Below are positions 1 to 64,000 of a stretch of 64,000 bases of DNA, in pieces (position 1 is the first letter of the stretch; every line of letters begins with the position of its first letter). This DNA is from Owenia fusiformis (lineage: Eukaryota; Annelida; Polychaeta; Sabellida; Oweniidae), in NCBI GenBank assembly GCA_903813345.2, contig CAIIXF020000001.1, positions 56,592,270-56,656,269 on the forward strand, in the 5' to 3' direction. The translations under genes and the position numbers were made by a program. The notes below the pieces were generated by a model. It was not told where the DNA came from. It ran no database searches and saw only the letters and a program-made list of their open reading frames with translations.

Positions 1-1204
1 AATCGACTATGTTTAATTCTGGAGTTTGGTTGTTCTGTTGATTATTTCCGATATTTCAGCAATAATAATATACCCAAAAGTTATTCTCAAGATATATCCA
101 TGGTATGTGAGATATCATATGAGCAATAACAATAGGACATCATTGATTGTCTGGATGAGAAACCTATGGCATAATGCATCTTTAAGATGTACATTTTTTT
201 ACAATTCTAGTAAAACATTGACAATAATGAGACAAACCACTTGGAAAATTATGTGAAATGTATTTGCATTGTCAAGCAGGTTTGTCGAATCATCTTATTT
301 TAACTTGTGTTTCCCATGTTAAAAATAAGAGAATTTTCAAGAGGCCATACATCAGTGGATGAGATTATACAAAATGTGAAACATACAAATTTTAAGGGAT
401 ATGTATCTAGACAATATTGGAAATTATGGATTTTCAGACGACCATAATTAGGAAATGGTGATCGAAAATCGACCTGTCATTTATTTTTGTCCCCAACTGT
501 ACAGACTGGTTCTTCTATCCTCATATAAGATTACTTTGTCCTTGGGCTATTTCGTCCATGGGGTCATTTCATTCGGCAGAAACCAAGAGCCACAGCCCTA
601 GAAAGGAGCTACACAATAGATGGCAAATGACAGGCTTCAAAGTTCATCAAAGTAATCATTGATTTTCACATCAATGCTCATTTTCTGGCTTATTCATCAG
701 AAATAAAAAACACAGAGCATAACAATGATTTCGTTGGATTGCAATCATTGTATGTTAGATGATTTGGAATATGCTAGAAGAAATAATCTCCATGACTAAT
801 ACTGTCAGCTTGACTTCCTGCTGATTTTATCAAGGTCACTGAACCAGGTGAAGGGTGGAGTCTTTGAGTACTTTCACTCGTGCATATCGCTCTGCAAAAT
901 ATCTTAATGATGCAACTTCAGATGATAAAGAAACGTGAGAAATTCAATTGGTTAACTGTATAAACATGTAGATCTTGGTTCTCATTGCATTATTTATGAT
1001 AATATTGACAAGATGATCTCACTTCCTCTTCAGAGGCACATGTTCCATTTTTGGTAGTTTTCCAAGGAAAAGGATCATATAGGAGATTCAAATCAATGCT
1101 ATGCAATATTAAACCATTGGGAATAAATCAAGAAAGTACATTCAAAGCTTGGGTACATATGTGGAAGTGTAAAATCAAAGTGAAATGTCAAAAAGTTTAC
1201 TGAC
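1..1204 (-). other. 14-3-3 gene intron 1 (part)
   Basis: Downstream of the 14-3-3 exon on the minus strand. The donor GTCAGT is read at 1204-1199 on the minus strand. I see no second 14-3-3 exon here, so the rest of the gene must lie beyond the left edge. Short open frames in this stretch have no recognisable content. Confidence 0.6.
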
Positions 1205-1522
1205 CAACACATCTTTGCAGATCTCTGTAAGCTCGTTTTCCACCTTCTCTCTGTATTCTTTAGCCATGGCTTGCTTCCTTTCGCTACCCTCTGTTTTTTG
1301 CTCTATACTTGAAATTACTCTCCATGACGATCGTCGAGCTCCTACAACATTCTTGTATGCAACAGAAAGTAGATTCCTTTCCTCGTTTGAAAGCTCATCG
1401 GTGTCTCGTTCGGTGACATTTTTCATTGCTTTGGCCATATCGTCATAACGCTCTGCTTGCTCAGCCAACTTGGCTTTCTGTACGAGCTCCTCCTTCGTGG
1501 CATCTTTACCCTTTCCGCTCAT
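1205..1522 (-). CDS. 14-3-3 protein (zeta-like), first coding exon, partial gene
   Basis: This exon encodes the first 106 residues of a 14-3-3 protein, a dimeric adaptor that binds phosphoserine/threonine peptides in the cytosol and nucleus. The translation shows the N-terminal dimer helices ([19 protein letters not shown], about residues 12-30), the family signature [11 protein letters not shown] (about 49-59) and the phosphopeptide-groove stretch GARRSSWR (61-68). The start is the ATG at 1520-1522, preceded by a short acidic/basic extension ([11 protein letters not shown]) typical of invertebrate zeta-type forms. The frame stays open a little past the exon, but the family sequence breaks exactly at DVL, where a GT donor follows. 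The remaining roughly 140 residues should lie on other exons left of the window. It is head-to-head with MRTO4, 640 bp apart. Family assignment is firm; the isoform name is less so. Confidence 0.95.
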
Positions 1523-2162
1523 TGTTTCACTATAAATATAAGGCTATAGATTTACTGTTACTACAAAAATGATGCTGGAATGACAACCAAATATCTTCGA
1601 CCTCAGGAAAATGGCGGACTGTACAGATGACAACTTTCTCATATCCTTACGCCATTTTCATATAGTTTCAAAATACCTTCTTCCCAGAGATAGACAAATA
1701 AATTAAAAATCTCTTTTGGATATGATTTTGATCTTATTGTTTCAAATCTGGAATCTTTCAACTGTGAACGATCCGTTATTAACATTTATTGAAATGTATC
1801 GCGGATGAATATAAAGAGCACCGGCTCGAAAGTAGTGCGTCCCTGATTTTGAAATTTAATACACAGGTTGAACAATTTAAGATCAAAGCTTTTTTGACCT
1901 GAGTTGTTGCTAGGCTAGTTGCTATGCTCCATTAGCAGAACTCTTAGTTTCTCAATCATGAATTCTCACTTTAAGATGTTCCAAGAAGGATAAACGATCC
2001 TTTCCTGAAAAAACAAGCGTCACAACTTCTAAACAATGTCTGGAGATGCCATTAAAAATTTGCTAAAAATTCATAGAAATGACGTCATTTTTACTTCCGG
2101 GTGTGTTCTTCCGTAAGTGATCTTCCGGTTGACCTAGATCCACACGTGAAAATAAAAATAAA
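1523..2162. promoter_or_regulatory. Bidirectional promoter between 14-3-3 and MRTO4
   Basis: This 640-bp interval separates two divergent start codons. Visible motifs are a YY1-like AAAATGGCGGAC near 1609-1620, a full CRE palindrome TGACGTCA at 2080-2087, ETS-type ACTTCCGG at 2093-2100 with two more CTTCCG cores at about 2108 and 2122, and an E-box-like ACACGTGA near 2142-2149. Such clusters are typical of TATA-less housekeeping promoters. The motifs are seen directly. Shared bidirectional use is inference from the geometry. Confidence 0.6.
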
Positions 2163-5100
2163 ATGCCCAAGTCAAAAAGAGATAAAAAAGGTAAGAAATA
2201 GCATATAACGTTGCACAATGTTTTGTTTTATGGTAACACAATTTTGTCTAAGATGATCCCGACCTCGAAACAATCCTACTAATCAGTTGCAGTCGAAAAG
2301 TACAGAATCTTAGAATTTTTCAGTAGCTAGTCTAGATCTAGATTTATTCAGAAATGAATCCCCACAGGAACTTGTATCAACACCTGTCATCGATTGGTGG
2401 CCCAACCTGGAAGAATAATACCCATCTCCTATAATATATTCGAACATTACTGTATTCACGCCTTCTATAAACTGTAAACAAAGTCAACATTTCACCCGGG
2501 TATATTCGCGAACAAAACCCCTGGTAATACTGTACGTGTAATGTGTGACATCATTAGAACGCACCTTTGATTGACTTAAAACTAAGTGGTGGACCAATCA
2601 AAGCGTTCAATGCAATACATAATACAGCTTGAACTACGAACAAAATTATTCTTGCCGTTCCATAAATTCAACCAATATAGAGTCCATTTCACTGCTTCAT
2701 TTCGTCAGTAGAACGGCAAATATAAGAAATTGGGAGACCATTGTGCAATAATATATGGAAAAGTATATTCATAATGTACATGAATGACATTTGTACAGTG
2801 CTGGTATATATTAATTGATCAGTCGTTTAATTGGCATATTTTCTTGAATTTTAACATTTAATGTCCCAAACTCCCACAAACTGCAGAAAAGTATACACCA
2901 TAAATCATATTTACCAAAATTAGTGTCTCCAAGGCTTCACACCAGCGTATGCATTATGCATTTGTCACGAGTTTGAGCTGAAACTTCCCCAAAATGAAGT
3001 AGGCTAAGGGTAGTCTCTGCCAGGTTTGTTTATTGTGGTAAGCTTGTAAGTGCTCAGAAGCAAATAATTCATGTGCGCAAAAAAATCAAATAATATGATT
3101 GGTTTAAACTTTGCTGCACATGCGCACAATGTGTGCCATATTTTTCTAGTGATTTCGTTTCGTTTCATGGAGTTTCCGTTTCAGTGTAACTTCCGCAAAA
3201 ATGGCTGACCATGGACAGAATTAACAGGTAAAATCACTTCGAAATTTCAAAATAACTTTTTACCTATAATAGCAAAACTTTTATTTTATTTGTGCATTCT
3301 ATCTATCAGATAAGAGTCTCAGGGGTATGTAGGCAAATTCATTTTGGTAGGAGCACTCTGTTTAGTTTGAAAACGCACCCTTAATTATTATATATCAGCA
3401 CTGTATATCTTGGATTGCTTCTAGTTTGGCTTATAAAGTGTGTGGCCTCTTATATTTGGATGTTTCTCTGCCCTGTTATTTTCAGTAAGATTAACATGGC
3501 TGAAATTCTTCAAATAAGACGGCACAACCTTATCGCACAAAAAACTAAAAAATCTGAAATATACAAATGTCATTCATGTACATTATGAATATACTTTTCC
3601 ATATATTATTGCACAATGGTCTCCCAATTTCTTATTTTTGCCGTTCTACTGACGAAATGAAGCAATGAAATGGACTCTAATTATTTCGTCTTCTTGCGAT
3701 TTTTATTTATAATTCGATTAACGCTGTAATTGAGGAACTTACCGCTGTATTAATCAGAAGTTTGAGCAGATCACAAATTTTAAGTTGGCTTTGTTATATG
3801 GATGTTTCTTTAATAGATAAAGAGAAAACAAAAGTGTATATCTTGTGTTGTGGTTTTCTCCAACTTCCAGCCGGTGCGCTGGAATAACAATGTGTCAGAT
3901 AAGGATTTTTTCTGCTTGCCATTTTGGCCACTAGATTTCAGATACCACTAGCCAAACAGATTCTTACGAAACTCATTAATTATATCTAAAAAGTACAGAA
4001 TCAGCTATTTGTCAAACTTGTGTATCCAACTATATCAAAGTGTCATTTATTGCCTAATAAGAGCATGCCCCTGCCTCCAGAAATCTTTTGAAATTTAGAA
4101 CCTCTCTTGTGCAAACTGAGCGTGGTATTCCTCATAAAAGTTCTTTTAGGCCTCACATGTACATGTAGATCTACACAGAAAATTTAATGAAGAACAAAAG
4201 ATACATGTGGCTAAATAACAGTCAGCGCCATATTTAGCGCTGACCCCCTGATAAGCATTCACCCCGCTTCACAAAGTTCAAGAAATATCGAGGAATAACC
4301 AAGGGAAAGATCAATACCCGGTGATTTCAGCGGGAAGTGGCGTTTCGTTCAGTGGATGAGCTGCGCGCGCACGCATAAATGTGATTATCCAATATAATTA
4401 GGGGAGGGCTATTTGAAATAGTTTTTGGTCTCAGGCGCGACCCAGGGCTGTTGTCTTAAGGACATTTCGTTGAAAATGAGCCATACGGCTGATAATTGGT
4501 AAGAGTTTGCGATCTTATAATGTATAACTGTTAATTAGACACATATTTTGACATGATTCTGTTGGAAATAAGCTTTGAACCGAGAGATATTCACGATTGA
4601 TATGCACATTTTTGATTGTGCCATTGCTTTTCCATTGCACAATCCATGTATTGATAGAAGAAACATTAATAATGCAGATTGGTTTACCTTCAATACATGG
4701 CAGACACTACATATCGGTCTATTAATACCAGTTTGTGCCTTAAATAGTTTTATATTTCCATCCACGGCCTGGAGCCTGGGTGTGTTTGTCTCTTATGTGT
4801 ATGCTTGTGCATGGACTTCTAATCACTAGCAGAATTTAACATGATGCAAACTCGACATTATAACTCATGCTGTAACATTTTGACTTCGCTGGAAAACAAT
4901 AGGAATTATTTTTCTTGCCAATCAATCATGAATCACAATCAAAATTTCAGAATGAGCAATCAGGCAATGATCCAAATCAAGTTATAACATTATATGATAT
5001 TCAGCAAGAAGTCCGGTAGAAATACAGAATATTTAAACATCAAAGCTGAAAGTTAAAAGCTAATCTGTCAATTTTCTGTCTGCAAAAGAGCGTTTACATT

Positions 5101-8100
5101 TGACACAATAACAGACTGAGGCTTTGAAATCTAGGATTCCCCAGGAAAATATGACGTCATACTAATTAGCATAAGGATTTCCCTATTGGTGTGGGTCGAG
5201 CCTTGTTCGAAAACACAATCCATAAATACATGCTAATTTCTAAGGAGATAGGAAGTGTATAACGTATTTATCGATTTTGTTTAAAGATTTAATCAATTAT
5301 CAAATTGTTTAAGTGGATAAAGTGGTCACACTTGCTTCAATTCATAGCGAAATCGACGGATAGAAACTGATCGAATTCCCGATATCCTACCCCGTATTAC
5401 TGTAGGCTATAAGCACAGTGACCTACAGAGGGCGCTATCACAAACAAGTACTGCACGAACCGATAAATTCCCGGGTATTGTAACGCCCTTGGAATAACCA
5501 AGTATTATATTATCGAATACACAGAAAAAATTACTCCGAAAGAAGTCAGCTGGCGATAATAGAGTATTTCATCATTACTTACACTAAAATGAGGAAAAAG
5601 TGGCGCATTTTGTAATTCACTGCCTCATCACAATAAATATCTATCATTTGGTCCTTTCCACATTATACTAAATTAATATAATGATGAATGAAGAAGGAAA
5701 TGTTCGAGTTAAAAAAAACATTTCGGCAATAGCTTCTGCACAGTTTTTATGCGCACCTAATCTCTTCGGCCAATCAGAACTCTCAAATAAAGAAATCCAG
5801 AGCACGGCAAATAAAAACCATGAAAGAAAACGTACCAGATCGCTGATATGGCAAGTGCTCCATCAAAACTGTTCGCCAGATGTATTTTCTGATGGCATTT
5901 GGCGAATGGCGACCGCTCATCCGACACACTGAATAAGTAACAGTATTTAGAAGATAAATGAATAAAACTTGCCCTTTTCATTACGCGTGGTGACGCTTGT
6001 GTATTTTGTAGTTAAAGTGGAGAAATTCCAGACCTGGCGCTCACCATTTTTAACTTTTTGCGCATGCGCGCACATGCGCATTGACTTTACATGTGCATGG
6101 GCATTACCGTTAAGAGATCACGTGACTATTCATATTTAGCTAACGTGAGTTATTTTGTAGCAAATCTTTACTTTCGAAAGTCACGAGATCTCGCGAGACC
6201 TAAAATGGCTGCAATCTAAATTCAAAAGTTTTGTTGTTGGTGCAATAATCAGTGCAGAGGGGTCATTCAACGATCATGGACCAGTGTCAAAATATATTTA
6301 AGTTTGGATATTTCATCAAGACTAACATCTATTTTTGTTATCTACAAAGAAACCCCCTAGATAAACATTATTTTAGCTAATATTCCTCTTGAAACATGGT
6401 GGATCTTAAAAATATAAAAGTGGAAGTCCCCTTTTTGAAGTTTTGAACTGAATTTACACTTCTTAATGCAGAAATTGATAATTTATCCATACATTTTAAG
6501 AAAATAGGTATGTCAAAGAAGATGTTAACCCTAGAAGCCCTAAGGTAAAAATAGTCACACGAACACCAAGCGCACCCCCCTTGTAAAATTTTTATTAGTA
6601 GAGCTAGGATGTTCAAACTTTTTCCACATACACTTCATTCAATTATCTACAACTTGGTATAAAAGTTTTAACAACTACGATGATGTGAGATTGCGTAATT
6701 TTATTTTTAAGACAACACGTATGGTAGAATTAGTGCTAGCTTTTTTCTGATTTTGTCTATAGGAGCTGATGATTACATCATAATAGATTAATAACAAATT
6801 AGTAAAGCTAGGATGTTCAAACTTTTACCAAAATATACTTCATTCAATTATCTACACTTTGGTGTAATAACTTTAACAACTATGATGATGGAAGATTGTG
6901 TAATCTTATTTGAAAGATAACATGTATGGTAGAAATAGTGCTAGCTTTTTCCGATTTTGTCTACTGCAGCTGATGATTACATCATAATAAATCAGTAACC
7001 CTATGTACAATTCTGCTGATTTTTTCAGAAAACATGTCTTATATCTGTAGCTTCAGCTACTGAAAATTTGACAGGTTATGGGGAAAAAACTTAACAGGGG
7101 GGGTCATTTTGACCCCCCTTAGGGCTTCTAGGGTTAAACCAAATGTTGCCTTGATAGCTCAGAAAAAAAGAAAAAACTTTCCTATTTTCTCTACCGTCCT
7201 TATTGCCCCTTTAATAGAACTTTGATTTACAACAGACTGTTGAAGGAACAAAATAAGGTAACAACAAATAAATTATGTATTGATTCAAATATATATAGCG
7301 TATTATAAATGCTACTCAGCACAGGGTTTAGTCAAAATGGGCTCGATGCTTTCTCTTCAAGAATTTTCAATCCAGCTTCCCAGAACTGACTGACTTCTGT
7401 CAGCTCAGTAGAGTAAACCCTTACCTTCTTCTAAGGCCACTATATTGTGACCTTAGAGTTTTGGTCTTATTACCTCACCAAAAATTCCAAAACACACATG
7501 AAGTGATCAATCTATTAGTTCACATCCTCTGGATCGCTAATTTAGAATTTATAGCCAGTTACTAATGTCAGATGTTAGCGACATTTCGTCCATTTTTCCT
7601 GGAGCCGTTTGTTTTAATTTTAGATGAAATCCTGATGAAATCACACAATATCTCATCAAGGAGCCCAGTCAGTTCCTTTTCAATTCATGAAATACTAAAA
7701 TGATGGTTTTTAGAATATTACTTAAATTTATTGAACCCCGACTAGAAATTTATAATTAATAGTTCACTGTGTTCCAGATGGAATTACTTTGAGCCAAGAA
7801 TTGTCTAGAGACTTGAGTAAAATCACTCCTTCCCCACATTGTCCATGTCTACATCGGATTTGCACAAAGAGTGCACTAATGTTATCATATGCTAGGACCC
7901 CATTGAAAGAGCACTGCAATATCATGGAATTGATTAAAATGTTTCAACCACTCACGTTGAACTCCAACTTATGAATGACTTACGAAAGTGTTCTGATAAT
8001 GGCTGATTCGTAACTTTACGAATTCATAAAGTTGCGAATTACAAATTCGTAACTTTCCGAAAGTTCTGTTAATGACCCCCAGGCTATAAAAATTTGCAAT

Positions 8101-11100
8101 CAGCATTCAGAAGATTTGAACTAATGGCCACTAATTAAAGCCACTAATATCATTTCTTGTGTGTTTTTGTTCGAAAATAAGACCAACTTGCGATTCAAAT
8201 TTTGAAGTGAGAAATGTCGACACCAGGGCTGATGCTAGCTTTGTTGAAAAATATTGAGTTGGAACCCTGGGATCCAATGCTCCTTCATCCTCCGATCACA
8301 GGGCTTCGAAATCCAGAATATATTCTTTCTTTTTACCCCCTGCGATAAGCAGTTAGCCTTTCCCCGATTAAGATCAAGAACTCGCGATCTGATTGCCAGA
8401 TTGCGACAGAAATCATGTATAAGTCATTGCACATAATAAGATCACATGATTCAGTTTAATCAGGCGCTTCCAATCGCTGATGACAATCTAGTCTCAAACC
8501 CAAAGTGCAATCTATGATAATATATACAGTAAAACCTGTGTATAATAAATATTTTTTTGCCATAAAATGTGTTCACTCTAGAGACAGGTGTTCACTAGAG
8601 AGAGGTGTGACCCAAGACAGGTTCCACTTTTCTTATTGTTCTTTACATACATTTGATGATAGGTAATATTTTGTGGGTGAATCTGAAATTGTTTGGATGA
8701 TATTTAAATATTGATTCTTTCTTTATATCCCTTCCATCTCATAAGAACTTAAGGGATAACCATTTTATTGATAAAGGTGGTAATTCCAGATTCTTGTCCA
8801 AAATAGATATTTCAAAAGATTTTTGAAACAATTTACATGTTGAAATATCACATTTAAGCTCACATTTAAACCAAACAAAGGATGCTGTCATATTTAAAAA
8901 GAGACATCTGTAAGTTGAAGAGATGAAAACCGGATTCATGCAAAATGAAGATTGAATTTCATTTTTTCTTGAGTGTGTATAAACCCCAGCTGATTCGTTC
9001 CACATAGAAAAATTGCCTGTGTGTGGGCTCCTTAACTTAACCTTTGCTAATCAATCTTTATTTTAATATTTGCAGTGTCCCTCACACAAACAAAGAAGAA
9101 AGGTTTTCAGCTAAAGCAACAATTAATCGAACAGGTAAGAGCTTTTCCCCAGAAACTTCAGTGTCAGATCATATGAACATATTCCTGAGAATATAATATA
9201 TTCAAATACATTGTAATATGATGATATTTTTGTTGAAAATAATTATATTAAGCTAACAAAGCTGGCCCTTTGAATGAAATTACTTACTTTTATCTTAAAA
9301 TGATATGTTGGACATTCCCCAATTAACTATCATACAGTAAAGTATTGTTACGTTGGGCCTTTGCCAAACCTTTGACTATGGTACAACACTAGACTTACAT
9401 TTTTGTATTTTATTGCAAATTGAACAAGACCAAATTTAACATGAATTGACAAACCTTAATCCACAAAGGATAACTAAAGAATATTAAACTCTATTAAAAA
9501 TATACAGTGAAACATGAATTAAAATTGAGGTAAAGAACAAATTATATTCAGTATTTAAAAATAAAGAGCAATGATTTTAGTTGTTGGCATCAAGCCAGTG
9601 TGACACAAAACTTCTAAGTTCAGTTAGTAGAAGACACTTGAAGTTGTATTCTTGGAAAAGATGTCGTTCACCTGCCAATATCTGTAGATAAGAATTGGAT
9701 AAACCAATTGAACCAAGGTCTATTGTCTTATTGCAAAATCCAATGGTATTATTTATCCCTACAGAGACTGTCCATGTAATGTTAAAATGAGTATTTAGCA
9801 ATGTAAGTACAACAGTATTTATTGAAAAATAAATGTGTTAGGCTATCTCACTTATTGTCCACTAGATTGCCATTTCTGCAGGATGAATACAATGTGGCCG
9901 CAAGTACTAAGAGGCTGTCATTCATTTTTAGGACTAAGATAGACAGCTCCTAATGGCAGGAAAGGCCACAACAGCTTGGTTCAATGTCGCAGAGTTCCAA
10001 GATGTATATAAGGAACTATTTAGCGATGAGCTGTCCTTACAGAAACATGCACTTGATCGTATCGATATATGGAGGAGTCGGTCCAACAATAAGCTATCAT
10101 CAGCCATTGACTGTACAGCATCTGTTGTTCTGGCTAAGATAGCAGATTCAACTGATGGGGATGATAAGAATAGTGTACAGTTCATGTATGGAATGGCTGT
10201 GTTGAGGTACGTCAATCTAATAGTTGAAAAACAACAAGAGGGAGCAAACTGGTCCAGACCGATGCACGTCATGGCTGAAGAGGTTGGTGTTCCTCAGTGG
10301 ATTGTAGACCTAAGGAATAATGTTGCCCATAATAACATGCCTAGTATAGCTGTACTAAGACTTGCTGCTGATTTTGCACTTGGCTGGCTGAAGCAGGAAT
10401 ACTGGGAGACACAACTTGAGGGTGTTGATGATTCAGAGTATGCACAGAGAAGTTGTGACTTGCTCAATGGTTACATAAAGCAAAGGGAACAAGAGGCGAA
10501 TGATGATGAGATTGATATGACAGAAACCTTGACTAACATTGATGATTTTGTCACCAAAAACGATTGCGAAATATTTCTTAATGTATTTGTATCAAGCTAC
10601 TTGTTTGCAAAGTTTCCATCAACCAACATGGAGAAAGATAGCCAATTGACATCGTGTTTGCAATTTTGGAAACCTATCCTCAGATTGATCAATAAGGCGA
10701 GATTGTCTTCTGTGTTGTTTTACACACTAATTGATAAGCTTACAAATAGTTATGACCCACTTATTCATAGAATGGCTTCCAAAATTGTCCAAGACCTCAG
10801 ATATGTTAGAGCAGAAGGTGCTATTTTCACAAATGCTCACAATGTGAATTGGAAGATAATGTTAGATAAATGTGTAGCCGCAAACAATGTTGAGGTCGTT
10901 GATATAATCAAGGCTATAATGCCAGAGGTACCTGGTATGACCAGGAACACCAAAGACAAGCTTGATGCCCTCACCGATCTGTACTCTGGGTCTACTATAG
11001 ATGACAGTGTCATGACTAGTGATGTTCATCGTTTGGACGATTTATCTCCTATAAATAGTGAGATATCCTATGTTATATCCAATGGGTCAGTAGATTGGTC

Positions 11101-14100
11101 ACGCTACCCTATTGGAACATGCCCGGCTGTTAACATATCGAGCACAAACTTAGAACTGGATTTGAATACTGTGACGCAATGTTGTGATTCAGCTACTCCA
11201 GTTGACATGGAGCTTTCTGATGGAGCCCCTTGCAAGCAGCGTACAGTTTTAACTGAACTGGAGGGACTTGGGAATTATATTAAACTGTTTTAATTCACTT
11301 AAATGTGGATGCCACACCTATTAGCCTAATCATGTATAACTTTTCAATAAATTCATTTTAAAAGATCATTAGATTGAAACACTTGATTGTTAATGGACAC
11401 ATTTGTTGGAAAATTTGTCAAAAATGATTTACCTCAAGAGCATCAATAACTTGTATTCCCAGGATTATGTTCAGTAAAAGCCAAAACAAAATCAATTGTT
11501 TTCTGATGAATGTTGATTTATTAACCTTACCTAGCTAACTTTAAAGCCAGCTGATAGGATTAAGAGGGACACTGTTGTAGTTAAACATGACAAAATGAAA
11601 TAAACCATGTACAAATTAATATTCTGTTCTCAAAGTGAATATTATCAGACTGGTGAAGATGCAGTTACCATGGTAACATGGAGGATATACAATAAAGCAT
11701 ATTGACAATTATGAAAACATCCTACTTACTCACCTTATGCTACTGAGTCTTTTGTTCTTGTAATGTAATTTATACTCAGTGGGACTGATAAGCTTTTCTT
11801 TGAGGTTCTTGGATGAAGTGATACTCCAGGAGTGTGCTCTGCTTCTAGATGGCTCTGTTCTTGTTTTTGACCATGTTTGAGACCTTGGCCTCTGTTTGTT
11901 TTCATCCAGCCCAATGGTATTCTCTATGAATGTCTGGTTAGCATTTAAACTCGCTGTTATTGATAGGTACATTCTCCCTTGTTTTGATGCACACAATTGC
12001 TAGTAGAATTTAATAAATTTCAGTAAGCATTTTTTGACTTCCAATCAGTATTTAATTTAAAAGAACTTGTTCCTGTTTTCAGATGGCAGCTTGATACTAC
12101 TTTGCCGTTGTCTGATTTTCAGGCATTTCTTAATGTACCATGTGTGAAAATAACAATTAAAAGTCATAGCACTTTCGTCATTCAATATTTCTTGTTTAAT
12201 AAGTTATAAGCTAATCTCTGGGCAAAGTTTTTTAGATCAATTTATGATTGTGTACATTGCACTTTTTCAACTCTACTTGTGTCATTTACTGTAAAACCTT
12301 TCTTATGAGAACATTGCAAGTACTGAATAGAAGTTTTCACATTGAGAGGTGTTCACATTTAGAACTTGTATGACAATATGAGAATCAAAAGGGTATTAGG
12401 AATGTAACTCAACCAGTGTTCACATTTCTCAGAGTTCACTTCTAGATATGTTCATATACAGGCTTAACTGCAAATTGCTTGGCAGAAGTAGGCTACTCAG
12501 TTGAAGTATTTTACAATTGTACAGTAATATATGTTTGAATTGATTATAATTGCATTGTAGAGTGAAATAATGAATCTGAATTTGTAAATTATAGCTTTGA
12601 ATGAACTTTCGAAGTCATTATACACTTAAAATCAGTTACAGGGAAATTTAAGTGAAATATAAATGGACATTTTAAGCAGGGACGGATATACCATCTACTA
12701 CTAAATATAAATCAAAATATAGAGCAAATGCACATTTAATGAACTTATAATATGACTTTGTCTATTGTTTCGTTTTTTTTTTATTATTTTCTTAATCAAA
12801 TTTCAGGGTTCTACTTTCCACTGATGAAATATTAAGGATCTCATTCATTAAGTCCTTCTCACAAAACAAAAATAAGTTTCATATTAAGACACCATTCATG
12901 ATAAGGATTCTGTTTGATTCAAGTTCAAACATAAATTTTACTAACTTCAAAGATGTTATATTGAATTCTAGTTGAATCTGGATAGTTGTGGATTATCTCT
13001 GTGGTAGCGACATGTATAGATTTTGAAATCTTATCTGCTTCTTATCTTGAACTGAACATTAGCTTGTACAAACTTGCTCCACTTGATAACTATTACTTGA
13101 ATTTTTGGCACAATATAGTAAACAAAATTGTAAAAATGACAAAGTGTAGGTTAAAATGCAAAATATTTGATATCATTACAAATTAATTGCATATCATGTC
13201 AAATGTGGCGAAAACAAAAATGTTAGAATTAACCACAAAGTATTCACTTCTAGTTAAACCCTCCTAAATACAGTAAAACCTGTCTAATTTGAATGCCTCT
13301 AGGACCAGCCAAAAGTGTTCAAATTAATAGGGGTTCAAGTCTCATGGTTTATAATCATGGAAGTCAATGAGAGAAAATAAATTTGAGACTGGGAAAAAAT
13401 GTTCACATTGAGAGGTGTTCAGATTAAAGATGTGTTCAGATACAGATTTCCCTGTATTTAATGATTAGATAACAGTGTGTTAGGAGAACAAAAATATGTA
13501 ATAGAAGTATTTCCCCATCTCATAATAAGAAAATCTTACATGGCAACTTTGCAAGGTGTGATTAGCAATATGACAGCTTTACCTCTAGAGAAGGATGTAT
13601 ATATGGTAGAATTGTATGGGGTTAAATTTTTGATAACAGACAAAACAAGCAAGCAAAATTATTCAAAACTTTAATGTAACATGGAAACAGTTGCCCTTAA
13701 AATACCTGAAGAAAATTTGTTTACCTTGTTCTTATGACACCACATGGTATTATACATGACAAATCAAAGAAGACTGATAATTTTAAAGTATCTACATTAA
13801 AGGTGGCCAAATTCTCAAAACAAGATATTTTTGTGATGACAACAGCTGAACTTGCTTCCCCCAAGGAGACCCCCCCCCCCCTATATGCCAACATGAGTTT
13901 AGCTCCTTGAGATGCATTATAATTGTAGATCCGCAATGAGGTTGACAAATATGCCAGAATATTCACATTCTCCGTGGAGAGCATGCGCAATGAGAAACTG
14001 AAAGATGTGAGACAGCAGTGGAAACATAGCAGGTACGTATAATATTATTTACATGAGCATAAAAATACAAATAGGAGCCAAACTGGAGATTCACAATGAA

Positions 14101-17100
14101 TGTCTATTTTCTCTCAAGATGAGGCCATACTAAAAGAAATTTCACAATCTTTGGGGGACATTTTCGCAGGGGGTAGCTCAAATGGGTGTAAAGTGTAAAT
14201 GTGTAGTATTTGTTGAATGCAATATTAAGGTAAATTTTGGATCGTCAACTCGTTATTATCATCCAATCATTCATGTTATTATGTAGTCATTTTGTTTATT
14301 TTTCCACAAAAGTTTAGTTCAACATAAAACTGATCACAAAAAGGGTTCTCACCAGGAATTTTTAGACCCCAGATTTTTTCATGGTATCGCAACTTCTCCC
14401 CCATGAGATCAGAGATATCCTATAAGTAAACTTTTCAAAATACGTATTTTCTCAAGAGTTTTACCACAAATAATGTGACAAAAATGTAAAATTAGACTCC
14501 GAAAAAAAACTCTACTCCGGAAAAGCTATTAGACTCTGGAGCAAGATGTTCTAAAGACATTAGACTCCGGAGAATCTCCGGAGTACAAAAGCCTAGTGAT
14601 GACCCTGCAAAATATTGATTCACTTGCACTTTTCAATTCCTTCATAATTCTTATGTATTTTGCTTGCTAGATTTTTCTTCGGCAAGAACAAGGTGATGTC
14701 AAATGCCCTAGGTGTAGACTCCGCTTCTGAGTACAAGGATAACCTCCACAAAGTCTCCCAGCAGTTACAAGGCCAGAGGGGGCTACTGATGACAAATAAA
14801 AAAACAGATGAAGTTGTTGAGTAAGGACTTTTATCATTATTTTCTAAAGTATTGAGATTTGATATTTAATAAATTAATATGTAACTTAGTATTGGGACTG
14901 TTTATAGCACGATATAGGGCATATAGCAGGGGTTTCACGAGAATTTCTCACAACAGGCAAATTAATGGAAATCATAAAATGGAAAAAGTTGAAAAGTCCC
15001 TTAAAACAACAGGCAATTTTGTGAAAATAACTGGTGAAAATCACCTGTTGCCTGCTGCTAATGAAACCCCTGTATAGGGATGTATGCCTTCATTGTAGGA
15101 GCAGAACATAACGCTGTGTCATATCACATGTACTAGTCTACAGTCATTATTCAACTAGTTGAAGATATGTCCTTAAAAACTGACATGTATCTTCATCATG
15201 TACAAAAATCAAGTTAATAGGCAAAAAGTCAAAGGTGTCTAACTGTCTACTGTTGTAAGTACGGGCAATTGGCCTTTGGCCAGACACTGAACTGATGATT
15301 TTATCTTTTAAGTACATATTAAATGTACTGCCATCTTTTGAACTATAATATGTTTTTTTTACAATTCTTAATGCTGTTTTAGAATAGAGCACTAACAAAA
15401 ATGTTTTGTTCAATGTGTATGTAGGACTGATGTTGTATAGCAATATTATACAGGGTGATCCAAAAATTGAGCCCTGAGTATTCGTAAATATCTTTTTATC
15501 ACACTTTGAAAAAGTGCTATATTGTCGTCTTGTGCTGTTGGGCGGGCGTGCGGGCGGGCGGCACATAAACCAAATCTTGTCATCAAATTTCCAGGATAAC
15601 TGCTTACCTGTTCAACTTGAAATTTTTACAGATGCAAGAGCAGACTAGTACCAAGATCTGATTAGGTTAAGGGCATGCTGGGTAAACTATGTGGCGGCCA
15701 TTTTGAATTTTTCAACAAATCTTGTCATCAAAATTCCTGGAAACCACTTATCCGTTCAACTTGAAATTTTTACAGATGCAAGAGCAGACTATTGCCAAGA
15801 TCTGATTAGGTTTTGGGTATGCTGGCTGAATTACATGGTGGCCATTTTGAATTTTTCAATTTGGCGGCCATTTTGAATTTTTCAACTTGCTCCAAATTGA
15901 CCAAATTTTTTTTAAAAACATCTACAAGTTCTCAGAAGTTCAAATCTGACCTTAGATTTCAGATTTGACCTTTCGTTCACCTTCAGTGACCTTGAAAAGG
16001 TCAAAAAGTTGATTTTCTAAATTGATATTTTGGATTTAAATTTAGGTCAGCTTAATTACAAAACACCAACTGAGGTCTGAAAAAGTGAAATTTTCAAGGT
16101 CAAAGGTCAAGGTCATTAAACTAGGTCACAGATTTGACCTTTCATTCACCTTCAGTGACCTTGAAAAGGTCAAAAAAGTTGATTTTCTAAATTGATATTT
16201 TGGATTTAAATTTAGGTCAGCTTAATTACAAAAGACCTACTGAGGTCTGAAAAAGTGAAATTTCAAGGTCGAAGGTCAAGGTCATTAAACTAGGTCACAA
16301 ATGATGTTATCCAAGTTTCTCAAAGTTTGAGACTACAAATCAATTCTTGTCATCAAAATTCCAAGAAAACCGCTAACCTGTTCAACTTGAAATTTTTACA
16401 CATGCAATAGCAGACTAGTGCCAAGATCTGATTAGGTTTAGGGCATGCTGGGTAAACTACGTGGCGGCCATTTTGAATTTTTCAACAAATCTTGTCATCA
16501 AAATTCCAGGAAAACCACTTATCCGTTCAACTTGAAATTTTTACAGATGCAAGAGCAGACTATTGCCAAGATCTGATTAGGTTTTGGGTATGCTGGCTGA
16601 ATTACATGGTGGCCATTATGATTTTTTCAATTTGGCGGCCATTTTGAATTTTTCAACTTGCTCCAAATTGACCAAATTTTTTTTTAAAAACATCTACAAG
16701 TTCTCAGAAGTTCAAATCTGACCTTAGATTTCAGATTTGACATTTTGCTGGCCTTCAGTGACCTTGAAAAGGTCAAAAATTTGATTTTCTAAATTTATAT
16801 TTTGGATTTAAATTAAGGTCAGCTTAATTACAAAAGACCTACTGAGGTCTGAAAAAGTGAAATTTTCAAGGTCGAAGGTCATCAAATTAGGTCACAAACA
16901 ATGTTATCTAAATTTTCCCAAAGTTCAAGACTACAAATAAATTCTTGTCATCAACATTGCAGGAAAACCGCTAACCTTATCAACTTGAAATGTTTACAGA
17001 TGCAAGAGCAGACTAGTGCCAAGGTCTGATTAGGTTTTGGCCATGCTGGGTAAATTGCATGGTGGCCAGTTTGCTCTTCAAAGTGCGATATTTATCACTG

Positions 17101-20100
17101 TGTGTCTTGTTTATTTTCCATTTTTATGTTACCACCAAAAGTACTGTATACTGTACATACTGTATAAGAATAGACTTCAATGTTTTTGAAAATGATGTTA
17201 GAAGTTCAGTCATCAGTGTCTGTAACAAATGTCAGGTTGTGACATTTTGGATGTTAGTGCCTGTATAATTTTGTGAAAATGTTGGTTACTCAAAGCATGA
17301 GCATTTCCCAAACTTTCATTCAAATGTGAACCATGGTTCAGAAATGCTAACTTAGTTAGCAGCAAAGGTAATGATGTTGTTACAGAAATATACCAGCATT
17401 CATTTTATTGACTGATTCGGAGAGCATGTGAAAGTACCATTTGCCTGCATCGTTCAGTCCCATTATTCTTGAATGTCTCTGATGACCTCAAAATTGCAAA
17501 CAACATGTACAATTGACTTACTGATATATTCTTTACCATAATATTTCCCAAAAAGTCTGCATCATGTTATCAATATCAAAGTGATCAATTTGTCACAGAT
17601 GTGTGGAATGCTCCTTGGTATTGGCAATCATATTCATAGAGAAATGAGGCACCAGCATCATGCATTAAGTTAACATACACTTCAGACAATATGGAATCTC
17701 TAGCTGGATAATAAAAAGTTATTTTTATGTAACATGCATGCATTGCCATTGCAGATGGTTTGATGACTTCAGAGTGCCAGAGTTTGCAAGGAGTGGTAAT
17801 GAGGCCACAGAACAGGTGATATTAGGGGAGGGTCCACTGACACGCTTCTCTCATGCCATGGAACCACAGCTCAGACAATTAGGTTTACCAACAAGTTTAA
17901 AAAAAGGTGATTAATTATACACATTTGTCTTGTGCTAATTATGTCACCATCATATGTGGTCACATATTGTTATAGTCTCAAACTTTTTGTGGATGGTTTT
18001 TAGCAGTTTGTATTCTATGTTTGGAGCTCAGTGTGTGTAACAAATGGTGTGTGGTGACATTTTGCATGGTAATGTCTTGTTTCTCTCTGTAGGCATACAA
18101 AATATTTAAGCAATCTTTGAAATAATTGATTGAGCCTGCTTCAATGTTCTATGGTTTTATGATTTTCACTTTCTTAAAAATTAAAATATTAAAACCAGTT
18201 GGTCAGCTTATGAATAATCTGTACCTCATTTACTGGTAATCAACCAATCAGAATAGTTCCCAGCCAACTCTTGATATGATCTGCTCAGAATTCTCTCTCA
18301 AATGAGAAAGACATATGGTCTGAACTGAACAGTTCATCATGTATCTCGGCTTGGGTACTGTTGCTGTACAATGTAGTCTAATATTGAACCAAGAGAAGAA
18401 TAACTCCCACAGAAAATATTTTTTTGATAATTTATTGTAAGCTTTGATGTGGTCCGTTTGAGCTGTTGTTGGTGTCAAATGAAAGATATGTAAGTCTTTA
18501 TTTTGCCCAAAAACGTTGAAAATACACAAAGTGAGCCCTTTAATACAGAAATCCACCAAAGTTAAACAACCATTAATGTTCTAAAATGGCAAATTTAATT
18601 AGATATGACCAAATTAAGTCAATTAACAATTAAATGTATATCTGTATATTGACCATTATGTACACTTAAGTTATATTTAATTATCCCAACGAACGAAGTT
18701 CGTTAGGGATATAGTGAAGCCCTCCGTCCGTCCGTCTGTCCGTCAGTCCGTCAGTCAGTCAGTCAGTCCGTCCGTCTGTCCGGAAGATAACTCAAATACT
18801 AGTTGACAGATTTTCTTCATATTTAGTGGAAATATGTATATTGGTGAATAGTTTTACGCTTTTTTTCAAGATGGCCGTCGCTTTAAAAATGACGGGACTT
18901 TTTCGCAAAAATCATAAATTTTTCATTCTAAACCAAAGTAATTAATATTATTGTTTGAAATTTTGGTAGTGTATTCACAACATTTATCTATTTCACATAT
19001 ATTCCTTGTTTTTCATCCTGACCCCCAGGGGCCATGTATGGGGGGGGCAGGAAAACAGAAATTTTCGCTAATTTTTAGATCTTTCTGAAGTATAGCTTTA
19101 TTATACTCAAATGAAAGGCAATTAAGAGTAGATTGCAAATATTGTATCTTTTTTCTGATTCGAGCCTCGTAAAATTCAAAATGGCCGTCTAATGTACGAT
19201 TTCGCAATAATATTTAGAGCCCTTCAAAGTATAGCTATATTATACTCAAATTGAAGGAATTTTGGAGTAGATCACGATTATGGTATTATTTTTCAGATTT
19301 GTACCTCAGAAAATTCAAAATGGCTGCTTTGCAGGAATTCGCAATTCTAAAATCTAATTTTTTCATTTTCAGGTAATTGATTGGAATTCGGTAATTGATA
19401 TTTTGTTCGTTGGGATGTGCTACTCCGCGGAGTTGCCGTTATCTAGTTAAAAAAATTTTTTTATCCTAGGTGTCATCCATCTTATATCAGAATACACAGT
19501 TTGTAAAAAAGGAGAGACTCTAACACCAGAGCAATGTAGAATTTTAGTAAGTTCATTTACGTTATTCGTAATCTTTAGACCTTTTCAATAATCCCTGTCA
19601 CATTTGGATTTTATATCAAGTATAAATTGGCATATGCTTGGACATATTGCTACCTACAACCAATGACATCATCAAAATGGCCAATATATCTCAGCTTCTT
19701 TGATGTACCAAAAGGTGACAGGGTTTATTGGAAATAAATAGATAAAGAACCATGAGAGCTTTAAATACCAATATATTCATTGTCTTATTTTAATCATTTA
19801 AATGCCCCTTGCTCTTCTACTTGCCCTTCTGGCTGCGTGAAATACCCATACAATTATTGCACTCAGCATCATTTGATATTTGTATAGTATTCTATGTACA
19901 TGTAAGTATAAAAATGAATGCATTATTTTATGTTTATTTTCAGAAATTATTTGACTACCAAATGGCTACATTTCATCTCACTATAGAAACAGTTTGGTCA
20001 AATGATGGCAAGTTTGATATTTTAAAAGATAGAAGTATCCCTCTGCGGCCGACAAAAGTTGTAATAAAACGTAAGTTCACAGAATCTAAAATCTGCAATT

Positions 20101-20508
20101 TTTGGGTGGAGAGGTGAACTGGATAAATTTTATACCTTCACTTAAACTGAGAATGTAATTTGGCATTTAAAAAAAAATGAAATGATAGCCTTTTCAAGAA
20201 ATTGTACAAATGCATATAATAATGCAGTTATTTTTGATAAGAATAATTGTCCGATATTTTAAAGAATATAGATGCTAACCAGTAGTTAGTTCCCTGATTG
20301 AAGTCCTATCAGAATGGAGTGTTTACAAAGAGACCTTCTGAACTTAAGTTTTTATATAAGATAAAAACAGCCATTCTTCAATTTACTTATATTCTGCATT
20401 GTGTTGTGTTTAGCTGATGATGATGGGGAGCCCATTGACACAATAGAAGATGCTGATGAGAGTCCAGATGAAGATGACATGCAAGAGGAGGAAGATTCTG
20501 AGGACTGA
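2163..20508 (+). CDS. MRTO4: mRNA turnover protein 4 homologue (60S assembly factor), 8 coding exons
   Basis: MRTO4 is a nucleolar paralogue of the ribosomal stalk protein P0. It occupies the P0 site on pre-60S particles until it is exchanged in the cytoplasm. Coding exons are 2163-2190, 9076-9134, 13929-14032, 14671-14820, 17755-17906, 19470-19546, 19944-20070 and 20414-20508. All junctions have GT..AG borders and the phases join to 264 codons including the stop (263 aa). The protein starts MPKSKRDKK as in vertebrate MRTO4. It continues with [13 protein letters not shown] and WKHSR (exon 3), FFGKNKVM (exon 4), [20 protein letters not shown] (exon 5), [15 protein letters not shown] (exon 6) and KLFDYQMA (exon 7), and ends in an acidic tail (exon 8). 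It is slightly longer than the human protein (239 aa). AATAAA lies at 20718-20723. Intron 2 contains LAS1L. A second copy of exon 8 lies at 22059-22153. Confidence 0.95.
2678..3679. mobile_element. Non-autonomous DNA transposon with about 115-bp inverted repeats
   Basis: The left end (about 2680-2800) and right end (about 3565-3678) are near-perfect reverse complements over roughly 115 bp, both beginning AGAGTCCATTTCA at the outside. The shared arm includes GTCAGTAGAACGGCAAA and a stretch ending in GACATTTGTA. The element is about 1.0 kb, has no open frame, and may be flanked by TA. It lies in MRTO4 intron 1. The long arms and short loop are MITE/foldback features; the superfamily is not clear. 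Confidence 0.75.
3680..6050. other. MRTO4 intron 1, central part, no gene seen
   Basis: A+T-rich intronic sequence without a recognisable coding exon. The short open frames around 4535-4829 and 5681-5981 overlap on both strands and have no coding character. No clear repeat borders were seen. Confidence 0.4.
6055..6215. promoter_or_regulatory. CpG-type promoter-like cluster inside MRTO4 intron 1
   Basis: A compact cluster of motifs known from constitutive promoters: a perfect NRF1-type GCGCATGCGC palindrome at 6060-6069 followed by a second ACATGCGCA, a TCACGTGACT E-box at about 6118-6127, the TCTCGCGAGA palindrome at 6189-6198, and a YY1-like AAAATGGCTGC at about 6202-6212. A good splice donor (GTGAGT at 6145-6150, plus strand) lies inside it. 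MRTO4 already has a promoter before 2163. This second cluster could serve the nested LAS1L gene or an unseen RNA. The motifs are seen; the function is inferred. Confidence 0.45.
6529..7133. mobile_element. piggyBac-type MITE with TTAA target duplication
   Basis: A 605-bp element flanked by TTAA on both sides (6525-6528 and 7134-7137). Its inverted ends read CCCTAGAAGCCCTAAGG and CTTAGGGCTTCTAGGG. The CCCTAGAA terminus next to TTAA is the signature of piggyBac-family transposons. There is no transposase frame. Two internal direct repeats of about 200 bp (starting near 6601 and 6806, each opening with GCTAGGATGTTCAAACTTTT) make up most of the body. It lies in MRTO4 intron 1. Confidence 0.85.
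7140..8524. other. MRTO4 intron 1, 3' part, no gene seen
   Basis: Intronic sequence without a supportable exon. A small local palindrome cluster built on CGTAACTTT/AAAGTT with GAATTC lies at about 8008-8060. Nothing else stands out. Confidence 0.35.
8525..8633. mobile_element. Short pogo/Tc1-like MITE (degraded)
   Basis: Begins TACAGTAAAACCTGTG and ends near a GACAGGTTCCACT that is a weak inverse of the start. It contains the phrase GTTCACTAGAGAGAGGTGT, which is related to the interior of the two better copies at 12287-12472 and 13269-13456. The TA boundary and CAGTAAAACC terminus resemble pogo-type elements. Confidence 0.45.
9076..9134 (+). CDS. MRTO4: MRTO4 exon 2 (last host exon before nested LAS1L)
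   Basis: Reads (V)[19 protein letters not shown], matching the lysine-rich N-terminal region of MRT4 proteins. It is bordered by a TTTGCAG acceptor and a GTAAGA donor. Exon 1 (28 nt) plus this exon (59 nt) gives exactly 29 codons. Together with exon 3 it brackets the nested gene at 9953-11293. Confidence 0.9.
9953..11293 (+). CDS. LAS1L: LAS1-like HEPN endoribonuclease (pre-rRNA ITS2 processing), nested in MRTO4 intron 2
   Basis: LAS1L is the nucleolar nuclease that, with the kinase NOL9/Grc3, cuts internal transcribed spacer 2 during 60S maturation. One uninterrupted frame of 446 codons carries the Las1 N-terminal HEPN domain: [15 protein letters not shown] (9-23), [17 protein letters not shown] (37-53), [12 protein letters not shown] (77-88) and [19 protein letters not shown] (103-121). 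The catalytic R-x4-H motif RNNVAH is at R121/H126. The C-terminal part is divergent but has a W-x3-PIG-x2-P patch ([13 protein letters not shown]) and ends LGNYIKLF. Human LAS1L is longer (about 730 aa) and yeast Las1 is about 500. AATAAA follows at 11346-11351. A TTTTTAG acceptor-like site at 9929-9933 precedes the ATG by 19 nt, so a 5'UTR intron is possible. It is on the same strand as the host gene. Confidence 0.88.
   Translation: MAGKATTAWFNVAEFQDVYKELFSDELSLQKHALDRIDIWRSRSNNKLSSAIDCTASVVLAKIADSTDGDDKNSVQFMYGMAVLRYVNLIVEKQQEGANWSRPMHVMAEEVGVPQWIVDLRNNVAHNNMPSIAVLRLAADFALGWLKQEYWETQLEGVDDSEYAQRSCDLLNGYIKQREQEANDDEIDMTETLTNIDDFVTKNDCEIFLNVFVSSYLFAKFPSTNMEKDSQLTSCLQFWKPILRLINKARLSSVLFYTLIDKLTNSYDPLIHRMASKIVQDLRYVRAEGAIFTNAHNVNWKIMLDKCVAANNVEVVDIIKAIMPEVPGMTRNTKDKLDALTDLYSGSTIDDSVMTSDVHRLDDLSPINSEISYVISNGSVDWSRYPIGTCPAVNISSTNLELDLNTVTQCCDSATPVDMELSDGAPCKQRTVLTELEGLGNYIKLF
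11734..11999 (-). CDS. Possible orphan exon on the minus strand, unknown product
   Basis: An open frame of about 88 codons on the minus strand ends exactly at a strong donor (AAG then GTGAGTAAG; the GTGAGT is at 11733-11728 on the minus strand) and begins after a weak acceptor (CTACTAG, at about 12006-12000). The product is rich in Ser, Arg and Lys ([18 protein letters not shown], then [18 protein letters not shown]). I do not recognise the family. SPTEYKLHY faintly recalls microtubule-associated repeat proteins, but this is weak. It would be a second gene inside MRTO4 intron 2, convergent with LAS1L. No partner exons were found. Confidence 0.28.
12287..12472. mobile_element. pogo/Tc1-like MITE
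   Basis: Starts TACTGTAAAACCTTTCT and ends ATACAGGCTTAACTGCA, which is an imperfect inverse. The interior shares TTTCACATTGAGAGGTGTTC with the copy at 13269-13456. It is 185 bp, non-coding, in MRTO4 intron 2. Confidence 0.6.
13269..13456. mobile_element. pogo/Tc1-like MITE (best copy)
   Basis: The left end TACAGTAAAACCTGTCT and the right end (reverse complement TACAGGGAAATCTGTAT) match at about 13 of 17 positions. It is flanked by TA. The interior holds TTCACATTGAGAGGTGTTCAG, shared with the copies at 8525 and 12287. At 188 bp it is non-coding. Confidence 0.7.
14937..15072. mobile_element. 136-bp MITE with CAGGGGTTTCA ends
   Basis: Perfect 11-bp terminal inverted repeats, CAGGGGTTTCA and TGAAACCCCTG, flanked on both sides by TATAG (14932-14936 and 15073-15077). 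The CAGGGG terminus is common in hAT-like elements, but a 5-bp flank repeat is shorter than the usual 8 bp. It lies just after MRTO4 exon 4. Confidence 0.65.
15449..15475. repeat. Solitary mariner-like terminus
   Basis: ATACAGGGTGATCCAAAAATT resembles a mariner terminal repeat, but I could not find a convincing partner end within 1 kb on either side. It is probably a fragment. Confidence 0.3.
15570..17090. repeat. Complex tandem repeat in MRTO4 intron 4, rich in AGGTCA half-sites
   Basis: A unit of about 145 bp starting TCTTGTCATCAAAATTCC and ending GGCGGCCATTTTGAATTTTTC occurs five times (about 15576, 15719, 16343, 16489, 16943). Between some of these sits a second module of about 170-190 bp carrying AGGTCA/TGACCT motifs. 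The composite repeats with a period near 770 bp. One module contains a perfect DR1 (AGGTCAAAGGTCA, 16097-16109) next to TCAAGGTCA. Degenerate versions follow near 16266 and 16868. No coding content. Confidence 0.75.
18683..19416. mobile_element. Element with ATCCCAACGAAC ends and (CCGT)n tract
   Basis: It is bounded by a perfect 12-bp inverted repeat, ATCCCAACGAAC at 18683-18694 and GTTCGTTGGGAT at 19405-19416. Just inside the left end are AAGTTCGTTAGGGATATAG and a CCGT/CAGT simple repeat (18722-18785). The interior holds two related 120-bp blocks (about 19070-19185 and 19210-19325), each with AGTATAGCT.TATTATACTCAAAT and ending in AAAATTCAAAATGGC. Similar elements are widespread in marine invertebrates (recalled, not searched). 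It sits in MRTO4 intron 5. Confidence 0.7.
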
Positions 20509-21342
20509 ACAGTAACACATAATCTTGTTAAACTACAACCTGTTGTACTTCATGAGTTTTAATTGAGATTACTCAGGTGGACATGTCAATGGACTTTTTA
20601 AGGAATGAAGATTTTACTTCAGTTTATACAATACCAGTTGATTGGTAGACTATTGACTAGACATTGCATGTTCAACTTTTAAGTGATGTGAATTGAGGAT
20701 GCAAACCAGTTTATAGTAATAAAATGAACTCAAGCAAAAGTATCATCTGCTGATTTACTTATATTTCATAGATCATTTTACATTTGATCATAATGTTCTG
20801 TATTGCTGTCCGTTGGCATAAGTGTGCTCATATTCTGTGTGCAGGGATTTGACATAAAAAGCTATTTTGTTGGCTGCATTCATCAAGACGCCACCCTGGT
20901 CTATTCAGACCCCAGACGTTGCAATGGTTGATGGTAACACATTTACCCTGAAATGCCCCCGGATTCTTAAAGATGGGTTTCAGAAATGATCTTACATGCG
21001 CTTTATATTTTCTGATTAACTTCCTGAATCTTTTCCTGAAATATCTTTTTCTGAATGATCTGAACCACCTTCCTCTGAGTCTCCCGCCTGTTGTCCACGT
21101 GAAATTATCAAGTCCATCATCATAATGAAGTCCTATCCACGCATCATCACCTAGCCTGTAATATAGGCAATGGTTCATTAGGGTAGCATGAAGTTCAATC
21201 TCCCCTTCATAACAGTATGATCATCACGGTGGAAAGTTCTTCTATTAAATGAGTGATTTATATTGATTGAAAATAATATATATTTTCTGTATCAAAATGT
21301 TAAAAGATGGGTTCACGAGACTAAAATATGTCTCTACTGTTT
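20262..21342. repeat. Tandem duplication copy 1 (MRTO4 exon 8 and lectin 3' exon)
   Basis: Nearly identical to 21899-23044. Both begin AAGAATATAGATGCTAACC and end GACTAAAATATGTCTCTACTGTT. They carry MRTO4 exon 8 on the plus strand and the lectin 3' exon on the minus strand. Differences are scattered single bases plus small indels. Copy 2 has an extra AATTCTATTTATTTTTGTTAAA-type stretch and a completed hairpin near its end. The copies are separated by a 556-bp MITE fragment. The low divergence indicates a recent event. Confidence 0.9.
20828..21155 (-). CDS. Distal copy of the lectin 3' exon (second half of C-type lectin domain)
   Basis: Encodes the C-terminal half of a C-type lectin-like domain (DDAWIGLHYDD, then the basic insert, then GKCVTINHC, WRLDECSQQ, FLCQ) and its stop. 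The acceptor ATTACAG directly before 21155 is intact, and the phase fits the upstream lectin exon at 23065-23239 just as the proximal copy does. It could therefore act as an alternative last exon. Compared with the proximal copy I see two residue changes (H for R and R for K), both conservative enough to keep it functional. Whether it is used is unknown. Confidence 0.7.
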
Positions 21343-21898
21343 AAAGTCCCCGTCTAAAGTTTGAAAATATTTTTTTATCATTCATTTACTATTTGTCATG
21401 ACTTAAAAAGTTATATTAGAGATTTTTGAAAAAAAAAAAATTTGAAAAAAAAGTTATGACTTTCTCAAATATTCAAATTTCCCGCCATTTTCCAAACAAA
21501 GTTGAAATTTTTTAACCATCGAATATTTCTTAATGCATTTCAAAAAAGATTATCTTTTTAACACCAATGTAAAGATTGAACAAAGGAAACACTATTTCAA
21601 TAATAAAATGCCATATTTAATGGGCCACTTCAATGTTTTAGCATATCAAAAATATTTTGCAACATTAGTGATGTCACTAACGTAGCAAAAACTTTTTGAA
21701 AAAAGTTGAAAATTTTTTTTCGATGTCAATCTTTTCTAAATATGCTAGACTTCAATAATAAACCAATGTTGATTATCTAACCAGGTTAAAAGGAAGAATA
21801 TATTATGTTTTAGATATCATTGTACCATTGGTTTCAATGAGAACTAAAATTTTGATAAGTTCATTTCTCGCTTATTTACGAACCGATTTTCTTAATTT
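21339..21898. mobile_element. Truncated copy of the CTTAAAGKCCCC MITE family
   Basis: Starts TTTAAAGTCCCCGTCTAAAGTTTGAAAATAT and matches in reverse complement the right two thirds of the complete element at 44398-45232, including the stretch around CCTGGTTAGA (44781-44790). It stops abruptly at the border of duplication copy 2. It lies exactly between the two duplicated segments. Confidence 0.75.
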
Positions 21899-22058
21899 CA
21901 AAGAATATAGATGCTAACCAGTAGTTAGTTCCCCTGATTGAACAGAAGTCCTATCAGAATGGAGTGTTTACACAGAGACCTTCTGAACTTAAGTTTTTAT
22001 ATAAGATTAAAACAGCCATTCTACAATTTATTTATATTCTGCATTGTGTTGTGTTTAG

Positions 22059-22153
22059 CTGATGATGATGGGGAGCCCATTGACACAATAGAAGACGCTG
22101 ATGAGAGTCCAGATGAAGATGACATGCAAGAAGAGGAAGATTCTGAGGACTGA
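22059..22153 (+). pseudogene. Second copy of MRTO4 terminal exon
   Basis: Encodes the same acidic tail ([20 protein letters not shown], then MQEEEDSED and stop) as 20414-20508, with only synonymous differences. It keeps its own TTTAG acceptor and an AATAAA at 22363-22368. It can only be used if splicing from MRTO4 exon 7 skips the first copy. I list it as a duplicate exon that is either alternative or redundant. Confidence 0.7.
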
Positions 22154-22473
22154 ACAGTAACACATAATCTTGTGAAACTACAACCAGTTGTACTTCATGA
22201 GTTTTAATTAAGATTATTCAGGTGGACATGTCAATGGACTTTTTAAGGAATGAAGATTTTACTTCAGTTTATACAATACCAGTTGATTGGTAGGGAATTG
22301 ACTAGACATCGAATGTTCAATTTTTAAGTGATGTGAATTGAGGATGCAAACCAGTTTATAGTAATAAATATGAACTCAAACAAAAGTATCATCTGCTGAT
22401 TTACTTATATTTCATAGATCATCTTACATTTGATCATAATGTTCTGTATTGCTGTTCGTTGGCATAAGTGTGC

Positions 22474-22801
22474 TCATATTCTGTGTGCAGGGATTTGACA
22501 TAAAAAGCTATTTTGTTGGCTGCATTCATCAAGACGCCACCCTGGTCTATTCAGACCCCAGACGTTGCAATGGTTGATGGTAACACATTTACCCTGAAAT
22601 GCCCCCGGATTCTTAAAGATGGGTTTCAGAAATGATCTTACATGCGCTTTATATTTTCTGATTAACTTTCTGAATCTTTTCCTGAAATATCTTTTTTTGA
22701 ATGATCTGAACCACCTTCCTCTGAGTCTCCCGCCTGTTGTCCATGTGAAATTATCAAGTCCATCATCATAACGAAGTCCTATCCACGCATCATCACCTAG
22801 C
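22474..22801 (-). CDS. Proximal lectin 3' exon with cationic insert
   Basis: Joins to exon 23065-23239 across a phase-2 border (AT then G, giving Met, then LGDDAWIGL). After FTWTTGG the expected 20-25 residue loop with EPN is replaced by a highly basic stretch (about WFRSFKKRYFRKRF, then RKLIRKYK, then SFLKPIFK) without any acidic residue. The domain then resumes with GKCVTINHC. The two duplicate copies keep this insert almost unchanged. In known families such Arg/Lys/Phe-rich segments recall cationic host-defence peptides; that link is inference. Confidence 0.8.
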
Positions 22802-25800
22802 CTGTAATATAGGCAATGGTTCATTAGGGTAGCATGAAGTTCTATCTCCCCTTCATAACAGTATGATCACCCCATCACGGTGGAAAGTTCTTTTTTAATT
22901 CTATTTATTTTTGTTAAATGTACTTTTAAATGAGTGATTTATATTGGTTGAAAATAATATATATTTTCTGTATCAAAATGTTAAAAGAGACATTTTAGTC
23001 TCGTGAACATGGGTTCACGAGACTAAAATATGTCTCTACTGTTAAAGTATTCCAATTCGCTTACATCATATTTTTTAAGAATCGCGCTTTCCTCAAACCA
23101 GCTGCTCTTGCAAGATGTCCTCCCTCGTTGACACAATAAGCCTCTGCCTCATCAAAGCTCAACTCTTGTTGGAATGCCTGTACACAGTTCACCTTTCCAG
23201 GGGCCAAAGTCCAGTTTTGGGGGCATGGTTCTGGCCCAGCTGTATCTTCAAATAAGTTGATATGTTTAGAAATAGTATACATGCAGTTCTGATATATTAT
23301 TCTAGTACTCACAGTTGGCAGAGTGATTTGAACTAGGTCTAGGACTAATGCTGGTGATAGGCATTTTTATTTTAAGTCTCTAAAGCCAGAATCAGATGGG
23401 AAAACAAACCATATGAATAGAAAGATGATGTAATAAACTTCTGTCAACAGCTTGTGTAAATATGTCCAAAGGCTTAGGTATTTGATTCAATGAAACAAAC
23501 CAACCAACCGTGCACGCAAAAATAATACAGAAAAGAAAACAGACGAGACAATGTACCTATTTCTTGGCATGTATCTCCAGTGAAGCCTTTAGGGCAATCA
23601 CAATCGAACGTGTACAAATCATTGGTGCAACTCCCACCATTCAAACACGGCTGGTCAAAGCAGAGATCTAAAACAATAGCAAAGCAAAACTCATTGTCAT
23701 CCTATACTTAGAATTCATATTGAGTAAGCACTATATGCAGGCGTATCGTCGATGAAGAAGAATGTGTACAATAGTAGTGTACGTTAGGACTAGTTAAAAA
23801 GAGAAAACGCTATCGAATCCACACATGAGCTATTAAGTCTACATGATCGGATTATTTTTGATATCATGGTGAATACTAAAATTGACTTGTGTGAAGTGGC
23901 CTAACTACAGCTATGTAAAGTAAGCTCCTCACGGCGTACACTTTAGATTTTCTAGAATATAAATAAGATTTTTTTGTGCAAAATTCAAAAATACAGCATT
24001 TACCTTGATCTCCACAAGTAGCACCAATGAAAGATGCTGCACAGCTACACGTGAAGTTAGTTGCTCCATTTTGGCAAGATCCACCATTTTCACACGGTGA
24101 ATCAAAACAAAAATCTAAAAGATGGCAGTAAGTTTAACAAGGGTGAGGGATTTTTATGTCCTTTTATTTATAATTTCATGGAATTTCTGGAACGCGCGTT
24201 CAGCGTTGACAACAGAGATGTTAGGGTACACGTCTTTTAAAAACTTGAACGAGAACGTGCAGAATTATGGTCCGCTGTGGATAGGATCTCTACTTCATAC
24301 TGTCTACTTGGCCGATTGAGCATAAACGTATACGGAAAATAATTGTACAATTAGGTCCCTATAGAAAAGTGAATTGTACAGGTACGTACAGGTCCTCTTA
24401 AGAACGTGTAACCTAACCTCCTTGTTCCAGTGGGTGTATTGTAAGAGTTTATCAATACCTTGTATTTCACAGAACTGGCCAGAGAATCCCTGCACACAAT
24501 CGCATGTGAACTCAGTTGGTTCGTTAACGCAAGATCCTCCATTGTCGCATGTATTTGCACTGTTGGCGCAGTAATCTGATCAAATGAATGGATAGAGTGA
24601 TTGGTAATGTTGCAATTTAAGATGACGATGCAGCCCTTAGGAATAGATTGGGTATGAAGAGAAAAAAGTTGTAATGATGACATATGACATAAAGGGGGTG
24701 TTTGTATATAAGGGTCTTAACCGTTGTTTACTGGCCTATATGTATAACAGGCTTTAGAAAATGCAATGAATGCTGTACCTGTTTCGTCACACATATCGCC
24801 TATATATCCGGGGAGGCATTCACATCTGGCTGATTGGCCTATCTCATCTTGGCAGACACCATTAGATCCACACATTGTATTCTGGTAACATTCATCTGAA
24901 TTGCAACAAAAGGCAGTTAAAGAGCAGGCGTATTCACTCTTTCTAAGAGTTCTATGTCATCTACACTCTGTGATCAAGGGATCAAGCCTAGAGTCCAATC
25001 AAAAAAGTCGTAATTTGTCAAATTGAGTAGAATATTTCTTGTGTCTACAAGTAGATTGTTCGTTTATGTTCATCCTCATCAGCCAGAGTGTGTACCAAAG
25101 CGATAAGGATTCGGGGTATTATTAGACATGCCTATCGAGTCTTCTTCAAAGGGACTCCGCTAAAAGGCACAGAGCACTGTAGTAATATGGCTCCCAAAGG
25201 GAGTATCATCTCCCCTTGGAGACGATGGAATGCCAAGTGACATTGTAACAATATTAATAAGTGCCGCATAATTGCAAAAAGCCATAAGTATTGCCTCGAA
25301 ATAATTAATAAAGATAATCTCTAAAAGAACATTCGTGTTCAATAATATTCACAAACCTTTTTCATAACAGTCGGCTCCAGGGAAATATGTTGTAGTTATA
25401 AGTCCAGAAGGGTCATCGGTGCCAACGGAATAGAGATAGCACGAATTATTGGATGTTATGAAGTTGAACGACACACACACTGGGTCTGGTTTGTTCAAAC
25501 ATGTAAGCTCACAACCAACCCTATTGGCGTTACCTTCCTGCGCCAAAATAATATCTGAGGGTGGTGCAACAATGACGCACTCGTTCTGAATCAGCAGCCC
25601 ACCTGAATAAAGAATATGCAGAACCCTTCAGATATTTTGCTGCCAGTACACTGAGGAATAACTATATGTTCCAAGTTGGGAAATGCATACGGTTTTTGTT
25701 ATGGATGAGCTTTTGTTATCGCCCACACTTTTCTGTGAATCTGCGCCCCTGCAGTTTAATTTGAGTTCAGTGAGGAATAAAGGTTATTTCAGTGCTTGAC

Positions 25801-26120
25801 TTTTCTCAAATAGTTTTCTAAGATTTAAATAGGAAATAATGAATTAAAAACGCACGCACAAGACCCCCGTAAAGTCAAACGAGCTTTTTTGTAAGATCAC
25901 GTTGAACAGCAGAAAACCATTTATCCAACAAGGGTAATATTTTTCAAGACGTGTTATAGATGGATCATTATGAACTATGCAATTCCTACTTACTCTGCAA
26001 TGCTTGAACATGTACCGACACACAGATGAGAATCAAAGCTGAAATGATAACGACACTAAATAAAAGGGGTAACTCATTATTAAAACGACCAGTGTAATCC
26101 GATGATTCTGATCTGATCAT
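22474..26120 (-). CDS. Signal-anchor/PAN/4xEGF/C-type lectin protein, 8 exons, 443 aa
   Basis: I reconstructed this minus-strand gene from splice borders. Exons are 25994-26120, 25357-25602, 24779-24895, 24459-24575, 24004-24114, 23557-23667, 23065-23239 and 22474-22801. Phases agree (phase 1 between modules) and sum to 444 codons with the stop. Exon 1 gives MIRSESSDYTGRFNNELP then a hydrophobic stretch (18-38), a signal anchor or signal peptide. Exon 2 is a six-cysteine PAN/apple-like domain (CELTCLNKPDPVCVSFNF, then CYLYS). Exons 3-6 are EGF domains (for example CDNGGSC, CENGGSC, CLNGGSC, each followed by a CxC and a final Cys). Exons 7-8 form a C-type lectin-like domain (CPQNW, AEAYC, DDAWIGL, KCVTI, WRLDEC, FLC). 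The EPN and WND calcium/sugar motifs are absent. An insert of about 39 residues with roughly 18 Lys/Arg replaces the long-loop region. It is likely cell-surface or secreted; its ligand is unknown. Confidence 0.82.
23557..23667 (-). CDS. Lectin gene exon 6 (EGF-like domain 4)
   Basis: 111 bp between a TTTTAG acceptor and a GTACAT donor. Translation DLCFDQPCLNGGSC, then TFDCDCPKGFTGDTC shows the six-cysteine EGF spacing. Phase 1 at both ends matches the other EGF exons (24004-24114, 24459-24575, 24779-24895), consistent with exon shuffling. Confidence 0.85.
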
Positions 26121-28116
26121 AAATAACATAATGATATAACTTGCAGATCAAAACACTTAAGGATTTAAGTCATGGAATCAGTGCATTGTGGACTGAATCA
26201 TTCCTCTGAAGGTGTTGTTTTCAAATCCTTGCATGACCACGCAGCAGGAATGCAAAGTTTAGGAAACAACGCGAATGAAGCAGCCACAATTGCAATGCAT
26301 CAAGTCTGTCAAGTATTGGGCTTGAATGCAAAATATTTTCTACAAACGCATCCGACCTAAAAATGTAAAAGATACGAAATCACTAAAAGAACATATTTTT
26401 AATGAAACCTTTTGCAAGGGTTAAGTTGGCAAAGCAACACTTTCAATCTGTAGAGTCAACAGTTGTCACATTAACAACCATTCAACGAAAGACCTTGGGT
26501 GCTGTGATTGGATATATAATGCAATTGTAGTTATATGATATACTGTGTCCGGATTGGCTGGAATCGGACACACCTTGCCTAGCTATGTGTGAATTTGATA
26601 TTAGATCAGACCATTAACTATTTGATCTCCCATAATGTAGATATTGCCTTTATCCAATTTGTCCAGATAGTATGTTAAAATAAATTAAAATTTGAGACAG
26701 AATACTAACAATTAAAAATAAAATCTGATGATGAACACCCAACTGAGAACAATCTTCGCATACGGCACTAAAACTTAGCTAAAACAAAATCACATATCAC
26801 TTACCCTTACAAAGGTGAGATAAACCCATTGTCGGTTGGTTGAGGGTTCGCATTCTGGTAGAGCATTGGGATCACATGTAATCTTATATATACGGCAAAT
26901 GTTAATAAACATTTCCTTTATCATTTAATAATTGTTGGTGTGTTATTTCACCTTAATGCATTGTAATTAATGTACAATTTACAAAGCTGCATTTGATAAA
27001 TAAAACAATTAGAAAATTGAATACCATCAAAAGAAAAATGAAGTTCTATATCCGATTATTTATATTTCAAAGAGCAGGAGGGTATACTCTTACACTTCAT
27101 TACTAGGGACAGGTCAACGGGTATGACAACTCTTGAGTCTGGATATGAATTTGGAATCTCGCTAGTTTAACTTACAAAGTTTTGTTAATTTGGAGTCGAC
27201 GTTTCGAGTAAATAGAAGTATCTCCTAAAATATCCTCGATATTTCAGATTGAGTGCAGAAATCATGTAGAAAAATTCGTGTCTCTCGCTGTAAATTCTTA
27301 ATAGAAAAATGTTGGTACAAATATAAAAAATGAGCACATACACATTTGCTCTGGAACTTTTGGTATTTTCAGAAAGTGATGAACAGAGCTCAATACAAAT
27401 ATAAAATTGAGAGAGAGAGAGAGAATGATGGGAAGAGTTGCTCCCTATCTCATTACGTCATACAACTATGATCATATTATCGATGATTATACGAGCTTTA
27501 AATGGTCTCTAACTTCCTAATTAATAAAGTCGATTTCCTATTAGATTCTACTTAAAGCAGGAAATAATAACAGTCACCAAACAGAACTAATGAAGTTTGA
27601 TGATCAGTGCATATTTTATTTCAAAAAATAAAAACACTATAAATATTAATAATTATTTCAAACTACTGCATCGCACACTCTCTTATTATCACAGCTTTGA
27701 TGAGCTAGAAACAGGTACAGTTGTTGGTAAAGCCAAAATTACAATTCATGACGATGGATTCTTTCTATCGAGTCCTTTGTTTTTGGCACCAATGTTTCAA
27801 TCTTGTTTGTTGGACAGTCACGTCTACTCTTTATAAAGCTGTTTGTGCTTATTAGAGTATTCATTTATAGATCACGTTTTCAATTAACAAAACCTGAATC
27901 CTATAATTTTGATAACAAAACATCAATCAACACACTACAGATGTGAAGTTATTGTCAATATTGTTCCAAGTTCAAATAATACTGATTTGGTAGAGATGTA
28001 GTCACTCTGACGTTTGCATTCTTACTGAGCATTTAAATTAATCGTTCACACTTTTCACACACTCACACATTTTTGTTCTGTTTTCTCATTTTTATTATTT
28101 GTTTCTTTTTGTCTAT
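26121..28116. other. Intergenic or upstream lectin region, no gene seen
   Basis: A+T-rich sequence upstream of the lectin start. A short (GA)8 tract lies near 27409-27424. Short frames at 26172-26360 and 27597-27836 have no recognisable content and no splice support. A tRNA-like scrap near 26840-26875 is not a tRNA. Confidence 0.35.
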
Positions 28117-28433
28117 TTAATATTTTTGTAGCATTTTATGTCCTTTTTTCAACAATTTTTGTTTTATTTTCTGGGTTTTCAGTTCTAGTGTACATACAGA
28201 TGTTTTGGCATTGAGAGGCATGGCCGTATTCTTACGTGTACGGGCTGATTCTCTTCCATTCGCACTGAAATAGAAATCACCAGTGATTACGTTTTTGTAG
28301 TAGTTTGCATAGTACGTGCGTATTTTCATGTCCATAGAAATCTTAACATCAGAGTCAACAACAAGCCTAATAGAAGTTACCATATAGTCGGAATGGTATA
28401 TCAATTTTAGTCTCACTTTTATCACTGAACATG
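28117..28433 (-). CDS. Unrecognised minus-strand open frame, possible exon
   Basis: The frame is open for about 100 codons after an acceptor-like ATGTTCAG. The translation contains LVVDSDVKISMDMKIRT, then GDFYFSANGRES and a lysine-rich end (KIKQKLLKKGHK). It resembles the frame at 31629-32045 in the order of a few residues (DSDV.(I/V)S..M...R, then NY/N, then G.Y..S), which may mean distant paralogy. Two spliceable-looking segments upstream (28564-28750 and 30286-30347) do not join it in an open phase. Function unknown. Confidence 0.25.
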
Positions 28434-31400
28434 AGAATCGATTTGGGTATTCTCAAATGCACCAAAGTGTTTTCGAATTTCTATTCTCTTTTTAGTTATT
28501 CTTAAGTTAATAATGAAGTGATTTCCGCAATTGATCACAATTTCTCCTTTTAAAAATCGTTACCTGACTATATTGACTAGAATGTGGGCTTTCCGAAGAC
28601 TTGTACATGTATCTTTCATGGAAGAGAGACAACATGGAGACTGGATCCACTTCTGCCCTAAATAGATAAGTAACAGGACGACTGCATGGGGTTCGGCTGA
28701 CAATGCCGCCACCAACGTTGTCTCAACGAAGTCCAATGGAGCGACACAGCCTGGAAAATATAAAATCGTTTATTGGAGACGATTTGGATTTTTTAGACTT
28801 TACTAAGGACGAGGTTTCGATTTGAAAATAACTAAGTTCTATATTAAGAAATATTTAAAGAAATATGAGATTTGAGCCATCGATGCCAATAATCCTTTCA
28901 TATTTCCCTCGCACTACATTATAACATTACACGGCGTCCTAATATAGTATTTATTAATGTGCAATTCAAATAATGTAAATGGATTTTCAGTTTTAAGTTG
29001 ATCTCTTATTGAATGAGTGAAAGCTGATTTAGAGAATTGGTAAACCCTTTGGCGCAATTCAATTATTCACGACAATTGAAGCCAAAGCAAATTTGAATTC
29101 ATCGCGTTAAGAGATACGTTACCAATAAAATCTCACATGGGCTAACTTTGTTTAAGAATTTTGGAAACGACTTTGCAGTAAAAACGAACGAATTTGATGA
29201 CAATATAAGTCAAGTTTCTACTCCGTATCGTTAGTAACAACACAATGATTTACAAACAATTTGCTGACCAGATCGTACCCGTGAGATTTAGATCTATACT
29301 TAACAATCCTACTATATTACATCGACACGACACCGACACATTGCAAACAGATTTAATCAACATTTTCTCTCCAACCCATGAAATGCAAATGGATAGTTCA
29401 GTGCATCATGCAAATTTTTAAAGTGCTAGTATGCGATTTGTATTAAAAGCATCCAGAATATGAAATACTATAGTATATTATATAATATCCTGGAGTTCGG
29501 GCAAATACTTCAATTATCTTAGCCAGTGTAGAATTGAAATATAAATGAACTATACACTAAAAGGGTTCACGCTACATATCTCGTTGATACTAAAATTATT
29601 AGATTGACCAACATTCGTATTCATTTTTTTCCCCAAATCAAAATGTATCCCCCGTAGGCTATTCATAAACGTCATTCTATCCATGTTATATGGGGATAAA
29701 TATGTTGAAAAAGCAGTTAAGTTGTGTGTAGGGAATGTGCGCTTTGCATCATTAGGCATTAATAGCACTTCCATTCCCAAACATGATCTAAAGACCATCA
29801 TGGAATGGAGAATCAATACATTAGCATGATCAATGTCTCTTGCTGATATTAGCTTATTTGAATAGTATAATTACGTTTCTAAACCCCCAACTGACAAATG
29901 ATCCTATCTTAGTAAGACGTTCCCCATAGCAGCAACAGGTTATTTAAAACAAAAGTCGTATGGACTCATATTGACGTTCCTTTCTCGAAAGCATATTTTT
30001 AGTTGAAAAACAAAACGATGAAATGAGTAACGGAATCATCAGATAAGTACACAGTTCAACAGAATGCCAATGAATCTCACTGATGTTAACAACTTGATTC
30101 GCAAGGTGCCAGTTGCTCCAACTTGTGTCAAAACACCTTGGAAGTCGAAAATGGATGATTCGATATAGATAAAATTACAAGCTACATTTGAAAAGATGTC
30201 CGGGTTTTGTGCACTTTGTTACAAATTGTAGTATGACTCGCTGAACCTATTTTTTTATAAGAGAGTAAAACTTACCTTCCTGCATAGCCACTGAGGCTGT
30301 ACACGGAGGCGATGTCGCTCCTTCGAGGCAGTGGGCCCAGAATGAACCTGCACACCAGAACAATGCTACATATAGTCTTTAGCTTCCCTCGATTTCTTAA
30401 TCCCAGTTTCCTTTCAATGGATTAACGGTTGAAAGGGGGATAATCCATACCCCATTTGGGCATATTACACTTCGATAGGAACTTAACAAAGGATTGGGCA
30501 TAAGTCCAAAGAAATCAAATCAAAAATATTTATGCTTGGTCATAAGACCTCTCCCGCAATGGTGAAGAATAACTAAACAGCCTTTCAAAATGTTTTGGTA
30601 TTATCAAAGATTACCCCGATTAAACTTTTGGCATCCAAGAATTAGCAATGATCCATTTTCGTCTTGTATACAAAACGTAATTACTATAAGTACGCTATTG
30701 GTGCACACTCCCGTTTCACAGGAAACAATGAAATGTGACGTTATGAAAACTATTTTCGCAATTTGACGAACATTCGACGACGTCATTATTCCTTCGAAAT
30801 TCACTGAAGCATGAACATAAAATTATGAAAATGACACATTACATTTTTATTACCTACATTCTATCTAAGGAATGAATCGATGGAAAGGTATTTCAAAACA
30901 AACCAAGCAACTTCAATCAAAACATCGATTTAAAATTGAATAAACATGGAAACCAAGACAAATATTCTGAACTATAAAATTGAAAACTTCGTACTAATCT
31001 TCCATATTTGATGAATTTATATGCAAATCCTACAAGAAATAATCATTAATAATATCAATAGATAACCATTACATCAAAATGACATGTGCATCTTAATTTC
31101 AAATGAGAATTCATGATGATTGAAAGTTATGATTTGTAGAGAATTTGTTCTGTTAACTTTTGATGTGGGACTCATCAATCGCGCGCTTTTTACGTTTTCT
31201 CGCGTATTATAACCTATAGCGCGGAAATGTCTATATTCTTTAAGACTCAAAGAATACGGTATATGTTCATGAAGATGTATGGTTTACCCTATCATTTGGT
31301 ACCACTGTAATGTATGGAACATGCGCAGGCAAATAAAAAAGCTATCAAATTATTTCAATAAAATCTGTCCTCGCTAATTCCGATGAAAGGGGACACAAAG

Positions 31401-31628
31401 TCCCCATTTTGTGTGTAAAATGACGTCAAAACGGTCTATGCACATTTAGTTCAGACTCTGGTATCATTCATTTTAAAAGGTGAAAAACTAAAACAGAGTC
31501 TCTAATTTTTTAATACATTATAATCATCTGATGCGCAGCTGAGAAAAATATTTTTAGGACTCAAAATATTAAAATACTCACACTCGCATAGATTGAAAAT
31601 GCCCAATTGATTTTAACGGGGATTTTTA
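28434..31628. other. Region with possible minus-strand exons, otherwise no gene
   Basis: Two segments bounded by AG/GT on the minus strand, 30286-30347 and 28564-28750, can be joined into one open phase (ending SVAMQEG, then CVAPLDFVETT). I recognise no family, and the join to the next frame at 28433 meets a stop. The rest is A+T-rich without repeats that I could delimit. Confidence 0.25.
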
Positions 31629-32045
31629 TCACGGAGGCTTCACTTGGACATTTTTCAATATTTTATAGAATTTAAGAGGTATATATGTCCAACAGGTCAT
31701 CAAATATACTTTTTTTGTAGCACAAACATCTTCTTTATTGTTGACCATAAGAATTTGAGATGATTCATTGCAATTTAAAAGACTTAGATTGCTTAAAACA
31801 TATCTACCGTGGTAAAAAATAACGTAATTTTGACGAGGCTTCACTCCTAATATTCGTACAAAATCCATCGTGGCTGATACGTTTACATCTGAATCACTGA
31901 TAAGTATAGTTTCAGTATGTTCGTGAAACTTTTCCGGATCTAACAATATAACAACTGTATGACAAACTGCTATATAACTCACAAAATCTACATTTAAGTA
32001 CCATACGCAGGCTGAGTAAGTCAGAGTTGAACACGAGTCACTCAC
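31629..32045 (-). CDS. Unrecognised minus-strand open frame, 138 codons
   Basis: Translation includes CVWYLNVDFVSYIAVCHTVV, then ETILISDSDVNVSATMDFVR, GRYVLSNLSLLNC and DVCATKKVYL. It has seven or so cysteines and one hydrophobic stretch. It has weak residue-order similarity to 28117-28433. There is no clear start context or splice border. It may be a gene fragment, and the length is only modestly above chance for this base composition. Confidence 0.25.
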   Translation of the reverse strand: MSDSCSTLTYSACVWYLNVDFVSYIAVCHTVVILLDPEKFHEHTETILISDSDVNVSATMDFVRILGVKPRQNYVIFYHGRYVLSNLSLLNCNESSQILMVNNKEDVCATKKVYLMTCWTYIPLKFYKILKNVQVKPP

Positions 32046-32825
32046 AATTACGATTGCGACAATAGCTATTGTGACGTCATACGCTGTTCGTTATTTGTAA
32101 ATATTTATGCGTAGAATTGATGATCCATGAAATAGGGGTTTATCCTGAAAATATCATAAACATTGATGGAACAGTTAAAAAGATATATACTTTTACATAC
32201 TACATGGCCATTTCGTTTCGTTCCTCGTTGAAACGTTGAACACGCCTTTTAGGGTTTTTATTCAATTGAGAGCAATTTCGAAGGGCTGTGAATTGAATAA
32301 CCATTGAGGATATTTCATAAAATTCAGTTCGAATAATTGCCTCATATAATAGCAAGAAGGATATATAAAAATTATTATAAATTATGTCGAAATACATGTT
32401 AAACGAAGTCTTTATAGACGTCTTAATTATACTGGCGATTTCAAATGTGTACCAATAGCGTACTTATAGTAAATGAAAGTCCCATTTAATAGTTATTCAT
32501 TGCCTTGGGGTCGTTCTGGGTAGCACAAGGGAGCCACAATATGTTTTGTTCATATGTCAAGGTCACGTGAAATGATGTGATGTTCTTTGGCTGCTTTACT
32601 TGTTTTCATTTTCCCACTATTTAATCATAATAGCATACACAATACATGATTTTCCTGATATTGAAGTAACCTGATTTGTTGAAAAGGGATGCTGGCACGA
32701 AAACCTGATCACTACCCTTTGCATTCGTTTGACTTCACTTCTTAAAAGAGAGCTTCGTCTTCGTCTGTAGTTTAACTAGACTCTGCACGCAGGGTACCTG
32801 ATCACTGGCCAGATTAAAATTCATA

Positions 32826-34099
32826 AAGCTACGTTCACACCAACGGCGAATGCCACGCTTTAAATCGGCGAGCAAAGCGCCGTCATTTTAGTCATTTTTC
32901 TTCATACCAACGGCGCTTTGATGGCGCTTTAAAGCGGCTTGTGGCACCAAAGCGTAACAAAGCTTGATTAAAGCGTCGGGGTCGTAATAAGTCGTAAAAA
33001 AGCTCAGAGTAAAGCGGGATATTCGGCAAGAGTGCTAAAAAATTTAAACTGTTAAAACAAATTTGGGCGCTCTGTTACGAATTGATTAAAGCGCCGAGAG
33101 CGTATCAAAGCCCAACAAACCGTAACAAAGCTCAGAAAAGCTTGACCCAAAGCGTAGGAAAGCTTAACATAGCTCTGATAGGTTCCTCACGCTTTAACCA
33201 GGCTTTGTTACGCTTAAAATCACGCTTTGATAAGCATTATTACGCTTTGATGCGATTATGACGCTTTAAATCAGGCTCTGATACGATTGCCAAGCTCTGT
33301 TGTGCATTGTTACGCTCTGTTAAGCTCTGTCACGCATTGGAAAATGTCGAGATCGCCGATTTCATGCCGCTTTTGATCCAATGACTATATAAAGATGCAG
33401 TAGATCCATAAAACCATTGCATCTTTGACTCGAGAACACGATGGCAGAACAACAAGATCCATAAATTCCAGATGGACCAGAGCATGACCTATCTGAATAA
33501 GACATGACGTTTGACGCACGGCGTGAAATAGCGTGAGAGAGCATGAGAAAGCTTGTCAAGCGTAACAAAGCATAACAAAGCGTTTCAATTATTGATTAAA
33601 GCGTCTCAATTTGTTTGAAAGCTTGAGAGTCCTTCATGAAAGCGTAACAAAGAGTGTCAGATATTGATAAAAGCGTCTGACCTCGTGTCAGATCTTCATG
33701 CCAGATCGTAGCAAATCTTGAGACATCTTAACGAAGCGTGTAAAGTAGTAACAGACCGTCAAAGACGCTTTGGGTCAAGCTTTTCTGAGCTTTGTTACGG
33801 TTTGTTGGGCTTTGATACGCTCTCGGCGCTTTAATCAATTCGTAACAGAGCGCCCAAATTTTTTTTAACAGTTTAAATTTTTTAGCACTCTTGCCGAATA
33901 TCCCGCTTTACTCCGAGCTTTTGTAAGACCTATTACGACCCCGCCGCTTTAATCAAGTTTTGTTACGCTTTGGTGCCGCTTTACAAGCCGCTTTAAAGCG
34001 CCATCAAAGCGCCGTTGGTATGAACAAAAATGACAAAAATGACGGCGCTTTGTTCGCCGATTTAAAGCGTGGCATTCGCCGTTGGTGTGAACGTACCTT
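32826..34099. mobile_element. Foldback DNA element with about 325-bp inverted arms
   Basis: Left arm about 32826-33151 and right arm about 33767-34099 are inverse copies, differing at few positions. The outer ends read AAGCTACGTTCACACC and, in reverse complement, AAGGTACGTTCACACC, each next to TA. The roughly 615-bp loop is made of many degenerate forms of AAAGCGTAACAAAGC and its complement. No transposase is visible. The arm identity implies a young insertion or gene conversion between arms. Confidence 0.8.
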
Positions 34100-34219
34100 T
34101 AATGAATGTTTTGATAAGGTCACTTCTGTCCACAATAATGTTACTTAATATTTTCTTATATTTGAGCACTTCTATTCGAATGAGTATTTTAGATGGCTTG
34201 CTTTTTGAAAGTGAAACCT

Positions 34220-34545
34220 CGCCGTATTTATCAACCACTTTGGCTTATATTGTAGTCTTACCCAAAATGTGATCAGTTATTCTGTAAACTGGTTTTTGAA
34301 CGACTTTTTGATCGAAAATTTTAGAGGTAAAACATATCTTCTAATAGCCGATAATTTACCTCAATGCAAAGCATCCGAAAATTTTAGAGGTAAAACATAT
34401 CTTCTAATAGCCGATAACTTACCTCAATGCAAAGCATCCGAATATTTTAGAGGTAAAACATATCTTCTAATGGCCGATAAATTACCTCAATGCAAAGCAT
34501 TCAACCTAACGTGTTTTTTGTCGAAAATCAAGAAAATTGGTCGAC
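34220..34545 (+). mobile_element. Partial CTTAAAGKCCCC-family MITE with internal triplication
   Basis: Matches the left part of the element at 44398-45232 (ACCACTTTGGCTTA, GGTTTTTGA, CGTGTTTTTTG..GAAAA). Inside it a 63-bp block beginning ATTTTAGAGGTAAAACATAT is present three times in tandem (34318, 34381 and 34444). The copy is interrupted on its right side. Confidence 0.65.
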
Positions 34546-35960
34546 GAAATGGGAAGAGGCAAAGTGGGAAGACGCCCTTAAACACAACGTGTATTTGGGG
34601 GGGGGGGTTGTTTTAATATTCTGAATATTTTTTGTTAAATCAACCAAAATTTCCTATGTATAACTATAATATTGAGAGGTCTAGGAAAATATTGCATATG
34701 CTATTTTGTTCCAACAAGGTTCGGAAAGATATTTTATTTCATTCTCAATAATTGGTGGAAAGGAACAAAAAACAATTGCACCTAAAAAACATAAAGGACC
34801 GTGTTTTTTACAGAATGTTTTCAATAATTGGTTTAAGAGAAAAATATTGTTGAATTCAGTTCACCATATCGATACCTTTCCTTAGTGCAGATAAAATTGA
34901 CAAAACCAAATCTGTAGATATAGAGGACGCATTTCGTCGAGAATCCCACAAATTGCGGTTAAAGTAAATATTATATTACCAATATGGTAAACTAATTCGC
35001 ATATAATTCACATTGATAAATTTGGGTTTGCCAAAATCTCTGGAGTAAAAGACGTTAGATCGTAAGTGATCTTAAAGGGTTCAATTCTAGGTCCGCGTTT
35101 ATTCTTTCTCGAAACAAAATAACTTTAAATGTAGACTGTATACAATAAGCCCTGAGATACTCTGACAGCACAATGTCCTCTGCAGAGCCCATTTTCACTT
35201 CTTTTCCATTTTTAGGTATACCATGTGCAGTAAAATCATTTTAAACAGAATACGACGAAAGTGAATTTGAGCACATAAAATATTCAATAATGTCAGAATC
35301 GCACAAAATCAACTATTCTAACGTTTTAAAACACTATCTTCAATGTGTCTGACAACAGCTAATGAGTGCCAGTATCATTTGAAAGACAACGGTCAGGAGC
35401 CCGTTGATCCATGGCATCTTAATCGTGATACATGTTGTCTTGCATTTAAGACCTCTTCCGTCTTTATCTCAAGCAGTGTATTGGAAGGACTGCTAAATCA
35501 GATTTGGTGATGAGTGGGTAATGGATTTGTCCAAAGTTGATACATTAACTTTGGCCACAAAGCCATTTATTGTGAAGGATTAATTAATAGTCTTGTCTGT
35601 AGTAGTGATTTAATCCTGAAGCCTGATTGGCTATGGACCATGAATTATTCAAAAACGAGAGAATATAGAGCATTGATGCAATAGTAACACATATGGGATA
35701 TTGAATATCAGTGAAATAATCAAAAGCCAATCCTTCATTATCGGGCCAGCTTCACTGTACAGGAATGAAGTAAAATACCCTTGGACCAAGGATGTCCAGA
35801 ACTTTTTCACTAATTTTGTATGTCAAATTTTTAAAAAATATGGTTAACTGTAACAAACCAATGTTGATTGTCTAACTAGGTTGAAAAAAGAATATGAATA
35901 ACGTTACAAATATTTCTGTCCATATGTTAAAAGTTTTCTCTGTACCACTTTTGGGCATGG
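34546..35960. other. Non-coding stretch, left member of an old duplication
   Basis: Begins with a single minisatellite-like unit (GAAATGGGAAGAGGC, about 34546-34585). The part at about 34700-34960 is similar to 36510-36840 (GGTTCGGA.AGAT.TTT.ATTTCATTC, and GGTTTAAGAGAAA, then ATATCGATACC), an old local duplication. A fragment of the CTTAAAGKCCCC MITE lies at about 35843-35897. No gene seen. Confidence 0.45.
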
Positions 35961-35964
35961 ATGA

Positions 35965-36500
35965 AGGTATCTTCCCATTTCGCCCCTTCCCACTTTGCCC
36001 CTTCCCATTTCGCCCCTCATTTATTCCCATTTGGCCCCTTCCCATTTGGCCCCTACCCATTTTGCCCCTTCCCATTTTGCCCCTTTCCCAAATTGCCCCT
36101 TTCCCATTTCGCCCCTCTTCCATTTCGCCCCTGTCCCATTATGCCCCTTTCCCATTTCGCCCCTCATGCCCCCTTCGCCCCTTCCCATTTCGCCCCTTCC
36201 CAATTGGCCCCTTCCCATTTTACCCCTTCCCATTTCGACCCTCATTTATTCCCATTTCTTCGCCCCTTCGCAATTGGCCCCTTTCCCATTTCGCCCCTCG
36301 TTCATTCCTATTTCGCCCCTCATTTATTCCCATTTCGCCCATTCCCATTTTTGGAAGAGGCGAAATGGGAAGGGGCGAGATGGGAAGGAGCGAAATTGGA
36401 AAGGGGCAAAATGGGACTATGAGGGCCAACAATGGAAGGGGCAAAATGGGAAAGGGGTGAAATGGGAAGGGGCGAAACGGGAAGGGGCGAAATGGGAATA
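35965..36500. repeat. Inverted minisatellite of a 15-bp unit
   Basis: From 35965 to about 36348 the plus strand repeats CCCCTTCCCATTTCG and close variants. From about 36352 to 36500 it repeats the inverse unit GGGGCGAAATGGGAA. The orientation switch falls near 36350. Overlapping open frames in several phases are a by-product of the 15-bp period and should not be read as proline-rich proteins. Confidence 0.9.
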
Positions 36501-36504
36501 AACC

Positions 36505-38190
36505 GTGTTTAAGTCGTTTTGTACAAATGAGGTTCGGACAGATGTTTCATTTCATTCCGAACATATGATACCAAGAACAAAAGAAGTGTCTGATGTATTA
36601 TATATAGAGAAAATTATATATAATATATTTTCATATTATATTTTTCAAAAGACGACCAATAAATTGACAATGTGTAAAATTTTCAGAATTCTTTGATGAC
36701 TGGTTTAAGAGAAACGTGTGTTCAAAAAGTTCATCATATCGATACCAATTGCAATCCTTTACTAATAGTTTTCTTTTACATGTTACCCTTGAGGATATAA
36801 AACGCGTATTTTTTTAATTCTATTCGATATATTGTCTTAACAAGGATATAGAAAAGCTATGACCCAAATAAACATCCCAATTAACGTGTAACAAACGTAT
36901 GCTCAATTAAAACGTTCTTGACCATTGCGTAACATTCTTCCCAATAGGTCAAGAAACACGAATTTCTCATTAGTTTTACTACGCTGTAAATGACACTTGA
37001 GCGAGATTTACTAAGGGAATCGACAAAGATCTCATGAGGAAAGGACTCGAAGTACTAAAAGCAAGAATTATTAGCTTCGTGAATCTACATAATTAATACG
37101 AAGAGCTCTCTGTAACGCCGCTACATTGCAATCATCATCTCAGTGCAGCAGGAACCGATATGCAGTACCGCTCATTGCCATATTTTTCAGAGCGAAGATT
37201 CAAGCTGTCGTATTCTACTGTTGTAATCTGCAGTCGAGGCTTATGACTCATCTCTCAAAGTATCGATTAAGTTAGAATAGATGATCGACTTATACTGTCG
37301 ATTGCTATAGCCTAAGAGTTCACAGAATACGATGACTTAAAAGTCGGCGAAGACGATACTGACCGGGACAAGGGGCTAATGTAGGATCCAACCCGAGCAA
37401 GGTAAAACGTTTAGTCTCACATATCATAGAGTATATCGATTTGTAATATTAAATAAACATAACGCCATCAGATAAAATATTTATGATTCTAAATCGCATT
37501 GATGAGTACCAGGGGTTGACTGTACAGGGAAATGAAAAAATGATTATATTTACGTAGTAGAGACCTTTAACCATTTAGAATACCATAAAATCCGAACGCT
37601 CACTATATTCAATTACCGAAAGTCTTCAATTATGATAATTTACTTGACTACATCTCAAATGGGGTTTTATCAACTACGTGAAATGAAATTAGGAATGACA
37701 ATGTATCCGAAGCTCTTTTGTCTTTAATCATTTTAGTAGTCCCCATTGGCAAAGTGTTCTGTGTGATGTTTTTCCAAGAAGGCTATGTAATTCGAACAGC
37801 AATGATTAAATAGAAATGTATTGTAGAGCCATCGTGACACTTTCTCTTGTATACGTATTGATGAAGGCATTCAGATGGAATGACGTAGTTATTTGCCTTG
37901 GACTGTCAACGGCCAGATCAGTAAATATGGAGTTTAAGCTTGCTATTAAAATCGAAACGCCAACCCATACGTATGACCAATCGCCCATAAAATGCATCGC
38001 TTAAATATTTGCCGTTCACGTTTAGGTCGTGAAAAACATTGCAAGTTTAAACTCCCGAAAGTTTGACTAACTTTTTTCATCTCTCAGTCTGGGTTCCTAT
38101 TCCTTACGATATTTATACATATTGTTTCACACTAGAAGACAGAAGAAAGAGTTTGCCTGAATGAATTTGTAAATGTAGTCTCCATAGTAG
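36505..38190. other. Non-coding stretch, right member of the old duplication
   Basis: 36510-36840 resembles 34700-34960. The remainder has no recognisable gene or delimited repeat. Overlapping opposite frames at 37806-38004 look like chance. Confidence 0.35.
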
Positions 38191-38194
38191 TAGT

Positions 38195-39250
38195 ATTAGT
38201 AGTTCATGATCACATGGTCGCACCTACTTGTTGCATTTGACGGTAGAATTTTGTACATGTAAAGTAGTTTATGATCACATAACCTACTTGTAGCTTGACT
38301 GTATGTGGATTTTTGCAAAGAGAGGTGTGCATGTATAGTAGTTTATGATCGCATAGTCGTACCTATTTGTAGTTGACTGTATGTAGATTTTTAAAAAGAG
38401 AGTGTGTGCATGTATAGTAGTTTATGATCACGTAGTCATACCTACTTGTAGCTTGACTGTATGTAGATTTTTGCAAGGAGAGGTGTGCATGTATAGTTGT
38501 TTATGATCACGTAGTCATACCTACTTGTAGCTTGACTGTATGTAGATTTTTGCAAGGAGAGGTGTGCATGTATAGTAGTTTATGATCACGTAGTCATACC
38601 TACTTGTAGCTTGACCGTATTTAGATTTTTGCAAGGAGAGGTGTGCATGTATAGTAGTTTATGATCACGTAGTCATACCTACTTGTAGCTTGACTGTATG
38701 TAGATTTTTGCAAGGAGAGGTGTACATGTATAGTAGTTTATGATCACGTAGTCGTACCTACTTGTAGCTTGACTGTATGTAGATTTTTGCAAGGAGATGT
38801 GTACATATATAGTAGTTCATGATCACATAATCGTACCTACTTGTTGCTTGGCTGTTTGACGATTTTTGGAAAGAGAGCTAGGTGTACATGTGCATGTACT
38901 TAGTTTGTGATCACATAGTCGTACCTACTTGTAGCTTGACTGTATGAAGAATTTTGCAAAGAGAAGTGTACATTTATAGTAGTTTATGATCACGATAGTC
39001 GTACCGGTTTGTGACTTCGTGATTGTATGTAGATGTTCAGTCGTACAACAAAGTCGTATATTACCTATCGTAACTTTAAGATATGTAGATGTTTACAAAT
39101 AGAGATGTACATTACTGTACACAGTAGTTTGTGATCACATTGTCGTGCCTACTTGTAGCTAGTGTGATATGTTGATGTCCGCATAGAGAGGTTTTCATGT
39201 AAATGTTCATGATCACATAGTCCTGCTATATTCTGTAGGTAGATGTCTAT
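38195..39250. repeat. 79-bp minisatellite, about 13 units
   Basis: Units of 79 bp carry GTTTATGATCACGTAGTC, ACCTACTTGTAGCTTGACTG and GTAGATTTTTGCAAGGAGAG. The GTTTATGATC anchor recurs at 38341, 38420, 38499, 38578 and 38657. The central units are nearly identical and the outer ones decay, as expected for an array that turns over in its middle. Confidence 0.9.
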
Positions 39251-39460
39251 GATGAGAGGTACACAAGATGTTACGATCATATGCATCTGTGACTACACTT
39301 TTGTATGTCTTCTCTCATATACTTGTTGTCTTCAAACCTACGTATAAACGAAATAAAACTATATTCATAATATCAGAAATCTACAAAAAGAGACAATTTA
39401 AAACTAACGGCTTACAGAATATATAAAGTCATGCATTAATCGATTCATAAATCCAATAGA

Positions 39461-39698
39461 TAAGTGATACAATTAATTGAAAGTTCGCCTCAAGTTTAAT
39501 ACAGAAAACAGTATGAATATTTCTAGAGGTAAAGAACTTTTAAGTGATACAATTAATTAAAAGTTCGCCTCGAGTTTAATACAGAAAACAGTATAAATAT
39601 TTCTAGAGGTAAAGAACTTTTAAGTGATACAATTAATTGAAAGTTCGCCTCAAGTTTATACAGAAAACAGTATAAATATTTCTAGAGGTAAAGAACTT
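39461..39698. repeat. 80-bp tandem repeat, three units
   Basis: Three copies starting TAAGTGATACAATTAATT at 39461, 39541 and 39621, each ending CTAGAGGTAAAGAACTTT. They differ at a few bases. Unrelated in sequence to the neighbouring 79-bp array. Confidence 0.9.
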
Positions 39699-39699
39699 T

Positions 39700-40950
39700 A
39701 GTTTGCGCGATGTACAAATCAATCATCATTCAGCAGACAATGGATACAGGGTAGGACAAAATTATAACACTTTTTTCAATATGCTAGGGGATTTTAGAAT
39801 TTCTTTTTTTAAGTTTCAAGATCCAAGAGTTCATCTTTACTTACAATTGTTTCTGCAATGTCATTTGTGAATCGTCCGATATGTCTGAATGTAAAGGATT
39901 CGAAAGGAATTTCCTTTTGTCTCACCGATTTTTCTGCCCGTTTCCTTTCGTTCGGCCAAATTTAGCCCCACTTCTTCCTATTTTTCATTTCCCGAACTAA
40001 TTTTATATCGCTCAGATGCTTTTAGATTACTTGTTTTTTCAAACTGTTATTTTGAGAAAAATTATACGATTTTATGTTATCATGTTATATTGGTTTTAAT
40101 CAAAATTTTATTGTCGTAATAATCTTAACACATTCAAGGACTTTCAAATACATTCAAATACTCCATTTTTTTGTTTTTGAAAAATCTTGGGATTCTCTGG
40201 CAGGTATCATTGTTTTAAAGACGTGCTGTCAAATTTCTGACTTTGAAATTGACTTCATTACTTATAAGGTCCTTGATCACAAATGTATCCTGGTTTTATA
40301 AGGAGCTGGTATTTATTTCATCTTTAAACGCACATATGGAAGGTCATGATGATCGATTTCTAAAAAATATCAAAACGGTTAATGATGGAATAAGCGTTCG
40401 AGATGACATCCCTTTAAATATTTATCATGCTTCTCAGAAATCTATATCGTGCTGTGATATAAGCCAATACCTAAATAATGAATTTGATGACACATTTTCC
40501 AATGTGAGGTAACGATGGTATCTGGGGTGAAAAAATATAAATGACATTGCATTTTTGGCTTTACATGTAAAAGGCCCTGGTTATGGGATCTATTCATCTT
40601 CAAACTCAAAGGAATGTTATTTTAGTTTTGTGGACGGGCCAATAGTAGGCCCGTGCAATAAAACCCTTTTCATAGCACATGTATCTCTTTGAACTGTCAT
40701 TTTTGATACACCGGAAGGTATTTGTCGTTTATAGTTAGGCCAAAATATACAATTATCTCGTTGAATTAATGTCGTTGTGTTAATTTTATCACTCATCTAG
40801 TTCGTTATAATCATTGAGTGACTTCCTGAAATTTCGTGAAGAAACTAATAAACCTTTCTTTGATTAACTTGGCAGATGATTTTAATAAGAGGACACGAAG
40901 GCCGATGTTCTAGTCTATAAACCAATAAAAACAACCGCAAGACCAACATT
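39700..40950. other. Non-coding stretch
   Basis: No recognisable gene. Open frames at 40074-40301 and 40243-40512 lack recognisable features and splice context. Confidence 0.35.
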
Positions 40951-40954
40951 AAGG

Positions 40955-41745
40955 CCACGGTTCAATTCAATGCATCACAATACAAGACAATACAATCCAA
41001 TACAATACAATTCATTCCCATGCAACTCAATTCAATTCAATTAAATGCAATCCGATTCAATTCAATACAATACAATTCAATTCAGTAGTCTTTTTACCAT
41101 ATAGCTTTGAAATCTCATCAAAGTCTCGTTTTAATGAGATTTTAGGAGATCTGCATTTTTAACCATTAAAGACTAACATTTTCTTCTAATAAATGGCATA
41201 TTTGAATTCTGTGTGTAATTTCCATCAAAACAACTTTGATTTGCACCATTATTTACCTTCATTCAAATTCTAATGATTTTCTAGTTGTTTAAAAAAGGTC
41301 GGGCTAAATCCCCATTGACACAATGCTGAAAAACCTTTAAAATGCAATGCAATCCAATACAAATCAATTCAATTAAGTGCAATACAATTCAATTCAAAGC
41401 AATATGATACAATTCAATTTAATACAATACAATATATTACAATACAACACAATTAAATTAAATTAAATGCAATACAACACAACTCAATTCAATTCAATGC
41501 AATACAATTCAATTTAATACAATAAAATCTAATTCAATGCGATGTAATGAAATTGTAATACAATATAATTCAATTATATACAATACAATGCAATGCAATA
41601 TAATTCAATTTAATGGAATTCAATTCAATCTAATGGAATACAATACAATACAATTCAATGCAATACGATACAATAAAATGAAATTCAATGCAATACAATT
41701 CAATTCAATGTAATGCAGTATAAATTAATTCAAGATAATACAATT
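40955..41745. repeat. Degenerate pentanucleotide (NNCAA)n arrays
   Basis: Two stretches, about 40955-41090 and 41335-41745, consist of five-base units such as TTCAA, TACAA and TGCAA kept in register, with a unique 245-bp spacer. The TNCAA core with a variable second base points to slippage of a pentamer followed by point mutation. Confidence 0.85.
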
Positions 41746-41814
41746 GCTTTTCTCATACTCAACTTGCAACATGCTCTAGTTTTAGGACACTGATATCATG
41801 ACATCTGGTAAGAG

Positions 41815-43000
41815 ATGTAATTTTGATGATTATCATGATAGGCATTCATTTTTTGATGGTTATCATGTTAGCCATTCACGTTGTGATGCTTATCATGTTA
41901 GGCATTCATGTTATAATTTTTATCATGTTAGGCATTCATATTGTGATAATTATCATGTTGGCCATCCATATTATGATTATTATCATGCTAGGCATTCATA
42001 TTGTGATGATTATCATGTCAGACATTCATATTGCGATAATTATCATGTTAGGGATTCATATTGTGATGATTATCATGTTAGGCATTCATATTGTGATGTT
42101 TATCATGTTAGGCGTTTATATTGTGATGCTTATCATGTTAGGCATTCATATTGTGATGTTTATCATGTTAGGCATTCATATTGTGATGCTTATCATATTA
42201 GGAATTTATATTGTGATGATTATCATGTTAGGCATTCATATTGTGATGTTTATCATGTTAGGCATTCATATTGTGATGCTTATCATATTAGGCATTTATA
42301 TTGTGATGATTATCATGTTAAACATTCATACTGTGATGTTTATCATGTTAGGCGTTTATATTGTGATGCTTATCATGTTAGGCATTCATATTGTGATGTT
42401 TATCATGTTAGGCATTCATATTGTGATGCTTATCATATTAGGCATTTATATTGTGATGATTATCATGTTAGGCGTTCATATTTTGATGATTATCATGTTA
42501 AACATTCATACTGTGATGATTACCATGTCAGACATTCATATTGCGATAATTATCATGTTAGGGGTTCATATTGTGATGATTATCATGTTAGGCATTCATA
42601 TTGTGATGTTTATCATGTTAGGCGTTTATATTGTGATGCTTATCATGTTAGGCATTCATATTGTGATGTTTATCATGTTAGGCATTCATATTGTGATGCT
42701 TATCATATTAGGCATTTATATTGTGATGATTATCATGTTAGGCATTCATATTGTGATGATTATCATGTCAGGCATTCATACTGTGATGTTTATCATGTTA
42801 GGCATTTATATTGTGATGCTTATCATGTTAGGCATTCATATTGTGATGATTATCATGTTAGGCGTTCATATTGTGATGTTTATCATGTTAGGCATTTATA
42901 TTGTGATGCTTATCATGTTAGGCATTCATATTTTGATGATTATCATGTTAGGCATTCGTGTTGTGATGCTTATCATGTTAGACATTCATATTCTGTTCTC
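41815..43000 (+). repeat. 30-bp minisatellite, about 40 units, open in two frames
   Basis: The unit is TTGTGATGATTATCATGTTA plus GGCATTCATA, exactly 30 bp. It has variants at the base that makes GAT, GTT or GCT and higher-order blocks repeating every 240-270 bp (for example from about 42091, 42331 and 42601). Because 30 is a multiple of three, two plus-strand frames stay open for about 400 codons (41798-43015 and 41823-43034). One gives a YCDDYHVRHS decapeptide, the other a hydrophobic IVMIIMLGIH decapeptide. The commonest variable base changes the residue in the first frame (D/V/A) and makes I/F/L in the second. I see no promoter, intron or family match and favour non-coding. Confidence 0.9.
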
Positions 43001-43384
43001 ATTTTCATTAGATGATGTAAACATAGACGTATGAATATAAAATGTAAACATATGAGATGAATCATCTCGAAATCTCAAGTAATTTGGATTTCCTTAATTG
43101 TCAAACCTAGAAAAGCATGGCGTCTCAAGTCTGGTGAGAAACTCAGAAGACATGGTTTAAATGCCGTTTTTGTGTGGCGCAACCTGCAGACATACGTAAC
43201 ATCAATATATTATCAATAATCTAGACTATGAAGTACATAAATGTTTAAATGTTTTGGTTATTGTGTACACGAACATGATAAAAATTGATATAGGATGACG
43301 CACATTGGTTACTGTATCAGGTACAATTTGTTGAGCAGGCTGATACTCAGAGGCCATGAGTAAAAACGTGTCTTAATCTTTCAC

Positions 43385-43800
43385 TGTGCCACCATTATTC
43401 TACGAGTGTGTGGACGTTACTTTGAAAGTCACTATTCGTATGACGTGACATTCTCCTGTGCCTCTATTCTATAATGTCGTGACCCTATACTGTGCCGCAA
43501 TCCTACGATGTCGTATATTCACACTGTCACGTATTTTATTATATTTAATTTTTACGTGTCACTATATAATGTCGTCGTTTAGATACTTTACCCCACGTCA
43601 CTATTCTTTGGATTCGTCAATTTGCATTGTGTCACTATTCTACGATGGCGTTAACCTTGCGGCACCACATCACTTTCTATTATATCACAGCCTTGCATCG
43701 TGTCACTATTCTACGATGTCGTTACCGTGTCACAATTCCATGATGCCATAGCCGTACACGTTATCAATATTCCATGATGTCGTTGCAATGCCAATGTTCA
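43385..43800. repeat. Degenerate minisatellite around GTGTCACTATTCTACGATGTCG
   Basis: Imperfect units of roughly 25-55 bp carrying TGTCACTATTCTACGATG and TCGTTACC. Most are decayed. The open frame at 43458-43751 is a by-product. Confidence 0.6.
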
Positions 43801-44397
43801 AACAGGATATATAAATGGAAATGAGAAAGATTGAATTATTAGACCCGTAGGTAAAATGATTTATATTCCAATTCTTATTCTAATAGTGTCGAATAGTGAA
43901 TTGTGCAAGATAGGAACTGTTGGGATCACCGAGGACGAGACACATGTTCCAGTTCATAAGATAATATAATATTTGTAATGTTGGCTAGTTTTTAACTGGA
44001 GCTTTCAATCCTATCTGCATATGAATCTACCCTTACTGTCACAATCTGCAGCGAATTTCACGTCCCTGTGGACAGTTCAGAAAACGGACACGATTTAGTT
44101 TTTTAGACATTTTCCCTAGATATTATTCATTTGCATGAGAATGATGAGATGCATTTGGAACATTCAAGGCAGGTTTGATCTAAGGCGCAATAAGTTACAG
44201 GTTCCTGGAATATGATATACACCAGTGCGCGGTTGGATGAATATTTATAACTTCTAAAGGTGATTTTGTTTTTAATGATCTAGGATAATATGATTAGAGA
44301 GAATGGAATACTCGTTGGTGAACGTGTTCTACAATGCTCTTATCTAATATCAACTCAGACTGCAATAGTGCGTACCTGAATGGCATTTATATACTTG
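43801..44397. other. Non-coding stretch
   Basis: No gene or delimited repeat seen. Confidence 0.35.
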
Positions 44398-45232
44398 CTT
44401 AAAGGCCCCATATAAAGTTTAAACCACTTTGGCTTAAATTGTAGTCAATGTTATCAAAGTGTGATATGTGAAACTTTTTTTTTAATTTCAAAAAGTGGTT
44501 TTTGATAGACTTTTTGTTCCAAAATTTGTGAACTTATTTAAAACCAACTTTTAGAGGTCACTCATATCTTCTAATTAGCCTCAATTCATACCAATGCATA
44601 ACATTCATCCTCCCGTGTTTTTTGCCGAAAAAATTAAGAAAATCGGTTCATAAATAAGCGAGAAATGAACTTATCAGTGCATGAAATTGGTTCTGAGAAA
44701 ATGCATTTCAAAATTTTAGTTCTCATAGAAACCAATGGTACAATGATATCTAAAACATAATTTATTCTTCCTTTTAACCTGGTTAGACAATCAATATTGT
44801 TTTTTTATGAAAGTCTAACATATTTAGAAAAGATTGACATCGAAAAAAAAATTTCAATTTTTTTCAAAAAGTTTTTGGTACCTTAGTGACATCACTAATG
44901 TTTCAAAATATTTTTGATATGCTAAAACATTGAAGTGGCCCATTAAATATGGCATTTTATTATTGAAATAGTGTGTCCTTTGTTCAACCTTTGCATTGGT
45001 GTTAAAAAGATAATCTTTTTTGAAATGCATTGAGAAATATTTGATGATTAAGAAATTTCAACTTTTTTTGAAAAATGGCGGGAAATTTGAATATTTGAGA
45101 AATGAAATGCTCACAACTTTTTTTTCAAAAAATCTTTTTTGTTCAAAAATCCCTAAAATCACTTTTTAAGTCCTGACAAATAGTAAGTGAATGATGAAAA
45201 AATATTTTCAAACTTTAGACGGGGACTTTAAG
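44398..45232. mobile_element. MITE with CTTAAAG(G/T)CCCC inverted ends, complete copy
   Basis: An 835-bp element. The left end CTTAAAGGCCCCATATAAAG and the right end (reverse complement CTTAAAGTCCCCGTCTAAAG) match at 17 of 20 positions, and the next bases (TTT) also match. The body is A/T-rich with long homopolymer runs and has no coding frame. Partial copies lie at 21339-21898 and 34220-34545, and a small piece at about 35843-35897, so this is a family active in this genome. Confidence 0.8.
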
Positions 45233-46676
45233 TCAAAACGACTTTATGAAGGCGTTTGGGTGTGCGTCTCAAATTTCTGGTATCTACAAGTTAGATCCGC
45301 ACCCCGATGATGTTTTTTTAATAATGTAACGTCTTCCGTTTTCTTATCATATGTTTACACAGCAATCGAATATGTTTTATGGAGACCGTTTTGATTACAT
45401 AAAGTTCATCAACATATAATCGACGAGAATGTGTCTACCGCAGAAATCGATCCTTTAATACGGGAACGTAAAACCAACACTTTCTGTCAAATATCAAATG
45501 CGAAATGACTTATTTTGTTTTGTTTGATTCTTTCAATTCAATTTTCGGAGAAAATACAGATCAGTGTGTTTTTCTTATTGTATAGTATGATTCGTATGAC
45601 TTGGGCGAAGGCTGACATCATTATGTAGAATTACACTATCGATGTGTTTTGTGTATACAATAACAAAATCCATTATAAGAGTAAAAGCTCTAAATCTATA
45701 TCATGAAATAATAATAATACATCGTGTACACTAACAATGGGTTTTAGGGAGAAATACGATGTTTTTGAATTGAGTTATTATTTTATGACATTATAGTATT
45801 ATTATTACAACACTGTTGAATTACGGTCATATTCATACCTGGAGTTTAGAAAGGTAGCACGAGAAAGTCTCCGAAAGTCATTATGCCAGCGTGCAAAAGT
45901 CACGTTGACATCTTATTTATCGACAAAACTGAAAGTTAAAACAATCAATCCAATGAAAACCGGAACTATCATTTTGAGACGAAAAATAAGACCCTAGATT
46001 GTTGAAAGTTTGTTTGCTGGTTATTTTATATCGTACTTTAAACTCACATCAACGAGCTTTTCGCCTATTTTTAGTTCCTGGATATGCCCTTGCTTTTTAA
46101 AAATGTTCTACCAGAAATAGATTAAGTTTCTCAAGAGCAGGCATTATTCTAGTGAGTCATGTTTTCAAACGTTTGTTATGATTATTTATTTCTGAAATAG
46201 TAAATGCACTGTGAAATAGGGTTAGTAAAAGGTTGATTTCGCTTCAATTAAAGAACCCCATTTCAGAATTGACCAATATCAATCCAGTAGACAATGAGAA
46301 TAATTGATGATTCAAGAGTTAGCAACTTTTGAATACAAGTTGCAATATCCTTGTAGTCATTTTAGTAGTCGAAAAAGAAGCAATTGTCCTAAAGCTTTAT
46401 GTGATTATATCATGTATCAATTCCCATATGAAATCAGCAACAAGCCAAAATTCACCAATCTTTATGATCAATTTATCAGAAACAAGGCGCAAATATAAAT
46501 GGGATTTAACATGGCATGCCAGTAGTGACTGTTATACGTGTCACTTGTATATGCTGATTCGCGAGGGGGTCATGCAATCGACGTATACTACTCCTTATAA
46601 CCCCTTGGTAAAGTTTGGATTTCATTAACAATGCCCTGAACAATGGCCTACATTTTCATTAAAATATGATGCACTG
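45233..46676. other. Non-coding stretch
   Basis: No recognisable gene. The overlapping frames at 46304-46628 have no supporting features. Confidence 0.35.
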
Positions 46677-47227
46677 TACAAGGTGGGCCAAAATATTGGA
46701 ATATTTTCCCATCCATTGTAACTTTTTTGTTAGTCATGTATCTTAAATACTTTAGGAAATTGAAAAACAATTCTTAATCAACAGCTTGTGTAAATATGAA
46801 CAATCAAGTATGGGCTGTACTTAACAGTCATACATGGCTTAAATGATTTTGATACATATTGTGCCAGCTTTGAAAAAGCTGGGGTCAGTTAAGCTATATC
46901 ATCAAAGGGAGACATGTTTTGTTCCTCCTAGAGAAAACTACAAATGTTTAATTGATGGAAATTGTTTCAAGACAATACGGTATACATATGGTAAGGTAAG
47001 AGATACTGTATTAATTTTAGCAGTGATGTCCCAAGAAAATTCGGATATTTTTCGCGACACATGTAGTACAGATCATGGGCTTGACAAGCCAAAAATTATT
47101 ATTCATATATATTTTTATCTGTAACATTTTTAAATTAACCAATATCTGAATTTTTGGAAATTGAACTGCAATAATAAAGGCAATTGAATAAATAGAAAAT
47201 GTGCCAATTTTATTGGCTCATCCTGTA
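46677..47227. mobile_element. mariner-like non-autonomous element
   Basis: Left end TACAAGGTGGGCCAAAATATTGG and right end in reverse complement TACAGGATGAGCCAATAAAATTGG are imperfect inverses bordered by TA. TACAGG-TG-GCCAA is a common mariner terminus. At 550 bp, with only a 93-codon unrecognised frame, it looks like a deleted derivative. Confidence 0.6.
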
Positions 47228-48752
47228 TATGTCCATAGATTATCTTAAAATAATCTCCTTTCATGAATATACCTGAATTAGGGTTATGGCCAAATAGGGA
47301 ATAAAATACTACAATTGGACATTATTTCAGCACTTTCATTTGAATAACTGCGAGTGAGTCTTTTTCTGTAAATGTTTTGGCAACAGCCTCTATATATCTA
47401 GCGCTAGAATAGAGAAAAGTAGTGATAGAACATGATCTCCGTTTCCATCGTAAATGTGGAATTCATTTAATGAATTTGTTCGCCTAAACGTATAAATCCA
47501 GATAATTGGAAAATACTAGCCGAGGCTGTATAAATGTAGTACTTGATGAATTATATTCCATAGACTCAAGGGTAACAACGCATCAAGAGGATATTATCTT
47601 TGTGTCTGCGCTGTGCAAACTTTTCAGAACTAGTTAATTTCGACATATGTGTCATGATTAAGAATTATAAATGACTGCGATGGTTTCCCTAGTGTCCCGG
47701 ATGGATCCATATTAATTCAGTACATGTATCATATTACATAGTTATTATGTGTTATAAATATATAATACGCAATAAGTGAGCAATAAATTATTTTTTGCAA
47801 GACGACTAGACGTATTATGATTCACACATTTAATTGAACTATTTCCGACCAGTATTTAACTGCAGTACACAGTTTTGCTTTGTATTTCCATTAATGATAA
47901 ACCTACAGGCATTCAAGCTAATGATTTTTAGATCGGAATACCCAAATGGAAAATACATAATAAATAGATGGTATGGTAACACGTGGTCTTTTCGTTATTA
48001 AAGCTACACTATTCCTATGTGGCACGAATGTCTATCTGATGTCTATTTCTAATTTTATAAAGTGCTCGGGTCTTGACATTTTGTGTATGGCGAATAACAA
48101 AATGTATTGATAGATTTTTAAGGAGCAATGCTACTGACGTAAATTGAAATTGGCTCTTGGTATAACAAAGTCAGAATAGAAGAAGTGCAAATGAAGTTTC
48201 TTAGTTATGATCCCAGGCCCAAAATATAGATGTGAAATACAAGTCTTCGTACACTAACGTCTCATATGGGTAATTATAGGATAATACGGTAGATCCATGA
48301 GCTATATTTATTATACCAAACGTATATTAATTTGATTAATGGCTTTAGTGTAAGCCTAATGGCTGGAGACAAAACGATCATGAATTATACGATTTTAATG
48401 CCATCATGTCTTCTTCTTCTTGTTTCTCTAGCTTCGGTTGTGGATATGTCTTGATTTGAGTTTGTGGATCAAATCCAATTCCAAGATATGATCGATTATT
48501 TCGCACAAATGTGATAAATGAGCCTGTCGAATATGTCAAAAGAGTCATTTATGGGATACGCTGGTATGATCTTCCATTGCCTTTTCGAATAGATGGATGT
48601 GGGGTTATTGTAGTGGCGACCAAAATATTCCTAGGCCCAACCAGCTGCTTGTGGACTAAAAACACTGTAGTTAACGGATAAAAAAGAAACTGTGGGTCCT
48701 CAGTCATTCGGGTGTAATAGAGATAGATATCACCTGGTCTGTCTACTATACG
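47228..48752. other. Non-coding stretch
   Basis: No recognisable gene or repeat border. Confidence 0.35.
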
Positions 48753-48849
48753 CAGGGGCGAAGCCAGCTTTCAGTCAGGGGGGGGGGGGGTGCGATCGCC
48801 AAATAATCGCACCCATCGCACCCTCCCCCTGGCTACGTATACGCCCATG
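48753..48849. mobile_element. 97-bp MITE with CAGGGGCG..AGCCAG ends
   Basis: Left CAGGGGCGAAGCCAG pairs with right CTGGCTACGTATACGCCCATG (inverse with a small loop). A G-run and C-run inside (48778-48791 and 48821-48828) and inverse GTGCGAT/ATCGCAC motifs extend the hairpin. ATACG flanks both sides (48748-48752 and 48850-48854). The ends resemble hAT-type elements. Confidence 0.55.
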
Positions 48850-48854
48850 ATACG

Positions 48855-49981
48855 GATGGGTAATCGATGTACAAGTCCCCTATATACGTCACTAATTAAC
48901 ACAAATAGTATTATTTACCTAAAATGAATAAAGTAGACAAATGCAAAGAATGCGTTCTGCCTTATCTTGGTTATGGCTTCACTGACTGATGGACGAGTTC
49001 CTTGATTCTACTAATGTGGTTTGCTATCTTAATGACTTGAAACCACAAACGATTACAACTTCTTCCTCATTGGAACAGCAACTTGGGACTGCTAGTTTTG
49101 GGACTGCTATAGTTTATGAATTTCTTTATAATCCATTCTTTTTAACTCAACGGCGTCTTATTTTCAGTTTTTTGAAAGAAATTCATGCCCTATGGTCAGA
49201 AGGTTTGGGGATAAAAATGAGAACACTTCGATAACTCTCTCTTTACTTATGAACCGTATGATTTTTTTTATTGTTATAGCATGTACTTGCAATAACTTTG
49301 GATTTTCAGTCATGCTGAAAACCAGATAAAAGATTGCCGTATGTTGAATTAGTATGAAGAGAGTCTTCATGTGAAATGGGCTAATGCTATCGTACCAATG
49401 AACGCAGGTGGAATCGCCGGTCCCCTGTGTGCACCAAACATGATGATTAGTCCCTTGGAACCTGAAGGCAAATTGAATTCCACACTTCCTCTTTTAGCAA
49501 CATTTGGAAAAGTCGATAGCGCTTGTCTTTTAATTCTTGTTTCCCATCTACGGTTTGCCGCCCCTTGTTCTCAAATCGTTTATAATTAATGCATAACCTG
49601 GAACCCCATGGTTATCCCTCGGAGTTCTTCAAATGATTTTTCGAAAGTTGTAAAAGCGTCAAATTTGGATCATTTATGGTTTATAGGAGTTGATAATGAT
49701 ATAAATCTCCGGCGATCTCGGATTACGTAAAAGGACGTACATAGTCAGATTAGGGTTAAACAGGCTCCCATATATGGCATTTTAGCTGTAGTAGCTCTGC
49801 TCGCATTTCAGGAGAAACACCGAGTCAGATGTGACTACCACTGATTTCAAACTCTTTAAAGAATTCCTTTTGAACGAGAATTTTTTGTTATTTAATTCAT
49901 GAATATTTGATCAGACGAAACCATCCAGGTATTAGCTGAACAGGGCAAGAAACGAATGGTCCCGATATTGATTCGGTTGAT
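48855..49981. other. Non-coding stretch before the assembly gap
   Basis: Frames at 48989-49234 and 49371-49589 are open, but I recognise no family and see no splice context. Confidence 0.3.
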
Positions 49982-50481
49982 NNNNNNNNNNNNNNNNNNN
50001 NNNNNNNNNNNNNNNNNNNNNNNNNNNNNNNNNNNNNNNNNNNNNNNNNNNNNNNNNNNNNNNNNNNNNNNNNNNNNNNNNNNNNNNNNNNNNNNNNNNN
50101 NNNNNNNNNNNNNNNNNNNNNNNNNNNNNNNNNNNNNNNNNNNNNNNNNNNNNNNNNNNNNNNNNNNNNNNNNNNNNNNNNNNNNNNNNNNNNNNNNNNN
50201 NNNNNNNNNNNNNNNNNNNNNNNNNNNNNNNNNNNNNNNNNNNNNNNNNNNNNNNNNNNNNNNNNNNNNNNNNNNNNNNNNNNNNNNNNNNNNNNNNNNN
50301 NNNNNNNNNNNNNNNNNNNNNNNNNNNNNNNNNNNNNNNNNNNNNNNNNNNNNNNNNNNNNNNNNNNNNNNNNNNNNNNNNNNNNNNNNNNNNNNNNNNN
50401 NNNNNNNNNNNNNNNNNNNNNNNNNNNNNNNNNNNNNNNNNNNNNNNNNNNNNNNNNNNNNNNNNNNNNNNNNNNNNNNNN
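49982..50481. other. Assembly gap of 500 N
   Basis: Exactly 500 undetermined bases, a conventional placeholder length. The true gap size is unknown. Open frames drawn across it are meaningless. Confidence 0.99.
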
Positions 50482-50511
50482 TAACTTTCTCGTGAACATT
50501 CCCTCACTCAC

Positions 50512-50797
50512 CACTGTTACCCTTGTTGACTTAAGTTATAGAAAACGCTGGTCACCATGCAGAAAGTAACATCAATGTATAAACTATCAATATAGTTTCA
50601 TAAAATAACCGAACATAACTTTTCTCACTGACAAATGAACTTCTTAATGAGCTGCTGCTCGTGCTAAACTTGACGATTTTCTCCAGTTGTTTTGTTTACA
50701 TCTCTCTGTCACGTGACTATTTGACCTTCCGGAAACCGGAAGTGTGCTTTTATCAAATTTATATTTCACGTTTTTGTCTTTTGAATCTAAAAACACG
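50512..50797. promoter_or_regulatory. Probable bidirectional promoter with divergent first exons
   Basis: The core has a CACGTG E-box (50710-50715) and two facing ETS motifs in ACCTTCCGGAAACCGGAAG (50724-50742). On the plus strand a donor AACACG/GTGAGT follows at 50798. On the minus strand a donor CAGTG/GTGAGT lies at 50511. Both implied first exons are short and without a long frame, so they would be 5'UTR exons. The partner genes are not visible: one would lie in or left of the gap, the other right of the repeats. Motifs and donors are seen; the interpretation is inferred. Confidence 0.45.
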
Positions 50798-51214
50798 GTG
50801 AGTTCTTTTTCCTTCTGTATATAATGCTGTTCTCAACGAACACCTTCGTAAATAGAACTACTGGAGAAGTTCGTTTTTCGAATTTTATATACGAGCCTGA
50901 CTAACATTTTACTATTTATGATTTATTTTTCTCCAGTATGTATTGTAACAACTAGCCTAATTTGGGTAGTGTGGATGGTTGTTATTTATTTTATTAGGCT
51001 AAGTCACTTCGAGGGATACTTGGTGCACATTAAATACACGTGAAGATATAGCGACACAACATCGAATATAAAATAAACACACATATTGTTGCTTATCCAG
51101 CCCAAAAATGTATACAGATTAAATCGGTGTAAATTAAGTTGTAGAGAGACTACTTGAAAGTCCTTTGTTTATGTGAAATATCAAAGTTTATATTAAAGAG
51201 TGTCTATCTTTCTC

Positions 51215-52400
51215 TCTATCAGTTGTCGAAAATTGCTATCTTTCTGACATCAGTTATATCTTCTAAGTTTCTGGACATCAGTTATATGAAATATTCCAAG
51301 TTTCTAGACATCAGTAGTTGAAATATTCTAAGTTTCTGGACATCATCGGTCGGGAATATTCTATCTTTCTGACGTCAGTTATATCTTCTAAGTTTCTGGA
51401 CATCAGTTACATGAAATATTCCAAGTTTCTAGACATCAGTAGTTGAAATATTCTAAGTTTCTGGACATCAGAAGTTGAAATATTCTAAGTTTCTGGACAT
51501 CAGTAATCGAAATATTCCAAGTTTCTAGACATCAGTCGTTGAAATATTCTAAGTTTCTGGACATCAGTAATCGAAATATTCTAAGTTTCTGGACATCATT
51601 GGTCGAGAATATTCTATCTTTCTGACATCAGTTATATCGTCTAAGTTTCTGGACATCAGTTACACGAAATATTCCAAGTTTCTAGACATCAGTAATCGAA
51701 ATATTCTAAGTTTCTGGACATCAGTAATCGAAATATTCTAAGTTTCTGGACATCATTGGTCGAGAATATTCTATCTTTCTGACATCAGTTATATCGTCTA
51801 AGTTTCTGGACATCAGTTACACGAAATATTCTAAGTTTCTAGACATCAGTAATCGAAATATTCTAAGTTTCTGGACATCATTGGTCGAGAATATTCTATC
51901 TTTCTGACATCAGTTATATCTTCTAAGTTTCTGGACATCAGTTACACGAAATATTCCAAGTTTCTAGACATCAGTCGTTGAAATATTCTAAGTTTCTGGA
52001 CATCAGTAATCGAAATATTCTAAATTTCTGGACATCAGTTGCCGGGAATATTCTATCTTTCTGACATCAGTTATATCTTCTAAGTTTCTGGACATCAGCT
52101 ACACGAAATATTCCAAGTTTCTAGACATCAGTCGTTGAAATATTCTAAGTTTCTGGACATCAGTAATCAAAATATTCTAAGTTTCTGGACATCATTGGTC
52201 GAGAATATTCTATCTTTCTGACATCAGTTATATCTTCTAAGTTTCTGGACATCAGTTACACGAAATATTCCAAGTTTCTAGACATCAGTCGTTGAAATAT
52301 TCTAAGTTTCTGGACATCAGTAATCGAAATATTCTAAGTTTCTGGACATCAGTTGTCAGGAATATTCTATCTTTCTGGGATGTCGTAAATATTCTAAGTT
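51215..52400. repeat. 32-bp tandem array, copy A
   Basis: Units such as AAATATTCTAAGTTTCTGGACATCAGTAATCG recur about every 32 bp. Variants (TCCAAG, TCTAGACATCAG, ACACGAAATATT, GGTCGAGAATATTCTATC) are arranged into higher-order blocks of about 125-190 bp. Part of the left terminal repeat described above. Confidence 0.9.
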
Positions 52401-52860
52401 TCTCAGCCTCTTAGTCCCTCGTATGTAGATGAGACACTGGCATAGGAGCTCCTTCCTCTTCAAAAGTGGTGTACGTGTCTCATAGGAGTGATCAGTGCTC
52501 TGTATTTATACCCCAGACAGGTTTTGCACACGAACCTAACAAGTGATTAATGGGCTGATGCAATACCTAGTCAGTCAGTAGAATCCCAGGCAGGATATCA
52601 CTAGTGCAAAATATACAACCATGGTGCAATGAGGAAATAACTTTTGCAAAATAAATGGCTTTGCCTAGCAATCACGATTTCTGCTGTTTAACACAAAACG
52701 AACACATATCTTGTAATGTATTAGCTAGATTAAGATATAAACTAGATAAATATAACAAAAAACAATCATCATTGGCTCTAATTATGGTGAAATTGCAAGG
52801 AAAAACGAGTAAGTGAATGTAGGTCAGCAGGAAGTGAGAAAAATGTACAGATAAAAACAA

Positions 52861-53415
52861 AAATATCTGAGTAATGTTGTGTACTTGAGTACTTTGAGTC
52901 TCAAATACTTGCTTCATACACTTCTGTTGGGTTTCAGCCAATTTTTGCATCTGTCTTTGTTGAGCCACCAAAGATTCACTAAACATCTCAATCCTTCTCT
53001 CAATCTTGCTTTCTATTACGTTTAAGTCTGGTCTCCTTGGAGCATCTTCTCTAAACCTCCTGGTTGATCCGCCAACAACAGAAGAAGTTAAAGGAAATCT
53101 TCGTCTTCCTTGGGGATCTCTTTGAGAGATGGGGTCAAATGGCGTCTCAAGTTCTGACATTACACCTCCTGTCCAATATCCTGTACTCGATAAACTGGGC
53201 AACCCTCTCTGCTCAGTATTAATCTCAGTCATTTTGGGTCTGGCTCCTTCTGCCAGGGTGACCTTCCCAGGGGACTGTTCCTGTTCCGCATTATCTTCTA
53301 TCACTGGTGCTGTCTCATCAACGGCTGTTGGATTATCGATTTTCATATCATCTGACTTGAAAAACACTGTTTTCTCCAGGTTCCCCTCAGTTAGGTCCTC
53401 AAAAGCTGGAGCATC
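52861..53415 (-). pseudogene. Internal region of the terminal-repeat element, gag-like leader of unknown family
   Basis: Minus-strand frame with an acidic/polar N-terminal part (DMKIDNPTAVDETAPVIED), a Pro/Arg-rich middle and a glutamine-rich probable coiled coil (KIERRIEMFSESLVAQQRQM). Such composition is seen at the start of some retroelement gag proteins, but no capsid or zinc-knuckle motif is present here and I cannot name the family. Confidence 0.3.
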
Positions 53416-53539
53416 GAATCGAATATAAAATAAACACACATATATTGTTGCTTATCCAGCCCAAAAATGTATACAGATTAAATCGGTGTAAATTAAGTTG
53501 TAGAGAGACTACTTGAAAGTCCTTTGTTTATGTGAAATG

Positions 53540-55110
53540 GTCGAGAATATTCTATCTTTCTGACATCAGTTATATCTTCTAAGTTTCTGGACATCAGCTA
53601 CACGAAATATTCCAAGTTTCTAGACATCAGTCGTTGAAATATTCTAAGTTTCTGGACATCAGTAATCGAAATATTCTAAGTTTCTGGACATCATTGGTCG
53701 AGAATATTCTATCTTTCTGACATCAGTTATATCGTCTAAGTTTCTGGACATCAGTTACACGAAATATTCTAAGTTTCTAGACATCAGTAATCGAAATATT
53801 CTAAGTTTCTGGACATCATTGGTCGAGAATATTCTATCTTTCTGACATCAGTTATATCTTCTAAGTTTCTGGACATCAGTTACACGAAATATTCCAAGTT
53901 TCTAGACATCAGTCGTTGAAATATTCTAAGTTTCTGGACATCAGTAATCGAAATATTCTAAGTTTCTGGACATCATTGGTCGAGAATATTCTATCTTTCT
54001 GACATCAGTTATATCTTCTAAGTTTCTGGACATCAGTTACACGAAATATTCCAAGGTTCTAGACATCAGTCGTTGAAATATTCTAAGTTTCTGGACATCA
54101 GTAATCGAAATATTCTAAGTTTCTGGACATCATTGGTCGAGAATATTCTATCTTTCTGACATCAGTTATATCTTCTAAGTTTCTGGACATCAGTTACACG
54201 AAATATTCCAAGTTTCTAGACATCAGTAATCGAAATATTCTAAGTTTCTGGACATCATTGGTCGAGAATATTCTATCTTTCTGACATCAGTTATATCATC
54301 TAAGTTTCTGGACATCAGTTACACGAAATATTCCAAGTTTCTAGACATCAGTCGTTGAAATATTCTAAGTTTCTGGACATCAGTAATCGAAATATTCTAA
54401 GTTTCTGGACATCAGTAATCGAAATATTCTAAGTTTCTGGACATCATTGGTCGAGAATATTCTATCTTTCTGACATCAGTTATATCTTCTAAGTTTCTGG
54501 ACATCAGTTACACGAAATATTCCAAGTTTCTAGACATCAGTCGTTGAAATATTCTAAGTTTCTGGACATCAGTAATTGAAATATTCTAAGTTTCTGGACA
54601 TCATTGGTCGAGAATATTCTATCTTTCTGAAATCATTTATATCTTCTAAGTTTCTGGACATCAGTTACACGAAATATTCCAAGTTTCTAGACATCAGTCG
54701 TTGAAATATTCTAAGTTTCTGGACATCAGTAATCGAAATATTCTAAATTTCTGGACATCAGTTGCCGGGAATATTCTATCTTTCTGACATCAGTTATATC
54801 TTCTAAGTTTCTGGACATCAGCTACACGAAATATTCCAAGTTTCTAGACATCAGTCGTTGAAATATTCTAAGTTTCTGGACATCAGTAATCAAAATATTC
54901 TAAGTTTCTGGACATCATTGGTCGAGAATATTCTATCTTTCTGACATCAGTTATATCTTCTAAGTTTCTGGACATCAGTTACACGAAATATTCCAAGTTT
55001 CTAGACATCAGTCGTTGAAATATTCTAAGTTTCTGGACATCAGTAATCGAAATATTCTAAGTTTCTGGACATCAGTTGTCAGGAATATTCTATCTTTCTG
55101 GGATATCGTA
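53540..55110. repeat. 32-bp tandem array, copy B
   Basis: Same unit and variants as copy A but longer, about 1.57 kb. Blocks bounded by GGTCGAGAATATTCTATCTTTCTG repeat many times. The last blocks before 55110 match the last blocks of copy A almost base for base. Confidence 0.9.
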
Positions 55111-56022
55111 AATATTCTAAGTTTCTCAGCCTCTTAGTCCCTCGTCTGTAGATGAGACACTGGCATAGGAGCTCCTTCCTCTTCAAAAGTGGTGTACGTG
55201 TCTCATAGGAGTGATCAGTGCTCTGTATTTATACCCCAGACAGGTTTTGCACACGAACCTAACAAGTGATTAATGGGCTGATGCAATACCTAGTCAGTCA
55301 GTAGAATCCCAGGCAGGATATCACTAGTGCAAAATATACAACCATGGTGCAATGAGGAAATAACTTTTGCAAAATAAATGGCTTTGCCTAGCAATCACGA
55401 TTTCTGCTGTTTAACACAAAACGAACACATATTTTGTAATGTATTAGCTAGATTAAGATATAAACTAGATAAATATAACAAAAACCAATCATCATTGGCT
55501 CTAATTATGGTGAAATTGCAAGGAAAAACGAGTAAGTGAATGTAGGTCAGCAGGAAGTGAGAAAAATGTACAGATAAAAACAAAAAAAAATCTCACAGAA
55601 AATAGCAGTTAAAACAACTCCCTGTACATCTAAAGTGTTCCACACATTAATGTAAGTATAACACCTATCAACCTTGACTGGGAAACACTTTCCTACTGTC
55701 AAAACTGTAGCTGTCTGAACTGCTAGAAAATGGTACTGGACTCCAAAGATAAAAAATTGAAAAATTAAAAAATTTGTTACAGTATTACTCTATTAGAGTC
55801 TATATACTGTAATGTATAAATGTTACAGTAGCTTGCAAGCATACACTATGATTATGATGAATCACAAGCAAGTTTTGTATTGTTGCCATGTACTACTGTT
55901 TTTGTTTTAATATTGCTGCCCACTGTATTTCATGTGTCATGTAGTCCATTTTGCTGGCTACCAGGCTACTTTCTATCCTGATATTTGTACTTTGCTACTG
56001 AAATTATGATTCCATAACTGAG

Positions 56023-56274
56023 TTGTACTTCCTATATCTTTGCATCAAAAAACCTTTGTTGCATAACACCATGTGTAATGTACCCATATTCCTTATTGTC
56101 ATGCACACACTACATGTGTGCATACTTTTGGAAATTATCAATCATAGAGGTTGGGTTGGGGATGGGGATTACTTTTACATTTCTAAATACTGTTTACTTA
56201 GCTTTTTACCATTTGTTACTAGCATATATACCTTTCAGTTAACCAACAGTGCAGTCAAGTCAGGCATAGGTTAA
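56023..56274 (+). CDS. Short hydrophobic upstream frame of the LINE, ends in TAATG overlap
   Basis: An 83-codon frame directly upstream of the main LINE frame. Its stop TAA (56272-56274) overlaps the ATG of the main frame (56274-56276) as TAATG. The product is rich in hydrophobic residues and Cys/His without a known motif. Some LINEs use such stop/start overlaps for coupled translation. Whether this frame is real or a chance leader frame is open. Confidence 0.3.
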   Translation: MYFLYLCIKKPLLHNTMCNVPIFLIVMHTLHVCILLEIINHRGWVGDGDYFYISKYCLLSFLPFVTSIYTFQLTNSAVKSGIG

Positions 56275-57377
56275 TGGGTGCAGTCGACATTCAGTCGTGG
56301 CGAAGCAGAATTGGAATTTTTAACTCGAGAATCAAAATACCAGGTTTGAGAATCAAAAACAATGGTACTAAGAGGCAAATGTCAAGTCCAAGTTTTGTAA
56401 CAGTCTTAATGCTTATATACCTTATTCTACTCACCTTAGATATAATTTCCTGCATTGATTTGACAAATAATTACAATAAACTTTTTAATGAATTTACTAG
56501 GCTCATGGCTATTGTGGTCATAATCTACTTGTTAACAGTCATGTTTGTTACATTATTTTTGTCAATGCAAATGCTTATGAAGCTTATAGGCAATGTAAAA
56601 TATGCAAATATTTTTGATAATTTCACACTCACTGTCTTGATTTTTCAAACTTCAGTCTACATTTTTGACCAAAGTGATTTAATCTTGCAGGCCGGAGACA
56701 TTGAAACTCATCCTGGTCCTCACTCTACATGTACCATGCAGCATGATCGCAAGTTCCTTTTCTCAAACATTAACAGCATAAGCAGTGGGGAAGGTATCAG
56801 GTTTGAAAGTTTTAAACATAGATTAAGAAAACATGGGGTATCGGTAGCTGGACTCTGTGAAGTAGGCAATTTGAATGACAAGATTATTTCTGAAAACTAC
56901 TTACTTCCTGACTATCACTCTCCCCTTTATCATCAAGGGGGTAGAGGGCTCATGATATACATTAAATCTGACCTTACCTACTTTCCCATGCCGGATTTGA
57001 ATACTGATAACAGTCTTTGGGTTAATATCAAAATTAGAAATACTTCAATACTATTTGGTGTACATTATCGCTCTCCTACTATGAATGTAAATGAGGAAAA
57101 TGCTTATTTTGACCATCTAAGGGAAAATCTCTCCAAAGCATCCAAGATAAAATGTGACAACCTAATTATAAATGGTGATTTCAATTCCAAACATCAAAAA
57201 TGGTGGCCTGAAGGTACTACTGACTCGAGAGGCAATAAACTTGACTCTATTTTATCCAACTTAAATCTTATCCAGTTAGTAAAAGAGCCTACCAGAATAA
57301 CAAGAAACTCAAGAACCTGCATTGACCTTTCTATTACAAACAAGCCTTTTTCTCGTAAGGGAATTGGTTGTTTCTGA
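56274..57377 (+). pseudogene. LINE frame, N-terminal membrane segments, 2A-like motif, endonuclease
   Basis: 367 codons. Residues 41-60, 77-99 and about 117-131 are strongly hydrophobic. AGDIETHPGP at 140-149 matches the 2A consensus D-x-E-x-N-P-G-P except for His in place of Asn. The EEP endonuclease domain follows: FLFSNINSI (161-169), GLCEVGN with the presumed catalytic Glu at 196, GGRGLMIYIKSDL (222-234), INGDFNSKH (299-307) and TCIDLSI (348-354). The final SDH motif falls beyond the stop in another frame. Confidence 0.8.
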
Positions 57378-57654
57378 CCCTATTGGTAATACTGACCTCT
57401 CTACTATTTTGACCACTCTTCCGTTAAAACTCAGTTAGAGACACAAATTAAAGAAAACCATTTGGAAATATGACCAGGCTGATATTGAGGGTATAAATTC
57501 CAACATTCGTAATTTTGACCTGACTGAACTATATAATCAGAGTAATAGAGACATTAATGTTACAACTGAAAGCTTTTCTTGTCATATTTTTGACATATTT
57601 TCAAAATACATTCCTCAAAAAACAACAACTTTAAATGCAAATGATCAACCTTGG

Positions 57655-59985
57655 ATGAACTCAAAAATTAAACGCGAAATCAATAAGAAAGAACGACTTT
57701 ATTGGAAAACCAAATCAAAAAATGACACAACTATTTTTGACAACTACACTGCTCAAGCTGAAAAGGTCAAATCCTTAATAAAAGAGGCAAAATTAAATTA
57801 CCAGGAAAATATTGTAAAACAGATTAATGAATCAACCTGTAAAGGAAAACAATACTGGAACATAGTCAATTCTTTTCTATCCAGAACTTTTCATGCTTTA
57901 CTCCCTAGTTTGAAGTGCAATTTTTCAGATCACATAGCTACAACTGAGGGTGAAAAAACTGAGTGTTTCCTTAACTTTTTTTCTTCAAAATATCATAATT
58001 TAAACCAAGTGGATAACGATGCACTTCCACATTTTCCAAATAGAACTGGAATATCAATTGACCATTTATCTACCAATCCAGATGAAATTCTTCAAATAAT
58101 CCAGTCCTTTGATCGCGATAAAGCCTGTGGTCTTGACAAAATTAATAACAGAATGACAAAAATAGCCCAGGAAGCATTATCCTTCCAGTTATCAAAATTG
58201 TTTAACATGATTTTTGCATGTGGCCAATTTCCTAGTTGCTGGAAACTTGGAAACATTTCTCCAATTTATAAGAAGTCTGATAGATCTCAAGTTGAGAATT
58301 ATAGACCGATTACTTTGCTAAGCACTTTTTCCAAAATCTTTGAAAAAGTTGTGCATAATCGCATTCTAACGCATCTACTTGAAAATAACCTTCTTAATCA
58401 ATTTCAATCTGGATTTCTTCCAGGACACAACACTGAGCTACAACCTTTAGCAATAACTGACTATATCTTTAACGAAATGGAAAAAGGTAACTTTGTTAAT
58501 TCTGTTTATTTAGACGTGGCGTCTGCTTTTGATACTGTACCGCATAACTTACTCATTCACAAGATGAAATCATATGGAATTCAAGGTAAATTAGCCGACC
58601 TCTGCTCTTCTTACTTAGAAAATCGAAAAGTCTGTGTCACTGTAGATGATCACACATCAAACTTCTCTCCTGACCACTTCATAAACTCCGGTGTGCCTCA
58701 GGGCTCCATAATCGGACCCCTGATGTTTCTGATATACATAAATGACCTCCCTGACACTCTGACCTCGAAAACTTTTATTTATGCAGATGATACCTCCTTA
58801 TACTCTTTCTTTCACCCTTCTGGTAATCAAACTGGCCAACTCCAAAATGACCTAAATCTTTTAAGTGCATGGTCTAGAACCTGGCAATTGAAATTTAAAG
58901 CATCTAAAAGTGCTCATTTAGTTTTTCGCTCAACCCGACAAAAAAATATTCAAATGTCTCCGCTTTACTTTGATGGTGAAATGATCCCCCAAAAGCAATC
59001 ACACAAGCACCTGGGTTTCATCTTAGATGAGAATTTGACTTTTAATGACCATATAAACTATCTGTCTAATAAAGTTCAAAAACTGTTAAATCCTTTGAAG
59101 CTCATATCAAACAAAATACAATCGCACCATCTTGAAATAATGTATAATTCATATTTGGCGTCTCATTTTGACTATTGTAGCTCCATTTACGGATCGTCAT
59201 CCTTGGCGGCCTTGTCAAAGCTAGATAAAATCCACTACCAAGCTGCTGTTATATGTGCTGGGGTACTGCATGGCTCTAACACCTCAAAAACTTTAAAATG
59301 TTTACAGTGGAAATCGCTTACTGACAAAAGACACGAAAAAAAGCTAAGACTGATGTTCAAAATTGTAAGAAAGGAAGTGCCTTATTATGTCCATAGTCTT
59401 TTTGACCAACATCGCAACCAAGCAACTAGAATTTTAAGACACTCTTTACCCTTTTCCTGCCCAAGAAATATTTCAATGAGACTCTCCAAAGCACCAGTTT
59501 TAAAACTTATAAATGATTAGAACCAGCTAAGCCAGACTTTTCGTGAAATTCAAACCATTTCTAGATTCAAAAGCTCTATTAAACAGATATTTATCCCTAT
59601 TTCAAACTTCATACCAACTACAAAACTAAATTTAAGTAGAACCAACGAAAAACTGCTAAATAGGCTTCGAGTTGATTTTGCCCTTAAAGACCATTTCTTT
59701 ACTCATAATTTTACTGGAATAATTGACAACAAATGCCTCTGTGGCTCTACTGAAGACACAAAGCATTTCATTCTAACCTGCCCTCGCCATACCCATGAAC
59801 GTAATAAAATGATGACTGCACTTCGTGAACAAAATTTATTGTTTGATACTCAACTTATTTCTAGTAAGACAGAACAGGTCAAATACTTAATTTATGAAAA
59901 TGATCTCACTATTGATTCTCAAAAAATCCTGATAGATATAGTGATGCAATTTGTACAGGCCTGTTATAAGTTTCCATCAAATTAA
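57655..59985 (+). pseudogene. LINE reverse transcriptase and C-terminal zinc motif
   Basis: The same frame is already open from about 57440 and contains NDQPWMNSKIKRE. RT motifs are NYRPITLLS (215-223), SVYLDVASAFDTVPH (283-297), NSGVPQGSIIGP (344-355) and the catalytic FIYADDTSLY (374-383). TAG at 59518-59520 interrupts the frame. The same frame then runs on for 154 codons to TAA at 59983-59985 and includes CLCGSTEDTKHFILTCPRH, the Cys/His motif typical of the C-terminus of CR1/Jockey-group elements. Confidence 0.85.
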
Positions 59986-60186
59986 TGTTTTTCTCATTTG
60001 TATCTTGTGACAACCCCCCCCCCTCCCTCCCAACCTCTCACATTACTAATAAACCATCTATGATTACTGTAATTTATCCTCTATTGTAATTTAAACTACC
60101 TAGAATGCCTATGGCGATTGGTAGTAGATATTTTGTGTATTTTTTTGATTATGAAGGAAATAAATAATATGTTAAAAAAAAAAAAG

Positions 60187-60835
60187 AAGTAAATGGATCT
60201 GTACATGTGTATGACAAAAATACTTCAATACAAATACCGAATATTGTCAGTTTATGGGCAGAGGTAATTCCAAAGCAGAGCAAAGAACGGTGTCCTGGAC
60301 ACTTGATCTTCAAAGGAAGTGGTAAGTTGGAAATTACGATTTATACAACGTTATTCTATTATACACTGCATCAAATGTGGAATTTCTAGTAATTTCTAGA
60401 CGTGCTTAGTCGGTCTAGGAACTCCGTGTATCTAGAGATTTCTAGGCGTACTTAGACGTGCTTAGAGCTGGCGTGGACAGAGCGTGACTAGAGTCTAGAA
60501 ATCTCTAAGCACGCCGTGGTTAGACACAAGACAAAATTAGTCGTTATTAAATTGCCATGTGAGATTTTGCGCTATTGAAACATTTAAATTATAATTTACC
60601 GCACGTGTTAATATTTCATGTTTTGCTTTAGCTAAATACGGGATATCTAATCAAAAAAGAGTATGTTTTCACTTTATATCCGACTTGAGTCACGAAAAGT
60701 ACATCGCAACATGGCTTCTTAATTGTTAACTTGTTATAAATTAAGAAGGTCTGTTTAAATGGGTATTTCCACTAATCAACACCCATTATTTCGCATTGAC
60801 AAGTACCAGGGCCAAATCCAGCATTTGCTAAGGGG
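60187..60835. other. Non-coding stretch with TCTAGAAATCTC-type inverted motifs
   Basis: Around 60387-60510 the sequence is dense in TCTAG, TTTCTAGA and CGTGCTTAG with inverse partners (for example TCTAGAGATTTCTAG and CTAGAAATCTCTAAGCACG), a local foldback. No gene seen. Confidence 0.4.
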
Positions 60836-60837
60836 AT

Positions 60838-61130
60838 GACTTTTGAATTATTCCAGGGGTGAGGTCACATTTGATATTTGCTCAAAAATTACACGAAAAC
60901 TGCTCAAAATGGTGAAAGAATTATTGGCCAGGGGATACAGTATTATTTTAAACTAGACATCTCTGTCGGCGAGGGGGGGGCTAACTTATTCCAGGGGTGG
61001 GGTCACATTTGATATTTGTTCAAAATCACACGAAAACTGCTCAAAATGATGAAAGAATAATTGGCCGGTGGAAGCAGTATTATTTTAAACAATACAATTA
61101 CTGTCGGCGAAGGGGAGGGGGGGGGGCTAA
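60838..61130. repeat. Direct repeat of about 145 bp, two units
   Basis: Each unit runs TTATTCCAGGGGTGAGGTCACATTTGATATTTG (or the GGTGGGG variant) through AACTGCTCAAAATG, GAAAGAATTATTGGCC and CTGTCGGCGA to a G-run and CTAAC. Units start near 60857 and 60986. Confidence 0.8.
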
Positions 61131-61272
61131 CATATAGTTGAAATTACAGAATACGCTACCTTAATTTTTGATAATCTATAAAAATAATCTTGTCATAAAC
61201 AACTACTGATTTATATATGTGAATGGATATTTGTAAATTTGGTTTAAAAAGAAACTGAATATAGGGTAAAAA

Positions 61273-61870
61273 CAGGCCTGTCAACTTGGGAACACCTAAC
61301 ATCACACTACTATACCTAACACCTAGAAATGCATAAGATACTTTGTTTGTCTAATTATATTGTTTAGTATATTTTTGAAAGTACCTTATTAGCATCTAAC
61401 ATCATTCGATAAACTATTAATAAGGAACAGACAAATAAAAACAAATACATAATCATTACTAATAAGCCAAATGGGTTGCTCATGAACACCAAATGCAAGG
61501 TATAGTAGAGTGAACATGAGTGACTTGGAAATGTTGAACACCTCCCCTCAAAATGTGGACACCTTGGTCCAAATCTGGACACCTTGATAGGTAGGTACGA
61601 AAAATTTCGAACGGACGAATGCGTGACATATATGTAATTCGCGTGAAAAGTCCGAACGAAATGCGTACATTTTTTTCCGGCGTTCGTATTTTTGCTGTGT
61701 AGACGATCTTTTTTAGAAATTTTTCTACAGAAATATTTTTGCTTGACAATTACCAAGTAAAATGCGTATTTGCGTGACATTTTCTGTCACGCAAAAATAA
61801 CTGGCGTGACTTCATATTCTTCAGCAAATGCGTGACAAATACGCAAATTGCGGGACAGTTGACAGGCCTG
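61273..61870. mobile_element. MITE with CAGGCCTGTCAACT ends and TAAAAA flanks
   Basis: A 598-bp element. Terminal repeats CAGGCCTGTCAACT and AGTTGACAGGCCTG are perfect over 14 bp. TAAAAA flanks both sides (61267-61272 and 61871-61876). The interior contains several GCGTGACA/TGTCACGC motifs near the right end. The CAGGCCTGTCAA terminus is hAT-like. Minus-strand frames inside (61364-61780) show no transposase motifs. Confidence 0.75.
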
Positions 61871-61876
61871 TAAAAA

Positions 61877-63450
61877 TGAGGGAGACACAGACGTCGGAAG
61901 AGTGGGGATAAAATCTAATCAACACTAAGCTGAGACAGAATGAGAATCATATGTCTGGACTCGCAAGATTTTCATAAACATATTTGTTGATTGCTCGCGA
62001 AAAAAAAAAATTTCAGGGTTCATTGGCATCACACAATATTTGCAAAATGGAGGAGTGCATTTTCCAAGGATTTAAAACAATGCTTTACTTTAAACGTCGC
62101 CCCTCATACTAGCATACACTTTAACTATCAGATTCAGGAGCACCCTGCCCTTGATATATTAATACATAGTTTTCTTGTACCCCTTTTCAAAAATACAACG
62201 AACTAAATACATAGTAATAATGATCTTGGAATTGATTTCTTTGATCTGTAATCTAGATCACACAATAACTAATTAACTGTTTGATTGCGTTTTGCTTCTT
62301 CAAAGACGGGATATCCCTAAATTACCTTGATTACAGCATGGGCTTTCAAGTGAGTCAATGATTGCAGTCTACATAGTCTATAGGCTATTTTTAATTCCTC
62401 GTTATTTTAGTTGTGTATCTCTGAATCCCGGCTCTGATTATCATATACAATTTACTTTAACCAATTTTACCCGTTTTTTGAACTTCAAAACTGTCACATA
62501 CATATTGGTGGTCCCTAATCATATTAGGACCAATAACAAACAACATAATTAAAACTGGAAAACATACAATACATATTCATCATCTCATCTATTTCTCCGG
62601 TTTGTATCTCCCGGTAATCTTTATGCCTTGAGCCACCCCCCCCCCTTACAGATACTTTAGATACACTTATTTTCACGCTACTTAATTTGACGAATTTGCT
62701 CAATTTCAAATATTGGCGGCAATTTAATTTGGCGGAATCAGGACTGAAGTTTAATCTTTGTCTATGTTTAGACATGGGCTATCAAAAGATTCTCTTGAAA
62801 GCCCATGGTTTATGTCATTAGGACGGGTATTTACTAAGATATTTTCTGTATTTCTTTTGGGATAATGTATGACATGTTGATGACATGCTCAGTTGACAGG
62901 AAAGGGGTCCCAGAAGTTTAATTTCTGAAGTGCATTTGACAAAAATTCCAAACTGAAATTTGACCGATTTTAATTTGGCGGATTTTCTGACTCCGTCAAT
63001 CCGTCTAATTAAAACGGGAGCCAAAGTAAGTATCTTCAGTTATATCAATATTATTTTGTATCTATCTGACATTATAATTTCGAAGAGAGATTCTCCCGGG
63101 GGCATTCGGGATTTCGAACATAATAAACTTAATTTGAAATTGATTCTGAAATTCTGTCAAAATGGAATACATGGACCTGGTTACATGGTTTATCTTATTC
63201 TAAATGGACAAATAAGATCGCAGGGGCAGGAAACTCCCCCGTAGTTGACATTTTGTTCATATAAAAGGCATTTGCATTAATCCTTTTGATAACATTCTTT
63301 CGCAGTTGGTCTCTTGACCCGAAACATTCTGGCTACAACAATACAATTGAGTTTTAGAGAAAAAATTGTGACTAACCGCCCTAAGAGGAACGTTGGAGCT
63401 TTTTAAGACCACATTAAGCCCCGCGACTTTAACTAACATCCCCCGGTAAC
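61877..63450. other. Non-coding stretch
   Basis: No recognisable gene. AATTTGGCGGA-type motifs occur at about 62714-62737 and 62970-62985, perhaps a decayed dispersed repeat. Confidence 0.35.
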
Positions 63451-63454
63451 ATCC

Positions 63455-63715
63455 TAACCCATGTTAAAGCCAAGCTTTTCCAGGATATCTTCAATCAATC
63501 CTCAACCCCTGTTAAAGACCCATTTTACAGGGTGTCTACACCGGGGCCTACCCCCTTGACCCTCGTTAAAATCCTGCTTTTGAAGGTAACATACCCCTTC
63601 AACCTCCCTTCAAAACCCTACTTGTACAGGGCACCTACCCCTAAATCCCATGTTAAAGCCCTTATATTTGACTGGTACATACATACCACCCTCCCTCTCA
63701 AGCCGTACTTTTGCT
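63455..63715. repeat. Degenerate minisatellite of about 48 bp
   Basis: Units centred on CCCATGTTAAAGCCC, followed by TTTT.CAGG and CTACCCC, recur near 63458, 63505, 63559, 63606, 63647 and 63693 with heavy divergence. Confidence 0.6.
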
Positions 63716-64000
63716 GTTCCCCACAGCTGAATTCATTTGTGAACTATTATTTTGCTATAATGAATCCTGGTGGATGTGATATCTGTAAAATATACAAAAT
63801 GTACATTATATATGCGGTCTGGGGTGTGAGGGGGTTCATTTAAAAAAAACAATTTGGGGGGCCCACTTTTGACAATCAGAGACAAAGGTCTCAAATTTGT
63901 TAAACAAAGCATGGAATGCCCATGAACCAATTATGAATATTATCAAATGAAAACAAAATATTGATTCCTTATAATCCAAATACTTCCTTGTTTTTATAAC
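63716..64000. other. Non-coding right edge
   Basis: Nothing recognised. Confidence 0.3.

Follow-up and report, generated by a model that had tools for sequence, protein, structure and literature searches.

A one-exon LAS1L gene within an intron of MRTO4 in Owenia fusiformis and its possible expression from the host promoter

Introduction

The window analysed here, a stretch of 64,000 nucleotides from the annelid Owenia fusiformis, carries a frame for the 60S-assembly factor LAS1L inside an intron of the gene for another such factor, MRTO4, which raises the question of whether the inner gene works and from which promoter its mRNA is made. We are highly confident that the frame at 9953-11293 is a functional LAS1L nested in MRTO4. 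How it is expressed is a more finely balanced matter, on which base composition and candidate splice sites bear.

Results and Discussion

The LAS1L frame at 9953-11293 (+) is complete in one exon and runs intact from ATG to TAA, encoding 446 aa, while stops number 30 and 53 in the remaining forward frames over the same interval and 20 in the single reverse frame examined. Its assignment to LAS1L in the earlier note is borne out by the Pfam Las1 profile (PF04031, E 4.9e-44, profile positions 1-148 of 149), with the Las1 HEPN domain at 150.3 bits against a curated cut-off of 22.7, as well as by solved chains named LAS1L, which are presumably human (E 4.4e-34 and 5.4e-34). An in-frame TAA at 9935-9937 precedes the ATG, leaving an open frame of 451 aa against a protein of 446 aa, and the protein therefore most likely begins at 9953, where the base at -3 is C. 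On the same strand, an AATAAA at 11346-11351, whose first base lies 53 nt beyond the end of the stop codon, is the likely polyadenylation signal of LAS1L; both this signal and the shared strand of the two genes had been read correctly before.

The HEPN nuclease motif reads R121-N-N-V-A-H126, so that both residues of the R-x4-H pattern stand where the earlier note had placed them. Solved LAS1L and Las1 chains, which we take to be human and yeast, have the Las1 HEPN domain in common with this protein, but they are 734 and 502 aa long as against 446 aa here, and they carry RH at the catalytic motif instead of RN, the Asn after R121 being replaced by His in the LAS1L chain and in the 502-aa Las1 chain. 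According to a previous study, the catalytic residues of yeast Las1 include Arg129, His130, and His134 (PMC10942766). The His directly following the Arg, which may or may not define the family, is absent here, with Asn instead; across HEPN domains, N, D, or H predominates in this place (PMC3710099). Las1 is also described as having a central coiled-coil domain, which is poorly conserved, and a short C-terminal tail (PMC10942766). Residues 160-363 and 364-446, each searched alone by sequence, gave no Las1 match; with the 734-aa chain, pairings at 379-405 and 638-677 were seen, all of them below threshold. A single-sequence AlphaFold model (pLDDT 35.9) was discarded.

The whole LAS1L coding region lies within MRTO4 intron 2, and the host gene is complete around it (Table 1). 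Its eight exons, spanning 2163-20508 (+), join into an uninterrupted frame of 263 aa, residues 1-219 of which match a chain named "mRNA turnover protein 4 homolog" (E 1.3e-84). The earlier claim that MRTO4 exons 2 and 3 bracket LAS1L is upheld. The protein is nearer to Mrt4 than to P0 (286.8 bits vs 48 bits for the best chain named P0), and two chains labelled uL10, at 148.5 and 147 bits, look Mrt4-like by length and score. A tandem copy of exon 8, with two differences in 95 nt and an identical encoded C-terminus, is a possible alternative last exon of MRTO4.

Table 1. Positions of MRTO4 features and of candidate LAS1L 5' elements in the window
Feature	Position	Strand	Remark
Divergent promoter region, CpG-rich	1523..2162	.	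Inferred; separates the MRTO4 ATG from the start codon of 14-3-3 (minus strand, about 1522)
MRTO4 coding exon 1	2163..2190	+	
MRTO4 exon 2	9076..9134	+	
MRTO4 intron 2	9135..13928	+	4794 nt; contains LAS1L
Candidate small 5'UTR exon	9765..9802	+	Acceptor before 9765, GTAAGT donor after 9802; speculative
Candidate LAS1L 5'UTR	9882..9952	+	Follows a strong candidate acceptor, AG 9880-9881; consensus scoring only
Weaker candidate exon start	9932	+	Consensus scoring only
MRTO4 exon 3	13929..14032	+	
MRTO4 exon 4	14671..14820	+	
MRTO4 exon 5	17755..17906	+	
MRTO4 exon 6	19470..19546	+	
MRTO4 exon 7	19944..20070	+	
MRTO4 exon 8	20414..20508	+	Stop 20506-20508
Tandem copy of MRTO4 exon 8	22059..22153	+	

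Copy number and origin of LAS1L

A PF04031 profile search of the genome (498 Mb) gave a single match, LAS1L at this locus, while a search with the LAS1L protein gave two, namely this locus and one at 22% identity (E 1.53), which was taken as noise. Neither search found a second LAS1L in the assembly; the earlier note had named an intron-containing, expressed LAS1L elsewhere in the genome, with this copy silent, among the observations that would speak against its reading. As a check of sensitivity, the same kind of protein search recovered MRTO4 exons 2-8 as well as the exon 8 copy through matches of 28-53 aa (E 6e-4 or better) and, of the eight exons, missed only exon 1 with its 9 codons. Since such short exons were recovered, a LAS1L paralogue split into exons would probably have been detected as well. 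Judged from the assembly, 9953-11293 is the only LAS1L found in this animal and probably a working gene; its coding part has no introns.

Retrocopies are often intronless and nested, and LAS1L, as an intronless, nested single ORF, has the appearance of one. That it is a silent or decaying retrocopy is nevertheless very improbable, for its 446-codon frame is intact, the HEPN R and H are retained, and another LAS1L was not found in the genome. Nor is there a target-site duplication beyond chance, since 114 of 200 resamples reached a 9-nt match as well, and about 300 nt contain no A-run of at least 6; such marks could have decayed. A retrogene origin that has left no trace of its hallmarks is plausible; an intron-bearing parent gene was not found in this genome. 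Still less credit is due to an error of assembly that put LAS1L into MRTO4. The tandem exon 8 copy, recent and close by, does point to repeats in the region, but intron 2 including LAS1L has no further match in the window save for one 24-nt stretch, and the locus lies on a 62 Mb contig with no N in 8000-14100.

Expression of the nested gene

In O. fusiformis, promoters are reported to be hypomethylated and gene bodies methylated (PMC11292947). CpG observed/expected stands at 0.91 for the divergent promoter region, at 0.16 over the 500 nt that precede the LAS1L ATG, and at 0.12 for the intron 3' of LAS1L; the 5' flank of LAS1L is thus CpG-poor like the MRTO4 gene body, whereas the MRTO4/14-3-3 divergent promoter is CpG-rich. 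The upstream maximum is 0.33 for LAS1L vs 1.09 for MRTO4, and CpG does not rise over 1.5 kb 5' of LAS1L. Fifteen of 16 control gene starts lie above the LAS1L maximum, only L023 being lower, and two (L023 and L035) have a lower mean; 13 of the 16 exceed 0.5, and three remain under it.

The candidate acceptor at 9882, 71 nt 5' of the LAS1L ATG, ranks second of 285 AGs in intron 2 and outscores all seven MRTO4 acceptors, with about 0.03 sites of this strength expected in 75 nt, on a post hoc scoring with approximate splice-site frequencies. Real MRTO4 acceptors score down to -2.1, so the score discriminates poorly. The small candidate exon upstream could, speculatively, join to 9882. Together, the CpG-poor flank and the strong candidate acceptor favour the MRTO4 promoter as the source of LAS1L transcripts, by way of alternative splicing and polyadenylation, but fall short of proof.

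LAS1L reads in the direction of MRTO4, and both may therefore be produced together. In the model proposed here, polymerases starting at the MRTO4/14-3-3 promoter would make most LAS1L mRNA. A donor close to the MRTO4 5' end, or one following exon 2 or the small candidate exon, would be spliced to the acceptor before 9882, and the transcript would then be cut past the AATAAA, while whole removal of intron 2 would yield MRTO4 transcripts. The choice of splicing and polyadenylation would divide one primary transcript between two 60S-assembly factors, and LAS1L translation would begin at 9953, past any short upstream frame. On these grounds it is roughly an even question whether LAS1L is expressed mainly by transcription from the MRTO4 promoter. 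A working nested LAS1L, made via this promoter with splicing to 9882 and polyadenylation after 11346, is the best overall explanation, and we hold it at about the same strength.

The earlier suggestion of alternative splicing or polyadenylation is thereby sustained as a plausible path from MRTO4 transcription, but a hybrid protein is unlikely to come of it. MRTO4/LAS1L hybrid transcripts are possible. When exon 1 or exons 1-2 are joined to the acceptors at 9882 or 9932, however, a stop falls before or overlaps the LAS1L ATG in all four joinings. In-frame fusion arises in two of six joinings through the three AGs between the in-frame stop and the ATG, which score -4.2 to -6.8, under the weakest real MRTO4 acceptor; a fusion protein is thus unlikely. 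In LAS1L transcripts containing exon 1, the MRTO4 ATG would open a short frame upstream, from which LAS1L translation should suffer; this counts against the model, and so does the C at -3 of the LAS1L start.

The closest competitor, only a little less probable than the shared promoter, is that LAS1L is an independent unit with its own CpG-poor promoter in intron 2, to which a small 5'UTR intron (9803-9881) may belong, any interference between host and nested gene being passive only. LAS1L has a polyadenylation signal of its own, a 79-nt UTR intron would be consistent with the GTAAGT donor at 9802 and the acceptor preceding 9882, and nested KTI12 was active without a host-side promoter in a KTI12/TXNDC12 minigene (PMC3192792). 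The flat CpG profile, topped by nearly all control gene starts, speaks against such a promoter. A different matter, compatible with expression from the MRTO4 promoter, is whether the nesting means anything. We think it rather probable that it was a chance insertion without functional link and that both genes being 60S factors is coincidental. Nested genes occur widely and for the most part have no functional relation to the host gene (PMC4394429), and the best matches of CLP1_P, the family of the Las1 partner kinase, lie on C7 and C5 with none in the window, NOL9 and CLP1 not being distinguished by these matches; the same strand, on the other hand, favours shared expression in principle. An operon-like dual-output gene, in which one promoter serves both LAS1L-acceptor splicing with polyadenylation and intron 2 removal, coupling ITS2 cutting with stalk assembly and maintained by selection in related animals, seems unlikely.

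If the promoter is shared, one decision on splicing and polyadenylation would determine the proportion of two factors acting on pre-60S particles, and the locus would parallel the cholinergic locus in an animal while serving a general cell pathway. To the extent that the assembly shows it, the sole copy of a core-pathway gene resides here in the intron of a different gene and nowhere else, so both genes could be affected when that intron changes.

Comparison with known nested loci

Among the papers listed in searches of the literature outside subscription journals, none names LAS1L within MRTO4, those that mention both being judged by titles and the starts of abstracts, and we know of no report of this nested pair. 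The earlier note had likewise known of no description of the arrangement. The pair seems new, but single-exon genes nested on the strand of their host have been described before, with VAChT in ChAT, KTI12 in TXNDC12, and Mcts2 in H13, so only the pair would be new.

VAChT and ChAT share strand orientation and a pathway, and VAChT resembles LAS1L as a gene of one coding exon within a host intron. According to previous work, VAChT lies in the first intron of ChAT, an organization conserved in nematode, fly, and mammal, and the locus uses multiple promoters and alternative splicing (PMC3053374). LAS1L, in contrast, lies in intron 2, after coding exons, and the genes here encode general ribosome factors. 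KTI12 and TXNDC12, whose functions are not known to be linked, offer the likeness of a tandem single-exon gene in intron 2 with acceptors upstream, which for LAS1L are candidates only. Human KTI12 is nested in tandem in TXNDC12 intron 2, and in a minigene upstream exons were spliced to cryptic acceptors that precede KTI12 by 86 and 251 nt (PMC3192792); the difference is that KTI12 is active without a host-side promoter. Finally, Mcts2 likewise lies inside its host gene, H13, at an imprinted mammalian locus where nested transcription is reported to drive host intronic polyadenylation (PMC13309782), yet its imprinted promoter is under DNA methylation control, whereas the 5' flank of nested LAS1L is CpG-poor.

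LAS1L and Its Host Gene

As the earlier note had proposed, the LAS1L frame is situated wholly within intron 2 (4794 nt) of MRTO4, with both genes on the plus strand, and this nested gene is real and cleanly seen. The frame remains open over 446 codons with no stop, compared with 30 and 53 stops in the other forward frames, and matches the Pfam Las1 family (PF04031) at an E value of 4.9e-44 over 148 of 149 positions. It also matches two solved chains to which the PDB output gives the molecule name LAS1L (E values of 4.4e-34 and 5.4e-34), and which we take to be human. A second Pfam row, bacHORMA_2 (E value of 0.017), was under its cut-off and was regarded as noise, and neither the central part nor the C-terminal part of LAS1L alone had a significant sequence match. 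Based on the stop codon, the polyadenylation signal starting 53 nt past it, and a pairing below threshold with the 734-aa chain (its residues 638-677), we infer that the C-terminus is complete.

The eight MRTO4 exons join into a 263-aa protein with no inner stop, and GT-AG borders are present at all seven introns. With a chain named 'mRNA turnover protein 4 homolog', this protein scores 286.8 bits, compared with at most 48 bits for chains named P0; two chains labelled uL10 (148.5 and 147 bits) resemble Mrt4. All eight genome matches to the MRTO4 protein fall in this locus, where they cover exons 2-8 and a second copy of exon 8. This copy belongs to a tandem duplication (96.1%) covering exon 8 and its 3' flank; it retains the acceptor and encodes an identical C-terminus, so MRTO4 could use it as an alternative final exon. 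As well, the window contains retrotransposon frames of non-LTR type, long tandem arrays, one of which is open for about 400 codons in two frames as its 30-nt period permits, and an N run, either unread or withheld sequence, spanned by two artificial ORFs.

Features of the locus and of the rest of the window
Feature	Position	Strand	Remark
14-3-3, first coding exon	~1209-1522	-	PF00244, 5.4e-34
MRTO4 exon 1	2163-2190	+	
MRTO4 exon 2	9076-9134	+	
LAS1L frame	9953-11293	+	
LAS1L catalytic motif	10313-10330	+	RNNVAH
MRTO4 exon 3	13929-14032	+	
MRTO4 exon 4	14671-14820	+	
MRTO4 exon 5	17755-17906	+	
MRTO4 exon 6	19470-19546	+	
MRTO4 exon 7	19944-20070	+	
MRTO4 exon 8	20414-20508	+	
Tandem duplication	20256-21248 / 21895-22898		
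Tandem array	41820-42992		unit 30 nt x 39
N run	within 49897-50499		
Tandem array	51218-52403		unit 32 nt
Tandem array	53577-55100		unit 157 nt
Retrotransposon endonuclease	56274-57377	+	Exo_endo_phos_2
Retrotransposon reverse transcriptase	57655-59520	+	RVT_1

Catalytic Motif and Copy Number

Both R121 and H126 of the HEPN motif R121-x4-H126 are present in LAS1L, and the Arg is directly followed by Asn. The solved LAS1L chain reads RHELTH and a 502-aa Las1 chain, presumably that of yeast, reads RHWGTH, both with His where LAS1L has Asn. In yeast Las1, the His after Arg was counted among the catalytic residues (PMC10942766), while across HEPN domains in general the residue after Arg was described as N, D or H in most cases (PMC3710099). 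LAS1L is therefore probably active as a nuclease, although its catalytic site differs from those of both compared Las1 proteins.

The PF04031 profile found one match in the 498,259,871-base genome, and the LAS1L protein found two, this locus and one of 22% (E value of 1.53). Since the same kind of search recovered MRTO4 matches of 28-53 aa at E values of 6e-4 or better, a LAS1L paralogue divided among exons would probably have shown up too; the intron-containing LAS1L elsewhere that the earlier note named as refuting its reading was found by neither search of this assembly. COX1 had no match in the assembly, from which the mitochondrial genome may merely have been left out. The genome matches to Las1, MRTO4, CLP1_P, Ras and Fox all fall on 12 contigs, C1-C12. 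Nine of these carry the 38 Fox matches, which merge by eye into about 32 genes; C2, C7 and C12 carry none, while C8 has a cluster of four, C10 a cluster of three and C3 a pair 30 kb apart. For Owenia fusiformis, Fox genes were described on nine of 12 chromosomes (none on 4, 9 and 10), with foxQ2 duplicated in tandem on two of them and foxC linked to foxL1 (PMC9539403), the number to compare being 35. This layout makes Owenia fusiformis the probable species, even though the chromosome numbers differ.

CpG Landscape and Route of Expression

In 500-nt windows, the CpG observed/expected ratio is about 0.8-0.9 around the divergent start region of 14-3-3 and MRTO4, mixed in MRTO4 intron 1, and mostly 0.06-0.44 over 8.5-18.5 kb, as in germline-methylated gene bodies. 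The 14-3-3 gene lies head to head with MRTO4, and their start codons are about 640 bp apart across a CpG-rich interval. Higher windows inside MRTO4 occur at 15.5-16.0 kb (0.53), overlapping a tandem repeat, and at 18.5-19.5 kb (1.29 and 0.91), which is repeat-like by eye only. The maximum in the 1.5 kb upstream of the LAS1L ATG is 0.33. For a control, 30 Ras-family loci were fetched of 136 matches listed in the genome, and the 16 whose match begins at profile position 4 or earlier were kept (14 dropped), giving protein starts, not mapped promoters, with 1.5 kb flanks. Among these 16 starts, one had an upstream maximum at or under the LAS1L value, two had a lower mean, and 13 exceeded 0.5. A Ras-family locus with one open frame, L023 (C6:10244766-10245248), has a 5' flank even poorer in CpG than that of LAS1L (maximum 0.14) and may be another intron-embedded gene.

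A candidate acceptor ending at 9881 scores 5.5, second of 285 AGs, whereas the seven real acceptors of MRTO4 range from -2.1 to 3.5; sites this strong number 22 on the plus strand of the 64-kb window, or about 0.03 per 75 nt. A second candidate acceptor, with exon start 9932, has an ordinary score, about 0.1 such sites being expected in 75 nt. The candidate donors lie at 2112, 2190, 9134 and 9802, with 2112 scoring just 0.2. Joining exon 1 or exons 1-2 to exon starts 9882 or 9932 leads to a stop in all four cases, either ahead of the LAS1L ATG or, once, overlapping it as TAATG. Three AGs nearer the ATG would yield an in-frame fusion in two of six joinings, but their scores are -4.2 to -6.8. 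These CpG and splice-site features fit a shared promoter, from which LAS1L would be made as an alternative 3' product of MRTO4 transcription. The same facts are fitted nearly as well by a CpG-poor promoter of LAS1L's own together with a 79-nt UTR intron.

Origin of the Intronless Gene

Human LAS1L has many introns. An intronless LAS1L within an intron suggests retroposition; around the gene, no target-site duplication rose above chance, since 114 of 200 resamples reached the length of the best shared one, a 9-mer. No run of A is left beside the gene either. These findings fit an old retrogene, intron loss and a gene long without introns alike.

Comparison with Known Nested Genes

An early human survey was reported to count 158 protein-coding nested genes, 53 of them (about one third) tandem, of which re-evaluation left 31 as individual tandem genes (PMC3192792). 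Nested genes were estimated to make up about 10% of the genes in Drosophila and 1% of those in humans, mostly without a functional relation to their hosts (PMC4394429). Because each genome holds many nested pairs, we consider it not improbable that one pair would share a process as broad as 60S assembly by chance. The best CLP1_P matches (NOL9 or CLP1, the family not being split) are on two contigs, C7 and C5, which gives no hint of a larger gene cluster for this pathway. VAChT/ChAT is the known nested pair whose functions are linked (PMC3053374). In the KTI12/TXNDC12 minigene, acceptors just 5' of the nested single-exon gene were spliced to upstream exons (PMC3192792), and in H13/Mcts2, transcription of the nested gene was described as promoting host intronic polyadenylation (PMC13309782). 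The LAS1L/MRTO4 locus joins this already known class of nested genes.
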